Source: Synechococcus sp. BIOS-E4-1
Lineage (GTDB): Bacteria > Cyanobacteriota > Cyanobacteriia > PCC-6307 > Cyanobiaceae
Direction: 5' to 3'
DNA: 64,000 nucleotides
NCBI RefSeq assembly: GCF_014279995.1
Contig: NZ_CP047935.1
Span: forward strand, 2,067,494 to 2,131,493
Shown here: in pieces, positions 1 through 64,000 of the stretch
How the letters are laid out: each line of letters opens with the position of its first letter
How positions within the stretch are numbered: position 1 is the stretch's first letter
Program-made: the position numbers and the translations under genes
The notes under the pieces: generated by a model
Seen by the model: the letters and a program-made list of their open reading frames with translations, nothing else
Told to the model about the DNA's origin: nothing
Database searches by the model: none

Positions 1-631
1 CAACAGTTCCACAGAAAAGGATATTTCTAGCGGTAAGAACAGGAGAGCCGGCCTGAGGCAATCGACGAATCAGCACAAGGCTAACGGCAAAGCTCATAGC
101 AGCAGCAAGGATGGCCAGGCTCCCAAGTGCGCTTCCTGTACCAGTGGATTGGCTGAACTGCGGCCAGAGAAGAACAACGACGCCAATGAAGCCGAGCATG
201 ATTCCAATGAATTTGCCTTTGGTAACAGACTCATCTCTCACAAACATTACAACCAATACAAGCGTGAATATTGCCACAAGTGACATCAGGATTGCAGCGA
301 CAGCACTATTAACATGCTGCTGTCCCCATGCAACTAAAAAGAAAGGCAATGTCGCCTCAAAAAAACCAACAAGAATGATCTGCAGCCAATAGCGTGAACC
401 AGAGAATCCATTGGTCTTTGAATCTCGTGATCCTGGTGCTAAAGCCATGAAAAAACTGAGCGTTAGAAATCCAATTGCCGCCCTCAGCCATGCCACAGAT
501 TCAGCCGTAAAGACCTGCAAGGCAAAGTGGTTAAAAAGAAATTGCGACCCCCAGATCAAGGCGATCAGAAAGAGAAGGGCATAGCGATAGGCCAATCCCT
601 GTTTTTTTTCGTTATGCAATGCCGCTACCAC
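1..631 (-). CDS. EamA/DMT-superfamily permease, C-terminus outside window
   Basis: Partial gene running off the left edge; about 210 residues are visible. The frame opens just after a TGA at 634-632 with a GTG start at 631, the only good start there. Near the N-terminus is a hydrophobic segment with the sequence LLFLIALIWGSQFL, followed by alternating hydrophobic helices and short basic loops. This is the layout of one EamA repeat of ten-helix drug/metabolite transporters. A second EamA repeat would lie outside the window. Substrate cannot be told from sequence; family members export amino acids, metabolites or drugs. No operon partner is visible upstream. Confidence 0.8.
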   Translation of the reverse strand, partial: MVAALHNEKKQGLAYRYALLFLIALIWGSQFLFNHFALQVFTAESVAWLRAAIGFLTLSFFMALAPGSRDSKTNGFSGSRYWLQIILVGFFEATLPFFLVAWGQQHVNSAVAAILMSLVAIFTLVLVVMFVRDESVTKGKFIGIMLGFIGVVVLLWPQFSQSTGTGSALGSLAILAAAMSFAVSLVLIRRLPQAGSPVLTARNILFCGTV

Positions 632-884
632 TCATTCGCCTCAATATAGGCGCCAACAGAAAACTGCTTAAAAACTCAAAGAGGTCACATTCAACTTAAT
701 CAAACTCAAAGCGACATGCGGGCCAAAGCGACCTAAGGCATGTTCTTACAAATAAAAATAGTCGACCTACAAGGAAATTCATCACAAACTAGAGGCACAA
801 GTTTCTATCCAGAAGTGCGCAAGACACAACCAACAAAGTTACAGAATTTTCTTAATGGCATGTCATCGACTTTTACCATCAAGG

Positions 885-1135
885 ATGGACATGGATGGTT
901 GGCTCTCGGAACCGAGGGGTTATTGGCTTGCACCGTTTCACAGGGGTCCAGCAAAAAAACCGAGGCAAAAACGAATGTTGCTCATTGACCAAGGTTGCCA
1001 ATGCCAGATGGTCCGGCTTTGCTCAAGAAACGCTGGGAGATGCGATACGCGGACGCCGTTGCTCTCTGGAAAGAGCTTCAACGCAGTGGATAGGTTGCGG
1101 CCGAACCCGCTTGGGGAGCTGACGTAGAGCCTTGG
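885..1135 (+). pseudogene. Broken DUF1651-family gene
   Basis: Two frames together rebuild a DUF1651-like protein, a short family found in marine Synechococcus and Prochlorococcus. The frame from 885 (or 891) gives MDMDGWLSEPRGYWLAPFHR and continues to about 1000. After a one-base frame change, the reading from ATG 1001 gives MPDGPALLKKRWEMRYADAV, then ALWKELQRSG. A TAG at 1091-1093 sits where the family has Trp (TGG), and the frame then continues VAAEPAWGADV. So there is one frameshift and one Trp-to-stop change. Family assignment is from memory of the pattern GWL...RFHR...P.LLK.R..M....A..LWKELQ..GW. Probably decayed. Confidence 0.6.
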
Positions 1136-1250
1136 TTGCCACATCCTTGCTGCCAAAGACAGGTACTTCAGCGGATGTCTATATGGCTACAGCGTGGTTA
1201 GAAATAATCCAAGGTCAGAGACCACCGGGAATAGGTCTCAGCGGCCTTCA

Positions 1251-1280
1251 GGGGGGACAGAGAGCCCCCCTTCTTCATGA
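1251..1280 (+). terminator. GC hairpin, possible rho-independent terminator
   Basis: Six G (1251-1256) and six C (1265-1270) form a perfect stem with an 8-base loop, followed on the plus strand by a short pyrimidine stretch (ttcttc). It lies after the broken DUF1651 gene and 145 bp past the end of bioB, which is on the other strand. The U-tract is weak, so it may only be a hairpin. Confidence 0.4.
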
Positions 1281-1415
1281 CAGAGGGCCCATACATTTCG
1301 GCCGTTGATCGCAGCGGCTAGCTGCTGAATTGCAGCGACTAGCGCTTGGCTCGGAGGCTGACTGGAGCGTTCCACGCGGCCACAAGAAACGATGGTATTT
1401 CGGCTTGCGCAGCCG

Positions 1416-2438
1416 TCATGCCGCTGCTATCTCCTGCTCAGGCTGCTTCTCGAGTGACTGTTCATGCCAGCTGGCCTGAACACCTGCAGCTTCAAGCAGG
1501 GCCCGGTCGGCATCCACAGCTGGGTTACCGGTTGTGAGCAAGGTATCGCCGTAAAAAATTGAATCGGCACCGGCCTGAAGGCAGAGGATCTGAGCTTCCC
1601 GATTGAGTTCTTCCCGGCCGGCGCTCAGACGCACGCGGCTAAACGGCATCAGAATTCTGGCGACGGCCACCATCCGCACCAGCTCAAGCGGATCAACGGT
1701 GGGCAGACCCTCGAGCGGTGTTCCCTCAACAGCCACCAGACCATTGATCGGGACGCTCTCAGGGTGCGGGTCGATGCAGGCGAGGACCCGCAGCATCGAG
1801 GCACGGTCCCGAAGCGTTTCACCCATGCCGATGATTCCACCGCAACAGAGCGTGACTCCGGCACGACGCACGCGCTGCAGTGTCTCCAGCCTCTCCTCAT
1901 AGGTTCGGGTGGTGATGATCCGGTCGTAGTGCTCCGGACTGGTGTCGAGGTTGTGGTTGTACGCCGTGAGTCCGGCTTCGGCCAGACGCTCCGCCTGCGT
2001 GTCCGTCAGCATTCCTGCAGTCACGCAGGCTTCAAGGCCCAGCTCACGAACGCCTCGAACCATCCTCAGCATCGACTCAAAGGCCGGTCCTTCACGGATT
2101 TCTCTCCAGGCCCAGCCCATGCAGAAGCGATCCGCACCAGCATCCGCAGCCGCACGAGCCCGCTCCAGGACAGCCTTCACCTCTAAATCAGCCTGACCAG
2201 CGACATCACTGCTGTGGTACATCGACTGAGAGCAGTAGGCGCAGTCCTCCTCGCAGCCACCGGTCTTGACGCTGAGCAAGGACGCCAGCTGAACCCGGTA
2301 ACCAGGATTGGCAGCCCGATGCACGCTTTGGGCGCGCCAGAGCAGATCCATCAGCGGAAGGTCAAGAAGGTCTTGGATCTCCTCAAGACTCCAGTCGTGG
2401 CGTAGGTCCACCGTGTCCGTCATTGAACCAGCCACCAT
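1416..2438 (-). CDS. bioB: Biotin synthase
   Basis: Radical-SAM enzyme that inserts sulfur into dethiobiotin to make biotin. The [4Fe-4S] motif CX3CX2C is at about residues 62-69 ([13 protein letters not shown]). The rest follows BioB order, with [10 protein letters not shown] and later RLSAGRE near the C-terminus. At 340 residues it has normal family length. The first ATG is used; a second ATG at 2423 would remove five residues. The gene begins 11 bp after uppS and is probably the last of the run lysA-cdaA-uppS-bioB. No other biotin gene is in the window. Confidence 0.95.
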
Positions 2439-2449
2439 TGCCGCTGCTC

Positions 2450-3247
2450 TCAGGATCCCAGAGCGTGGGGCTCGATGGACTGAAGTCCACCAAAACGTCT
2501 CTGACGGCCCTGGTAATCCTGCAGAGCGAGCTCGAGAGCCTCAGCGTCGAAATCCGGCCAGAAAAGATCGGTGACATGGATCTCGGCGTAAGCCAGCTGC
2601 CAGAGCAGGAAATTACTGATCCGCCGCTCGCCGCTGGTCCTGATCAACAGATCCGGATCACGCTCCCCTGCCGTGAACAATTCAGCTGCCAGTGCATCTT
2701 CATCGATCTGCGATGGCTGCAACTCTCCACGAGCCACGCGTTCCGCCAGCCGCTGGCTGGCACGCACCAACTCACGACGACCGCCGTAATTCGTGCAGAC
2801 ATTGAAGTGAATGCCGCTGTTTCCAGAGGTCCGATGCGTGGCTTCAGCGATCAGTGACTGCAGCTTGGCCGGCAGTGCGTCCAAATCTCCGAGGAAGCGG
2901 ATCCGCACCTGTTCCTGCTCAAGCGCTTGCAGCTCCCGCTGTAGAACGCTTTCAAACAGAGTCATCAGAAAATTCACCTCGTCACCTGGCCGGGACCAGT
3001 TCTCGGTGGAGAAGGCATAGGCGGTGAGTGCTTCAACACCCCAGTCGCTACATGACCTGAGGGTGGATTTGAGCGCTTCAACACCGGCCCTGTGTCCCAT
3101 GACCCGTGGCAGACCTCGAGCTTTTGCCCAGCGCCCGTTGCCGTCCATGATCACCGCGATATGACCAGGCATCCTGCGTGGATCCAGTCCCTCAGGACAG
3201 CACCGGGGTGCCGCTTGATCAGTACTGACAGCCAGTCTTTGGCTCAA
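2450..3247 (-). CDS. uppS: Isoprenyl transferase (undecaprenyl diphosphate synthase)
   Basis: Cis-prenyltransferase that extends farnesyl diphosphate to the C55 lipid carrier used for peptidoglycan and surface glycans. The signature [17 protein letters not shown] is at residues 29-45 with the catalytic Asp at 35. The later motif [19 protein letters not shown], which binds isopentenyl diphosphate, is present. The start is a TTG that overlaps the cdaA stop as TTGA, implying translational coupling. There is no ATG before the catalytic motif other than the one inside it, so TTG is the best choice. Length is 265 residues. Confidence 0.93.
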
Positions 3248-4080
3248 GGCAGTGAATCCTGTGTGCCTGAACTCACGCTACGCGGAGATGGTGATTTCAC
3301 CGGCGCGGTCGACACAGACGCAGCAATCAACTCGGTGAGCAAATCCTGCAAGCGTGAGCTCGTGATCGGGCGTTCCAGACGTCCCTGGTTTGCCAGAGAC
3401 AAGGTACCGGTCTCTTCGGAAATCACCACGCAGATGCAGCGGTCAAACCGCTCAGTGATACCCAGAGCCGCCAGATGCCGCGTGCCGTAGCGACTGATGC
3501 CCTGCCGTGACAACGGCAGGATCACCCCCGCAGAGATGATGCGGCTGCCCTTGATCACAACGGCACCGTCGTGAAGAGGCGTATCGGAAGCGAACAGATT
3601 CAGCAGCAGTTCACTGCTGAGCTGGGCATCAATGGTGACGCCAGGATTGAGAAAATCCTCCGGTCTCAGATCACTGCCGAGATCGACAACAATCAAGGCC
3701 CCACGACGACTCTTAGACAGGCGACCCGCCGCGTCGGTGAGCTGGGCAACGGTGCTGGCAGTCGCCCTCATTTTGCTCTGGGGATTTCCCAGCAACACAG
3801 CAAGACGGCCCGTGCCGAGAAGTTCCATCAACCGACGCAACTCTCCCTGCCAGAGAATGGCCAGCGACAACGAGCAGGCAAGGACCAACGCATCAATGAG
3901 CGTTGAGGTCAGCGGCAGATTGAAAAAGCGCTTGACGAACCAGGCCAGCGCGACGAGGAAGAGGTAGCCCCGCAACAGCCAAAGCGTTCTTTGCTCATTG
4001 ACTCTGGTGAAGAGCAAAAAGCCGAGGAGAGAAGCGCAGAGGACATCTAGAAGAAGGCGCAGTTGCAACACCTCCAACAC
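3244..4080 (-). CDS. cdaA: Diadenylate cyclase, CdaA type
   Basis: Makes cyclic di-AMP from two ATP. The N-terminal 80 residues form three hydrophobic segments, followed by a DisA_N catalytic domain with DGA at residues 171-173 ([10 protein letters not shown]). The second signature reads GTRHLAALG, so Leu stands where many family members have the last Arg of RHR. The start is GTG; length is 278 residues, close to Bacillus CdaA. It sits 24 bp after lysA and overlaps uppS by 4 bp. In many bacteria c-di-AMP controls potassium uptake, osmotic balance and wall metabolism. Its placement between lysA and uppS suggests a tie to envelope synthesis; that part is inference. Confidence 0.9.
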
Positions 4081-4104
4081 CTTCGCCTTCGCCCTTTGGT
4101 GTCC

Positions 4105-5466
4105 CTAGTTTACAGAGCGCAACCGCTCAGGCATCAGGTCGTAACGCAGCAGATCTTCAGGCTGCTCTCGACGCTGAACCAGCTCAGCATCTCCTGCATG
4201 CACAAGTACAGCGGCTGGTCTTGGAATGCGGTTGTAATTGGAACTCATCGAAGCGTTGTAAGCACCGGTGGCGAAGACCGCCAGAATCTCGCCACTGCTG
4301 CAGGCAGGGAAAGCAAGATCCTTGAGCAGCACATCTCCCGACTCACAGTGCTTACCCGCCAGAGTCACTGTTTCTTCAGCACCTGCCAGTGGACGGTCCG
4401 CCAAACATGTGGTGTAGAGAGATTGATACGTGATCGGCCTGGGGTTGTCACTCATGCCTCCATCAACAGACAGATAGGTTCGGATCCCCGGCACCACCTT
4501 GCGGGAACCGACGGTATAGACCGTCACACCTGAGGGCGCCACCAGCGACCGGCCTGGCTCGCAGAGCAAACGCGGCAACTCAAGACCTCGCTCTCTGCAG
4601 GCCGCCACGACGGCTTCAGCCACGACTTTCACCCAGGCATCGATTGTCGGTGGATCGTCGCTTTCCACGTAGCGGATTCCCAGTCCTCCTCCAACATTCA
4701 GATCCCGGACGGGATGGCCGAGTTCAAGGGCCAGACCCAGCGCATCGGCCATGACAGCGGCCAGGTCGCGATGGGGCTCAAGCTCAAAAATCTGTGAGCC
4801 GATATGGGCATGAAGGCCTTCAACCCTCGCCCAGGAACAGCCCTGGAGCCTGCGGAGCACAGGCTCGAGCTGATCAGGGTCAAAGCCAAACTTGCTGTCG
4901 AGATGCCCCGTGCGGATGTACTCGTGGGTATGACACTCAATACCGGGCGTGAAGCGAAGCATCAGCCGTACAGGCTGCCCGCCTTCAGGAACAATCTTTT
5001 CAAGACAATCCAGGTCGTGCTGGTTGTCCGCCACCACCATCACGTCATGGCCGTAAGCCAACGCCAGCTCTTCGACCGATTTGTTATTGCCGTGAAGCAC
5101 CACCCTCTCGGCAGGCATGCCGCCATCCAGGGCGGTCATTAATTCACCCGCCGAGACGGCATCAAGCCCCAAACCCTCCGACGCCACCAGGGCCGTCAGA
5201 GCTAATGAGCTGTTGGCCTTCGAGGCATAGATCGCCAGTGATGGCCCTGGGTAGTGACGCTTCAGTGCGTTGCGGTAAGCCTGGCAGGCCTGACGAATGC
5301 TGGCTTCGTCCAGAACATAAAGAGGCGTGCCATAGCGCTTGGCCAGCTCGCTCAAAGCACAGCCCCCGACCGCGAGACGGCCCTGATCGTCAAGTTCTGC
5401 TGTGATCGGCGCAAGATTGCGATTCGGACTGTTCAGGTCACACCCTGATTCGTAGGGCTGTGGCAT
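4105..5466 (-). CDS. lysA: Diaminopimelate decarboxylase
   Basis: PLP enzyme that converts meso-diaminopimelate to lysine. The fold-III motifs are present: AIYASKAN with the PLP lysine, HIGSQI, a glycine-rich phosphate loop (NVGGGLGIRY), CEPGRSLV and a C-terminal GAYNASMSSNYN. An ATG at 5466 gives 453 residues, close to the usual cyanobacterial length. A TTG at 5493 would add nine residues of little likeness to the family. It is the first gene of the run with cdaA, uppS and bioB and is divergent from rimI. Confidence 0.95.
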   Translation of the reverse strand: MPQPYESGCDLNSPNRNLAPITAELDDQGRLAVGGCALSELAKRYGTPLYVLDEASIRQACQAYRNALKRHYPGPSLAIYASKANSSLALTALVASEGLGLDAVSAGELMTALDGGMPAERVVLHGNNKSVEELALAYGHDVMVVADNQHDLDCLEKIVPEGGQPVRLMLRFTPGIECHTHEYIRTGHLDSKFGFDPDQLEPVLRRLQGCSWARVEGLHAHIGSQIFELEPHRDLAAVMADALGLALELGHPVRDLNVGGGLGIRYVESDDPPTIDAWVKVVAEAVVAACRERGLELPRLLCEPGRSLVAPSGVTVYTVGSRKVVPGIRTYLSVDGGMSDNPRPITYQSLYTTCLADRPLAGAEETVTLAGKHCESGDVLLKDLAFPACSSGEILAVFATGAYNASMSSNYNRIPRPAAVLVHAGDAELVQRREQPEDLLRYDLMPERLRSVN

Positions 5467-5538
5467 GGAGCGTCGGGTCGGTCGGACAGGCAATGTAAGG
5501 AGGCGCGTCGCCCAGGCAGTGCGGTTTTGGTTGGTGAA

Positions 5539-6015
5539 GTGGCCGTCAACGCACGACGACTGGGTCCCGACGACCTCAGTGCCTGCCTGCGGCTTGATCG
5601 CCTTGCCTTGAAGGGGCTCTGGACGAAACAGCAGTGGGAGAGCGAGCTTTCAGAGAACAACCGGCTGGTGATGGGCATCGACACCGAGGATCGAAGCCTG
5701 ATCGCCCTGGCCTCTGGATGGCTGGTTCTTGATGAACTTCAGATCATGGCTGTGGCGGTGGATCCGATGCATCAACGCCGCGGTTTCGGAGCGAGGGTGC
5801 TGCAGTCGATCATCGATCGGGCTTCATCTCTAGGAGCAGTGTCAGCCACCCTTGAAGTGGCAGCAACGAATGCCGCGGGCCGGGCCTTCTACGCCCACAG
5901 CGGTTTCTGCATCACAGGTCGCAGAACCGGTTACTACGCAAACGGCGACGATGCCCTGCTTCAGTCGAGATCAATCGGAAGTGGTAGGGATTTCCGCACT
6001 GATCAAACTGAATAA
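5539..6015 (+). CDS. rimI: Ribosomal-protein-alanine N-acetyltransferase
   Basis: GNAT acetyltransferase that in the RimI family modifies the N-terminal alanine of ribosomal protein S18. The acetyl-CoA motif A is clear: VAVDPMHQRRGFGARVLQ. The C-terminal part ATNAAGRAFYAHSGFCITGRR is typical of RimI. Starts are uncertain: GTG at 5539 is used, and TTG at 5527 would add four residues. It stands alone on the plus strand between divergent lysA and clpC. A substrate other than S18 cannot be excluded, because many GNATs look alike. Confidence 0.8.
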   Translation: MAVNARRLGPDDLSACLRLDRLALKGLWTKQQWESELSENNRLVMGIDTEDRSLIALASGWLVLDELQIMAVAVDPMHQRRGFGARVLQSIIDRASSLGAVSATLEVAATNAAGRAFYAHSGFCITGRRTGYYANGDDALLQSRSIGSGRDFRTDQTE

Positions 6016-6153
6016 AGGAACACATTTCGGCATTGATTAATACTATCTGAGGCATCCAACCCGCAACAACACTGGGATGTGCCTTTGGATCATTGATCCA
6101 CAACCACCCGTTCAGCCCTGATAGGTTGGGTCGAACAGCTGTCGGCCTGAACA

Positions 6154-8742
6154 ATGTTCGAGAGGTTTACCGAGAAGGCCATCAAGGTGATCATGCTTGC
6201 CCAAGAAGAGGCAAGACGACTCGGTCACAATTTCGTGGGAACTGAGCAAATCCTGCTCGGGCTGATCGGTGAAGGAACTGGTGTTGCAGCAAAAGTGCTG
6301 AAGTCCATGGGTGTGAACCTCAAGGATGCCCGCGTTGAGGTTGAAAAAATCATTGGCCGCGGATCTGGTTTCGTCGCCGTAGAAATTCCATTCACACCGC
6401 GTGCCAAGCGTGTTCTCGAGCTTTCTCTTGAGGAGGCCCGTCAACTGGGTCACAACTACATCGGCACGGAGCATTTGCTTCTTGGCCTGATCCGTGAAGG
6501 AGAGGGTGTTGCAGCGCGCGTTCTTGAAAATCTCGGGGTGGATCTGGCCAAGGTCCGCACTCAGGTGATCCGGATGCTCGGCGAAACCGCTGAAGTTGGA
6601 GCTGGAGGCGGTGGTGGCTCTGGTTCCAAAGGATCCACCAAAACACCCACGCTCGATGAATTCGGCAGCAATCTCACACAGTTGGCCAGTGAGGCCAAGC
6701 TTGATCCGGTGGTGGGACGTCACAACGAAATTGATCGTGTCATTCAGATCCTTGGCCGCCGCACCAAGAACAATCCTGTGCTGATCGGTGAGCCGGGTGT
6801 TGGCAAAACGGCCATTGCTGAAGGTCTGGCTCAGCGCATCCAACAGGGTGATATTCCCGACATCCTCGAAGACAAGCGTGTTCTCACTCTCGATATCGGT
6901 CTTCTGGTTGCCGGGACCAAATACCGAGGTGAATTCGAGGAGCGCCTCAAAAAAATTATGGAGGAAATCAAGGGCGCCGGCAATGTGATTCTTGTGATCG
7001 ACGAGGTGCACACATTGATTGGCGCGGGTGCCGCAGAGGGTGCCATTGATGCTGCCAATATCCTCAAACCAGCCCTTGCCAGAGGCGAGCTGCAATGCAT
7101 CGGCGCCACCACACTGGATGAGTACCGGAAGCACATTGAGAGAGATGCGGCTCTGGAACGACGCTTCCAGCCGGTCAACGTCGGTGAACCTTCCATCGAG
7201 GACACCATCGAAATTCTGCGTGGACTGCGTGAGCGCTACGAACAGCATCACCGCCTGCGCATCACCGATGAAGCCCTGGAAGCCGCGGCCACCCTCGGCG
7301 ATCGCTACATCTCCGATCGCTTTCTGCCTGACAAGGCAATCGATCTGATCGATGAGGCCGGCAGCCGCGTGCGGCTGCTGAATTCAAAGCTCCCCCCTGA
7401 AGCCAAGGAAGTCGACAAAGAGCTGCGCACAGTTCAGAAAGAGAAAGAAGATGCCGTCCGGGAGCAGGACTTTGCCCGTGCCGGTGAACTGCGAGACAAG
7501 GAAGTAGAACTGCGTGAAAAAATTCGCACACTGCTTCAGAACAGCCGCCAGGATACGTCCAGCGAATCTGCCGAATCCAGCGAAACCTCCGAATCCTCGG
7601 CTGAGTCATCAGCGTTTGGCTCCGATCAGACGTCCTTCCAGGGTGCTGTTGCCGAATCAACCACCCCGGTGGTCAGCGAAGAGGACATTGCCCAGATCGT
7701 GGCGTCCTGGACCGGTGTTCCCGTGCAGAAGCTCACCGAAAGTGAGTCCGTCAAGTTGCTGAATATGGAAGAGACGCTTCACAAGCGTCTGATCGGACAG
7801 GACGAAGCTGTGAAAGCAGTTTCCAAAGCGATTCGCCGAGCACGCGTTGGTCTCAAGAATCCGAATCGTCCGATTGCCAGCTTCATCTTCTCCGGACCAA
7901 CAGGTGTAGGCAAAACAGAACTGACAAAAGCCCTGGCTGCGTACTTCTTCGGAAGTGAAGACGCCATGATCCGTCTAGACATGTCGGAATTCATGGAGAG
8001 ACATACGGTCAGTAAACTGATCGGTTCACCTCCTGGTTATGTGGGCTTCAATGAGGGTGGCCAGCTTACTGAGGCTGTACGAAGACGCCCTTACACCGTT
8101 GTTCTATTCGACGAGATTGAAAAAGCGCATCCCGATGTGTTCAATCTCCTCCTGCAACTACTTGAAGACGGACGTCTCACCGATTCCAAAGGTCGCACTG
8201 TTGATTTCAAAAACACTCTGATCATCATGACTTCGAACATTGGTTCGAAAGTGATTGAGAAAGGTGGTGGTGGACTTGGTTTCGAATTCTCTGGTGATGA
8301 AAACGCCGAGGAGAATCAGTACAACCGCATCAAATCGCTCGTCAATGAAGAGCTCAAACAGTACTTCCGTCCTGAATTCCTCAATCGTCTTGATGAAATC
8401 ATTGTGTTCAGGCAACTGAATCGCGAGGAAGTCAAGGAGATCGCAGAAATCATGTTGCGCGAGGTCTTCAATCGCATCGGTGAAAAAGGAATCACTCTGT
8501 CTGTTTCCGATGCTTTCAAGGAACGTCTTGTCGAGGAGGGATACAACCCCGCCTACGGAGCCCGTCCCTTGCGTCGAGCGGTGATGCGTCTGCTTGAAGA
8601 CAGCCTTGCTGAAGAAGTCCTTTCCGGTCGCATCAAAGATGGTGATTCCGCTGAAGTGGACGTGGAAGATGGCAAGGTGGTGGTGAAGCATCTCACCGCT
8701 GTACCCAGCGAAACACCTGCTCTCGCTGGTGCCGGTCTCTGA
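6154..8742 (+). CDS. clpC: Clp protease ATP-binding subunit ClpC
   Basis: Hsp100 unfoldase that feeds substrates to ClpP-type peptidases. Two Clp_N repeats lie in residues 1-145, followed by a Gly-rich linker. AAA domain 1 has Walker [10 protein letters not shown] near residue 212. A UVR-type middle domain ([19 protein letters not shown]) lies near residue 430. AAA domain 2 has GPTGVGKTE near residue 580 and a C-terminal D2-small domain. Between the middle domain and AAA 2, roughly residues 466-495, there is a Ser/Glu-rich low-complexity stretch that lengthens the protein to 862 residues. A 138-bp gap precedes it. The next gene begins 5 bp later. Confidence 0.96.
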
Positions 8743-8747
8743 CCTGG

Positions 8748-9872
8748 ATGATCCAATCAGCCTCCAGCAAAACCCCAATCTCAGTTCATTCCATCGCTCC
8801 TGCCCAGGTCATACGTGGGTCTGGAGCCTGGGATGAGGCTCAGAAGCCAATTTCAAAGCTCTTCAGCAACCCTCTGCTGCTCGGCAGAAGTGAGTCCACG
8901 CAGTCGATTCGATCCCGTCTCTGTCGTGAACTCAACCAAAGCGGTCTACGGGTATTTCAGCAGAATCTCGAACATGATTGCTGTGAGCTGGATCTTCAGC
9001 GGATTCAAAACGATTTCATCAGGCAGTCCTGCGATGGAGTGATTGCGGCAGGGGGCGGCAAGGTCCTCGACAGTGGCAAGCTTCTGGCGGACAGGCTTGA
9101 TGTCCCCTGTGTCACGGTTCCACTGAGTGCCGCAACCTGCGCCGGCTGGACCGCCCTCTCGAATCTGTACAGCCCTGATGGTGCCTTTGAATGTGATCAA
9201 GGCCTCAAGCGCTGCCCAGATCTGTTGGTTTTTGATCATGACTTACTGCTGAAGGCGCCTTCACGCACCCTGGCCAGCGGGATCGCCGACGCGCTTGCCA
9301 AGTGGTACGAAGCCTCCGTCAGTAGCGGGTCCAGCCATGACGGGGTCATTCAGCAGGCCGTGCAAATGGCCAGAGTGCTGCGAGACCAGCTGCTGATCGA
9401 CAGCATCGAGGCCCTCCAGGAACCTGGAGGGGAAGCCTGGAGGCGGGTTGTCGACGCCTGTGGACTCACTGCGGGAGTTATTGGTGGTCTCGGTGGAGCT
9501 CGCTGTCGAACGGTCGCCGCTCACGCAGTTCATAACGGCCTGACTCAACTGGAAGCGTGTCATTCCGTTCTGCATGGCGAGAAAGTGGGGTTTGGCATCC
9601 TTGTGCAGCTGCGACTGGAAGAGCGCCTCGGCGGCAACCGTTTGGCTGCGCAGGCCCATGTCCAGCTGTTGCATCTCTTACGCGAACTGGGTCTGCCGGT
9701 CTGCCTGGATGACCTGGGGCTAGGTCATGCCAGCCTCAATCAACTGCAGCAGGTCTGCCAGTTCGCCTGCAGAGAGGGATCTGATCTGCATCATCTCCCC
9801 TTCGAAGTCACTCCAGTTGCCTTGATGGAAGCTCTTGTGGGAGCTGCTGAAACGAGCCCAGTGGTGCCTTGA
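8748..9872 (+). CDS. Iron-containing alcohol dehydrogenase, glycerol-dehydrogenase-like
   Basis: 374-residue NAD(P)-dependent dehydrogenase of the GldA/Fe-ADH superfamily. The dinucleotide signature GVIAAGGGKVLDSGKLLAD is present, then VPLSAATCAGWTALSNLYSP. Metal ligands are suggested by the Asp in ASGIADALAKWYE and by His in AAHAVHNGL and VLHGEKVGFG. The physiological substrate is unknown; glycerol or a related polyol is the family default. It follows clpC by 5 bp, and its stop overlaps the TTG start of the next hydrolase (TTGA), so both are probably co-translated. Confidence 0.85.
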   Translation: MIQSASSKTPISVHSIAPAQVIRGSGAWDEAQKPISKLFSNPLLLGRSESTQSIRSRLCRELNQSGLRVFQQNLEHDCCELDLQRIQNDFIRQSCDGVIAAGGGKVLDSGKLLADRLDVPCVTVPLSAATCAGWTALSNLYSPDGAFECDQGLKRCPDLLVFDHDLLLKAPSRTLASGIADALAKWYEASVSSGSSHDGVIQQAVQMARVLRDQLLIDSIEALQEPGGEAWRRVVDACGLTAGVIGGLGGARCRTVAAHAVHNGLTQLEACHSVLHGEKVGFGILVQLRLEERLGGNRLAAQAHVQLLHLLRELGLPVCLDDLGLGHASLNQLQQVCQFACREGSDLHHLPFEVTPVALMEALVGAAETSPVVP

Positions 9873-10768
9873 AAGCACTGTTGAATTCCATCAAAGGCGA
9901 ACTGCTGGATCCAAAAGCCCGCACTCTGGCTGAGCATCTCGAGTGGTGGGATCTGCCCGAACTCAGCATTGACGCCTCGTTTCCTGTTGCTGTTGTCGGG
10001 CAAGGGCCTCCTCTTTTGCTGCTTCATGGCTTCGACAGCAGTTTCCTGGAATATCGCCGTCTGGCCCCGTTGTTGAGCCAACACTTCCAACTGTTTATTC
10101 CCGATCTGTTCGGCTTTGGCTTCTCACCGAGACCCGTTGATGCGATCTATGGGCCCGAAAAGGTACTGAGTCATCTGGATGCGGTGCTTGAACACCTCCC
10201 GAAAGGATCCCAGTGCGGCTTGATCGGAGCGTCCATGGGAGGGTCCGTAGCCGTCGAAATGGCACGACGTCAGCCCCATCGGATCGAGGCATTGATGCTG
10301 CTCGCTCCGGCAGGACTCACTGGGAGACCGATGCCTGTCCCCCCTGTGTTGGATCGCTTTGGCGCCTGGTTCCTCAGTCGCCCGGGAGTGCGTCGAGGCC
10401 TTTGTCGACAGGCCTTTGCCGATCCCGACGCCAACGTCGGTGCCGCGGAAGAGCAGATTGCCTCACTGCATCTGCAGTGCCCGGGATGGGCCGAAGCCCT
10501 CGCAGCTTTTGCCCGTAGTGGAGGTTTTGCAGGTTGCGGCACACCGCTTCCCAATCAGCCTCTGCACGTGATCTGGGGAGACAATGACAGGATCCTCAGA
10601 GCTCCACAGAAAAAAGCAGCAGCTCTGATTCTCAACGACAGGATTGAACAGTTCGAGGATTGCGGACATCTTCCCCACATCGATCAGCCCGATCGGGTTG
10701 CCGAACGCTGTCTCAACTGGTTCCAATCCACCCTTTCCAACAGTCGTCCATCAGACCTCATCGGATGA
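9869..10768 (+). CDS. Alpha/beta hydrolase
   Basis: 299-residue alpha/beta-hydrolase fold protein. The oxyanion region HGFDSSFLEYRRLAP is followed by the nucleophile elbow GASMGGS with catalytic Ser. A late acid (WGDNDRILRA) and the catalytic His (EDCGHLPHIDQPDRV) complete the triad. Substrate is unknown; cyanobacterial relatives are annotated as lipases or hydrolases of small esters. The TTG start overlaps the previous stop codon by 4 bp, and no in-frame ATG exists nearby. Co-expression with the dehydrogenase suggests a shared pathway, but nothing shows which. Confidence 0.85.
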   Translation: MKALLNSIKGELLDPKARTLAEHLEWWDLPELSIDASFPVAVVGQGPPLLLLHGFDSSFLEYRRLAPLLSQHFQLFIPDLFGFGFSPRPVDAIYGPEKVLSHLDAVLEHLPKGSQCGLIGASMGGSVAVEMARRQPHRIEALMLLAPAGLTGRPMPVPPVLDRFGAWFLSRPGVRRGLCRQAFADPDANVGAAEEQIASLHLQCPGWAEALAAFARSGGFAGCGTPLPNQPLHVIWGDNDRILRAPQKKAAALILNDRIEQFEDCGHLPHIDQPDRVAERCLNWFQSTLSNSRPSDLIG

Positions 10769-10804
10769 TGGGGCCCTGATCCGCCATCGTGGTGCTCAGC
10801 TTCC

Positions 10805-11434
10805 ATGCCCCAGACCAGCTCCGGCCCCGTTCTGCAGATCCTGGCCAGTGGTCTTCAACGCTGGATCCGCAGCCAGTGCGACTCGGTTGACGAGTTGAAC
10901 CTGGCCCTTCAAGGGTCCGCCATCGAGCTGCTGAGAGGACGTTTGAAAGGTGTCTCGCTCGAGGCTCGCAGGGTGAGTTTCGATCAGCTGCCGCTGATGC
11001 GCGTCGAGTTGCAATCCGGAGCACTGAAGACCGTCTTTCGTCCTGGTCAACCCAACCAGCCGGTGCAGCTCAAAGATCCCTTCAGCATCGAAGGAGAGGT
11101 GGTGCTGGGCGGCACTGATCTGAACAAGGCTCTGGCGACCGATCGCTGGCGATGGTTGGCGGATCTACTGGCTGAACAGCTGATGGGCCTTACGCCACTG
11201 AGGTCGCTGGCGATCGACAACGATCGCCTGGTGCTGACAGCGGATGTGATCACCGGCAAAGACCCTGTGCAGCGCAGCTTTTCACTCAGTGCGGATCGGG
11301 GAACCATCAGGCTCAACCATTGCGATGCTGAAGGACAATTTTTTCTGCCGATGGATGAGTCCATCACGATCGATGATGCCCGTTTGCAGGGCGGCCAGCT
11401 GGTGATCAAGGGCAATGCCACGGTTCATCCCTAA
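10805..11434 (+). CDS. DUF2993 (LmeA-like) protein
   Basis: 209-residue conserved cyanobacterial protein without a clear signal peptide. Its pattern (LNLALQGSAIELLRGRLKGVSLEARRVSFDQL, broken here by short variation) fits DUF2993, a family related to LmeA-type lipid-binding or phospholipase proteins. The C-terminal stop lies inside a 15-bp tandem repeat. It follows the hydrolase by 36 bp and is convergent with cdsA, a phospholipid gene. A role in membrane lipid metabolism is possible but is only inference. Confidence 0.7.
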   Translation: MPQTSSGPVLQILASGLQRWIRSQCDSVDELNLALQGSAIELLRGRLKGVSLEARRVSFDQLPLMRVELQSGALKTVFRPGQPNQPVQLKDPFSIEGEVVLGGTDLNKALATDRWRWLADLLAEQLMGLTPLRSLAIDNDRLVLTADVITGKDPVQRSFSLSADRGTIRLNHCDAEGQFFLPMDESITIDDARLQGGQLVIKGNATVHP

Positions 11435-11480
11435 ACGGTTAATCCCTGAACGGTTCATAACCAAACGGTTCATCCCTGCA
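11421..11480. repeat. Four tandem copies of a 15-bp unit
   Basis: Units begin at 11421, 11436, 11451 and 11466. The first reads CGGTTCATCCCTAAA. The others differ by a few bases (for example CGGTTCATAACCAAA). The array starts inside the DUF2993 gene, includes its TAA stop at 11432-11434 and fills half of the gap before the end of cdsA. Read on the minus strand it would encode a pentapeptide repeat of the form (M/I)NR(L/S)(V/G), though no gene is claimed there. The pattern fits local replication slippage. Confidence 0.85.
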
Positions 11481-11497
11481 GGGGCACCCCTCAAGGG

Positions 11498-12415
11498 TCA
11501 ACCCCTAGCCATCACTGGCATCACCAGGGTCACGACATAAAAGACCACGGCTGGTGTGAACAGATAGCTGTCGATCCGATCCAGGATTCCGCCATGGCCA
11601 GGCAGGGCATCACCGGAATCCTTGACGCCTGCATCTCGCTTCATCATCGATTCAGTGAGATCACCCACCAGAGCGAAGAGAGCTACAAGCGCACCAAGAC
11701 AACCACCGGTAAAAGGTCCATAGGGCCACTCCAGCAGTGCACCTCCAAGTGCACCAAGCAGCAGCGCCGAAGCCAGTCCGCCGTAAGCACCTTCAATGGT
11801 TTTGGCAGGGGAGATCGGAGAAAGAGGGTGCCGACCGAAGCGGCGACCGATGACGTAAGAGCCGATGTCACTCGCCACCACCAACAGGCAGGCCATCAGG
11901 GTGATCAGCAGGCCGGAGCTGACCCAGTCCCATGGAATGTGGTCGACCAGGGGCGCGATGTCCACAGCCTGGAGGTTGCGAAGGCGCAGCCAATGACTGG
12001 GTAGAAACCCCAGATAAAAGAGACCGAAGATCGAGGCGGCAATGTCCGCAATCGAACCGGTGATCGGCTGCAACAGCAACCAGCCGCAGATTGCAGCACC
12101 GGAAAGAGGCAAAACCGCATCGGCGAGAGAGGAGGCGATGCCTCCGTGAACAGACCACTGGGTACTGATCAGCAGGAGCTGGCAAGCCACGAGTGTGGTT
12201 TTGGTGGCTGGACGCATGCCTTTGAACTGGGCCATGCGGAAGAACTCCAGCAAACCCAGATGCACAATCACACCCAGGGCAATCGTGAACCACCAACCTC
12301 CCAGACCCACTACCACTAACCCGAACAGCCCCACCAGCAACCCGCTGACCAGGCGTTTGTGATCGGCAGCTCGCCGCGTGCTTTGGGCCTTCCCGGTTGT
12401 GGCGTCTGAAATCAC
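11498..12415 (-). CDS. cdsA: Phosphatidate cytidylyltransferase
   Basis: Integral membrane enzyme that makes CDP-diacylglycerol from phosphatidate and CTP, the branch point for phosphatidylglycerol, which is essential in cyanobacteria. About eight hydrophobic segments are visible. The family signature near the C-terminus is complete: SMMKRDAGVKDSGDALPGHG followed by GILDRIDS. GTG start, 305 residues. The upstream neighbour on the same strand is a PLP decarboxylase 20 bp away. The gene is convergent with the DUF2993 gene. Confidence 0.93.
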   Translation of the reverse strand: MISDATTGKAQSTRRAADHKRLVSGLLVGLFGLVVVGLGGWWFTIALGVIVHLGLLEFFRMAQFKGMRPATKTTLVACQLLLISTQWSVHGGIASSLADAVLPLSGAAICGWLLLQPITGSIADIAASIFGLFYLGFLPSHWLRLRNLQAVDIAPLVDHIPWDWVSSGLLITLMACLLVVASDIGSYVIGRRFGRHPLSPISPAKTIEGAYGGLASALLLGALGGALLEWPYGPFTGGCLGALVALFALVGDLTESMMKRDAGVKDSGDALPGHGGILDRIDSYLFTPAVVFYVVTLVMPVMARG

Positions 12416-12435
12416 CTGTCAGATCCCAGGGCCCT

Positions 12436-13833
12436 TCAGGCCAGAACCTTCACCATACCGGGCACTTGATCGGGCCATCGCTGATGCTGAGACTGGAGCC
12501 AATGGCAGCGATCTGCAGAGATTCTCTCTCCCGGTACGAGCAGAGGAACACCCGGTGGATAAGGGCAGATCAACTCAGCTGCAATCTGATCAGCACACTC
12601 AGCCAATCGACGCCTGCAATGGGGATGACGTTGTGCTTGATCAGGAGTGAGTTCGGGAATCGAGGGGCCTTGAAATGGCGGCTCCGGAATGACAGGCAGC
12701 GGCATTCCATCACCTTCACGGGCTAAGGCCTGCCAGATCATCGCCAGGCGCTTCGCCAATCCCCGATGCTTGGCGAAGCCCAGACAGACGGTGAGACAAA
12801 GCGGCTCAGGCAACTCAGCGATCACACCCCGACGCATACAAAAGTCATCCGCATCCAGACCGCTGACACCGATCTCTGCCGTTGCAAGAATCAGTCGCAG
12901 CGGGTCATCACCGGGGTGGAGCATCACTCCCCGCTCGCGAAGACCATCGATCAGGTTGATGGCTTCGTCCCGTCGAGCCTCAAACCACGAAGTCCAACTG
13001 CTGGACTGCAACCAATCAAGGGTTGTCTCACATGAGGCCAGCAGCAGAGCACTGGGGCTCGTGGTCTGCAGTCTGGTCAGAGAACGTTGCAGCCGTTCGT
13101 GCTCCACCCGTTCGGATCGGTGCCACAGCACCGCTGTCTGTGCCAGTCCAGGCGCTGATTTATGCAGGGAATGCACAACCAGATCGGCTCCTGCGGCAAG
13201 AGCGGACACAGAACAACCCTCACCTGAGGCAAAAGCCAGATGCGTGCCATGGGCTTCATCCACCATCACCGGCAACCCCTTGGCATGGAGCAGCTCGATC
13301 AGCTCGCGGATCTCAGCGCAATAGCCGTGATAGGTGGGATGAACAAGAACAGCACCGGAAATACGACGACCTGGATCAGGCCAGGGGTCCAGGCTCTGCC
13401 GCAGACCTTCAACGGTCATTGCACCGGCGTGGCCGCGATCGGAGAAAAACGGCACTGGAAGAAACACCGGCATCACGCCGCCCAGCTCACAGGCAGCGAT
13501 CAGAGAGCGATGGGCATTGCGAGGCAGCAGCACAGCCTCTCCGGGTTGCGCCATCGCCAGCAGGCCGGCCTGGAGCAGCCCCGTGGCACCGTTCACGCCA
13601 AACCAGCAGTGATCAACACCCATCACTTCAGCCAGCCGCGCCTGACTGCTCGCCACAGCGCCCTGCGCTTCGAGCGGACCACCGATCTCCGGCAACTCGG
13701 GCAGGTCCCAGCTACCCGGTGACTGACGCAGCAACCGCTGCAGACGCGGTGGCAGGGCTGCACCACGTCCATGCACCGGCAGATGCAAAGCCAGCCGTCG
13801 ATCAGGTCGCAGAAGCTCTAGAAGCGACGGCAT
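12436..13833 (-). CDS. Orn/Lys/Arg decarboxylase-family PLP enzyme
   Basis: 465-residue fold-I PLP decarboxylase of the short cyanobacterial type. The PLP site is in VDEAHGTHLAFASGEG and the Schiff-base lysine in VVHSLHKSAPGLAQTAVL. The C-terminal segment RISADRCHWLQ matches the family. It probably removes CO2 from arginine, lysine or ornithine, feeding polyamines; which one cannot be read from sequence. The ATG at 13833 is preferred to a TTG at 13845. The gene is 20 bp upstream of cdsA and likely co-transcribed with it. Confidence 0.82.
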   Translation of the reverse strand: MPSLLELLRPDRRLALHLPVHGRGAALPPRLQRLLRQSPGSWDLPELPEIGGPLEAQGAVASSQARLAEVMGVDHCWFGVNGATGLLQAGLLAMAQPGEAVLLPRNAHRSLIAACELGGVMPVFLPVPFFSDRGHAGAMTVEGLRQSLDPWPDPGRRISGAVLVHPTYHGYCAEIRELIELLHAKGLPVMVDEAHGTHLAFASGEGCSVSALAAGADLVVHSLHKSAPGLAQTAVLWHRSERVEHERLQRSLTRLQTTSPSALLLASCETTLDWLQSSSWTSWFEARRDEAINLIDGLRERGVMLHPGDDPLRLILATAEIGVSGLDADDFCMRRGVIAELPEPLCLTVCLGFAKHRGLAKRLAMIWQALAREGDGMPLPVIPEPPFQGPSIPELTPDQAQRHPHCRRRLAECADQIAAELICPYPPGVPLLVPGERISADRCHWLQSQHQRWPDQVPGMVKVLA

Positions 13834-13885
13834 GAGCGCAAGCAACAGACGACAGAGAGCGGCATAACCGGCCCTGTCATTTCAG

Positions 13886-13990
13886 ATGGACTTCCCTGAT
13901 CCAGCATGGCAATCCCTGCCGCTGCTGGCGGTTCTGATCGGTCAGCTCTCCGCAACACGGAGGCATCGTGAAGCCTTGAGAACTCTCTAA
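13886..13990 (+). CDS. Possible 34-residue small protein
   Basis: A short frame starting MDFPDPAWQSLPLLAVLIGQ and ending REALRTL lies in the gap before the ABC1 kinase gene. It has one hydrophobic core and a basic C-terminal end, as in small membrane-associated peptides. No strong ribosome-binding site is visible. It could be chance; conservation in relatives would decide. Confidence 0.2.
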   Translation: MDFPDPAWQSLPLLAVLIGQLSATRRHREALRTL

Positions 13991-14017
13991 GATCAAAAAT
14001 CCCTAGCGCTGCTGGGC

Positions 14018-15676
14018 GTGGATTCGCTTCGCTACAACCCGGGCCGAGATGTCCGATGGCTCTTGATGCGCCCATGGATCGGCATACCGCGCTTGATCCA
14101 GATCTCCTGGGCTCTGCTTGGACTGGTCTTGAGCTTGCTGCTGAGGGGCAGTAGCAAAGATCCACGTGTTCAGCGCAATCTGGCTCGCACACTGTTGCGC
14201 ACCCTGACCAACCTCGGTCCCTGCTTCATCAAGGTTGGGCAAGCCCTTTCGACTCGGCCGGATCTGATCCGTCGTGACTGGCTGGATGAACTGACACGAC
14301 TTCAAGACGATCTGCCTTCCTTCGACCATGCAATCGCGCTGAACACGATCGAAACGGAACTGGGTGCTCCGGCAGATCAGCTTTTTGATGAATTCCCGGA
14401 TACTCCGACTGCGGCCGCAAGTCTTGGACAGGTCTACAAGGCCCGCGTCGGTTCACAGCGATGGGTCGCGGTCAAAGTTCAGAGACCGAATCTGACCTTC
14501 ATCCTGCGGCGGGACATGGTTTTGATTCGCAGTCTGGGAATTCTGGCTGCCCCTTTTCTGCCACTGAATCTGGGCTTTGGACTCGGAGAAATCATTGATG
14601 AGTTCGGGCGAAGCCTGTTTGAAGAAATCGATTACTGCTGCGAAGCGGACAACGCCCGGCACTTCTCAAGGTTGTTCGCTGACAATGACGCGGTCACCAT
14701 TCCTGACGTTGACGAAGAGCTTTCAAGCCGTCGCGTTCTCACCACCAGCTGGATCCAGGGCACCAAGCTTCGCGATCCTCAGGAACTCAAGTCACAGCGC
14801 CTTGATCCTGCGGCTCTGATCCGCACAGGCGTGATCAGCGGTCTCCAGCAACTTCTGGAATTCGGTTATTTCCATGCCGACCCCCACCCCGGCAACCTCT
14901 TCGCTCTTCCAGGACGCAGTGGCGATCTCGGTCACGTGGCCTACGTGGATTTCGGCATGATGGATTCCATTAGTGATCAGGATCGACTGACGCTCACTGG
15001 AGCTGTTGTCCACCTGATCAATCGTGATTTCGAAGCGGTTGCCAGGGATTTTCAGGAGCTCGGATTTCTTTCACCCGATGCTGATCTGGCGCCGATCATT
15101 CCCGCCCTGGAAGATGCGCTGGGAGGCAGTCTTGGCGATTCTGTTGGTTCCTTCAACTTCAAGGCAATCACCGACCGATTCTCGGAATTGATGTACGACT
15201 ACCCCTTCCGAGTCCCTGCACGCTTCGCCCTGATCATTCGTGCAGTGGTTAGCCAGGAAGGCCTTGCTCTAAGACTTGACCCCGATTTCCGCATTATCGC
15301 GGTGGCCTACCCCTATGTGGCCAAGCGACTGCTCGCTGGCGACACCAGAGAAATGCGAGAGAAACTGATGGACGTGATCTTTGATGAGCAGGGAAGTCTG
15401 CGCGTTGAGCGACTTGAAGGTCTTCTCGACGTCGTTGGCAACTACTCGGGTGGTCAGAGTAGTGGGGAGCTGCTGCCGGTGGCAGGGGCCGGCCTTCGCC
15501 TGTTGCTGAGTCGAGATGGGGGAAACCTGCGTCAGCGCCTCTTGCTGACCCTGGTCAAGGATGACCGCCTGAACATCTCAGATCTGAAAGAGCTCACCGC
15601 ATTGATGAGAAAGACCTTTGGACCTCGACAGATTGCGGAGGGTGTGATGCAACGCCTGAATCCACTGGCGGCCTGA
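14018..15676 (+). CDS. ABC1/UbiB/AarF-family atypical kinase
   Basis: 552-residue protein-kinase-like ATPase. The family's KxGQ motif is at residues 72-75 (FIKVGQALSTRPD). Later come an invariant lysine (VAVKVQRP), catalytic YFHADPHPGNLF and metal-binding VDFGMMD. A hydrophobic segment lies near residue 30. Relatives support plastoquinone/tocopherol metabolism in chloroplasts and ubiquinone synthesis in proteobacteria; the cyanobacterial role is not settled. The GTG start at 14018 is the first good start after a stop. A 17-bp palindrome covers its stop codon. Confidence 0.9.
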   Translation: MDSLRYNPGRDVRWLLMRPWIGIPRLIQISWALLGLVLSLLLRGSSKDPRVQRNLARTLLRTLTNLGPCFIKVGQALSTRPDLIRRDWLDELTRLQDDLPSFDHAIALNTIETELGAPADQLFDEFPDTPTAAASLGQVYKARVGSQRWVAVKVQRPNLTFILRRDMVLIRSLGILAAPFLPLNLGFGLGEIIDEFGRSLFEEIDYCCEADNARHFSRLFADNDAVTIPDVDEELSSRRVLTTSWIQGTKLRDPQELKSQRLDPAALIRTGVISGLQQLLEFGYFHADPHPGNLFALPGRSGDLGHVAYVDFGMMDSISDQDRLTLTGAVVHLINRDFEAVARDFQELGFLSPDADLAPIIPALEDALGGSLGDSVGSFNFKAITDRFSELMYDYPFRVPARFALIIRAVVSQEGLALRLDPDFRIIAVAYPYVAKRLLAGDTREMREKLMDVIFDEQGSLRVERLEGLLDVVGNYSGGQSSGELLPVAGAGLRLLLSRDGGNLRQRLLLTLVKDDRLNISDLKELTALMRKTFGPRQIAEGVMQRLNPLAA

Positions 15677-15685
15677 TTCAGGCCG
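15669..15685. terminator. Perfect 17-bp palindrome over the ABC1 stop codon
   Basis: CGGCCTGA, one T, then TCAGGCCG form an 8-bp perfect stem that includes the TGA at 15674-15676. No T-run follows, so termination would need another signal. It may instead protect the mRNA end or slow the ribosome. Geometry is certain; function is inferred. Confidence 0.35.
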
Positions 15686-15750
15686 AACGGGCCCATCACC
15701 CCTGCAGTGGCACAGCGATAATGGCCATTCAAAGACTCACTCACTGACTT

Positions 15751-16230
15751 ATGTCGATCGCGCCCGACACTGCTCCAATCGAGCTCGATCAGGCTCAGAT
15801 CGACCTGCTGACTGAAGCATTCGGCGGCCTCAGCATGGATGACATCCTGCTGGACTACGCCAACCTTCAGCAGCCGCCATATGCCATGGCTGGGCTTGGC
15901 TTAGCAATCAGCTTGGCCTGCGGACTCACCTTCTCAAGGCTTGTTCAGAATCGTCTTGATGGCTGGAAGAAAGACAGGTTGCCATTGCTTCCTCTCGGCA
16001 ACGCTGAAACCGTGATGAGTTACACGGGAATACTGATTGGCGTCACCTTGTTTATAGGAGGATCACTTCAGGTTTTCGGCTTTGCTTCAGGTGCGGCCTA
16101 TCTGAGTGCCTTTGTGCTCTCAATCCTCACAGGTGGCGCACTCTGGGCTCAGCTTGAGCGATTGATGACGCAGGTGGAGGCTGGAAACTTCAAGGCGGTT
16201 GATTTCGACAACTTCGACGAATTCTTCTGA
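15751..16230 (+). CDS. Conserved membrane protein of unknown function
   Basis: 159-residue protein with an acidic N-terminal region (about residues 1-45, ELDQAQIDLLTEAFGGLSMD) and three hydrophobic segments (about 48-66, 90-112 and 115-132). The tail is strongly acidic and aromatic, ending DFDNFDEFF. I do not recognise a named family; it looks like a cyanobacterial conserved hypothetical. It follows the ABC1 kinase by 74 bp on the same strand and is convergent with the sigma factor. Confidence 0.65.
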   Translation: MSIAPDTAPIELDQAQIDLLTEAFGGLSMDDILLDYANLQQPPYAMAGLGLAISLACGLTFSRLVQNRLDGWKKDRLPLLPLGNAETVMSYTGILIGVTLFIGGSLQVFGFASGAAYLSAFVLSILTGGALWAQLERLMTQVEAGNFKAVDFDNFDEFF

Positions 16231-16254
16231 TTGCTGTCGTTCAGTTTGCTGCTG

Positions 16255-17220
16255 TCAAGCCAAAACGTAGGCCTCTAACTGCACATCACCCCGACGCAGC
16301 ATTTCCAGGCCTTCGCGTTCGAGCTTGCGGGTGCGATCACGGCTCATTTTCAGCGATTTAGCAATGGCCGTGAGGCTCATCGGATCCTCGCCGTCCATCC
16401 CGTAGCGCATCCGCAACACACGCTCCTGCAGTTCCGGCAGCTGGCCCAGCAGATCGCCCAGATCTCCCTTCAGGCACTCGCCTTCCACCTGCTCACTCGG
16501 CAGTTCGCCATCACCCGCCAACAAGTCCAGCAGTTCGGTGTCATCGCCATCGCCCACCTTCATCTCCAGGCTCACAGGCTGACGCGCACGGCACATCAAA
16601 TCCTTCACCTCCTCCTCAGGCAGCTCCACAAATCCAGCCAGTTCCGTCACCGATGGCGTCCGGCCAAGCTCCTGACTCAATTCACGCTGACCTTTCTTCA
16701 GCTTGTTCAGCATCTCCGTGATGTGGATCGGCAAACGGATCGTCCGGCTCTTCTCCGCAATCGCACGCGTGATCCCCTGACGGATCCACCAGTACGCATA
16801 GGTGCTGAACTTGTAGCCACGGGTCGGGTCGAACTTCTCCACACCTCGCACCAGGCCGATCGTTCCCTCCTGGATCAGATCCAGCAGTTCCATATTCCGC
16901 TTGGTGTACTTCTTGGCCACACTCACCACCAGGCGCAGATTCGCCGCCACCATCCGTTCCTTGGCGCGGCGACCAGCCTGAAGCTTGCGCTTCAGTTGCG
17001 CTGCACTCAGCCCGGCCGCCTCGGCCAGCTCCGCCGCCGGCACAGTCTCTCCGCCGCGTTGATCGCTCAGCTCCGCTTCCTGGGCTTCCAGATCCATCAG
17101 TTCCTGCACCTGACGACCCAGCGTGATCTCCTGCTGATGGCTCAGCAGCGGCACACGACCGATGTCCCGCAAGTAGGAACGCACCAGGTCCGCATCGGGT
17201 AACAGGGACAAGGGCGACAT
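16255..17220 (-). CDS. Group-2 RNA polymerase sigma-70 factor
   Basis: 321-residue non-essential type sigma factor. Region 1.2 (DLVRSYLRDIGRVPLLS), region 2 (NLRLVVSVAKKYTKRNMELL, DLIQEGTIGLVRGVEKFD, and YKFSTYAYWWIRQ for -10 recognition), region 3 and region 4 (LKMSRDRTRKLEREGLEMLR) are complete. It lacks the long N-terminal region 1.1 of the primary factor. Marine Synechococcus carry several such paralogues involved in stress and diel expression, so no exact name is given. It is divergent from the response-regulator gene across 81 bp. Confidence 0.9.
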   Translation of the reverse strand: MSPLSLLPDADLVRSYLRDIGRVPLLSHQQEITLGRQVQELMDLEAQEAELSDQRGGETVPAAELAEAAGLSAAQLKRKLQAGRRAKERMVAANLRLVVSVAKKYTKRNMELLDLIQEGTIGLVRGVEKFDPTRGYKFSTYAYWWIRQGITRAIAEKSRTIRLPIHITEMLNKLKKGQRELSQELGRTPSVTELAGFVELPEEEVKDLMCRARQPVSLEMKVGDGDDTELLDLLAGDGELPSEQVEGECLKGDLGDLLGQLPELQERVLRMRYGMDGEDPMSLTAIAKSLKMSRDRTRKLEREGLEMLRRGDVQLEAYVLA

Positions 17221-17251
17221 CGACTAATTACGAAACCTATTCGTTTCTTAA

Positions 17252-17281
17252 TTTACCATCGTTTACAGGCGTTTCCCGCTA
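17252..17281 (+). promoter_or_regulatory. 10-bp-spaced direct repeats upstream of the response regulator
   Basis: TTTACCATCG, TTTACAGGCG and TTTCCCGCTA follow one another with an exact 10-bp period, ending 20 bp before the response-regulator start. OmpR/PhoB-family regulators bind direct repeats spaced by 10-11 bp, so this could be an autoregulatory site. It also lies in the sigma-factor promoter region. The third copy is poor. Confidence 0.3.
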
Positions 17282-17301
17282 ATGACCCACAGAAAAGACT
17301 T

Positions 17302-18081
17302 ATGGCCAGAATGAGGCCAATCCAAAAGTCCCCGGTGACCTTCGCCACCGCCAGCAGCTCCGAAGCTTCCAACAACGTCAGTGCTGCTCACCTTCTGGTA
17401 GTGGAGGACGACACCTCGATCAGGGAGACCGTCAAGGAAGCGCTCAGAGCCGAGGGATTTGAGGTGAGTGCCTGCGGTAATGGGAGCGAAGCCTTGGCCA
17501 TGCTCACCGAAGCGCAGGCAAACGTTGTTGATGCGCTTGTGCTTGATCTGATGCTTCCTGGACTGGGAGGACTGGATCTCTGTCGCGAGCTCAGGAAGCT
17601 CAATAACACCACCCCAATCCTTGTGATCAGCGCCAGGGACAGCGAAACCGATCGAGTGCTCGGCCTCGAAGTGGGTGCTGATGACTATCTGATCAAACCG
17701 TTCGGACTCCGGGAGTTGGTGGCCCGCTGCCGGGCACTGCTGCGACGCTCGCAGCGAATCATTCCGAACCCCTCCAGCAGGGACAACATCGTTGAACGTG
17801 GCAACCTTTGTCTTTACTGCCAGGAATGCAGGGTGACGCGGGATGGCGAGGATCTCAGCCTTGCCCCCAAGGAATACAAGATTCTGGAATTACTGATGCG
17901 CAACCCTAAGCGTGTCTGGAGCCGCGATCAGCTGTTGGAACAGATCTGGGGCATCGACTTCGTCGGAGACACCAAAACCGTCGACGTGCATATCCGCTGG
18001 CTACGGGAAAAAATCGAGACCACTCCCTCCTCTCCAGACCACATCCGAACCGTTCGTGGATTCGGATACCGATTCGGCTGA
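17302..18081 (+). CDS. phoB: OmpR/PhoB-family response regulator
   Basis: 259-residue two-domain regulator. The receiver domain (about 31-150) has the acidic pocket EDD at 35-37, phospho-acceptor Asp82 (LVLDLMLPG), Ser/Thr at VISARDS and the conserved Lys in DYLIKPFG. The DNA-binding winged helix occupies the C-terminal 100 residues (LAPKEYKILELLMRNPKRVW, TVDVHIRWLREKI, TVRGFGYRFG). It is followed 5 bp later by a membrane-linked histidine kinase. The pair resembles PhoB/PhoR (SphR/SphS) of marine Synechococcus; the phosphate role is inferred from resemblance. A 28-residue N-terminal extension may mean a later start. Confidence 0.75.
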   Translation: MARMRPIQKSPVTFATASSSEASNNVSAAHLLVVEDDTSIRETVKEALRAEGFEVSACGNGSEALAMLTEAQANVVDALVLDLMLPGLGGLDLCRELRKLNNTTPILVISARDSETDRVLGLEVGADDYLIKPFGLRELVARCRALLRRSQRIIPNPSSRDNIVERGNLCLYCQECRVTRDGEDLSLAPKEYKILELLMRNPKRVWSRDQLLEQIWGIDFVGDTKTVDVHIRWLREKIETTPSSPDHIRTVRGFGYRFG

Positions 18082-18086
18082 TTGAT

Positions 18087-19238
18087 GTGAGTTCAGAGGC
18101 TTCGCTCATCCTCGGCATCACGATCGGTGTTGTGAGCGGTTGGGTTTTGCACAACCGCTTCAATCTGCGCACCGGTGCCCGACGGCATACAGCTCAGATC
18201 TCTCCGGTTTTGTCCGGTCACTCGCTGAGTACAGCTCAACTTCTGGCCTGGATCGATGCAGCCACCCAAGGGTGGCTGGTGCTCACACCGGATCTGACGA
18301 TCGGTTTCATCAACTCAAGAGCGGAACGTTTGCTGCAGTTCTCCAGCAATCTGCTCGTACGAGGACAGGCCCTCGAGGATGTTGTGACCGTGCCTCAGCT
18401 TGAAGAGGCAATCGTGAGCGTCCGCTATCAACAACGGCCGCAACGCTGTGAATGGGAACAGCAAGGTGTGCCTCTCGAAGCCATCGTTCTGCCCGGCTCG
18501 GACGAATGGTTGCTGGTGCTCCTCCAGAACAGACAATCCCTGGAAGCACAGCAGGCCCAACAGGAACGCTGGGTAAGTGATGTTGCCCATGAACTGAAGA
18601 CCCCACTCACGGCTCTGATGCTTGTGAGCGATCGGCTGGAAACAGCAGTGTCCGCTGATGACGGCATTCTTGTGGAGCGTCTGCAGAAGGAACTGAGACG
18701 CCTGCAACTGATGGTGGAGGATTTGCTAGAGCTCTCAAGGCTGGAGAACATCCTTCCTCACGAGCAGGGGAGCTACTCACCAGTCATCCTTGAAGAGCTG
18801 ATAGAGGCCGCCTGGAACAGCATCCGTCCGCTAGCAGATCAGCGAGAGGTCACACTCTCCCTCAACACCGGAGAGCCAGGACCACTTCTGGGAGATCAAC
18901 GCCGCTTGCATCGTGCCATCCTCAACTTGCTGGACAACGCCTTGCGCTTCTCTCCTCAGGGAAGCGCCGTTGACGTGAAGATCCTCCCCAGTGGTGCATG
19001 GTGGCTTGTCTGTATCCGGGACCATGGCCCTGGGCTGAGTGAGAGCGATCTCACCAACATGTTCCAGCGCTTCTACCGCGGCGACCCCTCCCGTGCCCGT
19101 TCCAGCCAAAGCGGCAGCGGCCTGGGACTGGCCATCGTCCAACAGATTGCGGTGAACCATGGAGGACGGGTTCAGGCCCGTAATCACCCTGACGGAGGCA
19201 CATCGATTGAACTGTTGCTACCGCGCGGTGACCACTGA
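18087..19238 (+). CDS. phoR: Sensor histidine kinase, PhoR/SphS-like
   Basis: 383 residues. One N-terminal hydrophobic segment (LILGITIGVVSGWVLH) is followed by a PAS-like region around 60-145 (WLVLTPDLTIGFINSRAERL). The dimerisation box carries phospho-acceptor His168 (VSDVAHELKTPLTAL). The catalytic domain has N (LHRAILNLLDNALRFSPQG), G1 (IRDHGPGL) and G2 (GSGLGLAIVQQI) boxes. The layout matches SphS/PhoR, phosphate-starvation sensors without a large periplasmic domain. GTG start 5 bp after the regulator. The cognate pairing is near certain, the signal less so. Confidence 0.78.
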   Translation: MSSEASLILGITIGVVSGWVLHNRFNLRTGARRHTAQISPVLSGHSLSTAQLLAWIDAATQGWLVLTPDLTIGFINSRAERLLQFSSNLLVRGQALEDVVTVPQLEEAIVSVRYQQRPQRCEWEQQGVPLEAIVLPGSDEWLLVLLQNRQSLEAQQAQQERWVSDVAHELKTPLTALMLVSDRLETAVSADDGILVERLQKELRRLQLMVEDLLELSRLENILPHEQGSYSPVILEELIEAAWNSIRPLADQREVTLSLNTGEPGPLLGDQRRLHRAILNLLDNALRFSPQGSAVDVKILPSGAWWLVCIRDHGPGLSESDLTNMFQRFYRGDPSRARSSQSGSGLGLAIVQQIAVNHGGRVQARNHPDGGTSIELLLPRGDH

Positions 19239-19254
19239 GACAAAACCGAGCTGA

Positions 19255-19983
19255 ATGCGCCAGCGACTTCAGAAACTGATGTCCGCCGCTGGGCACTGCT
19301 CACGACGCCAGGCAGAAAACCTGCTGCGGCAGGGCCGGGTCGAAGTGAACGGAACGATGGCAGAACTCGGTGATCAGGCTGATCCCGAAACGGATCTGAT
19401 CTGTGTGGATGGGACGCCGTTAACCAAGATGACTGCAGAGCGGGTCCTGCTGCTCAACAAACCTCCTGGTGTAATCAGCAGCTGCCATGACCCTCAGGGT
19501 CGCGAGACCGTGCTGGACCTGATTCCTGCCGAGCTCCGGCGAGGACTGCATCCGGTAGGGCGACTGGATGCCGACAGCCGTGGAGCTTTGTTACTCAGCA
19601 ACCAGGGAGAGCTCACCCTCAAGCTCACACACCCCCGCTATGCCCATAGCAAGACCTACAGGGTGACAGTGACCGGGACACCGGATCAGTCGAAGCTGGA
19701 ACAATGGCGACAAGGCATGGAACTGGATGGCTCTCGAACCCTCCCGGCCAGCGTGAAACTCCTCCACAGCAAGCGTGGATACAGCACTCTGGAAGTCATT
19801 CTGCGAGAAGGACGCAACCGACAGATCCGCAGGATTGTCTCGCTGCTCGGTCATTCCGTTCTGGACCTACAGCGGGTTGCAATCGGCGGTCTGGCGCTTG
19901 GATCCACTGAAGAAGGATGCTGGCGCAAGCTATCCAGGCAAGAATGGCGAAGCCTGATCAGCTCTCAGGCAGGTGAGGCATAA
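19255..19983 (+). CDS. Pseudouridine synthase, RsuA/RluB family
   Basis: 242-residue rRNA pseudouridine synthase. An N-terminal S4 RNA-binding domain (RLQKLMSAAGHCSRRQAENL, then LLRQGRVEVNG) leads to the catalytic core, with the family Asp in HPVGRLDADSRGALLLS. The C-terminal motif LREGRNRQIRRIVSLLGHSV is typical of the RsuA/RluB/RluE/RluF group. In cyanobacteria the single member most likely acts on 23S rRNA as RluB, but 16S cannot be excluded. It follows the histidine kinase by 16 bp and precedes the RodZ-like gene by 7 bp. Confidence 0.88.
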   Translation: MRQRLQKLMSAAGHCSRRQAENLLRQGRVEVNGTMAELGDQADPETDLICVDGTPLTKMTAERVLLLNKPPGVISSCHDPQGRETVLDLIPAELRRGLHPVGRLDADSRGALLLSNQGELTLKLTHPRYAHSKTYRVTVTGTPDQSKLEQWRQGMELDGSRTLPASVKLLHSKRGYSTLEVILREGRNRQIRRIVSLLGHSVLDLQRVAIGGLALGSTEEGCWRKLSRQEWRSLISSQAGEA

Positions 19984-19990
19984 ATCGGCC

Positions 19991-20854
19991 ATGGCTTTGT
20001 ACAAACGTTCCTTCCCATGGCGCTGGCGAAGAAGACGTCAGAGTGAAGACACTGCAACAGATCAAGCGGTCACAGCAGTCCCACTGATCGAGGCTGGGCA
20101 ACGTCTGAGACAGCACCGTGAACAACGAGGGCTGAGCCTGAGAGATCTGTCTCGGGAGGTGCGCATCACCACACCGGTTCTGGAAGCTCTGGAACGGGGC
20201 TGGGCAGACCGCCTACCGGAACCGGCTTACCTGGTGGCCATGCTGCACCGACTGGAGCAGTACTTCCAGCTCGAGCCCAACAGCCTGAGCGGAGCACTGC
20301 CTGAAGACTGTTTTCAACAGCGACTGCCCCAGGATCTGCGGCGGACACGCTTCACTCTGGGAAGCATCGACATCTTCACCACCTGGCAGGGGAGCCTCGT
20401 CTACATCGTTGTGATCAGCGTGTCGCTGCTCGCGTTGAATCAACAGCAACGACAGCTGGCAATCGATAACACCAAGTCCTTCACTCCTGTTCCACTGAAT
20501 CTTCAGCAGGACTCCGATGCGCTCCTGCAAGGCCTGCGCCCGCTTGCTGAGCTCAGGTCGCAACAAACGGCTGACTCCGTTGCAAAGCTTCTGGACAACC
20601 AACCGCTGCCGGGGGTGCTTGAGGTCACCCTGAAGCAACCGAGCACCCTGACGCTCAGCAGTGAAGGAGGCGATCGCAGTTCTCTCAAAGGAGCAACCGG
20701 CACCCTCACCCTTCAGCTGCTGCCACCTCTTCAGCTCAGCGTTCAACCGGCACCCGCTGCAGGAGATGTTCGCTGGGACGGGCTCCCCCAAAAGGCGCAG
20801 AACGATCAGCCCGGGATCTATCGCCTTGACCAGACTTCAGCACGCAATCCATAG
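19991..20854 (+). CDS. RodZ-like helix-turn-helix membrane protein
   Basis: 287 residues from ATG 19991, chosen because it follows the previous stop; an upstream ATG at 19973 overlaps that gene. The N-terminal HTH_25 domain (GQRLRQHREQRGLSLRDLSR, then EVRITTPVLEALERGW) matches the cytoskeletal protein RodZ. A single transmembrane segment (LVYIVVISVSLLAL) follows near residue 135. A variable, presumably periplasmic C-terminal domain of about 140 residues follows. RodZ anchors MreB and governs rod shape; whether this one does so is inference. Its 3' end overlaps convergent malQ by 37 bp. Confidence 0.75.
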   Translation: MALYKRSFPWRWRRRRQSEDTATDQAVTAVPLIEAGQRLRQHREQRGLSLRDLSREVRITTPVLEALERGWADRLPEPAYLVAMLHRLEQYFQLEPNSLSGALPEDCFQQRLPQDLRRTRFTLGSIDIFTTWQGSLVYIVVISVSLLALNQQQRQLAIDNTKSFTPVPLNLQQDSDALLQGLRPLAELRSQQTADSVAKLLDNQPLPGVLEVTLKQPSTLTLSSEGGDRSSLKGATGTLTLQLLPPLQLSVQPAPAAGDVRWDGLPQKAQNDQPGIYRLDQTSARNP

Positions 20855-22332
20855 CCCTGAAGTGCTCCATCCAGCGAATCGTCAAACACTGGTAGACGCC
20901 AACTCCAGTTGCCTCCGACCGTTCCGGGGGTGTTGAAGCGGGCGGCATCATCCAGGTGCAGCAGGTCCTGCAGTGGTGCGATCACCAACTGAGCCGTTGA
21001 AGCCATGCCCAGCTCCAGCAGCTGCCAGCCGGGGGCCTCAACTGGGCCATCAAGGCAACTGGCAAAGCGAGCACGGGAGTCGCCATCAAGCCGTTGCCAC
21101 CAACCCAGGCTTGTTGGATTATCGTGAGTTCCTGAATAGACCGCCCATCCGGTGCCATGGATATTGGACGGCAGGTAAGGGTTCCGGGGATTGCCATCAA
21201 AAGCGAACTGCAGCACCTTCATTCCAGGTAGATGAAAATGATCACGCAGCTGCTCCACATCAGGAGTGATCACCCCCAGGTCCTCGGCCACCAGCGGTAA
21301 GCGGCCTCCCGCATCCCGACGCAGACAGCTGAGCAACTCACGACCAGGAGATCGTCGCCAAGCTCCGTTGATGGCCGTGGACTCCCCACCGGGAACAGAC
21401 CAGTAGGACGCCAACGCACGGAAATGATCCAGTCTCAGTCGGTCGGCGAGCTGCCACTGACGCCGCAGACGATCCCTCCACCAGCGAAATCCTGTGCTGC
21501 GGTGCCGGGGCCAGCTGTAAACCGGCGTTCCCCACAGCTGTCCTGTCGCGGAGAAATAGTCAGGCGGAACCCCACTTTGTTCTCGCAGCCTTCCATCCGC
21601 GGCAATGGAAAACAATGCGCGATGGCTCCAGACATCAGCGCTGTCTCGGGCCACATAAAAGGGAAGATCCCCGAGAATCTCCACATCGAGTTCACGGGCA
21701 AGCTCACGCAGCCGCATCCATTGCAGGCTCAGATGCCACTGAAGTAGCTCCTGCTCCAGAAGACGATCCTGATTGGCCTGGCGCCACTCCTCCAAAGCTC
21801 TCTGATCGTGAACAGCCAGCTCCTGAGGCCAGTCCCACCAGGGACGTCCCTCGTTTTGTTCACGCAGCACGAGGAATGCAGCGTGATCCTGAAGCCAACG
21901 GGATTGATCCCGTCGCCATCGATCAAAGGCCGCATGGTGGGAGTGCGACAGCTGGTCCCAGCAATGGCGCAATTGCCTGGCCAGAGCAGAAGCACGCCGA
22001 TCTGCGAGGGAGAAATCCAGTGAAAGACCGTCTGCCTCATCAGCGGGAAGAGCCTCCAGATCACCTGGTTGAAGAAATCCCTGATCGCTCAGATCCTTGG
22101 CATCCAGCATCCAGGGATTGATGGCAAAACTGGATGGAGAGCTGTAGGGAGACCCGGTTCCATCCGGCGGTGACAGTGGCAGCAATTGCCACACGCCGAT
22201 GCCGTGCTGGGCAAGGGCCTTGATCCAAAAGCGGGCAGGAGCTCCTAATCCTCCGCACACAGGCGAGCCTGGAAGAGCTGTCGGATGCAGGAGAACACCG
22301 ACGCGACGACGCGGCAGAGAAGCAGTTGTCAC
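20818..22332 (-). CDS. malQ: 4-alpha-glucanotransferase (amylomaltase)
   Basis: GH77 enzyme that disproportionates maltodextrins, used in glycogen turnover. Landmarks include GVLLHPTALPGSPVCGGLG, WQLLPLSPPDGTGSPYSSPS, DLPFYVARDSADVW, LRLDHFRAL (nucleophile Asp), VAEDLGVITPDV (acid/base Glu) and YSGTHDNPTSLGWW. At 504 residues it has the normal short bacterial length. GTG start. It is 33 bp downstream of bciA on the same strand and overlaps the RodZ-like gene end by 37 bp. Confidence 0.95.
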   Translation of the reverse strand: MTTASLPRRRVGVLLHPTALPGSPVCGGLGAPARFWIKALAQHGIGVWQLLPLSPPDGTGSPYSSPSSFAINPWMLDAKDLSDQGFLQPGDLEALPADEADGLSLDFSLADRRASALARQLRHCWDQLSHSHHAAFDRWRRDQSRWLQDHAAFLVLREQNEGRPWWDWPQELAVHDQRALEEWRQANQDRLLEQELLQWHLSLQWMRLRELARELDVEILGDLPFYVARDSADVWSHRALFSIAADGRLREQSGVPPDYFSATGQLWGTPVYSWPRHRSTGFRWWRDRLRRQWQLADRLRLDHFRALASYWSVPGGESTAINGAWRRSPGRELLSCLRRDAGGRLPLVAEDLGVITPDVEQLRDHFHLPGMKVLQFAFDGNPRNPYLPSNIHGTGWAVYSGTHDNPTSLGWWQRLDGDSRARFASCLDGPVEAPGWQLLELGMASTAQLVIAPLQDLLHLDDAARFNTPGTVGGNWSWRLPVFDDSLDGALQGYGLRAEVWSRR

Positions 22333-22365
22333 GCGCGACTCGCTTTGAAAGTCAACGACATGACG

Positions 22366-23418
22366 TCAGAACAGAGCAGCATCACCGAGGTCCTGGCCGT
22401 CCATCCCATCACGCACAACGCGTTCAAAAAACTGCTCCAAAGTGTCGGTGCCATAGGAGGGCGTCGCTGCACTGTCGTATTGCTGGCGCTGTTCGTCCCA
22501 GACAAGCATTGACTCTGCAGCGTAGTAGCGGCCGATCTTTCCAAATTCAGCCGTGTCTTCAAGTGAGGGAAACTTCCCGGATAGAAATTCGAGACAACCC
22601 ACAGGAAGATCCATCAATGCAATCGGCAGGGAAATCATCCAGGGTTTTTTCCCTAAAGCCTTGAACAGCAGTTCGCCCTGCTGGCGGGCACTTAAGGCCT
22701 CTCCGGGTCCTCCAATCGGCAAAATCTGGTTGACCTTGTCTTGATCAACCACACAATCACTGAGATAGGACGCCAGATCAGACTCACTGATTGGCTTGCA
22801 ACTTGCCAGCTCACCATCTCCGAACAGCACGTACGGGGCGCCCTTGCGACAACTTTCAACCTGAGCTCCCAGGCTTTTGAAAAAAGCCGTCGGGCGAACG
22901 ATGGAATATGTCACATCAGAGCCATCGCGAAGCTCCGCCTCAAGCGCAAGCTTCGCCTTCTGAAATTCCAACAGAGGTTTTTGAACGCAGATTGCTGACA
23001 AAAGAACAAAATGCGAGAGCCCTGCCTTCTTTCCCTGCCGATAGGTGTTGAGGGTGGCCTCATAATCGATGGCCCAAGAATCCTTACGTCCGCCGGTGCG
23101 TGACGCGAGGCAGCTGATCACCACATCCACCGGCTGATCGAAAACATTGCGAGCCAGTGAATCGGAATTGGTAACGTCGCCGAACCGAACCTCCGCACCA
23201 GGGAAATCCGCTTTCACACTCTCCTGACTCTGGCGGCCGCCCACACCACTGCGCTCACGGGCGAAAGCCACGACGTTGTAACCGCGCGTGATGAGCTCCT
23301 TCACCACGAAACGACCGATATACCCGGTTGCACCGAAGACCACAACGCGCACCTTGTCTGGCGGACGATGGCGGAAGTCGTCGTTCAGAAGCATGGCCAT
23401 AGGGTCGACACCTTCCAT
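22366..23418 (-). CDS. bciA: 3,8-divinyl (proto)chlorophyllide 8-vinyl reductase, BciA type
   Basis: 350-residue NAD(P)H-dependent short-chain/atypical-SDR enzyme. The Rossmann motif GATGYIGRFVVKELITRG starts near residue 29, and the body (VVISCLASRTGGRKDSWAID, then YSIVRPTAFFKSLGAQVE) resembles plant DVR/BciA. This is the enzyme that reduces the 8-vinyl group in chlorophyll synthesis. Many freshwater cyanobacteria use the unrelated BciB, while marine Synechococcus have BciA. ATG 23418 is used; another Met lies six residues later. Divergent from the LCP gene across 53 bp. Confidence 0.85.
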   Translation of the reverse strand: MEGVDPMAMLLNDDFRHRPPDKVRVVVFGATGYIGRFVVKELITRGYNVVAFARERSGVGGRQSQESVKADFPGAEVRFGDVTNSDSLARNVFDQPVDVVISCLASRTGGRKDSWAIDYEATLNTYRQGKKAGLSHFVLLSAICVQKPLLEFQKAKLALEAELRDGSDVTYSIVRPTAFFKSLGAQVESCRKGAPYVLFGDGELASCKPISESDLASYLSDCVVDQDKVNQILPIGGPGEALSARQQGELLFKALGKKPWMISLPIALMDLPVGCLEFLSGKFPSLEDTAEFGKIGRYYAAESMLVWDEQRQQYDSAATPSYGTDTLEQFFERVVRDGMDGQDLGDAALF

Positions 23419-23471
23419 TATTCGCTTAGAACCAGGCGAGACTGCGACTCAGTTCTGGAGGATCCGGCGCA

Positions 23472-24467
23472 ATGAAGGACGAGGGACCGACGGGTGATCC
23501 TTCACCAAGCCGATTGACGCGATGGTTCGGAAGCCATCCATTCAGAACCGTTCTGAGAATCGCTACTGCTGTGGCAGGGGCCAGCCTGATCGCTGGAGGT
23601 CTCGGTGTGATCTGGCCGAAACCCGACCCGATGGCGGCGGAACCGCCTTCCGCAGATGATCCAGCCAGTCTGGCGCCACTTCCAGAGCGTCCGGTCATGG
23701 TGCTGGTGGTGGGCATTGACGCAGATGGAATCAATGATCCAAACAACAAAGCCGCGCCCAAAGGCCCCGCCAATGCCGACAGCCTGATGCTCGTCCAGGT
23801 GAGCTCCAGCGAACCCGTCCAAGTGCTGCAGCTACCGACAGAACTTGCGGTGAATCTGCCCGGGCGAAAAACGCTTCAGTCGTTAGCTGATGCCTATCCG
23901 CTTGGCGGCGTGGCCCTCACAGCCGATGTAATCGCTGAAGTGGTGGGATTGAAGGAAGGGGAACCGGACCGATTTGTGGTGATGCCGCGACAGGCACTTC
24001 GCAGCCTTGTGGATGGACTGGGTGAAGTGGAAGTCACTCTCAATCAGTCTTATGAGCACAAGGACAAGGCCCAGAACTACAGCGTGAACCTGCAGGCGGG
24101 GCGGCAAACGCTCAACGGTCGCCAAGCTGAGCAACTTGCGCGTTACAGGCCTCAGCCCAAGAATGATCAAGCACGCCGCACACGACAGCAGAGTCTGTTG
24201 AAGGGAATTCACGATCAGCTGAATCAACCGAATGCCATCGCCCTCCTGCCCGCAGTGATTGGCGAGGTGAGCGCGCAGATGGAAACAGATCTCACTCCAA
24301 TTGAGATGATGAGCCTGACAGCGGCGGCACTCAGCAGCGATCAACCCCCTGTGATCAGCCAGCTGGAACTCGCCCCTCGCACAGGGCAGCAGGTGATGCG
24401 GGAACTCAAGCCGAACCAGCCACTCCCCCTCTGGCCAACACCCCCTGACGATGCTGCAGACAACTGA
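23472..24467 (+). CDS. LytR-CpsA-Psr (LCP) family protein
   Basis: 331 residues. A basic N-terminus and one transmembrane helix (TVLRIATAVAGASLIAGGLG, about 25-45) place the rest outside the cytoplasmic membrane. The LCP domain shows VLVVGIDADG, ADSLMLVQVS, LQLPTELAVNL and RYRPQPKNDQARRTRQQSLL, with the arginines that bind the polyprenyl pyrophosphate. LCP enzymes transfer polymers from the undecaprenyl carrier to the cell wall; the cyanobacterial acceptor is not known. Its end overlaps the convergent gene at 24406 by 62 bp. Confidence 0.85.
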   Translation: MKDEGPTGDPSPSRLTRWFGSHPFRTVLRIATAVAGASLIAGGLGVIWPKPDPMAAEPPSADDPASLAPLPERPVMVLVVGIDADGINDPNNKAAPKGPANADSLMLVQVSSSEPVQVLQLPTELAVNLPGRKTLQSLADAYPLGGVALTADVIAEVVGLKEGEPDRFVVMPRQALRSLVDGLGEVEVTLNQSYEHKDKAQNYSVNLQAGRQTLNGRQAEQLARYRPQPKNDQARRTRQQSLLKGIHDQLNQPNAIALLPAVIGEVSAQMETDLTPIEMMSLTAAALSSDQPPVISQLELAPRTGQQVMRELKPNQPLPLWPTPPDDAADN

Positions 24468-24936
24468 TCAGCCCTCTTGGGTCATCATCAGGGCCCTGCA
24501 GACATCCACACCAGGGGAGACCGTCATGGCGTCGTGCAGAGGCATCCCACTCACCGCCCAGTTGCACTAACCCCAGCAGAGAGAGGTTGAGAGCTCGAGC
24601 AAAAGCCACAGAAGCTGGGACAATCCCACTGAAGCGACCATCGGGTCGAGGCTGAGCCAGCATCAGAACAGGAGCTCGCCAGGCCGCGAGAGCTTCCATC
24701 CAGCTGCCTTCCCCGCTTTCATCAACACCAACATCACCGCTCAGCTTGAGCACGGTCAACGTGTTGGAATCGCTGATGTTTGCAGCCAGTTCGCGGAGAA
24801 ATGGGTGCGGTGCAAGACCGCAGCCTTCTTCCAGGAGAACGGCTCCAAACTCGGCAGCCAGGGAGCTACAGGCTGCGGACATCTGCAATTCAGGCAGAGG
24901 ACCGGCACCGGTGACGACCAGAAGGTTCTGAAACAT
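24406..24936 (-). CDS. Conserved hypothetical protein
   Basis: 176 residues from ATG 24936. It begins FQNLLVVTGAGPLPELQMSA and later has DSNTLTVLKLSGDVGVDESG, with small-residue loops after predicted beta strands, as in Rossmann- or P-loop-like folds. No nucleotide-binding motif is complete. I do not recognise the family; it looks like a picocyanobacterial hypothetical. The convergent 62-bp overlap with the LCP gene is long but both frames look coding. It is divergent from prs across 96 bp. Confidence 0.6.
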   Translation of the reverse strand: MFQNLLVVTGAGPLPELQMSAACSSLAAEFGAVLLEEGCGLAPHPFLRELAANISDSNTLTVLKLSGDVGVDESGEGSWMEALAAWRAPVLMLAQPRPDGRFSGIVPASVAFARALNLSLLGLVQLGGEWDASARRHDGLPWCGCLQGPDDDPRGLISCLQHRQGVLARGGVAGSA

Positions 24937-25032
24937 CAAGGCACGTTAAGAGGACCGATGGAGGAAATGCCCAGGGTGAATGGGACCGTGCACCTCTACG
25001 ATCGGTGCACCAGTTTCTCGTTCGCGGGCATC

Positions 25033-26028
25033 GTGACCGGATTCCTGACTGCAGCCCGCGCCGAACAGGAAAAGATTCAGCACGACACGCGGCGTCTGCG
25101 ACTTTTCACCGGAACGTCAAACCCTGCCCTTTCGCGTGAGATCGCCGCCTATCTCGGTGTACCGGATGGTCCAAGAGTCTGCAAACGCTTCGCTGACGGC
25201 GAGCTCTACGTGCAGATTCAGGAATCCATCCGTGGCTGCGACGTTTTCCTGATCCAGCCCACTTGTGCTCCCGTCAACGATCACCTGATGGAGCTGCTGA
25301 TCATGGTCGATGCCTGTCGTCGCGCATCCGCCCGTCAGGTCACCGCTGTTGTGCCTTACTACGGCTATGCAAGAGCTGACCGCAAAACGGCTGGCCGTGA
25401 GTCGATCACCGCAAAACTGACCGCCAACCTGCTGGTGACCTCCGGTGTTGACCGAGTGCTGGCGATGGATCTCCATTCCGCTCAGATCCAGGGCTACTTC
25501 GACATTCCCTGCGATCACATCTACGGCTCTCCGGTTCTTGTCGACTATTTATCCGATCAGGATCTGGGCGAGGTGGTGGTGGTGTCTCCCGACGTGGGCG
25601 GTGTCGCACGCGCCAGAGCCTTTGCCAAACAGATGAACGATGCGCCTTTGGCGATTATCGACAAACGGCGCACAGGTCACAACATGGCCGAAAGCCTCAC
25701 AGTGATTGGCGATGTCCAAAACAAGACCGCCATTCTCATCGACGACATGATCGATACCGGTGGCACAATCTGCGCCGGTGCACGCCTGCTGCGTGAGAAG
25801 GGCGCGCGTCGTGTGCTTGCCTGCGCCAGCCATGCCGTGTTCTCACCACCTGCAGCGGAGCGTCTCTCTGCAGAGGGCCTTTTTGAACAGGTGGTGGTGA
25901 CCAACTCGATTCCAATCCCTTCAGACCGTGTGTTTCCGCAGTTGCAGGTGCTCTCGGTCGCCAACATGCTGGGCGAAGCGATCTGGCGTATTCATGAGGA
26001 GAGCTCCGTCAGCTCGATGTTCCGCTAA
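25033..26028 (+). CDS. prs: Ribose-phosphate pyrophosphokinase
   Basis: Makes PRPP from ribose 5-phosphate and ATP for nucleotide, histidine and tryptophan synthesis. Signatures are complete: RFADGELYVQIQESIRGCDV, VVPYYGYARADRK, DLHSAQIQGYFDIP and the PRPP-binding loop ILIDDMIDTGGTICAGA. GTG at 25033 (VTGFLTAARAEQEKIQ) gives 331 residues, the usual cyanobacterial length. The frame stays open upstream to 24805, with an ATG at 24958, but that would add unconserved sequence. It marks the left edge of the accessory region. Confidence 0.92.
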   Translation: MTGFLTAARAEQEKIQHDTRRLRLFTGTSNPALSREIAAYLGVPDGPRVCKRFADGELYVQIQESIRGCDVFLIQPTCAPVNDHLMELLIMVDACRRASARQVTAVVPYYGYARADRKTAGRESITAKLTANLLVTSGVDRVLAMDLHSAQIQGYFDIPCDHIYGSPVLVDYLSDQDLGEVVVVSPDVGGVARARAFAKQMNDAPLAIIDKRRTGHNMAESLTVIGDVQNKTAILIDDMIDTGGTICAGARLLREKGARRVLACASHAVFSPPAAERLSAEGLFEQVVVTNSIPIPSDRVFPQLQVLSVANMLGEAIWRIHEESSVSSMFR

Positions 26029-26148
26029 ATGATGATTAGCAGAGAAGAGCAACGACTCTTCAGCTCGAATAATCGACATTCGATCAAGTTCTGACCAACT
26101 CAGCCTCATCCGCGAGAGACTGCTGAAAACCTCACTGACTCGTTGAAC

Positions 26149-27150
26149 ATGCCCCATCGCTATCGCGCCTTTGGGGCAGAGCTCAGCAGCGATTTGGTTT
26201 TACCTGAATTGACGGCCTCGGAGTCAGCAAGTGACTCACAAGTTCAAATCCAACGGGGAGATCATGAGCAATGGCCCGAACTTGACTCGAGCCCTCACAG
26301 CACTCCAACCCTGCAGTTAGCTCCTCAGGATTGGCGCCTAGAACTTGAAGGCATTGGTTGGTTTCGTGCCACTGGTGGTGAGCGTTTGGAATGGCAGCGC
26401 TGGGATGACAGCGTCAGCGATCGCGACATCCGCGCGTTTGCTGTCACCAGTGGGCTTGGAGCCCTAGCAATCCAGCGTGGTGCATTGGTTTTGCATGGAA
26501 CAGCGCTGGAGCGTGATGGTGAGGCCATCCTGCTGTTGGGACATCCAGCTGCCGGTAAGTCCACCCTGGCCTGGTCTTTGCTTCAAAACGGTTGGCGCTT
26601 ACTCAGCAGTGAGCTCGTTGCCGTGAGCCCTGATGGGTTGGTTCAGCCAGGGATGCATCAACTCAAGCTCTGGCATGACGCTGCTCTGGCTTTGGAATTG
26701 AATTGGGCGCTGCTGCCACCTGTACGAAAGGGACTTAAGCGATATGCGTTGTTAGCTGAAGATTTAGCTTGCACGCCACAGCCAGCACCATTGCGGCTGA
26801 TTTATGGCTTAAATCGCGCAAAAGAGGATTCGCGCAAGGGAGATGACGTTGAGGGAGGCGTTGAAAAGGAAAAATTATCTATCAAGGCTTCACTGAATTT
26901 CTACCAAACAACTGCCTTGATGCGTCTGCGCAACCAAGCCTTCCACGCCAGGATGTATCGAGGCATGGCCGCAGAACCGCAGCTGTTTATGCAGGCAGCT
27001 GCATTAGCGCGAACGGTGCCGTTACATGCCTTGACCGTTCCAGATGGAATCGAAGCAATGGCCGCAAGCCTCAAGGAGGTGGACCTGATGCAACCCGAAT
27101 CGATGCAACAAAGCAGAGAAGCGATAGAAAAAGACGCAAGCAATGAATGA
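26149..27150 (+). CDS. HprK-like (HPr serine kinase-related) protein
   Basis: 333 residues from ATG 26149. The N-terminal 90 residues are variable. The kinase core reads GALVLHGTALERDGEAILLL and then Walker A GHPAAGKST, with the P-loop near residue 135 in this numbering and a following basic/hydrophobic region. This is the HPr-kinase fold used in RiPP tailoring (lasso-peptide kinases) and in PqqD-linked 'HPr-rel' systems. There is no PTS here that would need HPr phosphorylation. Its 3' end overlaps the sulfotransferase by 8 bp, so they are probably one operon. Target unknown. Confidence 0.75.
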   Translation: MPHRYRAFGAELSSDLVLPELTASESASDSQVQIQRGDHEQWPELDSSPHSTPTLQLAPQDWRLELEGIGWFRATGGERLEWQRWDDSVSDRDIRAFAVTSGLGALAIQRGALVLHGTALERDGEAILLLGHPAAGKSTLAWSLLQNGWRLLSSELVAVSPDGLVQPGMHQLKLWHDAALALELNWALLPPVRKGLKRYALLAEDLACTPQPAPLRLIYGLNRAKEDSRKGDDVEGGVEKEKLSIKASLNFYQTTALMRLRNQAFHARMYRGMAAEPQLFMQAAALARTVPLHALTVPDGIEAMAASLKEVDLMQPESMQQSREAIEKDASNE

Positions 27151-28024
27151 AGATCACAGCTACTGGTATCTGGCTTCTTATCCAAAATCTGGCAACACCT
27201 GGTGCAGGGTTTTTATCACTGAATTGATAAAACTTGCAGGAGACAATACTGGAGAAGAACTCAACCTTAATCAGGATATTGAAACTGGAGCGATTGCCTC
27301 ATCCAGGCTTTGGCTGGACGACCAATTAGGAGTCAATAGTTGTGATCTAAGTTTTAGTGAACTTGATCTGTTGCGTGGACATGCCGGTGCCAGTGCATGG
27401 CTATTCGCAGAAGGAGAGCGCTTTCATAAAGTCCATGATGCATTTCAATCTCCTGATTCTCGTGGACGCCCGGTGGTGAGTACAACAGGTTGCTCTGGAG
27501 TTGTTTATATACTGCGCCACCCAGAGGATGTAGCCGTATCACTCAGTCACTTCTTCTCATGGCCGCTGGGTCGGTGCGTTGATTTCCTACTGGATGCCAA
27601 TGCAGCGCTGGTGCCAGGCGAACGCTTTGGCGGCCATCAGGTGCGTCAATACATGGGCCGCTGGGATCAACATGTCCGCTCATGGGCTGATCAAACTCAG
27701 CTACCAGTCTTGATCATGCGCTATGAGGATATGTTAGCGAAAGGATTGGAAACATTCACAGAACTAGCAACCTTTTTAGGCCTCCCGAACGACGATCATC
27801 TGATTGATCAAGCACTAGAAAACACTTCTATTGAAAAACTCAAGAAACTTGAAGAAGACGTTGATGGCTTTGCAGAAAAGCCTGTCGGTTGTGAGCGTTT
27901 CTTTCGCTCAGGTCGTACAGGAGAAGGAGCAGAGCAGCTTTCAATCGAGCAGAGAAAACGACTCGCCAAGGGATTATCTGACACCATGAAACGCTTTGAA
28001 TATGAAGGGCCAGAAGTTGACTGA
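27143..28024 (+). CDS. PAPS-dependent sulfotransferase domain protein
   Basis: 293 residues. The 5'-phosphosulfate loop YPKSGNTW is at 13-20 and the 3'-phosphate motif YILRHPEDVAVSLSHFF at about 122-138, with Arg125 and Ser133. The C-terminal FFRSGRTGEG stands in for the usual RKGxxGDWK. These features fit cytosolic sulfotransferases that move sulfate from PAPS to an alcohol or amine. It overlaps the kinase gene by 8 bp and the next gene by 23 bp. Base composition is AT-richer than core neighbours. The acceptor (peptide, glycan or lipid) is unknown. Confidence 0.85.
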   Translation: MNEDHSYWYLASYPKSGNTWCRVFITELIKLAGDNTGEELNLNQDIETGAIASSRLWLDDQLGVNSCDLSFSELDLLRGHAGASAWLFAEGERFHKVHDAFQSPDSRGRPVVSTTGCSGVVYILRHPEDVAVSLSHFFSWPLGRCVDFLLDANAALVPGERFGGHQVRQYMGRWDQHVRSWADQTQLPVLIMRYEDMLAKGLETFTELATFLGLPNDDHLIDQALENTSIEKLKKLEEDVDGFAEKPVGCERFFRSGRTGEGAEQLSIEQRKRLAKGLSDTMKRFEYEGPEVD

Positions 28025-28577
28025 TCCACGAATTGAATTTGTATTTGGAGAGGTGAATGACCAGCTGAAACGTGAGTTGAGAGCTTTCTGGAGCCAGCAT
28101 AGAAATGCATATCAAGAAGAGTTGAGATCGTTCAAAACTGTATCAAGAAACAGCCATAGCTTAGAGCAAATAGATCTGCTCAAAAAGCCCATATCGCGAC
28201 AGCCAGCCGCAATCTCACGTGATCAATCAGGAGCAATTAATGGAATTGTCTTTGTCGTATTACGAGAGCTGGAAACTTCACTAGAGCTTGGAAGCCATGC
28301 CTACTTTCAACGCATGTACATCACGCCAATAGCCCGAAATACCTTCCAGCAACGTTTAGCGAATCAGCTCTTTAAGACATTCCTTCGGGGGTTTGATCGC
28401 GAAGTAGAGAAGCGTGATCATCGAGCAAAAGTATTACTAGCTGAAAACATTAATCCTGGCTTACAGAAAGCATCCATGCGGCGTTATTTTGCACGCCTTG
28501 GCTTCCAAATGCTTGGAGGGAATCAACTTGGCGGTGAAATTTGGGTAAGAAAACTAAAAACACATTTCTCGTTTTAG
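28002..28577 (+). CDS. GNAT-like protein of unknown function
   Basis: 191 residues from ATG 28002; another ATG lies 6 bp upstream. The middle region FQRMYITPIARNTFQQRLA followed by NQLFKTFLRG resembles GNAT motif A, and ENINPGLQKASMRRYFARLG with FQMLGGNQLGGEIW resembles motif B and the last strand. Family likeness is weak, so acetyltransferase activity is only suggested. It overlaps the sulfotransferase end by 23 bp, so translation is likely coupled. It ends 4 bp inside the convergent PqqD-like gene. Confidence 0.6.
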   Translation: MKGQKLTDPRIEFVFGEVNDQLKRELRAFWSQHRNAYQEELRSFKTVSRNSHSLEQIDLLKKPISRQPAAISRDQSGAINGIVFVVLRELETSLELGSHAYFQRMYITPIARNTFQQRLANQLFKTFLRGFDREVEKRDHRAKVLLAENINPGLQKASMRRYFARLGFQMLGGNQLGGEIWVRKLKTHFSF

Positions 28578-28855
28578 TCATCAACCACGGCAATCACCTT
28601 TTTCTCCAAGCCAGCTTCTAGCCAAGCCTCAACAGATAGCTTGCATTCATCCGGGGAGACTTCATATTCGCCCTGTAAATGCTTGCAGAGTTCAGGCAGT
28701 GTTGGTTGAGTTTTCAGTGCGTTCCAAATAGCTGAGCCTGTCTCATTGAGAACAAGATAGTCGCAAGTGTTACTTTGAAATAAAGCGACTTCGCCATCGA
28801 GCTCAGTACAAACAGCATGGTGATGCTGCTTAAAACGTTTGGTGCTACTAACCAT
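28574..28855 (-). CDS. PqqD-like (RRE-fold) small protein
   Basis: 93 residues. The order of motifs is that of PqqD: DGEVALFQSNTCDYLVLNET, GSAIWNALKTQPTLPELCKH, then a C-terminal helix with LEAGLEKK. PqqD-fold domains bind leader peptides in RiPP biosynthesis, or occur beside HprK-like kinases in uncharacterised systems. It is on the opposite strand from the kinase-sulfotransferase-GNAT genes and overlaps the last by 4 bp. No peptide precursor is evident next to it. Confidence 0.75.
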   Translation of the reverse strand: MVSSTKRFKQHHHAVCTELDGEVALFQSNTCDYLVLNETGSAIWNALKTQPTLPELCKHLQGEYEVSPDECKLSVEAWLEAGLEKKVIAVVDD

Positions 28856-28917
28856 CTAACTTTTAAAAACTCATCGTTAGCATCGTGTCAATAATGGCAT
28901 AGAATATTGGTCCGTAC

Positions 28918-29748
28918 GTGACACGTCAACCACTCTATCTGCCAGCAGGCCACCCCTTTCACATTACGCTCAGATGCAATAGTCGCATCGGCAATTCTTA
29001 ATCGCCAAAGGTTTGAGGCCTGATGCGCTTCTAGCTGTACTCACCAAAGCCACGCAGAAGCTGCCTCATCGCTTGTATGCGGTGTGCCTGACGGCTAACC
29101 ATCTGCACTTGCAAGTGCGTCCTGATGATGCAAAAGAGCTGCCGAAATTGATGCATTGGGTTGCGTGGACTTCAGCGATGGCACTAAACCGCCTTTCTGG
29201 TCGCTGTGGGCATTTTTGGGAAGCCAGATATTACGCCACTGCGATTGCTCCAAAAGATCACAGGCGAGTGCTGAATACCTTGCGGCATCTCCACGCCAAC
29301 CCGGAAGAAGCTGGGGTGCGAAAAGAATTTTATTACCCCTATTCAAGTTACGAGCACTACGGCAGGTAGTGTGATGGCATCAGTGAGTGGCACCCCAGTT
29401 TTTTGGCAATTGGCATCAAGCCTGAAAGGCTTTTCCAGGAGATATGAGTGGTTTTGCCAGTACTACCGCCACAAAAGCAAAGGCGGCTCTGGGTTCCATT
29501 GGGGCTCAGGAATACTGAAACGACTGATTGAAAAAGGCAGAGGCAGACCAAGCAAAAAGGACCGAGTATCACAAGGACAATTGAAATCACCACTTGCCTT
29601 TATTATCAGACTCAATCAAATTACAAAAGAGTGGCAGCAAGTTTCGGTGAGATTTAGAAGAGCGAATGGCATCCGCGGTGTTGACACAAAACTGTTGTTC
29701 AATAGATTACTTTCTCAATTAACGATGCAACTACAGAGCAACAACTAG
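28918..29748 (+). pseudogene. Decayed REP-associated tyrosine (Y1/HuH) transposase
   Basis: Three frames rebuild one transposase. GTG 28918 gives TRQPLYLPAGHPFHITLRCN, then the frame shifts near 28985-28995. The next frame gives FLIAKGLRPDALLAVL and, with the metal-binding HLH, LTANHLHLQVRP, up to a TAG at 29367. It reads on as CDGISEWHPSF, and at a T-run near 29400 shifts to FWQLASSLKGFSRRYEWF, continuing to 29748. The expected catalytic Tyr before HANP is His (RHLHANP). Two frameshifts, a stop and the lost Tyr indicate an inactive copy. It shows past mobile DNA next to the kinase/sulfotransferase block. Confidence 0.8.
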
Positions 29749-29944
29749 CCACTGGCGAGACCAAAGGCGAAGGGATTTTTACGTGAGCAGACTTTAATGC
29801 AATTTAGATATTACATAAATCGCACCAAGTAAGTGAGTCCTAAACCCAGACCCACCAGACGCTGAACGATTAAATTACGCTTTTGAGGCCTTCCTAGCAG
29901 CCACGATCTGATAGAAAGTTTTTCTTTTTATCCTACTTCTAGCC

Positions 29945-31024
29945 TTACCATAAGCCCGTAGTCCAAACTAATTTAGTGTATGTGTTAATGCTGCCTGCGG
30001 TCGTAAAGCGCTCTTTTCTGCAATGATATTTATGCTTATTAACATCTGTTGTAATTGAAGCTTTGTTGCAGCGCTGACCCGTGATTTTTGCTGCATCATG
30101 AATGCGTATATTCCTGTTTTTAACGCTTTCAGACAAACCTTGAATGGTTGGTTTTTGCCATGCTTTTTTCTTGATTTCCGCAGCAGTACTATTGCTACCA
30201 AAGCGATAGCTGATGTTTCCTGAAACTCTGGTTTCAAAAGCTTCGTCATAGGAAACATTGATGCCAGCAGTTAAACCATCAGCGATCTGATAATCCAGCT
30301 CCACCTGTACGCCTGAACCATCTGCTTCTCCTAGATCTCCGCTTTGGTAGTAGTAACCAACAGAGGCATTGAGTTCAGGGGTGATGAAATAACCAACATC
30401 CAGGCCATAGGTATCAAGTGCCCCGCCGAGATAACGGCTATTGAGGCGCTGCTCCGTATCACCGACAGGGACAAGAGCGTAGGCATTGAAGTTCCAGGTA
30501 TCAGAGACTGCTTCTAACCCAGCGGCGATTTGCTGGAAAAAAGCACTTTCCTTGTCGTAGAGCGTGACACCTGAGTCAGCATTGCCTGTATTCATTGGCC
30601 TGCTGTCATAGCCAGCATTCGCCCCGAACATCCAGGAGCGGTCGCCATTCAGCCAGCGGTAGCCAAGTCTTGATGAGGTGCTGATTGTTGTACCAGCGAC
30701 CTCGGTGTTGACGATGCTGCTGGTGCCGCCGTAATCAGCAAAGTTGGCGTTGAGCAGAACATCAGCAAAGAACACACTGTTCTCGCCCACAGCAATTGGC
30801 AGAAACCCGCCGATACCGGCTTGATTGGGTGTGCCTGCTCCCTGGAGTGCGCCTTGAAAACCCCAGTTGAACTTGACCGCATCCTTGAGGTTGATCTCCA
30901 TGACCCCGAGATCATCTGCACTGCCCTCTTCTTCTTGAGCAGATGCAGGCAGCAGAGGTGTATTAGCGAGTGCCAGTGCAGCAACACCGCTCAGCGATAA
31001 CGACAGGCGCAAAGAACGCTGCAT
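29945..31024 (-). CDS. Secreted outer-membrane beta-barrel protein (inverse-autotransporter-like)
   Basis: 359 residues from ATG 31024; a GTG at 31051 would add nine. The signal peptide ends PASAQ, near residue 30. Next comes EINLKDAVKFNWGFQGALQG, then repeating amphipathic strands such as SRLGYRWLNGDRSWMFGANA and YGLDVGYFITPELNASVGYY, a pattern of an outer-membrane barrel like the inverse-autotransporter (intimin) beta domain. After the barrel (about residue 280) there is only a short Lys-rich tail of about 80 residues. Related marine Synechococcus proteins may carry longer C-terminal parts. It probably sits in the outer membrane and may display the tail. Confidence 0.65.
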   Translation of the reverse strand: MQRSLRLSLSLSGVAALALANTPLLPASAQEEEGSADDLGVMEINLKDAVKFNWGFQGALQGAGTPNQAGIGGFLPIAVGENSVFFADVLLNANFADYGGTSSIVNTEVAGTTISTSSRLGYRWLNGDRSWMFGANAGYDSRPMNTGNADSGVTLYDKESAFFQQIAAGLEAVSDTWNFNAYALVPVGDTEQRLNSRYLGGALDTYGLDVGYFITPELNASVGYYYQSGDLGEADGSGVQVELDYQIADGLTAGINVSYDEAFETRVSGNISYRFGSNSTAAEIKKKAWQKPTIQGLSESVKNRNIRIHDAAKITGQRCNKASITTDVNKHKYHCRKERFTTAGSINTYTKLVWTTGLW

Positions 31025-31149
31025 TGGACTCAACACCTCATTGCTGAGCACATTGCCCCGCTTTTACTGCTGATGCCAGCTGCGGTAGGCAGTTTCAGCT
31101 TTGCTGCTCATCAGCAGGTCATGGAAACCCCTAGCTTGGCGGAGCTTTA

Positions 31150-31170
31150 ATGTCACATTTTTAGTGACAT
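31150..31170. promoter_or_regulatory. Inverted repeat upstream of the barrel-protein gene
   Basis: ATGTCAC, seven bases (ATTTTTA), then GTGACAT: 7-bp perfect arms, 126 bp upstream of the barrel protein's start. The geometry suits a dimeric regulator of the CRP/FNR or GntR type. It is not the NtcA consensus. It could also act as a hairpin terminator for a transcript from the right. Confidence 0.35.
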
Positions 31171-31267
31171 CAACTTATTGACCAGGCTTTAACCAAGCTC
31201 AATCGTGCCAGGCATCAAAGAGAAATCTAGATACTATTACCGACATATTTAAGAGCCGAGAATCAGA

Positions 31268-31429
31268 ATGAGTCTAAAGAATAAGCCTGACAAGACCACC
31301 CTAAAAGCATCCGCAGATACAAAATCAATCTTCATCTATGCCGTAGAGATGGAGCAGACAATGAATAGCGCCAGCCTCAACACAGAACCTCTCTCGAATA
31401 CGGGCATAATCTTTAAATCAGCAATTTAG
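31268..31429 (+). CDS. Possible 53-residue protein
   Basis: An open frame from ATG 31268 to TAG 31429 begins MSLKNKPDKTTLKASADTKS and ends NTGIIFKSAI. It is polar with a basic N-terminus and no membrane segment or cysteine. The AT-rich setting matches the accessory region. A weak purine stretch (gccgagaatcag) lies upstream. I do not recognise it; it may be spurious. Confidence 0.25.
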   Translation: MSLKNKPDKTTLKASADTKSIFIYAVEMEQTMNSASLNTEPLSNTGIIFKSAI

Positions 31430-31502
31430 CGATCACGACTCAATATTTCAAGATCACATTTTTCAAAAATGGACAAAATAATTCTTCTGCGATCAAGCGT
31501 TA

Positions 31503-31706
31503 ATGAAGAACCAGCCACCACCACAATTACAGTTTTGGATTACTGCACAGGAATCCGTTCTCGAAAGGCGATGAGCTTCAGGTTCGAGCATCACTACGCA
31601 GGTGCGCTATGGGTTAAACCACGAGAGTTATCGGAGGCGCATCACTGAGCTAGAACATTGGGCGGAAGCACCCCTCAAACGATCGCAAACGTCCTATGAG
31701 GGCTAA
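31503..31706 (+). pseudogene. Possible small gene broken by TGA
   Basis: ATG 31503 opens a frame (MKNQPPPQLQFWITAQESVL) that hits TGA at 31572, then stays open in the same frame to TAA 31706. The second half (GLNHESYRRRITELEHWAEA, then PLKRSQTSYEG) has helix-like protein character. Together they would be a 66-residue protein with one nonsense codon. It overlaps the start of the glycosidase gene by 11 bp. No family is recognised. A different 59-residue frame (31469-31648) overlaps it, so the true coding frame, if any, is unsure. Confidence 0.25.
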
Positions 31707-32886
31707 CAACCGTTGCTCAGCAGAACCGATTACCCGCACTCACAATCAGCTCCACCTAACTAGCGCAGGCCTGATTGCTGGAATGTTGAGCATCTGCATT
31801 GCAGCTCCAGCATCAGCACAGCTGCCCTCAGTTCAACCCAGGCGCACGCTGGGAGTATGGCTGACCAACAGCCCAAGCCGTCTCTACTACGACCGTCAAA
31901 GCCTCATCCGGGCAATGGATGAACTGAAGGCGGCAGGATTCAATGCCATCTATCCCAATGTGTGGAGTCGCGGTACCACCTTTCATCGCAGTCGTTTCGC
32001 ACCGGTTGAACCGGCCTTGAAGAAAGCCGGGCTTCAGCTAGACCCCATCTGCACCCTGAGTGAACAGGCGCATCAACGCGGGATGAAGGTCATCCCATGG
32101 TTTGAATACGGACTGATGGAGCCGGCTGATTCGACAATCGTTCGTCAACAGCCTGAATGGGTCTTAGCACGAGCTGACGGCAACACCGTCATGACCATGC
32201 ACGGCAAGGAAATGGTGTGGCTCAACCCCGCCCATCCTGAGGTGCGCGAACGTTTCATCGGCCTGGTGGTGGAGGTGATGAAACGCTGCCGGATGGACGG
32301 TCTCCAACTGGATGACCACTTCGCATGGCCGGTGGAACTGGGATACGACCCCTTCACCTCTGCTTTGTATGAAACGCAGACCGGATCTCCGCCACCCAAG
32401 GATCACACCAATCGCTATTGGATGACCTGGAGACGTCGTCAACTGACAGGCCTGTTGAGAGAACTGAGAGATCGATTGGAGAAGGAGTCACTCCCACAAC
32501 GCATCAGTCTCTCGCCAGGACCTTTTCGATTTGCCTACAACCACTGGCTGCAGGACTGGGAGCTCTGGGCCGTTGGAGAATTGATTGATGATCTGGTCGT
32601 CCAGAACTATGCCTATTCACTCAAGGGGTTTGCCAAAGATCTCAATCAACCCGCATTGCGCAAAGCACGTCAGTGGGGGTTGCCCGTACAGATCGGAGTT
32701 CTTGCTGGTTTCGGGAAAAGAACCACACCAATCCCTGTACTTACGGAAAAAAAGCGACTCAGCAACGAGCAAGGTTATGGGGTGATTTACTTCTACTGGG
32801 AGGGATTGTGGGGCGCACATAGCGGCAAGGAGGGTTCAAAGTTTCGCCGAGATGCCTTGCAGAAATTGGGCTCTCAGAACCAGTAA
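31696..32886 (+). CDS. Secreted GHL10-family glycoside hydrolase
   Basis: 396 residues with a signal sequence (LIAGMLSICIAAPASAQ, cleavage near residue 46). The domain matches the 'GHL10' hypothetical glycosidase family: LGVWLTNSPSRLYYDRQSLI, FNAIYPNVWSRG, KVIPWFEYG, WLNPAHPEVRERFI, the likely catalytic stretch DGLQLDDHFAW, and LVVQNYAYS. Proteins of this TIM-barrel family are found in cyanobacteria; substrate is not established, and wall or exopolysaccharide cleavage is a guess. It lies in the accessory region after the barrel protein, with no co-directional partner. Confidence 0.82.
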   Translation: MRANNRCSAEPITRTHNQLHLTSAGLIAGMLSICIAAPASAQLPSVQPRRTLGVWLTNSPSRLYYDRQSLIRAMDELKAAGFNAIYPNVWSRGTTFHRSRFAPVEPALKKAGLQLDPICTLSEQAHQRGMKVIPWFEYGLMEPADSTIVRQQPEWVLARADGNTVMTMHGKEMVWLNPAHPEVRERFIGLVVEVMKRCRMDGLQLDDHFAWPVELGYDPFTSALYETQTGSPPPKDHTNRYWMTWRRRQLTGLLRELRDRLEKESLPQRISLSPGPFRFAYNHWLQDWELWAVGELIDDLVVQNYAYSLKGFAKDLNQPALRKARQWGLPVQIGVLAGFGKRTTPIPVLTEKKRLSNEQGYGVIYFYWEGLWGAHSGKEGSKFRRDALQKLGSQNQ

Positions 32887-33740
32887 ACATCCATCGAATA
32901 ACAATTCAACATGGAGCTTCTTAGGGTTTCCACGAGAAGGAGTTATGACTCATGCAGTCACACAAGGATTTGCAAGGAGTGAAAGGAGTTTGGAACCAGA
33001 GAGGTTCAGACCTTCAACCAGAACAGCCTGAACTGGTTAGGACGTCGAACGATGGTTTGGGCCTGCAACAGAAACCTGATTCTTGATAATAATCACACTC
33101 AGACCGTTGTTCCCTTACACATAGTCAAGCATTTGTCGTTCTTCACAAGACGCAAAAGCAGGTTTTCTCGCCTATTTGATCATTTGCAGCACTCCTGTCT
33201 CTAAATACATGCAGGCGTCCATATATGCACCCAGCCAGGGGCAAACATACTTTCACAAATTAGATTTGCAATCAGCATGCCGCTTACGCAGCAGAGATGC
33301 TGTCCAAAAGAAACAAACCCGTTGAACGGTCGAAAAAGAAGCGAACTTACAAAAGGTGATGATAAAGATGGACAGTGAGACTTCCACGCCCATATCAAAC
33401 AGACTGCAAAGGACATGCAGATATCGGCGTCGGGGCCAATTCTCTATGCCCTCTCTATGGACAGCGCCTGGATGGCACTCAATGAGCCAGAGATGGTCCT
33501 GCAAGGACACTGAGAGGCGGAAGGCAGTGCCGCCTACACATCCCTCTGCTTATCCTTCTGTTCTTCTGACCTGTTGTTTCTATCTTTAATTCTCCTATCT
33601 CTTTGCATGACCTGTTGCGCATTCCCCTCTTGCTGACATCCTTACCGTAGATGTTTCCAACAACAAAAGAAGAAAGTTTCAGAAATGCCTGCTTATCACT
33701 GGAACCGTGGCTATGGTTTGGATAATCATTGGACAGCGCA
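32887..33740. other. Intergenic stretch with no supported gene
   Basis: About 850 bp without a convincing coding frame. Only short frames occur: MTHAVTQGFARSERSLEP (from 32945, preceded by a good AGGAG), MPLTQQRCCPKETNPLNG (from 33278), and a 77-residue frame from 33356 rich in Arg/Trp/Pro that looks like noise. Composition is AT-rich and unlike core neighbours. It may hold regulatory RNA or decayed genes; I see no sure trace of either. Confidence 0.4.
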
Positions 33741-33890
33741 ATGGAAGAACCAACACAAGAGCAACAAAAATCAAATCCGAAGAGAGAGTTGAGAGAAGTC
33801 GTGCTGAAAGCAGTGTCCGCAAGCACTGACCCCGAGTGGGAACTACCCATTTATGACACCAAATACAGGAAGCCTCCTCAAATCGGGTAA
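33741..33890 (+). CDS. Possible 49-residue acidic/basic small protein
   Basis: ATG 33741 to TAA 33890 reads MEEPTQEQQKSNPKRELREV and ends TKYRKPPQIG. The charged, Gln-rich start and Pro/Tyr-rich tail look more protein-like than other frames in this gap. No strong ribosome-binding site is visible, and overlapping frames start at 33684 and 33710. Family unknown. Confidence 0.35.
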   Translation: MEEPTQEQQKSNPKRELREVVLKAVSASTDPEWELPIYDTKYRKPPQIG

Positions 33891-34356
33891 TTTCTTTTAC
33901 CGCTGATCACCACAAGATGATTCAGTTCCAAACATTCTAATGAATGAAGGCAGATGGTTTTTTAACAAGCGCAGCTCCTTTTTTCCACCTGCCAATATCG
34001 ATGGCTGGCTTGGGAATATAAGTCATGAAGGAAGAGAGCCTTACAAGAAATATTTGATACAGAATAAAAGGATATAAGTAGTGGCGCGGCACAAAAGAAG
34101 AGGCAAAACACTGTTTCAATACAAAGCAATAATTTCAGTCCCGCCCATAAATTAGCGGCGCTATTCACAGGCAAACAGGAGATAAAAGCCATCGATCAAT
34201 ACCCAACATTTATAAGCTTTAGTGGGATATCAACTGCAGGGCAACAGACAAGGGTGAAATAAAGAGAGAAGATGCCATGACTTTGACATGCCTTATTTGA
34301 TCAAAAGATCACAGAATCAATTTGGTGGTGCATGATCTCATACTGGCTCAAAGAAT
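33891..34356. other. AT-rich intergenic stretch, no gene seen
   Basis: About 465 bp between the possible small gene and the end of the MFS gene. Frames of 60-76 residues on the minus strand (34119-33937 and 34192-33962) lack protein-like composition or ribosome-binding sites. No clear terminator with a T-run was found for the MFS gene. Confidence 0.4.
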
Positions 34357-35529
34357 TCAGGGCGCACTCAAAAGTGAGTCGATCTGTGGCTGTCTTGGTG
34401 CCATCAAATCCACTACGAATCCGACCAGAGCAAGCAATACAACCAGCAGGAATGCACCTCGAAGAACCATATCAAAGGCGTAACCCACGAGCGGCGGGCC
34501 AATTCCAATCCCGAGGTCCTTTAACAATTGGAGTGTCCCCATAGCCTGGCCTGAGGAGGAACCGCGGGCAAACAAGGAGCAAATCGCAGCAGAAGTCAGA
34601 GCCAAGCCCATCGACATCAGGCTGACACCCACCAAAGTGGTGACAAAGCTCGATGGAATCTGGACTGCCCAGATCACCGCAGCTCCAGCAATATTTAAGC
34701 AGCAGCCAATTCGAAAGATTCCATGGTCACTGCAATGTCGACTTAGACGAGGAAGAATCAGCCACTGCTGAAGCACGCAGAGCAATCCTGCAAAACTGAA
34801 CACAAATCCAGCGGTGCTGACATTCACCTTGTTTACACCGTGCAACATCAGACTTGCTGCATAGAGGCCGCCATAACCAGCCATCATCAGGAGGGTGTAA
34901 GCAAGACCAATCAGTTTCGGCCAGGAACGTTCTGGCAAAGCAAATGGTTGCTTAGGTGAATCAGAGCACCTGGTTTCCTGAAATCCAGCAGCGATCAAAA
35001 TCACGTTAAGGAACAACATGATGCTGGCGATCCAGACAGGCAGGCGCACATTGAGACTTGCGAAGAGACCTCCCAGCCCTGGGCCAGCAATCAGGCCAAT
35101 GGCGCTGGCCATGGCGACTAGACCGAAAGTTTTCGTCTGATCTTTGCGAGGCGTGATGTCCGCGATCACGGCCTCCGAAGTCGCTTCGCTGCCACCACCG
35201 ATGCCGTCGACCAAACGGCCGGTGAACAGAGCAGGAACAGTTGAGGCAAAGCCAAAAATGGACATGCCGACGGTGCTGATGCCCAGGCAGCCAAGCAGGA
35301 TCTTTCGACGGCCACAACGATCGCTCAACCTTCCAGCGATTGGAGCCGAAACCGCTGAGGTCAGTGTGATGCTCGCCATGATCAGCCCAAGCATCAGACC
35401 GGACAAGTGAAAGCGAACGACGATGTAAGGAAGGATGCAATTGATCAGTGTGCGTGCCACCCGGTCGTTGACCAGGGTTAAAAACACCAGTCGCAGCGTT
35501 TGGGAGCGTTTCACGGTTTGATTGGTCAT
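34357..35529 (-). CDS. MFS-family transporter, drug-efflux-like
   Basis: 390 residues from ATG 35529 (MTNQTVKRSQTLRLVF); an upstream ATG at 35613 would add 28 residues. About 12 hydrophobic segments. The MFS loop motif between helices 2 and 3 is clear: APIAGRLSDRCGRRKILLG. The helix-5 region ASAIGLIAGPGLGGLFAS resembles the antiporter motif of TetA-like exporters. It likely exports a small compound by proton exchange; the compound is unknown. It stands alone on the minus strand between the GHL10 gene and the tandem paralogues. Confidence 0.85.
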   Translation of the reverse strand: MTNQTVKRSQTLRLVFLTLVNDRVARTLINCILPYIVVRFHLSGLMLGLIMASITLTSAVSAPIAGRLSDRCGRRKILLGCLGISTVGMSIFGFASTVPALFTGRLVDGIGGGSEATSEAVIADITPRKDQTKTFGLVAMASAIGLIAGPGLGGLFASLNVRLPVWIASIMLFLNVILIAAGFQETRCSDSPKQPFALPERSWPKLIGLAYTLLMMAGYGGLYAASLMLHGVNKVNVSTAGFVFSFAGLLCVLQQWLILPRLSRHCSDHGIFRIGCCLNIAGAAVIWAVQIPSSFVTTLVGVSLMSMGLALTSAAICSLFARGSSSGQAMGTLQLLKDLGIGIGPPLVGYAFDMVLRGAFLLVVLLALVGFVVDLMAPRQPQIDSLLSAP

Positions 35530-35869
35530 CGCCAAAAGCCCCGATACGCCATCAGGATCTGCCAGTCCTACCAGACAGATCTTGATGGTCTTCAATGTCG
35601 TAGGACGTGACATGGCAGGGAAAACTTGCCCCGTCTTGTGCTGAGTGAACCAGAGTCAGTACAACGTTCAGGTCACTGTCACTGGCAAGACTGAACTGGC
35701 AAGACCGAACTGAAAAGACTGAATCGATCAGTCATGACGTCTGATCATGTTCTGAGCGGAGCCTTACATCCTTTGTCAAGCGATCTGGCTTGCTGCACTG
35801 CGTGGTAGGGGATGGTTGAAGACAGGCTTGAACTGTTTTCCTGATCGGTGCAAGCCTTAAATTCAAACA
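35530..35869. other. Divergent intergenic region
   Basis: About 340 bp between the MFS start and the first tandem paralogue; if the upstream ATG is used it is 256 bp. Near 35670-35730 the words 'actggcaagactgaactgg' and 'gcaagaccgaactgaaaag' are near repeats. No gene is seen. It should contain promoters for both directions. Confidence 0.35.
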
Positions 35870-36376
35870 ATGAAGGAACCCACTCTCATTGTCAGAACGC
35901 TCATTAGCGAGCTTCGCGAAGAGATGTCTGAAGCAGCAAGGGAACTGCTGAACAGAGCCACCTGGGATTTGCAGTGCCCTGTAATTGTCATAGATGCCAG
36001 AGAGCATCCCAAACGAGTTCTGAAGACATCAGTGCGAGGTCTCACAGGCACGATCACCACAAGCAACGTGATCGACAATCCACTGCTGCGCTCGTTTCTG
36101 GCGCGTTTCAAGCAGGTTGGCGCCGAGGAAGCCCTTGATGAATTCATGCATGGACCGGAAGCAGAACACTTCTCAAAGCTCTGGGATCGCTATACCGATG
36201 AACGCCATCAACACGGAATCGCTGTTTGGTCGTATTCCGAAGCTGCCAAATTCGCCCTTAAATCGAAGCAGTGTTTTGAACAAGGGGAGATTGCCTGCGT
36301 CGCCATCACGGAGGGGAACGAAACGGAAGATCACGGCGTTCTCACTTTCTCGGTGGATTCCAGCTGGCTCTCCTGA
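35870..36376 (+). CDS. Uncharacterised protein, tandem paralogue A
   Basis: 168 residues, soluble and acidic. It is clearly related to the next gene: LISELREEMSEAARELLNRA aligns with LVSECREIFVEAAIKLNAVS, followed by TWDLQCPVIVIDAREH against AWDFSCPCVVLDGRTD, and both have a conserved VIDNP/AIDSP and EEFM/TEML-like helix. The ends both read as strand-rich (DHGVLTFSVDSSWLS; SHSIFTFESDITSLLT). No known domain is recognised. The two lie 80 bp apart on the same strand. Confidence 0.7.
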   Translation: MKEPTLIVRTLISELREEMSEAARELLNRATWDLQCPVIVIDAREHPKRVLKTSVRGLTGTITTSNVIDNPLLRSFLARFKQVGAEEALDEFMHGPEAEHFSKLWDRYTDERHQHGIAVWSYSEAAKFALKSKQCFEQGEIACVAITEGNETEDHGVLTFSVDSSWLS

Positions 36377-36456
36377 TTGCAGCGATCCACAAAGCTGAAT
36401 GCTCTTTCGAGAGAATGGAATAAGTTTCTACGACTCGGACCAAAGCGAAAACGCGC

Positions 36457-36969
36457 ATGTCATCAAATCGAGCCCGTCTGGACGTCTTGGTGTCTGAATG
36501 CCGAGAGATATTCGTGGAAGCAGCAATCAAGCTGAACGCGGTAAGCGCTTGGGATTTCTCCTGTCCTTGCGTTGTTCTCGATGGTCGTACGGATGACATC
36601 AAAGCCGTGGTGATCGGCGTCGGAAGCATTGGCAACCTGGTTCCAACATCAGCCGCAATCGACAGCCCTGAGGTCAAGGAATGGCTTCGCATTGCAACGG
36701 AGAAAAGCCCCGAAGTGGCATTCACAGAGATGCTCAATGGCGATGAGGACCGCGCCAAACGATTCAATGAGGCTTACGAACGGCTGATTGAGGAGCGTCA
36801 AACCGGAATCAAAGGCCTTTGGTCTACCGATGATCTCTCCTCATTTGTATCCAGAAGTCAAGCGGCGTTCCCCAAGGCCATCAGCGCCGTTGCACTGCTA
36901 CCTGGGCAAAAAGGTCAAAGTCACAGCATCTTCACATTTGAGAGCGACATCACATCTCTGCTGACTTGA
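36457..36969 (+). CDS. Uncharacterised protein, tandem paralogue B
   Basis: 170 residues, the diverged duplicate of the preceding gene (see the shared N-terminal helix, the WDF/WDL-x-CP strand and the matching C-terminal strand). The protein is soluble with no signal peptide. The identity between the pair looks low to moderate by eye, so the duplication is not recent. Function unknown; such pairs sometimes make heterodimers. Confidence 0.7.
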   Translation: MSSNRARLDVLVSECREIFVEAAIKLNAVSAWDFSCPCVVLDGRTDDIKAVVIGVGSIGNLVPTSAAIDSPEVKEWLRIATEKSPEVAFTEMLNGDEDRAKRFNEAYERLIEERQTGIKGLWSTDDLSSFVSRSQAAFPKAISAVALLPGQKGQSHSIFTFESDITSLLT

Positions 36970-37030
36970 AGATCACGAACAAACCAGTTTGATCCATATC
37001 GAAATAGTGAAAACACCACTCCGCTTTGAA

Positions 37031-37204
37031 CTAAGAATCGAACTCGCAAGGCCTGCTTTTATACATACTGAACTCCTTGAAGACGGCTTCAGCCTCGTAA
37101 AAATCTTGATCCTGTCTTAAAAAGTAGAGATGAGACTTCCACCATTCCCAAGTGTCTTCATGAATGTCTTTCTTAAGGAGATTCTCAAGAACTTCGCTGC
37201 TCAT
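37031..37204 (-). CDS. Small conserved-looking protein, 57 residues
   Basis: ATG 37204 is preceded by GGGGAGGT, a strong if close ribosome-binding site. The product begins MSSEVLENLLKKDIHEDTWE and continues WWKSHLYFLRQDQDFYEAEA, ending RPCEFDS. It is acidic, rich in Trp, Tyr and Phe, and appears helical. Composition and the ribosome-binding site support a real gene. No family recognised. It is convergent with paralogue B. Confidence 0.55.
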   Translation of the reverse strand: MSSEVLENLLKKDIHEDTWEWWKSHLYFLRQDQDFYEAEAVFKEFSMYKSRPCEFDS

Positions 37205-37442
37205 ACCTCCCCTGCGAGTAACCGCAACCTAGAGAGCATCATTCCCGAGTCAATTGAGTTTCACAGGCCGTAACGCGGTTGTCCTTAACTGTTCGATGTC
37301 AGGCAGGCGCTGCACAATCAACAGAGACTGCTGCAACCGAATCCACAAGCAAGAGGAGGGCTGCAGACCCAAACAAGCTTGAACTGAATTGAACTGACCA
37401 GGCCCAACTTCGCCTGCTCAATCAGAACCCGTAGATCGCGGT

Positions 37443-40103
37443 TCAGGCTTCCATCAGCGTCACCACTTCACGGGTGTTTGTGGACAGATCCGCGGAAGCC
37501 AAAGTTGCCAATGCCCGTTTCACGGCGGCCTGACGATCGCTGCCGTAGGTGCGCCAACGACTGAACACCTTGGCCAGCCGCGACGCTGTGATGGCGTTGC
37601 GCTGATCCACAGCGATGATCTGTTCAGCCATGAACTGATACCCACTGCCATCAAGAGCATGGAAGACCCGTGGATTGCCCACGAGCCCGCCCAATACAGC
37701 ACGCACGGAATTGGGCGCCATGGGGTCATAACGGGGGTGTTCCAACAAGGCAGCAACCCTCTCAAGGGCATCCGCTCGCGGCGTTGAAGCTTCCAGCGAG
37801 AACCAAGTGTCAAAAATCACTGGACGCTCTTGCCAGCGATCGTGGAACGACTGCAAAGCCTGATCGCGCTCAACACAGTCAATCGGCTGCAATGCCCGCA
37901 GACCCGCTCGGGCCAGCGTCATCGAGGGGCCCTGGACAGCCTGAGCAGCATCAGAGCGCGCCTTTGAATCACCGGCAGCAGCCAGCCAGCTCCAGATCAG
38001 CCCCGTGAGCTGGCGCTCACCCTGGCCGGCAGGCCAAACCAGGTCCAGGCTGGACGCAACGCCATCCAGTCTGGACCTCAGCAAAGCTGCCAGCTGCGAT
38101 CCAAGCTGCTCTCGCAGTTCACAGGCTGCGCGATCAAGCGCAGGGGGATCGGCTTCGCGCTGAAGCGACTCGAGTTCGGCTGAACCGGGAAAGGCCAGGA
38201 GAGTGGCCAACACGGCAGGGTCCTGTTCTCCACTGCCAGCAAGCAGTTGGCGAAGGGCATCCAGCATCCTTGACTCCAGTTCTGCCTGAGGAGTTCCCGC
38301 AGCACGGGAAAGGATCAAACGCTTCCAAAGCTGTTGGCCGGCATCCCAGCGCGCAAAGGCATCGTTATCCCCAGCAAACAGCGCAAACAGATCTTCAAGG
38401 GTCTGGCCTGCATCCCAGGTCACCGGGGCTGAGAAACGACGAAACAGCGAGACAACCGGTGGCTGCTCAGCAGGAGGCAAATCTTCCAGGACGATGGTCT
38501 TTACCTCCTGATCAAGCACAAACAGCCGTTCATCTCCAGCACATCCGTCGGGTTGCAAGACAGACCAAAGCACAGGAATCACCAGAGCTTGCTTGCTTTC
38601 CTGCCCTGGAGTGGGGGGCGTGGATTGCTGCAGCGTCAGGCTCAGGCGTCCGGATTCACCATCCCAGACAGATTTCACTGCCACATGAGGCGTTCCCGCC
38701 TGGTGGTACCAAAGCCGAAATTGCTCAACATCAAAGCCAAGAGGCTGACCATCAGCACCGGCACCATCGACGATCGCCGCAACAAAATCCTCTGTGGTGG
38801 CGGCTTCTCCATCGTGACGCTGGAAAAACAAGCTCATACCCCGCATGAACCGCTCAGGCCCCAGCAGGGTCCGCAACATACGAATCAGTTCGGCCCCTTT
38901 TTCATAAATCGTGGTGGTGTAAAAATTATCGATGGCTTGATAGGAGTCCGGCTTCACAGGGTGAGCTGTGGGACCTGCATCCTCACGGAACTGAGTATTG
39001 CGAAGCATCGCTGCATCTTCAATCCGTTTCAAAGGTTCGGAATGAAGATCGGCGGTGAAACACTGGTCACGAAAAACGGTGAGACCTTCCTTGAGCGACA
39101 ACTGAAACCAATCGCGACAGGTGATTCGATTACCAGACCAGTTGTGAAAATACTCATGTCCAACAACACTTTCAATTCGCTCTAATTCACCATCAGTTGC
39201 AGATTCAGCATCAGCAAGAACCAGCTTCGAGTTGAAAATATTCAAACTTTTATTTTCCATTGCACCCATATTGAAGTGGCGCACGGCAACAGTATTGAAT
39301 TCATCAAGGTCGTACTCGAGTCCATAAACAGACTCATCCCATTCCATGGAACGTTTCAACGACGCCATGGCATGGGCCGTGAACGACTCATCACCTGCCT
39401 CCACATGCAGACGCAAGGTCACCTTCCGACCGGAAGCCGTCACGTAATGGTCCCTGATCTCGCGCAGGTCCCCCGCTACAAGAGCGAATAGATAGGAGGG
39501 CTTTGGAAATGGATCTTCCCAGACAACCTCATGTCGCGAGCCATCATCGAGAAGAGCCGATGCACTGATTTCATTTCCATTCGAAAGCAGCACTGGAAAC
39601 CGTGTTCGGTCTGCCTCAATCCGAACCCGATAGCGACTCAAAACATCAGGACGATCTGGATGAAAGGTGATCCGTCGAAACCCTTCGGCCTCACATTGCG
39701 TTGTGAGCATTCCGCCGCTTTCATACAAACCCTCGAGTGACGTGTTGGCCTGAGGATCAAGACGACTGACAGTCGTTAACGTGAATGGGTGAGTTGGTGG
39801 TTCAAAAATTTCCAGCTGTTCATGGTTCAAGCCGTAGGAGCTGCTCTGAAGGGTGTGCCCATCAATAGCGATTGAAATCAATTCAAGATCAACCCCATTC
39901 AAAATCAGAGGTGTGGTTGCCTTGGGATCGGAGGGCTCTAAGTGCAGGTCGGCCGTGACCAGAACCGAATCAGGCTGATGCACCACCACATTCAGCTCAA
40001 CCCTTGGAATAGCAAAAGGGAAAGGTTTGTAATCGGATAGCCGCTTTGGTGGGGCAACCCCCGCCCAGCTGATGGTCGACTCAGAGGATGCGGTGGAAAC
40101 CAT
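37443..40103 (-). CDS. pepN: Aminopeptidase N
   Basis: 886-residue M1 zinc metallopeptidase that removes N-terminal residues from peptides. The exopeptidase motif NMGAMENKSLN and the zinc site VVGHEYFHNWSGNRITCRDW (HEXXH with a downstream Glu) are intact. The C-terminal ERAP-like helical domain has the PepN length and ends SADLSTNTREVVTLMEA. ATG 40103 gives the usual N-terminus. It marks the right edge of the accessory region. A 238-bp gap lies downstream and a 393-bp gap upstream. Confidence 0.95.
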   Translation of the reverse strand: MVSTASSESTISWAGVAPPKRLSDYKPFPFAIPRVELNVVVHQPDSVLVTADLHLEPSDPKATTPLILNGVDLELISIAIDGHTLQSSSYGLNHEQLEIFEPPTHPFTLTTVSRLDPQANTSLEGLYESGGMLTTQCEAEGFRRITFHPDRPDVLSRYRVRIEADRTRFPVLLSNGNEISASALLDDGSRHEVVWEDPFPKPSYLFALVAGDLREIRDHYVTASGRKVTLRLHVEAGDESFTAHAMASLKRSMEWDESVYGLEYDLDEFNTVAVRHFNMGAMENKSLNIFNSKLVLADAESATDGELERIESVVGHEYFHNWSGNRITCRDWFQLSLKEGLTVFRDQCFTADLHSEPLKRIEDAAMLRNTQFREDAGPTAHPVKPDSYQAIDNFYTTTIYEKGAELIRMLRTLLGPERFMRGMSLFFQRHDGEAATTEDFVAAIVDGAGADGQPLGFDVEQFRLWYHQAGTPHVAVKSVWDGESGRLSLTLQQSTPPTPGQESKQALVIPVLWSVLQPDGCAGDERLFVLDQEVKTIVLEDLPPAEQPPVVSLFRRFSAPVTWDAGQTLEDLFALFAGDNDAFARWDAGQQLWKRLILSRAAGTPQAELESRMLDALRQLLAGSGEQDPAVLATLLAFPGSAELESLQREADPPALDRAACELREQLGSQLAALLRSRLDGVASSLDLVWPAGQGERQLTGLIWSWLAAAGDSKARSDAAQAVQGPSMTLARAGLRALQPIDCVERDQALQSFHDRWQERPVIFDTWFSLEASTPRADALERVAALLEHPRYDPMAPNSVRAVLGGLVGNPRVFHALDGSGYQFMAEQIIAVDQRNAITASRLAKVFSRWRTYGSDRQAAVKRALATLASADLSTNTREVVTLMEA

Positions 40104-40496
40104 AGACAGCTCACTCTTTGATGATCCTGGCTCGTCCGATCAACAGATGGCGGGAGGGAAAACCTCACCAGTTTGCGGACTTCTGAGTTTTAGCGACGAA
40201 TTGGCAAACAGAGGTGCGGAGTTGGTGGATTGGTCTCTGAAATCAAGCCGACCTGGTGATGACCGATAGGTCATGGGGGTGCACTTTAAGCAGTTGGCTC
40301 AGAGCTGCGATGCACTGATCATTACCGAGACTTGCCAGACACTCATAAAGAAAACATCAATCCATTATTATCAAGCCAATCTCAACCTTCAAATCGACAA
40401 GAAGAGATTGGCTTATCAATTAATGCCCCCTGCTGAACCCACTCAAAGGACCTAATCTTAACCAAATGGATCAGAATAGATCAGGTGAAGCAATGG
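40104..40496. other. Upstream region of pepN with an 11-bp inverted repeat
   Basis: No supported gene. At 40373-40383 and 40404-40414 the arms AAGCCAATCTC and GAGATTGGCTT are perfectly complementary, with a 20-base spacer. No T-run follows on either strand. A 60-residue frame (40273-40455) overlaps the repeat but has no ribosome-binding site. The repeat may shape the pepN leader or the end of the next gene's transcript. Confidence 0.4.
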
Positions 40497-40967
40497 TCAG
40501 CTTCCAGACTGAGACTTCAGCAGCTTCTCTGCTTTTGTAACCTCTTTTTTGTAATCCTGAGGCAAGTCCTTTCCACAACGAACGCCGACGACAGGCAATA
40601 ATTGCATCGCCAGACCATTGGCAACTTCCTCAGAAGTCAAAGCCTGTCCGTTCTTGACCCCTGAAATTTTGGAACCGTTGACTTCCTTGATGTAGCTCAC
40701 CATCGGCACCATGTTGGCCTGCATTGCAGTCAAGAATGGAACCTTGCTTTTTGACAAAATGCACATGTTGATCGAAGCAACTGAAACCATTCGCTCGATT
40801 TCAATCGCTGTCGCCGGGGATTTCGCTCCACCTGCCCCTTGAGCGAACGCAATGGAAGAATTGAGAGGAAGCGCTGCGACCAGCAGAACAGTTCTGAACG
40901 CCTTGGAAAGACTGGGACGGGGGATACGCACTGACAGACTTAGGGGAGCGGTCCCATGCTGCCTCAT
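40497..40967 (-). CDS. Secreted protein of unknown function
   Basis: 156 residues. The N-terminus has a basic stretch and a hydrophobic core (AFRTVLLVAALPLNSSIAFA), so export with cleavage near residue 42 is likely. The mature part contains two Cys (NMCILSK and VGVRCGKD), which may form a disulfide, and a Lys-rich C-terminal helix. I do not recognise the family; similar short exported proteins are common in marine Synechococcus. No operon partner. Confidence 0.6.
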   Translation of the reverse strand: MRQHGTAPLSLSVRIPRPSLSKAFRTVLLVAALPLNSSIAFAQGAGGAKSPATAIEIERMVSVASINMCILSKSKVPFLTAMQANMVPMVSYIKEVNGSKISGVKNGQALTSEEVANGLAMQLLPVVGVRCGKDLPQDYKKEVTKAEKLLKSQSGS

Positions 40968-41389
40968 ACCAGCTGAAAATGGCTAGGTATTTGTTGCGAC
41001 AAGATCAATCCCAGACCAACCGCGGAGTGCTCAAAATCTGGGTATGCAGTGTTTCCAAGCCGAGAACAGAACAAAATTGATTCCTGTGTTGACAGATCGG
41101 CACCCAGATCAAGCCACTAGAAAGCGGTCAAATTTTGATGCATAGCTGATCACAAGCAAACATCTCGAGCAACACCTGACGGATTCACGCCATGTGGCTG
41201 GCTTGGATCAGATGACAAGCAGCTGCAACAAAGCTGTGAATCTTGATCAAGCCTTGTTCAAGGCCTCAGCAAGATCCAAACAAAAGGCCGTTCAAAGCGC
41301 GACAGGAGAATCTGTCACCAGAGAACCGCGAAAGACCTCGCCAACGGGAATGCCTGGGAACCAGGCGAGAACGCCTTGGACTGCACAAC
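40968..41389. other. Intergenic stretch, no gene seen
   Basis: About 420 bp between two minus-strand genes. The longer plus-strand frame through this region (from 41194) continues into the antisense of the CpcS-like gene and has noise-like composition. A small palindrome GCCTTG-TT-CAAGGC is at 41251-41264. It should hold the promoter of the secreted protein gene. Confidence 0.4.
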
Positions 41390-41965
41390 TCAATTCGAGT
41401 CAATTGGAGCCGAAGCATCTTCAAGACGGGTTTCGTGGTGATGTTCCACGATTTCCAGATCACCTTTCTGCCAGCTGTAGATGGCTCGCGATCGGAAACG
41501 ATCCTGATCAATCAGACGTGTGTATTCCTGGACATCCCAGTCGAGGTAATGCGATTCGAACACCACCTCGTGTTCATCCACCTGACGAATCCTCGTTCGT
41601 GACTCGACTTCTTCGAGATAGGCACGACTACGCAGCAACTGGTGTCCCATCAGTGTTGCTTCCATCACCCCTTCACGCTGATAACGGGGTTTGCGATCAA
41701 AGAAATCTGTTTCGTGTTCCGGCCACCAGCTCATGCGGTAGTGAGGATTGCCCACCCTCGATTCCGCAAAGATCTCCACCCGGATCATCATGTCCAGGAA
41801 CAGGACCTCCTCATTTTTGAAAACGTATTGACGTCGTGACCGCCAAAGGCCCAGGTTTCGTGCAAACCAACGCCTGAGATTGCTGTCGAGATAAACCCGC
41901 TGCGAAGCCGGAGACTCACCGTCCGGGGGTGGAGCACCACGGCTTTCGACAGGGAGAAGGGCCAT
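41390..41965 (-). CDS. CpcS/CpeS-like (calycin-fold) protein
   Basis: 191 residues. The order of motifs resembles CpcS-type phycobiliprotein lyases: WFARNLGLWRSRRQYVF at the start, a central HQLLRSRAYLEEVESRTRIR, and the strand series DRFRSRAIYSWQKGDLEIVE ending HHHETRLE. CpcS enzymes attach bilins to phycobiliproteins or carry bilins. The likeness is by pattern, not strong identity, so lyase activity is unproven; a structural relative of unknown ligand is as likely. It is divergent from sasA across 88 bp. Confidence 0.5.
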   Translation of the reverse strand: MALLPVESRGAPPPDGESPASQRVYLDSNLRRWFARNLGLWRSRRQYVFKNEEVLFLDMMIRVEIFAESRVGNPHYRMSWWPEHETDFFDRKPRYQREGVMEATLMGHQLLRSRAYLEEVESRTRIRQVDEHEVVFESHYLDWDVQEYTRLIDQDRFRSRAIYSWQKGDLEIVEHHHETRLEDASAPIDSN

Positions 41966-42053
41966 GCAAAGTCCTGACTGACAACAGTCTGTTCAAAATC
42001 ATCTTAGCGGTTCTGCTGACCTTTGCAAAAACCCATAAGGTAAGGCTCATCTT

Positions 42054-43220
42054 TTGGAGCAACACCTGGTGGGCGGGATCGATCCCACACCACGTCAGCA
42101 GCTGACTCTGCTCCTGGTCGCAGGTCGTCACCATCTCTCCAGCGGGGATCTGCGTTCGCTGATCCAGTTCCTGGAACAGGAGGACTGCGGTTTTGACGTG
42201 ACACTCCAGGTTGCTGATCCTGTCGAGCACCCGGAACTGCTGGAACTTCACCGGTTGGTTGTCACACCTGCTCTGGTGAAGCTGCAACCCATGCCAAAGC
42301 AGGTCTTTGCAGGTAGCAGCATTTTCCAGCAACTACGCGGCTGGGTGCCTCGATGGCAGCAGGATGAGGTCGTGAGCGGACTGGGCCTGAGCCTCAAGCC
42401 CACCGAGCTGGACGGAAGTCGTACTCAGCGGGAGCTTCAACTGGAGGATCAGCTGTTGGTTCTGCGGCAGGAGAATGAAACGCTGATTGATCGTCTGCAA
42501 TCTCAAGAACGCCTTCTGAGAATGGTGGCGCACGAACTTCGCACGCCCCTGACGGCAGCGACGCTGGCACTGCAGAGCCAGCAACTGGGTCAGATCGATC
42601 TCAATCGATTCCGCGACGTCCTGAAGCGACGGCTCGATGAGATCGCACTTCTCTCCAAAGATCTGCTGGAGGTGGGAAGCACACGCTGGGAAGCTCTTTT
42701 CAACCCCCAGCGACTTGACCTGGCCAGCATTGCCGCAGAAGCAATTCTTGAACTGGAAAAGCTCTGGCTCGGTCGAGACGTGACCATCAACACAGACATT
42801 CCAGCCGATCTGCCACTGGTCTTCGCGGATCAGCGGCGCATGCGTCAGGTGCTGCTCAATCTTCTTGAGAACGCTCTGAAATACACCCAGGACGGCGGCA
42901 CAATTGCACTCGCCATGGTGCATCGCACCAGTCAATGGGTGCAGGTAAGTGTCAGCGACAGCGGTCCTGGCATCCCCGAAGCAGAACAGCAACGCATTTT
43001 TCTGGACCGTGTACGACTTCCCCAAACCTCAGGAGGAACATCGGGCTTCGGAGTGGGGCTCTCCGTTTGCCGACGAATCGTTGAAGTTCATGGTGGACGC
43101 ATCTGGGTTGTCTCAGAACCAGGAAAAGGAGCCTGCTTCACCTTCAATGTCCCTGTCTGGCAAGGACAAGGACAGGAAAACTTGATCACTGCCTTGACGG
43201 AGGGTCAGTCGGAACCGTAA
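42054..43220 (+). CDS. sasA: Adaptive-response sensory kinase SasA
   Basis: Circadian output kinase that binds KaiC and phosphorylates RpaA. The N-terminal KaiB-like thioredoxin-fold domain spans about residues 12-105 ([38 protein letters not shown]). His160 is the acceptor ([13 protein letters not shown]). ATP-binding motifs are [28 protein letters not shown] and [18 protein letters not shown]. There is no transmembrane part, as expected. The start is uncertain: TTG 42054 gives 388 residues; an in-frame GTG at 42069 is possible. kai genes are not in this window. Confidence 0.92.
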
Positions 43221-43223
43221 TTT
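43194..43223 (+). promoter_or_regulatory. Possible sigma-70 promoter of tRNA-Glu
   Basis: TTGACG at 43194-43199 and TAATTT at 43218-43223 are separated by 18 bp. The -10 element lies 38 bp upstream of the tRNA and overlaps the end of sasA. The elements are near consensus, but cyanobacterial promoters often vary. Confidence 0.4.
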
Positions 43224-43261
43224 CATTTGGTGCTCGGGAGAACACCTGAGAGCACGGCCTC

Positions 43262-43334
43262 GCCCCCATCGTCTAGAGGCCTAGGACACCTCCCTTTCAC
43301 GGAGGCGACAGGGGTTCGAATCCCCTTGGGGGTA
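43262..43334 (+). tRNA. trnE: tRNA-Glu (TTC)
   Basis: 73 bases fold into a standard cloverleaf. The acceptor stem pairs GCCCCCA with TGGGGGT. The D-arm is in GTCTAGAGGCCTAGGAC. The anticodon loop CTTTCAC has TTC, and the T-arm has GGTTCGAATCC. CCA is not encoded. Besides translation, Glu-tRNA is the precursor of 5-aminolevulinate and so of chlorophyll, heme and bilins in cyanobacteria. Confidence 0.97.
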
Positions 43335-43451
43335 TTGATTGATTTGCTTTTCGCAGCAAAACATCTCTAGCATGAATGTTTTTTATGACAATTGATCAGC
43401 TTCTGAGGGCCTCATTTAAGTGCCCCAAAAGGCTCAAGTAGAGAGAACCTT

Positions 43452-43997
43452 TCAGGCCTCACCGAAACGCCGGATAGTTTCTTCTTCAACCGCTAGAAGG
43501 TTGTCATTGAGGTCTTGTCGCAAGCGTTGCTCGATCAGTGCAACGGGCATGCCCTGACATCCCTGAACAGTGAGTTCGTACAGCACCAGAGTTTGATCAG
43601 GAACAGCCTTCAAACGCCAGGCACCTTCAAAACGACGAAAATCACCTTTCAGCATTCTGAACTGAAGCAATCCTTCTGGACGATGCTCCGTGAGTTCAAG
43701 CTGGACTTCAGCTGAAAATTTCAGGCCTAAAACCAGTTGCTGACTGCCAACCTGAGCGAGAGTAACTCGATTTCCTGAACGCTCAATCAGCTTGCTACGG
43801 CTGAGATTGGGGATGAATTTGCTAAGCCCTTCGTAGTCAGTGAGCACCTGCCAAAGGTTGTCCACTGTCTGATCCGTTCGCAGCTGAACAGCCAAGCGAC
43901 GAACGCCCTGTGGCAGACGCTCAACAGTCTGTTCAATCGTCTGCTGACGACCTCTGGTTGCTCGCTGAAGGGTCGGCAAGGAGTCGTCGAAGTTCAA
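43452..43997 (-). CDS. SRPBCC-family (polyketide cyclase/START-like) protein
   Basis: 181 residues. The START-like pattern is visible: DNLWQVLTDYEGLSKFIPNL, SRSKLIERSGNRVTLAQVGS and a C-terminal helix LIEQRLRQDLNDNLLAVEEE. Such proteins bind hydrophobic ligands in a deep cavity; the ligand here is unknown. Start is TTG 43997, since no ATG precedes the conserved part. The gene is convergent with tRNA-Glu and divergent from petH across 141 bp. Confidence 0.78.
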   Translation of the reverse strand: MNFDDSLPTLQRATRGRQQTIEQTVERLPQGVRRLAVQLRTDQTVDNLWQVLTDYEGLSKFIPNLSRSKLIERSGNRVTLAQVGSQQLVLGLKFSAEVQLELTEHRPEGLLQFRMLKGDFRRFEGAWRLKAVPDQTLVLYELTVQGCQGMPVALIEQRLRQDLNDNLLAVEEETIRRFGEA

Positions 43998-44096
43998 CCT
44001 GAAAAAGGTAACAACGGAATCTTAAAGAAAGTCAGGCTGAAGGTCAGACCGCAATCTGATGTGAGGGTCTGAACGACTTGGGCTTGCTCTTGATGA

Positions 44097-45449
<1,353 letters not shown>

Positions 45450-45472
45450 GTCTTCAGGGTCTGATTCCCGAC

Positions 45473-45503
45473 AAAAGCCCACCTTTCGGTGGGTTTTTTT
45501 TTT
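45473..45503 (+). terminator. Rho-independent terminator after petH
   Basis: CCCACC (45478-45483), loop TTTC, GGTGGG (45488-45493), then ten T. The A-run before the stem would also serve the minus strand. It separates petH from zwf. Confidence 0.9.
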
Positions 45504-45604
45504 GTTTTGGTTGTCCCGAGACGACGACAAAACATGGCGGGATGTTCTGGAGCACTGTCAGCACGGGGATTCCTGGTTAAACCTTCGTCAGAGCTTCCAG
45601 TGTC

Positions 45605-47128
45605 ATGAGCGCAACGATGACAAACCCGCTGAGGGTCGGCCTGCGTCAGGAGCGAGTGATCGCCCCCCAATGCCTGGTGATCTTCGGAGCAAGTGGTGAC
45701 CTCACGCATCGCAAGTTGGTGCCAGCGTTGTTCGAGCTGTTCAAACAGCGCCGCCTGCCAAGTGAATTCGCATTGCTGGGATGTGCTCGGCGCCCATGGA
45801 GTGATGAGGAATTTCGCCAAAAGATGGCAGAAGCCATGGAGACCACGGTGAATGAGAACCGTGCGGCCTGGGAGCAGTTCTCGGCTGGCATGTTCTACGA
45901 ACCGGTGGATCTTCAGCAACCTGAGGACCTGGTGAAGCTCGGTCACCGACTCGACGAGATCGACAGATTGCGAGCCACCCGCAGCAATCGCACCTTCTAC
46001 TTATCAGTCTCTCCGAAGTTCTATGGCAGCGGTTGTCGTGCTCTGGCTGATGCAGGCCTGCTGAAGGATCCGCAACGCAGTCGTGTGGTGATCGAAAAGC
46101 CCTTCGGCAGGGATTACGGCAGTGCTCAAACCCTGAATCGGGTGGTGCAAAGCTGCGGACAGGAAAATCAGATCTTTCGGATTGACCACTATCTGGGCAA
46201 GGAAACAGTCCAGAACATCATGGTTCTGAGGTTTGCCAACACCATCTTCGAGCCGATCTGGAACCGGAACTACATCTCAAGTGTTCAGATCACGGCGGCG
46301 GAAACGGTCGGTGTTGAGGAACGGGCCGGCTACTACGAAACATCAGGCGCCCTCAGGGACATGGTGCAGAACCACCTGACCCAGATGCTGGCGATCACAG
46401 CCATGGAAACACCTGGACGCTTTGACCCTGAAGCCATCCGCAGTGAAAAGGCGAAGGTTCTTCAGGCAGCACGGCTGGCAGATGAAAACGAACCCTGGAA
46501 CTGCTGCATCCGTGGTCAGTACGGCCCTGGTGGGACCCAGGACTCACCCCTGCCCGGCTATCGCCAGGAACATGGCGTGGATGCCAACAGCACGACAGAA
46601 ACCTATGTGGCGATGAAACTGTTCATCGACAACTGGCGTTGGCAGGGTGTGCCCTTCTATGTGCGCACGGGTAAACGACTGCCCAAGCGTCTCAGCGAGG
46701 TCGTGCTCACCTTCAGAGAAGCGCCGGTGCACCTTTTTGATGCCGCGGGTGGAGGTCCGACCGCCAATCAACTGGTTTTGAGAATTCAACCCGATGAAGG
46801 TGCTGAATTCCGTTTTGAAGTGAAGTCTCCGGGTTCCGGAATGCGCAGCCGACCAGTCGAGATGGAATTTTCCTACGACGAATCGTTCGGAGAGCCATCC
46901 GATGAGGGCTATGTCCGACTGCTGGCCGACGCCATGCTCGGCGATCCCACGCTGTTCACTCGCAGTGATGAGGTGGAAGCGGCCTGGCGGCTCTACACCC
47001 CTCTTCTGGAGCTGATTGAAGACAGCCCCTGGCAGCTGCCGATCCACCCCTATGAGTCAAGAACCTGGGGACCGGCTGCATCCGATGCCCTTCTTGCCCG
47101 CGATGGCCTGCTCTGGCGTCGTCCTTGA
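45605..47128 (+). CDS. zwf: Glucose-6-phosphate 1-dehydrogenase
   Basis: First enzyme of the oxidative pentose-phosphate path, making NADPH at night. The Rossmann motif VIFGASGDLTHRKLVPALFE is at the N-terminus, and the substrate site RIDHYLGKE begins at 192. Further motifs EKPFGRDYGSAQTLNRVV and FYVRTGKRLPKR are present. 507 residues, normal length. In cyanobacteria activity depends on redox state and on OpcA, whose gene follows 45 bp later; co-transcription is likely. Confidence 0.97.
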   Translation: MSATMTNPLRVGLRQERVIAPQCLVIFGASGDLTHRKLVPALFELFKQRRLPSEFALLGCARRPWSDEEFRQKMAEAMETTVNENRAAWEQFSAGMFYEPVDLQQPEDLVKLGHRLDEIDRLRATRSNRTFYLSVSPKFYGSGCRALADAGLLKDPQRSRVVIEKPFGRDYGSAQTLNRVVQSCGQENQIFRIDHYLGKETVQNIMVLRFANTIFEPIWNRNYISSVQITAAETVGVEERAGYYETSGALRDMVQNHLTQMLAITAMETPGRFDPEAIRSEKAKVLQAARLADENEPWNCCIRGQYGPGGTQDSPLPGYRQEHGVDANSTTETYVAMKLFIDNWRWQGVPFYVRTGKRLPKRLSEVVLTFREAPVHLFDAAGGGPTANQLVLRIQPDEGAEFRFEVKSPGSGMRSRPVEMEFSYDESFGEPSDEGYVRLLADAMLGDPTLFTRSDEVEAAWRLYTPLLELIEDSPWQLPIHPYESRTWGPAASDALLARDGLLWRRP

Positions 47129-47173
47129 CCAGATCCGACTGATCACAACCTGTCCCAATTAACTGGCTGCACC

Positions 47174-48457
47174 ATGTCCCCCCAGCTCACGCTTCAAACC
47201 CCTCTCGAACTACCACCCTCTGAGGTACCTGGCTACCTAGAGCAACTCTGGTCGCGGGATCAGCCCAACAACGTCGGAGCTCACACCTTCTGCCTGCTCG
47301 TCTGGCAACCGGCCTGGGTTGAGCAACAACTGGTGCGCACGGGCCGCCTGGATGGACCGATCACCGGCGTTCAGAGATCGCAGCTGATTGCCGCAGGACG
47401 TCAGGCAGTTGTGGATGGCGATCTGCCCATCAGCACGCCACCGCTCACAGGAGCCGTGGCGACTTGCCTCAGCCAAATGGACGGAGGGCATACCAGCGAG
47501 GATCTGCGCGGCCAGCACGTGGATGCAGCTCTCAGCAACCTGCGCCCGCGGCGACTGATCACTCTGGCGCCAAGCCTCGATTCAGAACAGCCCCTTGAAA
47601 CCCTGGTGGCTGCATACTGCCCGCTTCCTGAAGAAGGCGGTGGAACGGTCGCCTGCGGAGATGTGGTGGTGTTGCGTGGAGGCAAGCCTGCGCTGCAGCA
47701 GGGGCTCACAATTCTCGATCCTCTGTTGCCGGAGGAACTCCCCTCCTGGGTGTGGTGGAACGGAGCCCTCGATGAAGCCCCTGAGCTTCTGCAACAACTT
47801 GCCAGCTCACCACGAAGGCTGATTCTCGATTCCGCCCTTGGAGAACCTGGTTTCTGCCTCAACCTGCTGGCCTCAAGGATCGAAGCAGGGCAGGCGGTCA
47901 ACGATCTCAACTGGCTGCGGCTTGGCAGCTGGCATCAAACCCTGGCCATGGTCTTCGATCCACCGCATCGCCGCGATGCACTTGGTCACGTGGTTCAACT
48001 CGACATTGATGTCGAAGGCGACCATCCAGTCCAGGGACTCCTTCTGGCATCCTGGATTGCCGACCGTCTGAGCTGGGAGCTGCAGCACACCCAGCGCAAC
48101 TCGGACCAGAGCATCAGCGCCAACTTCAGGCGCCCTGATGGCACTGATGTTCAGATGCGGGTGTCGCCGGTTCCCATGGGGCAACCCAGCATTCATCCCG
48201 GTCAGATTGTGGGGCTGCGCCTGATCTGCAAGCCGGACAACCAGCCTGCGATCTGCGTGATTCTCTGCGCTGAATCCGGAGGCTGCATGCGACTGGAAGC
48301 GGGTGGAATGGCCAGCATGGAACTGATTGAGGAAGTGGTTCCGGTGCAGCATTCCCCAGTGGAGGCGGATGTGTCTCGCCAGCTGGAAGGAGGCCATGAC
48401 TCCACCAACCCACTGCTCGCTTCTGCGGCCCCACTAGCTGCCAAGCTGATCAGCTGA
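47174..48457 (+). CDS. opcA: Glucose-6-phosphate dehydrogenase assembly protein OpcA
   Basis: 427-residue cyanobacterial OpcA, which promotes oligomer assembly and redox activation of Zwf. N-terminal PGYLEQLWSRDQPNNVGAHT, then FCLLVWQPAWVEQQL, middle LITLAPSLDSEQPLETLVAA and C-terminal RLEAGGMASMELIEEVVP follow the family. No catalytic site is expected. The zwf-opcA order is general in cyanobacteria and supports the call. It lies 57 bp before cbiA/cobB. Confidence 0.95.
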   Translation: MSPQLTLQTPLELPPSEVPGYLEQLWSRDQPNNVGAHTFCLLVWQPAWVEQQLVRTGRLDGPITGVQRSQLIAAGRQAVVDGDLPISTPPLTGAVATCLSQMDGGHTSEDLRGQHVDAALSNLRPRRLITLAPSLDSEQPLETLVAAYCPLPEEGGGTVACGDVVVLRGGKPALQQGLTILDPLLPEELPSWVWWNGALDEAPELLQQLASSPRRLILDSALGEPGFCLNLLASRIEAGQAVNDLNWLRLGSWHQTLAMVFDPPHRRDALGHVVQLDIDVEGDHPVQGLLLASWIADRLSWELQHTQRNSDQSISANFRRPDGTDVQMRVSPVPMGQPSIHPGQIVGLRLICKPDNQPAICVILCAESGGCMRLEAGGMASMELIEEVVPVQHSPVEADVSRQLEGGHDSTNPLLASAAPLAAKLIS

Positions 48458-48514
48458 ATCCCAGCTAAGCGGGGTCTCTCCTGTAGCTCCGCTCAAACCA
48501 TCTCCGCTCACACC

Positions 48515-49909
48515 ATGGCCTGCGTGATCGCTGCTCCGGCCAGCGGCAGCGGAAAAACTCTGCTGAGCCTCTGCCTGATTGCCTGGGCCCGCCAACTTGG
48601 GCACAGCATTCAGCCCTTCAAGGTCGGACCCGACTATCTCGACCCACAGCTGCTTTCGCTGGCGGCAACACAGCCCTGCCGAAATCTGGATCTGCCCCTT
48701 TGTGGAGAGCACTGGGTTCAGCTCAGTTTCAACGGTTATGGCGGGCGTTCTGACATGACCCTGGTTGAGGGCGTGATGGGACTGTTCGATGGCATTGGAG
48801 CCAGCTCCGAGGGGAGTACAGCCGAAGTGGCGGTGAACCTGGACATTCCGGTGGTGCTGGTGGTGGATGCCGGAGGTCAGGCACGTTCACTCGGAGCTCT
48901 GGTTCGAGGCTTCAGAGATCTCGATCCACGCCTCAACCTTGCTGGCGTTGTGCTGAATCGTGTGAGCAGTCCCAGACATCGGGAGCTGCTTGAGGAGGTG
49001 CTCACGGACATCGGCGTGCAATGCCTGGGCTGCCTACCGAAAGATCCCAGCCTGGAGCTGCCAAACCGGCATCTGGGTCTTGCTCCGGCCCATGAACTGA
49101 GCTGCCTGCAAAAGCGACTGGGTCACTGGGCTTCTCTGGCAAAGCAGCACCTCAACATGGACGTGTTTCGCACGCTCCTGCAGTCACCCAAGCGCGGTCC
49201 GGATCCGATTCAAAGTCTCTTCTTCCCAGCACCGGAGAGCTCACAACAACACGTTCTGCCCGTCGCCGTCGCACAGGATGAGGCCTTCCACTTCCGCTAC
49301 CCCGAGATGCAGGAGTGCCTGGAGCTGCTGGGGATGCCGGTGCTGTCCTGGAGTCCTTTGAGCGATGCCGCTCCACCAGCAGAGGCGACCGGCCTGATCC
49401 TGCCTGGAGGATTCCCGGAGCTGCATGCAGAGCAGCTGAGTGAATGCAAGATAACCTTCTCATCGCTGCACGCATGGATTCGCGATAAGCCGATTTACGC
49501 CGAATGCGGAGGGATGCTGCTGCTGGGTCGAGGTCTGGCAGGTCCAGATGGAACTCTGCACACGATGGCTGGTCTGTTGCCGTTTGAAGCCAGACGCGGA
49601 AGGCTGCAGGTGGGCTACAGGCTGCTAGAGGCAAGAACAGACAGCCTGCTGTTGCGCAAGGGTGAAAGGCTCAGGGGCCATGAGTTCCACCGCTGGCAAC
49701 TGTGCAGTGAATCAGATGAAAGCGTTGGCAGCTTTGGGCCGCTGTGGCAGGTTGAAGGATGGAAAGTTGAGCGCAGAGCAGAGGGATGGAACCTGCCCAA
49801 TCTCCACGCAAGCTGGGTCCACCTCCATTGGGCAGGATCCTCGATGATCCCCTGCAGATGGCGCGCCGTGCTCGGCTTCGCAGCGAAGCGGAACGTCGCC
49901 GCTTTGTGA
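48515..49909 (+). CDS. cbiA: Cobyrinic acid a,c-diamide synthase
   Basis: Glutamine-dependent enzyme (CbiA/CobB) that amidates side chains a and c of cobyrinate in cobalamin synthesis. P-loop-like ATPase motif APASGSGKTLLS at 7-18 and FKVGPDYLDPQLL follow the family. The glutaminase domain has catalytic Cys331 (YAECGGMLLLG). 464 residues, normal length. Marine Synechococcus make pseudocobalamin, so the product serves that route. Its stop codon overlaps the acylphosphatase GTG start. Confidence 0.93.
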   Translation: MACVIAAPASGSGKTLLSLCLIAWARQLGHSIQPFKVGPDYLDPQLLSLAATQPCRNLDLPLCGEHWVQLSFNGYGGRSDMTLVEGVMGLFDGIGASSEGSTAEVAVNLDIPVVLVVDAGGQARSLGALVRGFRDLDPRLNLAGVVLNRVSSPRHRELLEEVLTDIGVQCLGCLPKDPSLELPNRHLGLAPAHELSCLQKRLGHWASLAKQHLNMDVFRTLLQSPKRGPDPIQSLFFPAPESSQQHVLPVAVAQDEAFHFRYPEMQECLELLGMPVLSWSPLSDAAPPAEATGLILPGGFPELHAEQLSECKITFSSLHAWIRDKPIYAECGGMLLLGRGLAGPDGTLHTMAGLLPFEARRGRLQVGYRLLEARTDSLLLRKGERLRGHEFHRWQLCSESDESVGSFGPLWQVEGWKVERRAEGWNLPNLHASWVHLHWAGSSMIPCRWRAVLGFAAKRNVAAL

Positions 49910-50211
49910 CCCGCAGCACCCGGCAACGGTCAGTCACCCTTCAGGAGCGCTGGCGTTTTCTCGTGGAAGGCACCGTTCAGGGCGTTGGGTTCCGGCAGGC
50001 CTGTCGGAGACGTGCTCTGGAACTGGGTCTCAGCGGTTGGGTCAGAAATCTCGATGACGGCAGAGTGGAAGTGCAAGCCGAAGGCGATCAGCTCCCCCTC
50101 AACGAACTGAGGCTTTGGTGTGAACAGGGTCCGAGCGAAGCGAGGGTTCGTCATGTCAGGCCCTGTCAGATGCCAATCACCGGTGCCGACTGGTTTGAGA
50201 TCCGTCACTGA
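49906..50211 (+). CDS. acyP: Acylphosphatase
   Basis: 101 residues from GTG 49906, which overlaps the previous stop as GTGA; ATG 49858 would add 16 residues inside cbiA. The motifs are those of the family: RWRFLVEGTVQGVGFRQACR, with the catalytic Arg, and LSGWVRNLDDGRVEVQAEGD, with the catalytic Asn. It hydrolyses acyl phosphates; the physiological role is uncertain. Likely coupled to cbiA. Confidence 0.85.
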   Translation: MTRSTRQRSVTLQERWRFLVEGTVQGVGFRQACRRRALELGLSGWVRNLDDGRVEVQAEGDQLPLNELRLWCEQGPSEARVRHVRPCQMPITGADWFEIRH

Positions 50212-50302
50212 CAACGAGGTCGCAAGCGATTGCAGCGATTGCAGGCGAAGCCAAATCAATCCCTGAAGGTCACAATCTGGAAAGAGACGGCTCCTTCTGG
50301 CC

Positions 50303-50896
50303 ATGACAAAACAACGCCAGCTCTGGCTCCTTCGCCATGGAGCCACCGAGTGGGCTCGCAACGGACGTCACACAGGTAACACCGACCTTCCTCTGCTTCC
50401 AGAGGGAGAAGACGAGGCACGTCAACTGGCTCCTGTGCTGAGCCAGCAGAACTTTGCTGCCGTCTTCAGCTCACCTCTGCAACGCGCGCGCCAAACCTGC
50501 GAGCTCGGCGGACTGGGCGCAAACATGATGGTGATGAAGGAGTTACTGGAATGGAATTACGGTGATTACGAGGGCATCACCACTCCGGAGATTCAGCGCA
50601 CGGTGCCGGACTGGAGCGTCTTCAGCCATGGCTGTCCCAATGGCGAAGACGCTGAGGCCGTGCAAAAACGCTGCGAAACCGCGATTCGGATTGCCTTGGA
50701 ATCGCCTGGGAATGGAGATGTGGCGCTGTTTGCCCATGGGCATATTCTGCGGGCCTTGGCCGGAACCTGGCTTGGACTGGGAGCCGTGGGCGGCAGGCTG
50801 CTGATGTTGAGCACCGGAAGTATCTGTGTGCTTGGTTTCGAGCATGGAAAGCATGCGATTGTGCGCTGGAATGCGCCTGCTGACGGCCGGTTCTGA
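50303..50896 (+). CDS. Histidine-phosphatase family (phosphoglycerate-mutase-like) protein
   Basis: 197 residues. LLRHGATEWARNGRHTGNTD carries the catalytic RHG, and VALFAHGHILRALAG carries the second His. FSSPLQRARQTCELGG is typical. The order and length fit a small-molecule phosphatase; one possibility, given cobalamin genes nearby, is CobC-like dephosphorylation, but fructose-bisphosphate and other substrates are known for relatives. Its stop codon overlaps the next start (TGATG). Confidence 0.85.
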   Translation: MTKQRQLWLLRHGATEWARNGRHTGNTDLPLLPEGEDEARQLAPVLSQQNFAAVFSSPLQRARQTCELGGLGANMMVMKELLEWNYGDYEGITTPEIQRTVPDWSVFSHGCPNGEDAEAVQKRCETAIRIALESPGNGDVALFAHGHILRALAGTWLGLGAVGGRLLMLSTGSICVLGFEHGKHAIVRWNAPADGRF

Positions 50897-51582
50897 TGAG
50901 CGACACAACCCTCTGGGCGGAACTGCTGGCCTATGGCACCGGCATTGGCCTCTCGCCGATCCATATCGCCGTTCTCCTACTGCTGCTCTTGGGTCCGAAC
51001 CCGATCAAAAGAGGCGGATGGTTCGTCGCGACCTGGGTGATCACCACACTTCTTGCCGCCACGCTGCTGGTGACGGTGGGGCATTCCCTTGTGCTGGACA
51101 TGAGTCATGGCTCCCATCACCGCACGGGCCTGGATCTGCTGGCGGGCGGAGCGCTGGTCGCCATCGGTGGACGGGAACTGATCAAATCCTTTACCGAGGG
51201 TTCGGAGCCGCCGTCCTGGACCAAAGGCATCGACCGTTTCCTGGCCATGCCGCTGCCGCTGCTGTTGTTGTTGGGTTCCGTCGGAGAATTCATCAGCCCC
51301 GACGACATCGTGCTGTTCGCCAAGTCAGCCGGTGTGGTTCTGTCCGCGCAGTTGCCCACCTGGCAGGAAGCAGTCGGCCTGGCTGCTTTCACATTCGGAG
51401 CAAGCCTGTTTCTGCTCACCCCTTTCTTGGCCGTGGTCATCGGCCGCGAGAATGTCGTTCCACTTCTCGAAAAAGGGAAAGAGGTGTTGTTTGCCCGTGG
51501 AAGCCTTCTGGTTGGTGGGGTGAGTCTCGGACTCGGGATCTACCTGGGATGGCAGGGCGTCAGTGGCATGACTGTGATCTGA
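50896..51582 (+). CDS. GAP-family (Sap-like) membrane transporter
   Basis: 228 residues with about six hydrophobic segments (GIGLSPIHIAVLLLLLLGPN; WFVATWVITTLLAATLLVTV; the last near VGGVSLGLGIYLGW). The N-terminal Gly/Ser-Pro-x-x motif and six-helix layout fit the GAP/LysE-like family. Substrate unknown. The gene overlaps the histidine-phosphatase stop by one base, so translation is coupled. Convergent with the RecD-like gene. Confidence 0.7.
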   Translation: MSDTTLWAELLAYGTGIGLSPIHIAVLLLLLLGPNPIKRGGWFVATWVITTLLAATLLVTVGHSLVLDMSHGSHHRTGLDLLAGGALVAIGGRELIKSFTEGSEPPSWTKGIDRFLAMPLPLLLLLGSVGEFISPDDIVLFAKSAGVVLSAQLPTWQEAVGLAAFTFGASLFLLTPFLAVVIGRENVVPLLEKGKEVLFARGSLLVGGVSLGLGIYLGWQGVSGMTVI

Positions 51583-51621
51583 AACGAATCACATGCCTTC
51601 AGAAGTCAAAGCCATGACCGA

Positions 51622-53112
51622 CTAGCCCATCCCGCGCAAAGCCTTGCTCCAGGAGGCTGCATTGCGTTGGCTGTCACCCACCAAATAAACCCCATGCCTG
51701 GCGCGACTGACGGCCACATAGGCCAGCTGTTGATGAAAAACCCGCCGATCAGGAGCGAGGCGATCAAGGCTGCGCGGGAACACATCATCAGCGACAAAAA
51801 CCTCACCAAAGCTGCTGCCCTGACTGCGATGCACCGTGAGCACAGCAGCAGGCCCAAGCGATGCGAAAGCATCCCTCACCAGGAAGTAGCGGCGCCACAG
51901 CGGTCGCCCGCCACGTTTCCCCGCATTCCTTGCGTCCTGAGCCAGACGCTTCAGCAGTGCATCCAGGTGTTCCCTCGCCTGGCTGCCGGAGGGAGGCTGA
52001 AGGCGCAGGTTGAGCTCAAGCTCACCGCTGCGAACCTTGGCGTTGAGGGTCTCGATCACCGGAGCGCCAAGACCGGCCAGTGACATCTGGGCTTCACCGG
52101 CAACTCCGAACTCCGCCAGATCGCAGCGTTCCGGCGACACGTCTTCAACAACGAGTTCTCGATTGGAACCCAGCACCAGGTCGGGATCTTCACCGGTCTC
52201 GCCCCCGTCGCTGGACGCCGGTGCCATCACCGCTGTACGCGTGATCAACACCTCACCCGGCAAAACGGCCATCTGATCCGCCATCTCTCCATGAATGGCC
52301 CTGCGGGCATGGGGCACCAGGGCCTCCAGACGGCGATTGGTGTAGCAGAGGATTCTTGCTGCATCAGGGTTATCAGAGGCCGCGGCCTGACGCAGACCCT
52401 CCTGCGCACGCGACAACCAGTCGCCTCTGCTCAGCACACCCACCTGACCCAGATTCGAGCGCACGGGTGGCAGCAGCGGCGGAACTTCGCAGGGCAAGCG
52501 ACCGTCGCGCAGGCAGCTGGCGAGCTGAAGGACTGGACCCTGATGACGAACCACCTCGCACAGACAGGCAGAAACAGCACGTTTCATGCCGAACACCGGG
52601 CTTTCGCTTTCACCCACCGGTGGCAACTGGGCAGGATCTCCCACAAAGACCAGTCGTGTCTTAAACGGGTGAGCACACTGCAAGGCGATCGAGAGCAACG
52701 AGCTATCGACCATCGAGGCCTCATCGACCAGCACCAGCCCGAGATGCTCCAAAGCTGCCGCGGTTTGTTCGGTGGATTCACACAGCTCCCGATCACCCTG
52801 TCGCTTGAGCTTCAGACGCAGCAAGCGGTGGATTGTGGAGGGGTACCAGGTGGGCTGAAGACCTTCAAGGTTGAGGGCCTGTCGTAAAACCCCAACAGCT
52901 TTATGGGTTGGTGCCACAACGGTCCAGCAGAGACCGCTGCTTTCCACCTGCCTCAGCAAACGCATCGACAGGAAGGTCTTGCCGCTGCCGGCATAGCCGC
53001 TGAGAACGAAAGGAAGGCTTGCATCCTTCTGCTGCAGCCAGTCGGAGAAGGCCTCTGCCGCCTTGTTTTGATCCTCGGTGAGGCTCAGTTCAGCGTGGGG
53101 AAATGATGTCAC
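51622..53112 (-). CDS. RecD-like superfamily-1 DNA helicase
   Basis: 496 residues. Walker A VLSGYAGSGKTFLSMRLL, motif II LVLVDEASMVDS, motif III VFVGDPAQLPPVGESESPVF and C-terminal motifs ALTVHRSQGSSF-type (VLTVHRSQGSSFGEVFV) and YVAVSRARHGVYLVGD. This is a RecD2/Pif1-like 5'-3' helicase core without RecB/RecC partners in the window. GTG start overlaps the end of the PAP2-like gene as GTGA. Possible roles: repair or replication restart. Confidence 0.88.
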   Translation of the reverse strand: MTSFPHAELSLTEDQNKAAEAFSDWLQQKDASLPFVLSGYAGSGKTFLSMRLLRQVESSGLCWTVVAPTHKAVGVLRQALNLEGLQPTWYPSTIHRLLRLKLKRQGDRELCESTEQTAAALEHLGLVLVDEASMVDSSLLSIALQCAHPFKTRLVFVGDPAQLPPVGESESPVFGMKRAVSACLCEVVRHQGPVLQLASCLRDGRLPCEVPPLLPPVRSNLGQVGVLSRGDWLSRAQEGLRQAAASDNPDAARILCYTNRRLEALVPHARRAIHGEMADQMAVLPGEVLITRTAVMAPASSDGGETGEDPDLVLGSNRELVVEDVSPERCDLAEFGVAGEAQMSLAGLGAPVIETLNAKVRSGELELNLRLQPPSGSQAREHLDALLKRLAQDARNAGKRGGRPLWRRYFLVRDAFASLGPAAVLTVHRSQGSSFGEVFVADDVFPRSLDRLAPDRRVFHQQLAYVAVSRARHGVYLVGDSQRNAASWSKALRGMG

Positions 53113-53615
53113 CCCAGAGCGTTGGTGATCAGTTGCGTCAATTGAAGCGGTGATCCCAGAAAATCGAGACCAAGCAAAGCAATTGTGGGGCCCAGCAAGC
53201 TTCCGACCAGCACTTCCGTTCGGGAATGTCCAAGCCGTTGCTTGAGTGGTTTCTCGAAGGGTGTCTTCCAGAGAGACTCCGGCAAGGCATTGACCCGTTC
53301 AGCGGTGAAACCGGCAGCACGCCTCACACCGCTGGCGTCATACATCACCACGAACGCCACAGTGGCGGCAAGGGCAAAAACAGAAGAGGCGAATCCCTCC
53401 TGCCAGCCCACCGCTGCGGCCGTCCCACTCACAAGTGCTGCATGACTGGACGGCATCCCACCGGTTTCGAACAGAACCGCAGGCCTCCAGCGGCGAAAGA
53501 CGACGAGTTCAATCAGCAACTTCGACAGTTGAGCTAGTCCGCAAGCTGCAAGCCCCCAGGCCAGAACTCCATTGTCCAGAATCTGAAGGGGGATGCTTAG
53601 AGAGACGTCATCCAT
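53109..53615 (-). CDS. Divergent PAP2-family (DUF212) membrane protein
   Basis: 168 residues from ATG 53615. An upstream extension to 53681 would overlap crtE and is not needed. The motif FETGGMPSSHAALVSGTAAA carries the PSSH of the PAP2 fold, and MYDASGVRRAAG is typical of DUF212. Four to five hydrophobic segments. It may hydrolyse a lipid phosphate, but the family lacks part of the usual phosphatase signature. It starts 3 bp after the crtE stop and overlaps the helicase start. Confidence 0.8.
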   Translation of the reverse strand: MDDVSLSIPLQILDNGVLAWGLAACGLAQLSKLLIELVVFRRWRPAVLFETGGMPSSHAALVSGTAAAVGWQEGFASSVFALAATVAFVVMYDASGVRRAAGFTAERVNALPESLWKTPFEKPLKQRLGHSRTEVLVGSLLGPTIALLGLDFLGSPLQLTQLITNALG

Positions 53616-53617
53616 GC

Positions 53618-54583
<966 letters not shown>

Positions 54584-54609
54584 TCAGGCCGACGGGCCCG
54601 CAAGCACCA

Positions 54610-55491
54610 TCAGATGATCAAGTCAGCCAGATCGTGATCGACCCCGTGGCGACGGCACCAGGCCACAACGGTGTTGACCAGCAGCATCGTGACGGTCATG
54701 GGGCCAACGCCTCCGGGCACGGGCGAGAGCGCTGCGGCAATGGGTTCCAGCTCTGCGGCCTTGACATCACCACAAAGACCACCCTCAGGACGGCGGTGGA
54801 TCCCAACATCGACCACAACCGTGCCGGGGCTCACATGCTCGGCTCCCAGCATTTCCGGACGACCGGCCGCTACAACCAGAATATCTGCCTGACGAGTGAG
54901 GGCAGCGAGATCCACGGTGCGCGAATGCGCAATGGTCACCGTTGCGTTCGCGGCCTGAAGCATCAATGCCATGGGCTGCCCCACCAGAATGCTGCGTCCG
55001 ACCACCACGGCACGACGCCCCGCAGCATCGATGTCAGCACTGCGCAGCATGGCCATCACACCGGCTGGAGTGCAGCTGCGGGGGCCCTGCTCACCCTTGA
55101 GCAACCGGCCCAGATTCAGCGTATGCAGACCATCGGCATCCTTTTCAGGATTAATTGCTGCCAGCAGAGGGGTTTCATCGAGTCCCTGCGGAAGGGGAAG
55201 CTGCAACAGGATCCCATCCACCCTGGGGTTGTCATTCAACGCACGGATTGCCTCCAGCACCTGCTCAGCCGAAGCATCTGCGGGAAGGTGAGCTCCATAA
55301 CTCTCAACGCCGATGCGGGCACAGGCCTTTTCCTTGTTAGCCACGTAGACAGCACTGGCTGGATCATCACCCACCCGCAGAACAGCCAACCCCGGGGGGC
55401 GACCGGCGGACTGACTCGCGGATTGGATCTGAGACTGCAGCCTCAGCTCGAGCGTCTTGGCCAGGGCCTTGCCATCCAACCTGAGGGCCAT
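54610..55491 (-). CDS. folD: Methylenetetrahydrofolate dehydrogenase/cyclohydrolase
   Basis: Bifunctional C1 enzyme. From ATG 55491 it has 293 residues; an ATG two codons upstream is possible, and a longer frame reaching 55818 would run antisense to the HD-domain gene. Motifs: [20 protein letters not shown] (catalytic Lys), [20 protein letters not shown] and the NADP loop [17 protein letters not shown], ending [15 protein letters not shown]. Divergent from the HD-domain gene across 59 bp, and upstream of crtE. Confidence 0.93.
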
Positions 55492-55550
55492 TGACATCCG
55501 ATGCACTTGAATCCAGCATGCCGCTCCGGCAGAGCTAGCGTCTGTACTGG

Positions 55551-57665
55551 ATGCTCCCGGCTGACTTGCGTTCGCATCGCCTTGCACGTCTCTGGAGGTC
55601 CTGGCTGAGGAGCGAATCACCGCGTCGACCTGTGCTGCGCTGGAACCGGCTGCAGAAAGCCACACTGCTGATCCTCTGTGTCCTGGTGGCACTGGTTTCC
55701 AGCTGGCCCTGGCTGGTGGAGCCCGACCTGCGACCAGGTCTGGCGGCCCCCTTCGATGCAGTGGCACCAAAAAACGCAAGAGTTGTTGACAGCGAAGCTC
55801 TGGAACAGAGGCGTTCAAGCCTGGGATCCAGCACCGTCGTTCAGGTTCTGGATCCTCAGGAAAATGAGCAGATCCGCATGCGGCTGGAGCGACACCTCAG
55901 CGAATTGGAGCGTGTTGCCAAAAGCAATGACGCCGAGCGCATCGGGCCTGTGAATCTGTCTCCGGATGAGCAGCTCTGGCTGGAAAAACGAACCCAGGAT
56001 GAGCGTCGGGACTGGGACATGGTTCTGCGCCGTGCGCTCGACAGGATGTTGAGTCAGGGGCTTGTCAATACCCTGGCTCAGGAACAGCTTCGACGGGCCA
56101 GCGACCTGCAGCTCGAAGACCTGAACACAGTCACGAAACCAGGTCGCAGTCTGGGCAGCAAGGTGCTGACCACCACGCTTCAGGGTGCCAGCAACCTGCA
56201 AACCGATCCGGTGAGGAGCCAGCGACTGATCGAGGACCTGATCACCCAACAAGGCATCCCCACCATTGAGGTGAATCGAGGCGATCTCATCACCCGCAAG
56301 GGGGAGTCGATCAGCTCACAGGCCTATGACGTCCTCGATTTCTTCGGGATGGTGAATCGCCGCCCGAAGCTGGGCATCTGGATCACTCGGTTCACAGAAG
56401 CACTGGCCAGCTGTGGGGTTCTGCTGCTGGTCATGCGCCGAGAACGTCCATGCTTGGAGGCACCCCATGGCCTGCTCGCTCTGGGGCTGTTGCTGCTGAG
56501 CCAGGCCTGCAAACTGTGGTTCGGCGCCTCAGTGAGCCCTCTGGCTGTGATCGTGCCGCCCACTCTTCTCCTGGCTCAGGGCCTAGGCACAACCTGTGCT
56601 CTGGCCTGGATGGCTGTAGCCAGTCTTCTCTGGCCCACACCGGTCACAGGCCTTGGCGAAGGGCGCCTGCTGATTGCCGCAGCCACGGCCACCGTGGCTG
56701 CCTTACAGGCAGGTCGTCTGCGCAGCAGAGCCCAGCTGCTGCAACTCGCTGTCTTGCTGCCGGTGGGCGCATGGCTGGCTGAGCTGGTGCTGATGAGCCG
56801 AGATGGCCAACCGCTTGCAGGAACATGGATTCGCCTGCCATCCGATGCCGGTGAACTCGCATCGGAAGCTCTGCTGCTTGGGCTGGCGATGATGCTGACG
56901 ATCCTGATCATTCCTCTGCTGGAAAGTTCCTTTGGGTTGCTGACAAGAGCGCGATTGATGGAACTTGCCGATCAGGAACGTCCATTGCTGCGGCGGCTCT
57001 CCTCAGAGGCCCCTGGCACCTTTGAACACACACTGATGATCTGCGGTCTGGCCGAGGAGGGTGCGCGGTCGATCGGCGCTGATGTCGACCTGATCAGAAC
57101 AGGCTCGCTCTATCACGATGTGGGCAAGCTTCATGCCCCCAACTGGTTCATCGAAAATCAGACCAGTGGAGAGAATCCGCACACTCAGCTGAACGACCCT
57201 TTGGCCAGCGCTGGAGTGCTCCAAGCACACGTTGATGAAGGGCTGAAACTGGCACGACGACACCGGCTTCCTCGGCCCATTGCCGACTTCATCCCTGAAC
57301 ATCAGGGCACGTTGCGAATGGGTTATTTCCTGCATCAAGCCCGTCAGCAGAACCCTCACATCTCGGAGAAACGCTTCCGCTATCACGGACCGACGCCTCG
57401 CTCCAAGGAGACAGGGATCATGATGCTGGCGGATGGATGCGAGGCAGCGCTGCGCTCACTGCCGCCTGACACAAGTGATCAGGAAGCTCGTGACACGGTC
57501 AAACGGATCGTGGAAGCACGAATCAGCGACGGCCAACTCAGCCAGAGCAGCCTCAGTCGGGCCGAACTGGAGCTGGTCATGCAGTCGTTCGTCCGCGTTT
57601 GGAGAAGAATGCGTCATCGCCGCATTCCCTATCCCATTCCGGCAAAGCGCAGCTTCTCCGCTTGA
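55551..57665 (+). CDS. 7TM-HD family phosphodiesterase, PgpH-like
   Basis: 704 residues. One N-terminal helix (about 37-52), then an extracytoplasmic 7TMR-HDED region (to about 270), then six to seven hydrophobic segments (about 285-460). The C-terminal HD domain has H493 ([12 protein letters not shown]), H522-D523 ([14 protein letters not shown]) and downstream His/Asp ([16 protein letters not shown]). This is the layout of PgpH, which hydrolyses c-di-AMP to pApA. With cdaA in the same window, it likely closes the c-di-AMP cycle; that link is inference. Confidence 0.85.
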
Positions 57666-57699
57666 GCCCCATACGCCTTTACCCCGTACGCCCTTGCCC

Positions 57700-58368
57700 C
57701 TACGCCCGTGCCCAGAAGGGGAGTGCAGAGCGCACACGAACCCTTCGATGGTCAAAAGGGTCCTGAAAACTCAGCGCATAAGCATGCAGATGCATCGGGC
57801 CGGGCGCGTCGGAGGAGGTGTAAATGCGATCAGCACAGATGGGGGCATCCACGGCAGCCAGATGAGCACGCAACTGATGGGAACGCCCGGTCAGAGGCCG
57901 CAACCAAAGGCGCGTGCAATCGGTTGACGGCGTCCACTTGCGCCAGAGCGTGCAACAGGGCTTGCCATCAGGGTGCGGTCCATAAACAGGCGGCTGTCGC
58001 TGCAGTCTGGCCAGGGGAAGCTGAATGCTTCCTCGCCTGCCTGACAAGGGCCTGACCACATCAGCGAGATAAAGCTTCTGAACTCTGCGGACAGCAAACA
58101 GAGCACTGAGCGACCGCAGGCTGCTCTGATTTCTGGCCACAAGGATGAGTCCAGACGTATCCCGATCGAGGCGATGCACCAACCGAAGCTCAGGGCAGCA
58201 GCCCTGAAGTCGTGTGATGAGGGAATCGCTTTGATGGCAACCGAGGCCAGGCTGACTCAGCAGGCCGGATGGCTTGTCGACCACCAGATACTGAGGCTGT
58301 TCGAGCACAAGTGAACAGCCCGCGAGCTGAGGAAGCTTTGCCGCCAAGACATCAAAGCCTGACGCCAC
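57700..58368 (-). CDS. RluA-family pseudouridine synthase
   Basis: 222 residues. The catalytic motif is ELRLVHRLDRDTSGLILVAR, with Asp in HRLDRDTSG. LRPLTGRSHQLRAHLAAVDA and the N-terminal YLVVDKPSGLLSQPG are typical. It lacks an S4 domain, as in RluA/TruC-like members. Target may be 23S rRNA or tRNA. GTG start. It overlaps the 3' end of the upstream membrane-protein gene by 17 bp. Confidence 0.85.
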   Translation of the reverse strand: MASGFDVLAAKLPQLAGCSLVLEQPQYLVVDKPSGLLSQPGLGCHQSDSLITRLQGCCPELRLVHRLDRDTSGLILVARNQSSLRSLSALFAVRRVQKLYLADVVRPLSGRRGSIQLPLARLQRQPPVYGPHPDGKPCCTLWRKWTPSTDCTRLWLRPLTGRSHQLRAHLAAVDAPICADRIYTSSDAPGPMHLHAYALSFQDPFDHRRVRVRSALPFWARA

Positions 58369-58753
58369 GCCTGTGGGCAGGGCGGCACCAGTAGATCAGC
58401 GCCAGCACATTGATCAACCCAAGCAAGACAGGTCCCAATCCCATCGTCTGCGGCTCCAGCCCCAGAACCAGGCGAACGAGGCCATAGGGGATGGCTCCTG
58501 CAAGGCTCATCGACAGAGCCACAATCGCCAGAATCACTCCCCAGCGTCGCTGCGCCAGCAGGCCTGCTGAAGCCACAATGCCCACAATCGCAGCAGGCCA
58601 AGCCAGAGAAAAGGCGACGGTGATGTTCGTAATAGCAATGCCGGATGAGGTCCCTTCTCGAAATGCCAGGAGACCGATCACTGGCAGCGCGATCAGGTTG
58701 GCCACCAGGCCGAGCCAGGTCATCAACCAATAGCCGTTGAGCCGCGGACCCAT
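58352..58753 (-). CDS. Conserved membrane protein of unknown function
   Basis: 133 residues from ATG 58753; a longer frame to 58873 adds Arg-rich sequence and overlaps the next gene. Four hydrophobic segments (for example WLGLVANLIALPVIGLLAF and VILAIVALSMSLAGAIPYGL) with short loops. Ends RRGVRL. No family recognised. Likely co-transcribed with the RluA-type gene through the 17-bp overlap. Confidence 0.65.
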   Translation of the reverse strand: MGPRLNGYWLMTWLGLVANLIALPVIGLLAFREGTSSGIAITNITVAFSLAWPAAIVGIVASAGLLAQRRWGVILAIVALSMSLAGAIPYGLVRLVLGLEPQTMGLGPVLLGLINVLALIYWCRPAHRRGVRL

Positions 58754-58856
58754 GGAGAGATGCCACACATCTGCACACCGTAAGGTCCGTGCCCCATCCA
58801 GCTGGGCGCGTTTCGCTCGGACGAGCAAGCTGATCCAGCTTCGGATGGGGGACCGC

Positions 58857-59435
58857 TCAGGGCTGAGATCCAAAAGCAGCAGGGGGTTGAATCACCTTGC
58901 GATCACTCAGACGTTCGGCGCAGAAACTGCGAAACAGAGCTTCCACTTCATCGGGAGGCATCCCCTGCACTAGACGTGCCTCAATTTCATCGCGGCGCTG
59001 CGACTGGTGATAAAGACGCAGCTCCTGGAAGGTGGTTGTGGATTGAGCCTCGATGCGCGCTAGGGCATTGCCGACCTGGTGATCAGCGAGCAACGGCCCG
59101 CCATGACAGTGCTGCATGACATGGGCTGATTCGTGGGCGAGGACCACCCAGACCTGCCTTGGATCGTCCTCGATGTTGTTGGCACAAAGCAGCAGGGCAT
59201 TACGAGGGGCATGAAAGGCACCCAGAAGGGCCGACGGACAATCCTTGGCCACCAGAGTGTGGGTCCCCGCTCGACGAATGAGAGCGGCATAGCTTCCGAT
59301 CCTGTCCCAGGTCTCAGCCTTGGACGATCCGGAGAAGAAAGGAGCGACCAGAGTCAGCACCAGCACAGTAAAGGCACGCACTCGAACCGACAGAGCCAGA
59401 CCCAACAAACCATCCTCTCCAGTTCCTGGTCTCAT
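58857..59435 (-). CDS. Putative exported zinc-metallopeptidase-like protein
   Basis: 192 residues. A hydrophobic N-terminal segment (VRAFTVLVLTLVAPFFSGSS) ends in a possible signal cleavage after SKA. The mature part holds VWVVLAHESAHVMQHCHGGP, an HESAH zinc-binding HEXXH motif, and a later acidic segment NALARIEAQ that may give the third ligand. Family resembles small M48-like peptidases, but the match is only by motif. Function unknown. Confidence 0.6.
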   Translation of the reverse strand: MRPGTGEDGLLGLALSVRVRAFTVLVLTLVAPFFSGSSKAETWDRIGSYAALIRRAGTHTLVAKDCPSALLGAFHAPRNALLLCANNIEDDPRQVWVVLAHESAHVMQHCHGGPLLADHQVGNALARIEAQSTTTFQELRLYHQSQRRDEIEARLVQGMPPDEVEALFRSFCAERLSDRKVIQPPAAFGSQP

Positions 59436-59477
59436 TCAAGACACGCTGGACGCAAATGGCATCCCTCCCGCCGCAAT

Positions 59478-59777
59478 TCACGGCATCAGGCGATTCACGC
59501 TGTTCACCTTGTCGCGAAACGACTGGATGCGATCAATGCGCGTGTTGACGCGCAGCGTGGCGTGAACCCGCGGCACTCCTTCCTGGTGCAGGCGCTCATG
59601 GCAGGCTTTCACACAAGCGAAGACCTCATCCCAGTCCCCTTCGATGGCTGTGCCATCAGGTCCGAGCTGATGATCCAGCCCGGAGGCGTTGATCACCTGT
59701 TGACACAATGCAATGGAAGGTCCTAGCGACACACCAACCCCCAGTGGGACCAGACACAGATCAACGCTGACCCGCAT
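59478..59777 (-). CDS. MTH1187/YkoF-type thiamine-binding protein
   Basis: 99 residues: MRVSVDLCLVPLGVGVSLGP, then DHQLGPDGTAIEGDWDEVFA and a C-terminal helix. The ferredoxin-like alternating pattern, the GTAIEGDWDEV strand-helix and the length fit the MTH1187 family, some of which bind thiamine. Cellular role uncertain. Confidence 0.8.
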   Translation of the reverse strand: MRVSVDLCLVPLGVGVSLGPSIALCQQVINASGLDHQLGPDGTAIEGDWDEVFACVKACHERLHQEGVPRVHATLRVNTRIDRIQSFRDKVNSVNRLMP

Positions 59778-59900
59778 GAGTCGCTCCGCAAACCCCTTAA
59801 TGGTTGAACCGGATCAAACAAGGATGCAAGCGAGGCGGCTCACGACACTCGACGCATCCGCAGGAGCACGCCCAAAACAATCCCTCGAGCAAACAATTTC

Positions 59901-60158
59901 TCAGGGAGCCCCGACACCACTCCCGGACTCCAAAAGGCAGGCACTGGGATAACCAAGAGTGCGCCATTCCCCGCAGCGGGTCTGCACTTCCAAAGCAATC
60001 CCACGCTGAACCACCGACATCGAACGCCCCTGCCCAGCGCACCAGCGGCTGGCCGCCGCTTCCGCCGCCGCGATCGATTCATAGGGAGCGTCTAAAACCG
60101 GATGCGGTTGCCCGTCCAGTGCCACAAGTCTGTACAGGAGGCAACCAGACTCAGGCAT
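59901..60158 (-). CDS. Small conserved hypothetical protein
   Basis: 85 residues from ATG 60158. It begins MPESGCLLYRLVALDGQPHP and has YESIAAAEAAASRWCAGQGR and GIALEVQTRCGEWRTLGYPS, a protein-like mix of helix and strand with two Cys. The frame extends upstream to 60263, but the ATG at 60158 is better. No domain recognised; probably picocyanobacterial. Confidence 0.6.
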   Translation of the reverse strand: MPESGCLLYRLVALDGQPHPVLDAPYESIAAAEAAASRWCAGQGRSMSVVQRGIALEVQTRCGEWRTLGYPSACLLESGSGVGAP

Positions 60159-60243
60159 AGGTCCACTTTTACATCTGTCTACAGTGTTCCACGGTACAGG
60201 GGGATGCGCCATCCCGGAGCATGTGCCTAGCCCTCGTTGCGCG

Positions 60244-60714
60244 ATGCCAAGCCAAGCTCTCACTGACGCCTACGGAACACTTCTGAGCCGCGCTCCCGCG
60301 CCTCTGTTCGCACGAGCAAGACAGCTCTATCTCAACAAATACTGCCTGGATGGACGGACGACCCAGAGCAAACTGCGCCTGTTTGTCATGCAAGAGACCC
60401 TCGATGAACGCGTGGAAACCGATCAGGATGCAGGCCCTCTCGGCAGGATTGCCACACTTCAATCCAGCACGGAGGAACTGGCGCTCGTGAACTGGCAGCG
60501 GGACGAGCACCCTGGGCAGACGTTGATTGAGACATACCTCCAGCAAAGCTGGCAGTTGCGACCCTCTCTGGTCACTGCAATCGAAGAACCCTGGTTCCGC
60601 AACAGCGGCTTCCAACTCCGCATCACCTTGCAGCAGCCCCTGACCTGGGTCCGGAGCAGCCGATATCAGGAGATTGATAATCAGTCAGGCAAAGGAAAAC
60701 CCACGAAAAGCTGA
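60244..60714 (+). CDS. Conserved hypothetical protein
   Basis: 156 residues from ATG 60244; a longer frame starts at 60184. It reads MPSQALTDAYGTLLSRAPAP and has an amphipathic middle (TQSKLRLFVMQETLDERVET) and a C-terminal strand region FRNSGFQLRITLQQPLTWVR. Soluble, no signal peptide. I do not recognise a family. Divergent from the small gene at 59901. Confidence 0.6.
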   Translation: MPSQALTDAYGTLLSRAPAPLFARARQLYLNKYCLDGRTTQSKLRLFVMQETLDERVETDQDAGPLGRIATLQSSTEELALVNWQRDEHPGQTLIETYLQQSWQLRPSLVTAIEEPWFRNSGFQLRITLQQPLTWVRSSRYQEIDNQSGKGKPTKS

Positions 60715-60773
60715 AGTCACCGTTACCAGCTGCACAAAGCTGGCTAGGCAGAGTTCATGTCTCGCAGAGATTC

Positions 60774-60983
60774 ATGATGAGATCTTCACTGCTTGAGCGG
60801 TATGTTCTGCGCTATGCGAACTCAGGTCATTACCTGCGGGTCAACGACGAAAGCCAGGAAATTGAGCGCAGCTCCAGCCCTGAATCAGCATGGGAGTTTC
60901 ATACTCATGAAGGAGCAGTGACACACGCACTCTGGATCGGTGAAGTCTTTGGCCAGACGCCCGACGTGGTGAAAATGGTTTGA
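60774..60983 (+). CDS. Small conserved hypothetical protein
   Basis: 69 residues: LLERYVLRYANSGHYLRVND, then EIERSSSPESAWEFHTHEGA and VFGQTPDVVKMV. ATG at 60774 or 60777. It looks like a small strand-rich soluble protein. The reading frame continues open for 57 codons past its TGA, which is likely chance. No family recognised. Confidence 0.55.
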   Translation: MMRSSLLERYVLRYANSGHYLRVNDESQEIERSSSPESAWEFHTHEGAVTHALWIGEVFGQTPDVVKMV

Positions 60984-61143
60984 AGATGTTGGGGAAACTG
61001 TTTCCAGACAAAGCGCTGTGATCTCACTCAGCACCTCTTCTCCTTGTTTGAGCAGCATGAAATCAAGTGTGTTCAATGCCTTGGCTCCAAACAGATCTTG
61101 ATCACCTTGTCGGAAGGGCTGAGGTTGAAATCTGAATCTCCAC

Positions 61144-61389
61144 TCAACCCTGAATGAAATGCCTCAGACGCCTGGACTCATCAGCCATACGCCTTTGCAG
61201 CTCTGCGGAAGGAGCATCGGAATCTTCCCTTAACTGAGCGCTGATCACGTCGTCTTCTGTGATCGAAAGACCACGCTCACGTCCGAGCTGGATCAGGGTT
61301 TCGACAGACACGGGCTCCGAGAGCCGCTGAGCCAGGTCCTGCTCGTCTTGGCGTTGCTGGAGAAGGGTATCGAGATCCTGAAGGGACAT
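61144..61389 (-). CDS. Nif11-domain small protein
   Basis: 81 residues from ATG 61389. The N-terminal 55 residues follow the Nif11 pattern: SLQDLDTLLQQRQDEQDLAQ, then SVETLIQLGRERGLSITEDD. This domain forms leader peptides of prochlorosin-type lanthipeptides and other RiPPs but also occurs in small non-RiPP proteins. Here it lacks a Gly-Gly cleavage site and a Cys/Ser/Thr-rich core, and ends in a charged helix (RRMADESRRLRHFIQG). It is probably a stand-alone paralogue rather than a precursor. Confidence 0.75.
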   Translation of the reverse strand: MSLQDLDTLLQQRQDEQDLAQRLSEPVSVETLIQLGRERGLSITEDDVISAQLREDSDAPSAELQRRMADESRRLRHFIQG

Positions 61390-61463
61390 AAACAGCAGCG
61401 TGCAGTGATCAGAACCCATTCCACCAGACCATTGCTAGACATCGCGGAGGACTTGGGAAGACC

Positions 61464-61940
61464 ATGAGGACCACCTGTTTCACGACTGCTCTGTTCGGCC
61501 TGAGTGTTGGTCTGATCAGCCTTGAAGCTGGCTTATCAGGGGCACAGGCTGGTTGCAACTTCCTCCCCCCAGTCGGCGGAAACGGAAGCAGCAACATCGT
61601 CAAAAAACGGGTGAGCAGAGAGAAGCTGATCGGCCGCACCAACTGGAACACAGACTTTGCTGTCAATGCTCCGTACAGCAGTTTCAAGCTTTTCTTCACA
61701 GCGGACTCCACTGCCAGCGGTACCTATCCAGTTGAAGCATTCCTGAAATTCACTGACGGCAGCAATCTGCGCGTGGTGAAGGAGTCAATGACTCCTCCAA
61801 TCGGCACAGGCAGGCAATTCGGACCGTTCACCGTTCCCCAGGGCAAACAGGTCAATCAGGTGAACTTCAAGATCGGAGCAGGCAGCGATCCCAACTCAAC
61901 AGGATTCAGCTACCGCATTTCCGTTCAGGGCTGCAACTGA
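61464..61940 (+). CDS. Exported protein of unknown function
   Basis: 158 residues. Signal sequence CFTTALFGLSVGLISLEAGL ends near GAQAG. The mature protein has two Cys (GCNFLPP near its start and VQGCN at the end), a likely terminal disulfide, and strand-rich sequence (NAPYSSFKLFFTADSTASGT; FGPFTVPQGKQVNQVNFKIG). It resembles a small beta-sandwich. No family recognised. 16 bp before the next gene. Confidence 0.65.
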   Translation: MRTTCFTTALFGLSVGLISLEAGLSGAQAGCNFLPPVGGNGSSNIVKKRVSREKLIGRTNWNTDFAVNAPYSSFKLFFTADSTASGTYPVEAFLKFTDGSNLRVVKESMTPPIGTGRQFGPFTVPQGKQVNQVNFKIGAGSDPNSTGFSYRISVQGCN

Positions 61941-61956
61941 TCCATTCCAGAGAGCA

Positions 61957-62439
61957 ATGCGTGATCGCCTCTGGATTGTCATCCCCGCAGCGGGATTTCC
62001 ATTCCTGCTCGTGCTGTTCATTGTTCTCTGGCAGTCTCTGCAACAACAGAACCGCACCATTCAGAACCTGGTGAAGCAGCTCGACGGACTCGAAGGTGTC
62101 GAGCTGCGTAACAGGGAAGGGAACCAAGCACTGATCGAACAGCAGCTTGAGGTTCTCCAGACAAGACAACAAAAGCTGCAGAGGCAGATCAGCAATCTGG
62201 AAAGCTGGCAGCGTGCTTCCGGTGATCGGGAACGGACCCTCTGGAACAGGCTCGAAACACCGTTCCCACCCACTCTGGGTCCCGACCTTACCGACGAGCG
62301 GGACATTGAGCGAACAACACCACCCGAACTGCCTTCATCTCCACAGCTGTCATCACCACGGCCTTCATCTCAGCAGCCTTCATCTCGACAGCCTTCATCT
62401 CAGCAGCCGTCATCTCAACAGCCAGTGATCAGCCCTTGA
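61957..62439 (+). CDS. Membrane-anchored coiled-coil protein with PSSQQ repeats
   Basis: 160 residues. One transmembrane helix (LWIVIPAAGFPFLLVLFIVL) is followed by a coiled coil of about 70 residues (LEVLQTRQQKLQRQISNLES). The C-terminus is a run of five-residue PSS(Q/R/P)Q-like repeats from a 15-bp DNA repeat. A short structural or spacer role is plausible. No family recognised. It overlaps convergent permease by 11 bp. Confidence 0.65.
   Translation: MRDRLWIVIPAAGFPFLLVLFIVLWQSLQQQNRTIQNLVKQLDGLEGVELRNREGNQALIEQQLEVLQTRQQKLQRQISNLESWQRASGDRERTLWNRLETPFPPTLGPDLTDERDIERTTPPELPSSPQLSSPRPSSQQPSSRQPSSQQPSSQQPVISP
62332..62421 (+). repeat. Six tandem copies of a 15-bp coding unit
   Basis: Copies start at 62332, 62347, 62362, 62377, 62392 and 62407; the core unit is CCTTCATCTCAGCAG. 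The second copy is the most diverged. Each encodes a five-residue unit like PSSQQ, so slippage changes length without breaking the frame. Confidence 0.85.
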
Positions 62440-63289
62440 CCGCATCGCCAGTGGCACTGGGAAGAATGAAGCGCTGCAGAAGAATGAACAGCAGCAGCAC
62501 CGGAAGGATAGAAATCACGGATCCTGCGGCCACAATTCTCCAATCGAGAGAAAAACTGCTGGCCAGCTGCTGCAGACCCAGCGGCAACGTGAACAGCTGA
62601 GGATCATCCAGAATCACCAGCGGCCAGAGGAAATCGCTCCAGGTGCCGATGAAGACAAACATGGCCAGGGTGATGAGATCAGCTCGTGCGGCTGGAATCA
62701 TCACGTTCCACCACTCACCGAGCTTGCTGCAGCCATCCATTCGAGCGGCCTCTTCCAACTCAGCCGGAACACCGAGAAAGCTCTGACGTAGGAGATACAA
62801 CCCGAAGGCGGTTGCCGCCTGGGGAATGACAAGAGCCATCAGGGTGTTGCGCAGACCCAGCTGCACCATCAGGAGATAAAGGGGGATCATCACCACCTGA
62901 AACGGAATCAGGATGGTGGCGACCACCAAGCCCAGCACCAAGCCACGGCCGGTGAAGCGCATTCGTGCCAGGGGGTAGGCCGCCAGGGAGCAGAACAGCA
63001 GATTGGCCACCACAGCCAACAGGCTGACCACTGTGCTGTTGAACAGATAGCGACCCAGTGGGTTGTCTCGAAACAGCCGTCCGTAGGCATCAAGGCTGGG
63101 TTGTAAGGGCAGCAGCGCTGGAGGGCTCGTAAAAATGTCCTCTGCAGGGCCCTTCAGAGACGTGCTTACCAGCCAGAGAAGGGGCACAAGCACGACCAGT
63201 GCCAGCAACAGCAGTATCAGCAGCTGGAGCAACGCCCCGGCACGAAGCCCAGCTTTGCCCGCTGGGCCTCGAGTGACGGAGGACTGCAT
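62429..63289 (-). CDS. Sugar ABC transporter permease (MalG/UgpE type)
   Basis: 286 residues from ATG 63289. Six hydrophobic segments. The EAA loop, which docks the ATPase, is clear: GVPAELEEAARMDGCSKLGE, then WWNVMIPAARADLITLAMF. N-terminal LLILLLLALVVLVPLLWLVS and PLARMRFTGRGLVLGLVVAT are typical of the carbohydrate family. It needs a second permease, a binding protein and an ATPase, none of which are in the window. In marine Synechococcus such systems may import sugars or compatible solutes. It follows leuA by 5 bp. Confidence 0.85.
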   Translation of the reverse strand: MQSSVTRGPAGKAGLRAGALLQLLILLLLALVVLVPLLWLVSTSLKGPAEDIFTSPPALLPLQPSLDAYGRLFRDNPLGRYLFNSTVVSLLAVVANLLFCSLAAYPLARMRFTGRGLVLGLVVATILIPFQVVMIPLYLLMVQLGLRNTLMALVIPQAATAFGLYLLRQSFLGVPAELEEAARMDGCSKLGEWWNVMIPAARADLITLAMFVFIGTWSDFLWPLVILDDPQLFTLPLGLQQLASSFSLDWRIVAAGSVISILPVLLLFILLQRFILPSATGDAVKG

Positions 63290-63294
63290 CAATT

Positions 63295-64000
63295 TCAGAG
63301 AGTGGGGCGGGCTTCAAGAGGTGCGGTGTCCCTCTGCGGATGCAAAGCCTGTTGTGCAGACCCAGCCACCAGACGGTTCAGAGCATTCACAAATGCCTGA
63401 GCCGCAGCCACCACCACATCCGTATCGGCGGAATGACCCGAATACAACTCACCGTCGCGTCGCAGCCTGATGGTCACCTCACCGATGGCATCAATGCCCT
63501 CGGTCACAGATTTCACGGAGAACTCCACCAGTTCATTGGGCTCCCCGGCCAGAGCATTGAGGGCTTGACAAACGGCATCAACAGGACCGGTGCCGATCGA
63601 CGCCATGGTCTGCTCATTGCCATCTTCATCCGCCAAGGTGACAGTGGCAGTGGGGCTGAGGCTGCTGCCGCAACTCACCTGCACCAGCTTCAGCAGATAG
63701 CGGGCCTCCGGCTGCTGAACCTGCTCACTGACAATGGCTTCAAGGTCACGATCAGTGATTTCGCGTTTGCGATCGGCGAGGTCCTTGAAACGAGCGAAAG
63801 CATCATCAAGATCTTCACGGCTGAGGTCGTACCCCAGCTCTTCCAGACGCGCGCGCACGGCACTGCGACCACTTAACTTTCCCAGGGAAATGCGGTTATC
63901 ACTGAGCCCCACAGTGCGTGCGTCGACGATTTCATAGGTCAGCCGGTTCTTGAGTACACCGTCCTGATGAATCCCCGATTCATGGGCGAACGCATTGGCA
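63295..64000 (-). CDS. leuA: 2-isopropylmalate synthase, C-terminal part
   Basis: Runs off the right edge; the 235 C-terminal residues are visible. They include [20 protein letters not shown] (end of the catalytic part, with the subdomain linker) and the LeuA dimer/regulatory domain ([40 protein letters not shown]). This is the allosteric leucine-binding domain. The enzyme makes 2-isopropylmalate from acetyl-CoA and 2-oxoisovalerate. The start lies outside the window. Confidence 0.93.

Follow-up and report, generated by a model that had tools for sequence, protein, structure and literature searches.

A probable lasso-peptide-type tailoring cassette of picocyanobacteria and its candidate target, an inverse-autotransporter-like outer-membrane protein with a hypervariable tail

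Introduction

What is modified by a set of overlapping genes for a kinase-like protein, a sulfotransferase, a GNAT-like protein and a PqqD-like protein when neither a cyclase nor a precursor peptide stands among them? The question is raised by a 64,000-nucleotide stretch of the genome of Synechococcus sp. BIOS-E4-1, the whole of which is called the window here. An ORF check confirmed the four genes and overlaps of a preliminary description: KIN, an HprK/lasso-kinase-like P-loop protein of 333 aa (26149..27150, plus strand); SULF, a PAPS-type sulfotransferase of 293 aa (27143..28024, plus strand); a GNAT-fold acyltransferase-like protein of 191 aa (28002..28577, plus strand); and a PqqD-like protein of 93 aa (28574..28855, minus strand). 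KIN and SULF overlap by 8 bp, SULF and the GNAT-like gene by 23 bp, and the latter and the PqqD-like gene by 4 bp. In this study, we argue, with a probability of about 0.7, that the cassette is a lasso-peptide-type tailoring module that has been re-targeted to a surface autotransporter.

The four cassette proteins

The PqqD-like protein matches PqqD PF05402 above cut-off (E 2.9e-13) and is homologous to solved lasso B1 proteins (5v1u, 2.9e-17; 9x90, 3.8e-17; 9x8z, 1.3e-10; 6jx3, 3.9e-8). This places it in the lasso B1/RRE family as a candidate RiPP recognition element, probably of the leader-binding type that the preliminary description had suggested.

The second suggestion, that KIN phosphorylates its target as HprK-like kinases do lasso-peptide tails, fares worse. 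In the alignment, the P-loop GKST is present in 19/19 kinases, but the Asp-Asp pair of HprK, which we take to be its catalytic/Mg residues, is replaced by Ser-Glu in 11/11 cassette kinases, whereas all eight lasso-type kinases keep Asp-Asp. At the His position, three of the 11 cassette kinases have Asn or Gln. Since the P-loop is retained while the Asp pair is lost, straightforward HprK-type phosphorylation by KIN appears doubtful, and KIN may serve as an accessory that binds ATP or else as a kinase whose chemistry has changed. A fully active KIN, with phosphorylation as the main chemistry as in the LPP and paeninodin pathways, would fit the retained GKST and the Ser phosphorylation described for paeninodin and LPP precursors. 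We regard it as unlikely, given the altered residues and the scarcity of the lasso kinase site, a C-terminal Ser, which ends 1 of 53 tails of the proposed substrate class (W+, below).

SULF matches Sulfotransfer_1 PF00685 above cut-off (E 3.6e-17) and contains the stretches YPKSGNTW and RHPEDVAVS. Its top PDB matches include Teg12, Teg14 and StaL, which sulfate glycopeptides. Relatives of both KIN and SULF sit in lasso-type clusters. The GNAT-like protein has no convincing family match in Pfam/NCBIfam (best Lectin_N, E 0.15, below cut-off); its single-chain model shows the GNAT topology, and the PDB structures that match it best are GNAT acetyltransferases, at low TM-scores (~0.4).

Occurrence of the cassette

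The preliminary description had taken the four genes for one system and had staked this on their being found together in other genomes, which they are: a recount gave 21 cassette loci in 18 genomes, with constant gene order across all 18. Its view that a picocyanobacterium here has a modification system of reduced and unusual form is likewise supported. All four genes are uninterrupted in 17 of the 21 loci; among the remaining four, L021 has a split SULF frame, the second copy in L022 has a KIN without its N-terminal part, and L231 and L232 are cut by contig ends. One genome set used in the analysis, with completeness of at least 93%, was compiled by hand from result tables. Traces of the cassette also occur: G146 has a short kinase fragment right where a contig begins, with no other part of the cassette found, and G281 has an isolated kinase remnant and outer-membrane proteins that all lack the linker Trp described below.

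The neighboring outer-membrane protein and its linker

About 1.1 kb outside the interval of the preliminary description lies a gene for an inverse-autotransporter-like outer-membrane protein (OMP) of 358 aa (29945..31021, minus strand), which we propose as precursor and substrate. A Y1/RAYT-type transposase, interrupted in the window (two ORFs; 29013..29748, plus strand), separates it from the PqqD-like gene. Of the 17 cassette loci having an OMP, 10 have a whole or partial RAYT transposase at this position; at L030 no OMP lies on the PqqD side of the cassette. Cassette and OMP are found at varying genomic places or in many copies.

The predicted fold of the OMP, also a single-chain model, has a 12-stranded N-terminal barrel (residues 52-274; 30200..30868, minus strand, computed from residue numbers), a pore linker (residues 275-309; 30095..30199, minus strand) and a C-terminal passenger. 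Structural alignment with intimin/invasin extends to residue 310. In this predicted model the order of barrel, linker and passenger is that of type Ve inverse autotransporters; by Pfam IAT_beta the window OMP scores 12.1 bits, below the cut-off of 22.3. An OMP match occurs in 77/400 family genomes and PqqD at 50% or more in 18, with up to 21 OMP-family matches in one genome (G013; fragments and Trp-less members included). We collected 130 OMPs, leaving out fragments without the barrel end; the L096 OMP, contig-cut with a linker ending after KKKAW and no parsable tail, was dropped, and the L141 ORF begins downstream of an in-frame stop. The barrel tree holds 121/129 OMPs, and usable linkers came from 44 genomes.

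Within the linker of the window OMP lies KKAWQKPTI (WxxPxI; W288; 30143..30169, minus strand), which can be read as an embedded leader motif by analogy with a published one (PMC13381572). Where the preliminary description saw no clear precursor, the neighboring OMP carries the leader motif. Among 900 position/residue pairs, the linker Trp is the best discriminator of cassette-bearing and cassette-free genomes (17/17 vs 2/27). It is present in all 21 OMPs adjoining a cassette and in 27/56 elsewhere in the same genomes. The cassette is tracked by this linker residue and not by the barrel; the presence of an OMP was rejected as a partner signal in itself, as many cassette-free genomes have OMPs. 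Because 29/80 OMPs of cassette genomes lack the Trp (W-) and the family is common in cassette-free genomes, OMPs function without the cassette as well. At the sequence level, a candidate ribosomal precursor with an RRE leader motif is at hand, as WxxPxI in the linker tracks the PqqD-like gene.

Some caution applies to these associations. Four Trp-bearing genomes have no kinase match; the cassette lies at contig ends in two and is absent in two. The near-complete G019 and G025 have a W+ OMP and no PqqD match. Fisher tests count related genomes as independent, and a phylogeny-aware independent-pairs test of Trp against genome cassette status, which still scored G170 and G380 as cassette-lacking, gave the same direction (4.8 vs 1.6 pairs) at a median p of 0.375, not significant. 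The motif was first spotted by eye in the set later used for testing, a circumstance that the all-column scan, G170/G380 and the published motif answer in part.

Linker lysines, tails and the search for other precursors

Could the linker or the barrel itself be the target, for folding or pore gating, with the variable tail left unmodified? Three lysines hardly vary among the 53 W+ linkers (K-24 in 52, K-25 in 53, K-9 in 49), K-9 and K-24 are among the top cassette discriminators after Trp in the all-column scan, and a GNAT could acylate lysine. However, several lasso leaders likewise have a basic residue two or three positions ahead of the aromatic one, so binding may explain K-24 and K-25; K-25 is frequent in W- linkers too (42/76); and the tails of W+ OMPs differ in composition from those of W- OMPs. 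We consider this alternative rather improbable.

The tail (29948..30094, minus strand), which tail comparison marks as hypervariable, has 49 aa and two Cys in the window and is our proposed core. It is the composition difference that suggests that W+ tails may be modified. Ser, Thr and Tyr are all missing in 4/53 W+ tails. Tyr is missing in 15/53, for which reason strict Tyr-only sulfation was rejected.

The preliminary description saw no clear precursor, and a scan of small ORFs with [KR]..[YW]..P.[LIV] around 18 cassette loci agrees, giving scattered unconserved frames and no conserved one. The same leader was found in precursors of 7/10 related lasso-type loci scanned; L145, L147, L150 and L023 gave no plausible precursor in that scan, and pattern matches in L148, L149, L150 and elsewhere were dismissed as chance frames. 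The scan around the cassette loci bears on the view that the cassette is a decayed lasso-peptide cluster which by chance shares genomic islands with a multi-copy OMP, its target being a free small peptide encoded elsewhere. The lasso-type PqqD-like protein, the lasso-type relatives of KIN and SULF, the shifting places and copy numbers of cassette and OMP and the frequent RAYT transposase between them would all suit such decay, but it is hard to reconcile with a constant gene order in 18 genomes, a leader motif that is part of the OMP and goes together with the cassette, and the absence of a conserved free precursor among the small ORFs, and we judge it highly unlikely. Least probable of all is a capsule- or polysaccharide-modifying operon with SULF acting on glycans and no peptide link: glycans are frequent sulfotransferase targets, but such an operon would leave the lasso-type PqqD protein and its WxxP-bearing neighbor unexplained and sits poorly with SULF's lasso-cluster relatives and its Teg12, Teg14 and StaL matches.

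Discussion

The genome evidence for an apparent re-targeting of lasso-type recognition and decorating enzymes to hypervariable tails that would be displayed on the cell surface is strong. The sequences show gene linkage, an association of motif and cassette, a predicted barrel fold and hypervariable tails; binding, each of the modifications, surface display and the biological role are inferred. On this reading, the OMP would be a type Ve autotransporter with a signal peptide, a 12-stranded barrel, a pore linker and a short, disulfide-bonded hypervariable tail outside. Ahead of export, while the OMP is still in the cytoplasm, the PqqD-like protein would bind KKxWxxPxI in the linker, much as a B1 protein is offered such a motif by its lasso precursor, and present the tail to SULF, which would sulfate it on Ser, Thr or Tyr, and to the GNAT-like protein, which would acylate it. 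Export would proceed by Sec, BAM and the barrel. Since the cassette has no leader peptidase, cyclase or exporter, the product would not be released and would stay tethered. Such tails would likely serve as a surface coat, variable and negatively charged, that protects from phages or grazers or takes part in recognition. With somewhat less confidence than in the re-targeting as a whole, we think that this cell-surface system is of a new kind, in which an autotransporter has an internal RiPP leader and its decorated hypervariable tails are displayed uncleaved as a tethered, genetically diversified peptide repertoire.

If true, the object of RiPP-type recognition would be an outer-membrane protein rather than a free peptide, and autotransporter secretion would stand in for peptidase and exporter. 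It would also explain why picocyanobacteria, an ecologically important group, have a hypervariable family of surface proteins, and the cause of surface diversity would become directly testable. A search rule follows, [WY]xxPx[LIV] in autotransporter pore linkers near a PqqD-like gene, and possibly a route to cell display of enzymatically modified peptides.

Comparison with known systems

The HPr-rel-A systems to which the preliminary description had pointed, and the SynChlorMet (Scm) cassettes, resemble this one in that the NCBIfam family names of each include an HprK-like and a PqqD-like protein. Membership in the former is not borne out, as KIN reaches 53.4 bits against HprK_rel_A (TIGR04352, cut-off 200) and the PqqD-like protein 25.9 against TIGR04353 (cut-off 35); the latter was rejected likewise (ScmC 24 vs 125 bits, ScmD 22.8 vs 100 bits). 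An anti-phage defense system was rejected too: of five window proteins searched, none matched a PADLOC model at E 0.01. Among the matches listed from the open-licence PMC literature on lasso/RiPP, autotransporter and marine Synechococcus topics, no title describes such a system. One study notes porins in marine Synechococcus exoproteomes, and a term search of its text turned up nothing on hypervariable tails or autotransporters (PMC4949707).

Paeninodin-type lasso clusters share the WxxP leader, the B1/PqqD protein and the HprK-like kinase. Unlike them, the cassette loci examined have no homologues of a cyclase, B2 peptidase, NTP transferase or ABC exporter, and both the Asp pair of the kinase and the C-terminal Ser as its site are lost. 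Blastp at 1e-4 with three Asn-synthetase-like cyclases and three B2 proteins of related loci gave no match in these loci, the window being covered by its 24-33 kb part, so the pair that defines a lasso cluster, cyclase and B2 transglutaminase-like peptidase, was not found, nor was a leader peptidase for release among the four genes. As for tailoring, lasso clusters are described with a GNAT (albusnodin), a 2OG hydroxylase (canucin) and, in Firmicutes, a putative sulfotransferase gene (PMC8498205).

The LPP RiPPs of Bacillota lpp clusters come close. Their description gives an HprK-like kinase, a discrete PqqD-like RRE, no lasso cyclase and a leader [Y/W]xxPx[V/L] of the same kind as WxxPxI here; a free precursor of ~7.8 kDa, an SpI-like leader peptidase, an MsbA-like exporter and an NTP transferase belong to LPP only (PMC13381572). 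No NTP-transferase or ABC homologue was found in the cassette loci examined, and no peptidase among the four genes. By contrast, the present cassette has SULF, the GNAT-like protein and a 358-aa OMP as proposed precursor.

The OMP model resembles type Ve inverse autotransporters such as intimin and invasin in having an N-terminal barrel of 12 strands followed by a pore linker and a C-terminal passenger. The passengers of intimin and invasin are Ig-like adhesin domains, whereas the OMP has a short, hypervariable, Cys-paired tail and a RiPP-type leader motif within its linker.

Prochlorosins of marine picocyanobacteria combine a conserved leader with hypervariable Cys-bearing cores; they are free peptides that a LanM enzyme cyclises, with no barrel tether. 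The OMPs resemble them in leader, in cores and in the kind of organism. ProcM-like LanM enzymes are the subject of published work (PMC10783134); the cores proposed here, unlike prochlorosins, would remain tethered to a barrel.

Conservation of the cassette

ORF calling recovered the four cassette genes (26149-28855) at the coordinates given in the preliminary description and confirmed their overlaps of 8, 23 and 4 bp. The suggestion that they form one system also stood, since the four genes occur together in the genomes of relatives (21 loci in 18 genomes after a recount), and the window's own genome proved, by whole-genome search, to carry another, diverged copy. The order kinase, sulfotransferase, GNAT-like gene and convergent PqqD-like gene is the same in 21/21 loci as far as the sequence reaches, and all four are uninterrupted ORFs in 17 of the 21. 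The sulfotransferase frame is split in L021, the cassettes of L231 and L232 are cut by contig ends, and in L022 (G013, 8038-17723) the cassette, a transposase and an outer-membrane gene are duplicated in tandem, with the second kinase copy lacking its N-terminal part. Among 400 family genomes, matches with at least 50% identity were found in 16 for the kinase (over most of its length) and in 18 for the PqqD-like protein. The sequence examined at the cassette loci gave no homologue of the lasso cyclase, the B2 peptidase, the NTP transferase or the ABC exporter. Two sites have decayed remnants: PqqD and GNAT pieces in L230 (G164, 7190-7626), whose neighborhood is apparently that of the L030 cassette in G059, and a lone kinase-like piece in L236 (G281, 5991-6121).

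In profile searches of the window proteins, the PqqD-like protein (PF05402, 2.9e-13) and the sulfotransferase (Sulfotransfer_1, PF00685, 3.6e-17) scored above cut-off, and every match of the cassette proteins to HprK-like and PqqD-type NCBIfam models fell below it. No convincing family match was found for the third protein. Its AlphaFold model (pLDDT 83) shows the GNAT topology. GNAT acetyltransferases head the list of its PDB hits, at low TM-scores (best E 2.1e-4).

The neighboring outer-membrane protein and its linker tryptophan

An inverse-autotransporter-like outer-membrane protein (OMP; 29945-31021 in the window) of one family lies within ~1.5 kb beyond the PqqD-like gene, on the same strand, in 17 of the 18 loci with sequence on that side. 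It is only a fragment in L021, and L030 is the sole exception; L028, L136 and L140 end at contig ends and were left out of this count. The family is multi-copy, with 6 matches in the window's own genome, and is matched in 22/31 genus genomes and 77/400 family genomes, so many genomes own an OMP without a cassette. A RAYT-like Y1 transposase sits between the PqqD-like gene and the variable 3′ end of the OMP gene in 10/17 cassette loci (29013-29748 in the window; also L021, L022 with two, L024, L025, L027, L137, L231 and L232) and is split into two ORFs in the window and in L027. It might help in OMP tail swapping.

Linkers were compared in 129 OMPs from 44 genomes. A K-rich stretch and a WxxPx[I/L] motif occur in 53 (W+), with the Trp always 22 residues ahead of the VHD end, and none of the 76 W- OMPs has an aromatic residue at that position. 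At least one W+ OMP is present in 17/17 cassette genomes with a usable OMP versus 2/27 others (p 2.5e-10), and in 13/13 versus 2/22 when genomes at least 93% complete are considered. When each of 20 residues was tested at each of 45 linker positions, this Trp came out on top, with a lead of roughly three orders of magnitude. OMPs adjoining cassettes are W+ in 21/21 cases, those at other sites of cassette genomes (with the kinase as the criterion) in 27/56, and those in the remaining genomes in 5/52. Three of these five belong to G170 and G380, two of the four W+ genomes that have no kinase match; both proved to hold the cassette, with PqqD, GNAT and partial sulfotransferase genes adjoining an OMP at contig ends. 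One cassette genome, G111, has its cassette at a contig end and no usable OMP. Each of the four barrel groups contains both W+ and W- OMPs, with at least 14 changes of state on the barrel tree; an independent-pairs test on this tree went in the same direction, Trp with cassette, and was not significant. The other two, G019 (L106) and G025 (L107), are near-complete, cassette-free genomes with one Trp-motif OMP each, and no PqqD match was found in them; the G019 OMP tail is nearly identical to one from a cassette genome (L141).

Predicted chemistry and mechanism

The YPKSGNTW and RxPxDxxxS motifs are kept in 16/16 aligned sulfotransferases, which match SULT1A, Teg12, Teg14 and StaL, and for these reasons sulfation is the most likely chemistry of the cassette. 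Kinase activity is doubtful, because 11/11 aligned cassette kinases have Ser-Glu where HprK and 8/8 lasso-type relatives have Asp-Asp, and a C-terminal Ser is found in only 1/53 W+ tails. Within the same genomes, W+ tails contain less Asp/Glu and more Ser/Thr/Tyr than W- tails and do not differ from them in Lys/Arg, as would be expected if negative charge were added; the effects are modest, and about a dozen residue classes were tested. A 2OG-Fe(II) oxygenase-like gene (interrupted in L030) adjoins two cassettes and an additional GNAT paralogue adjoins one (L020 6736-7416 and 10566-11123; L030 6528-7148); both are possible extra tailoring enzymes.

On the best reading, the cassette would be what a lasso-type pathway uses for recognition and tailoring, with its cyclase, peptidase and exporter missing, and the autotransporter would serve as precursor, exporter and anchor in one. 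We infer that evolution ran from the lasso-type pathway to the cassette. PAPS, ATP and acyl-CoA are cytoplasmic, and modification would thus take place ahead of export. Among the literature matches listed, no title describes RiPP machinery acting on an autotransporter. By term search, PqqD, lasso and sulfotransferase do not occur in a survey of marine Synechococcus RiPPs (PMC10783134), nor do outer membrane, kinase and sulfotransferase in an RRE survey (PMC12710340).

Comparison with lasso-type pathways

The linker motif was noted here before it was compared with the published leader motif. A 2026 study (PMC13381572) describes, with structures and mutants, how leaders in lasso and LPP pathways dock into PqqD-like RREs by a [Y/W]xxPx[L/V/I/F/A] motif, of which WxxP is typical of paeninodin-like precursors. 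The best matches of the window's PqqD-like family are solved B1 proteins of this type.

Small ORFs with such leaders (e.g., KLEWVTPKIS, KSWIKPEI and KKWVTPKL) were found independently in 7 of 10 loci from family genomes that have lasso-type relatives of the cassette kinase (L142-L151), eight in total, all with Ser at the C-terminal end. Profile matches among the proteins encoded in L143, L149 and L151 confirmed the families Asn_synthase, Transglut_core3, ABC and NTP_transf_5, and the 12 kb examined of L144 hold a kinase, a sulfotransferase and precursors only. In three loci from distant cyanobacteria (L033, L034 and L035) a protein with a barrel and a right-handed beta-helix lies just upstream of a lasso-type cluster with an Asn-synthetase-like protein, an HprK-like kinase and YxxPx[L] precursors, to which L033 and L035 add an ABC transporter and a nucleotidyltransferase. 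An HprK-like kinase and a relative of the cassette sulfotransferase are both found in L142, L143, L144, L145 and L151, with precursors bearing a WxxP leader and C-terminal Ser in all of these except L145, and the five loci are candidates for sulfated, phosphorylated lasso peptides. According to PMC8498205, lasso tailoring by HprK-like kinases (at a C-terminal Ser), GNAT proteins and 2OG hydroxylases has been published, and a putative sulfotransferase gene was noted in Firmicutes clusters.
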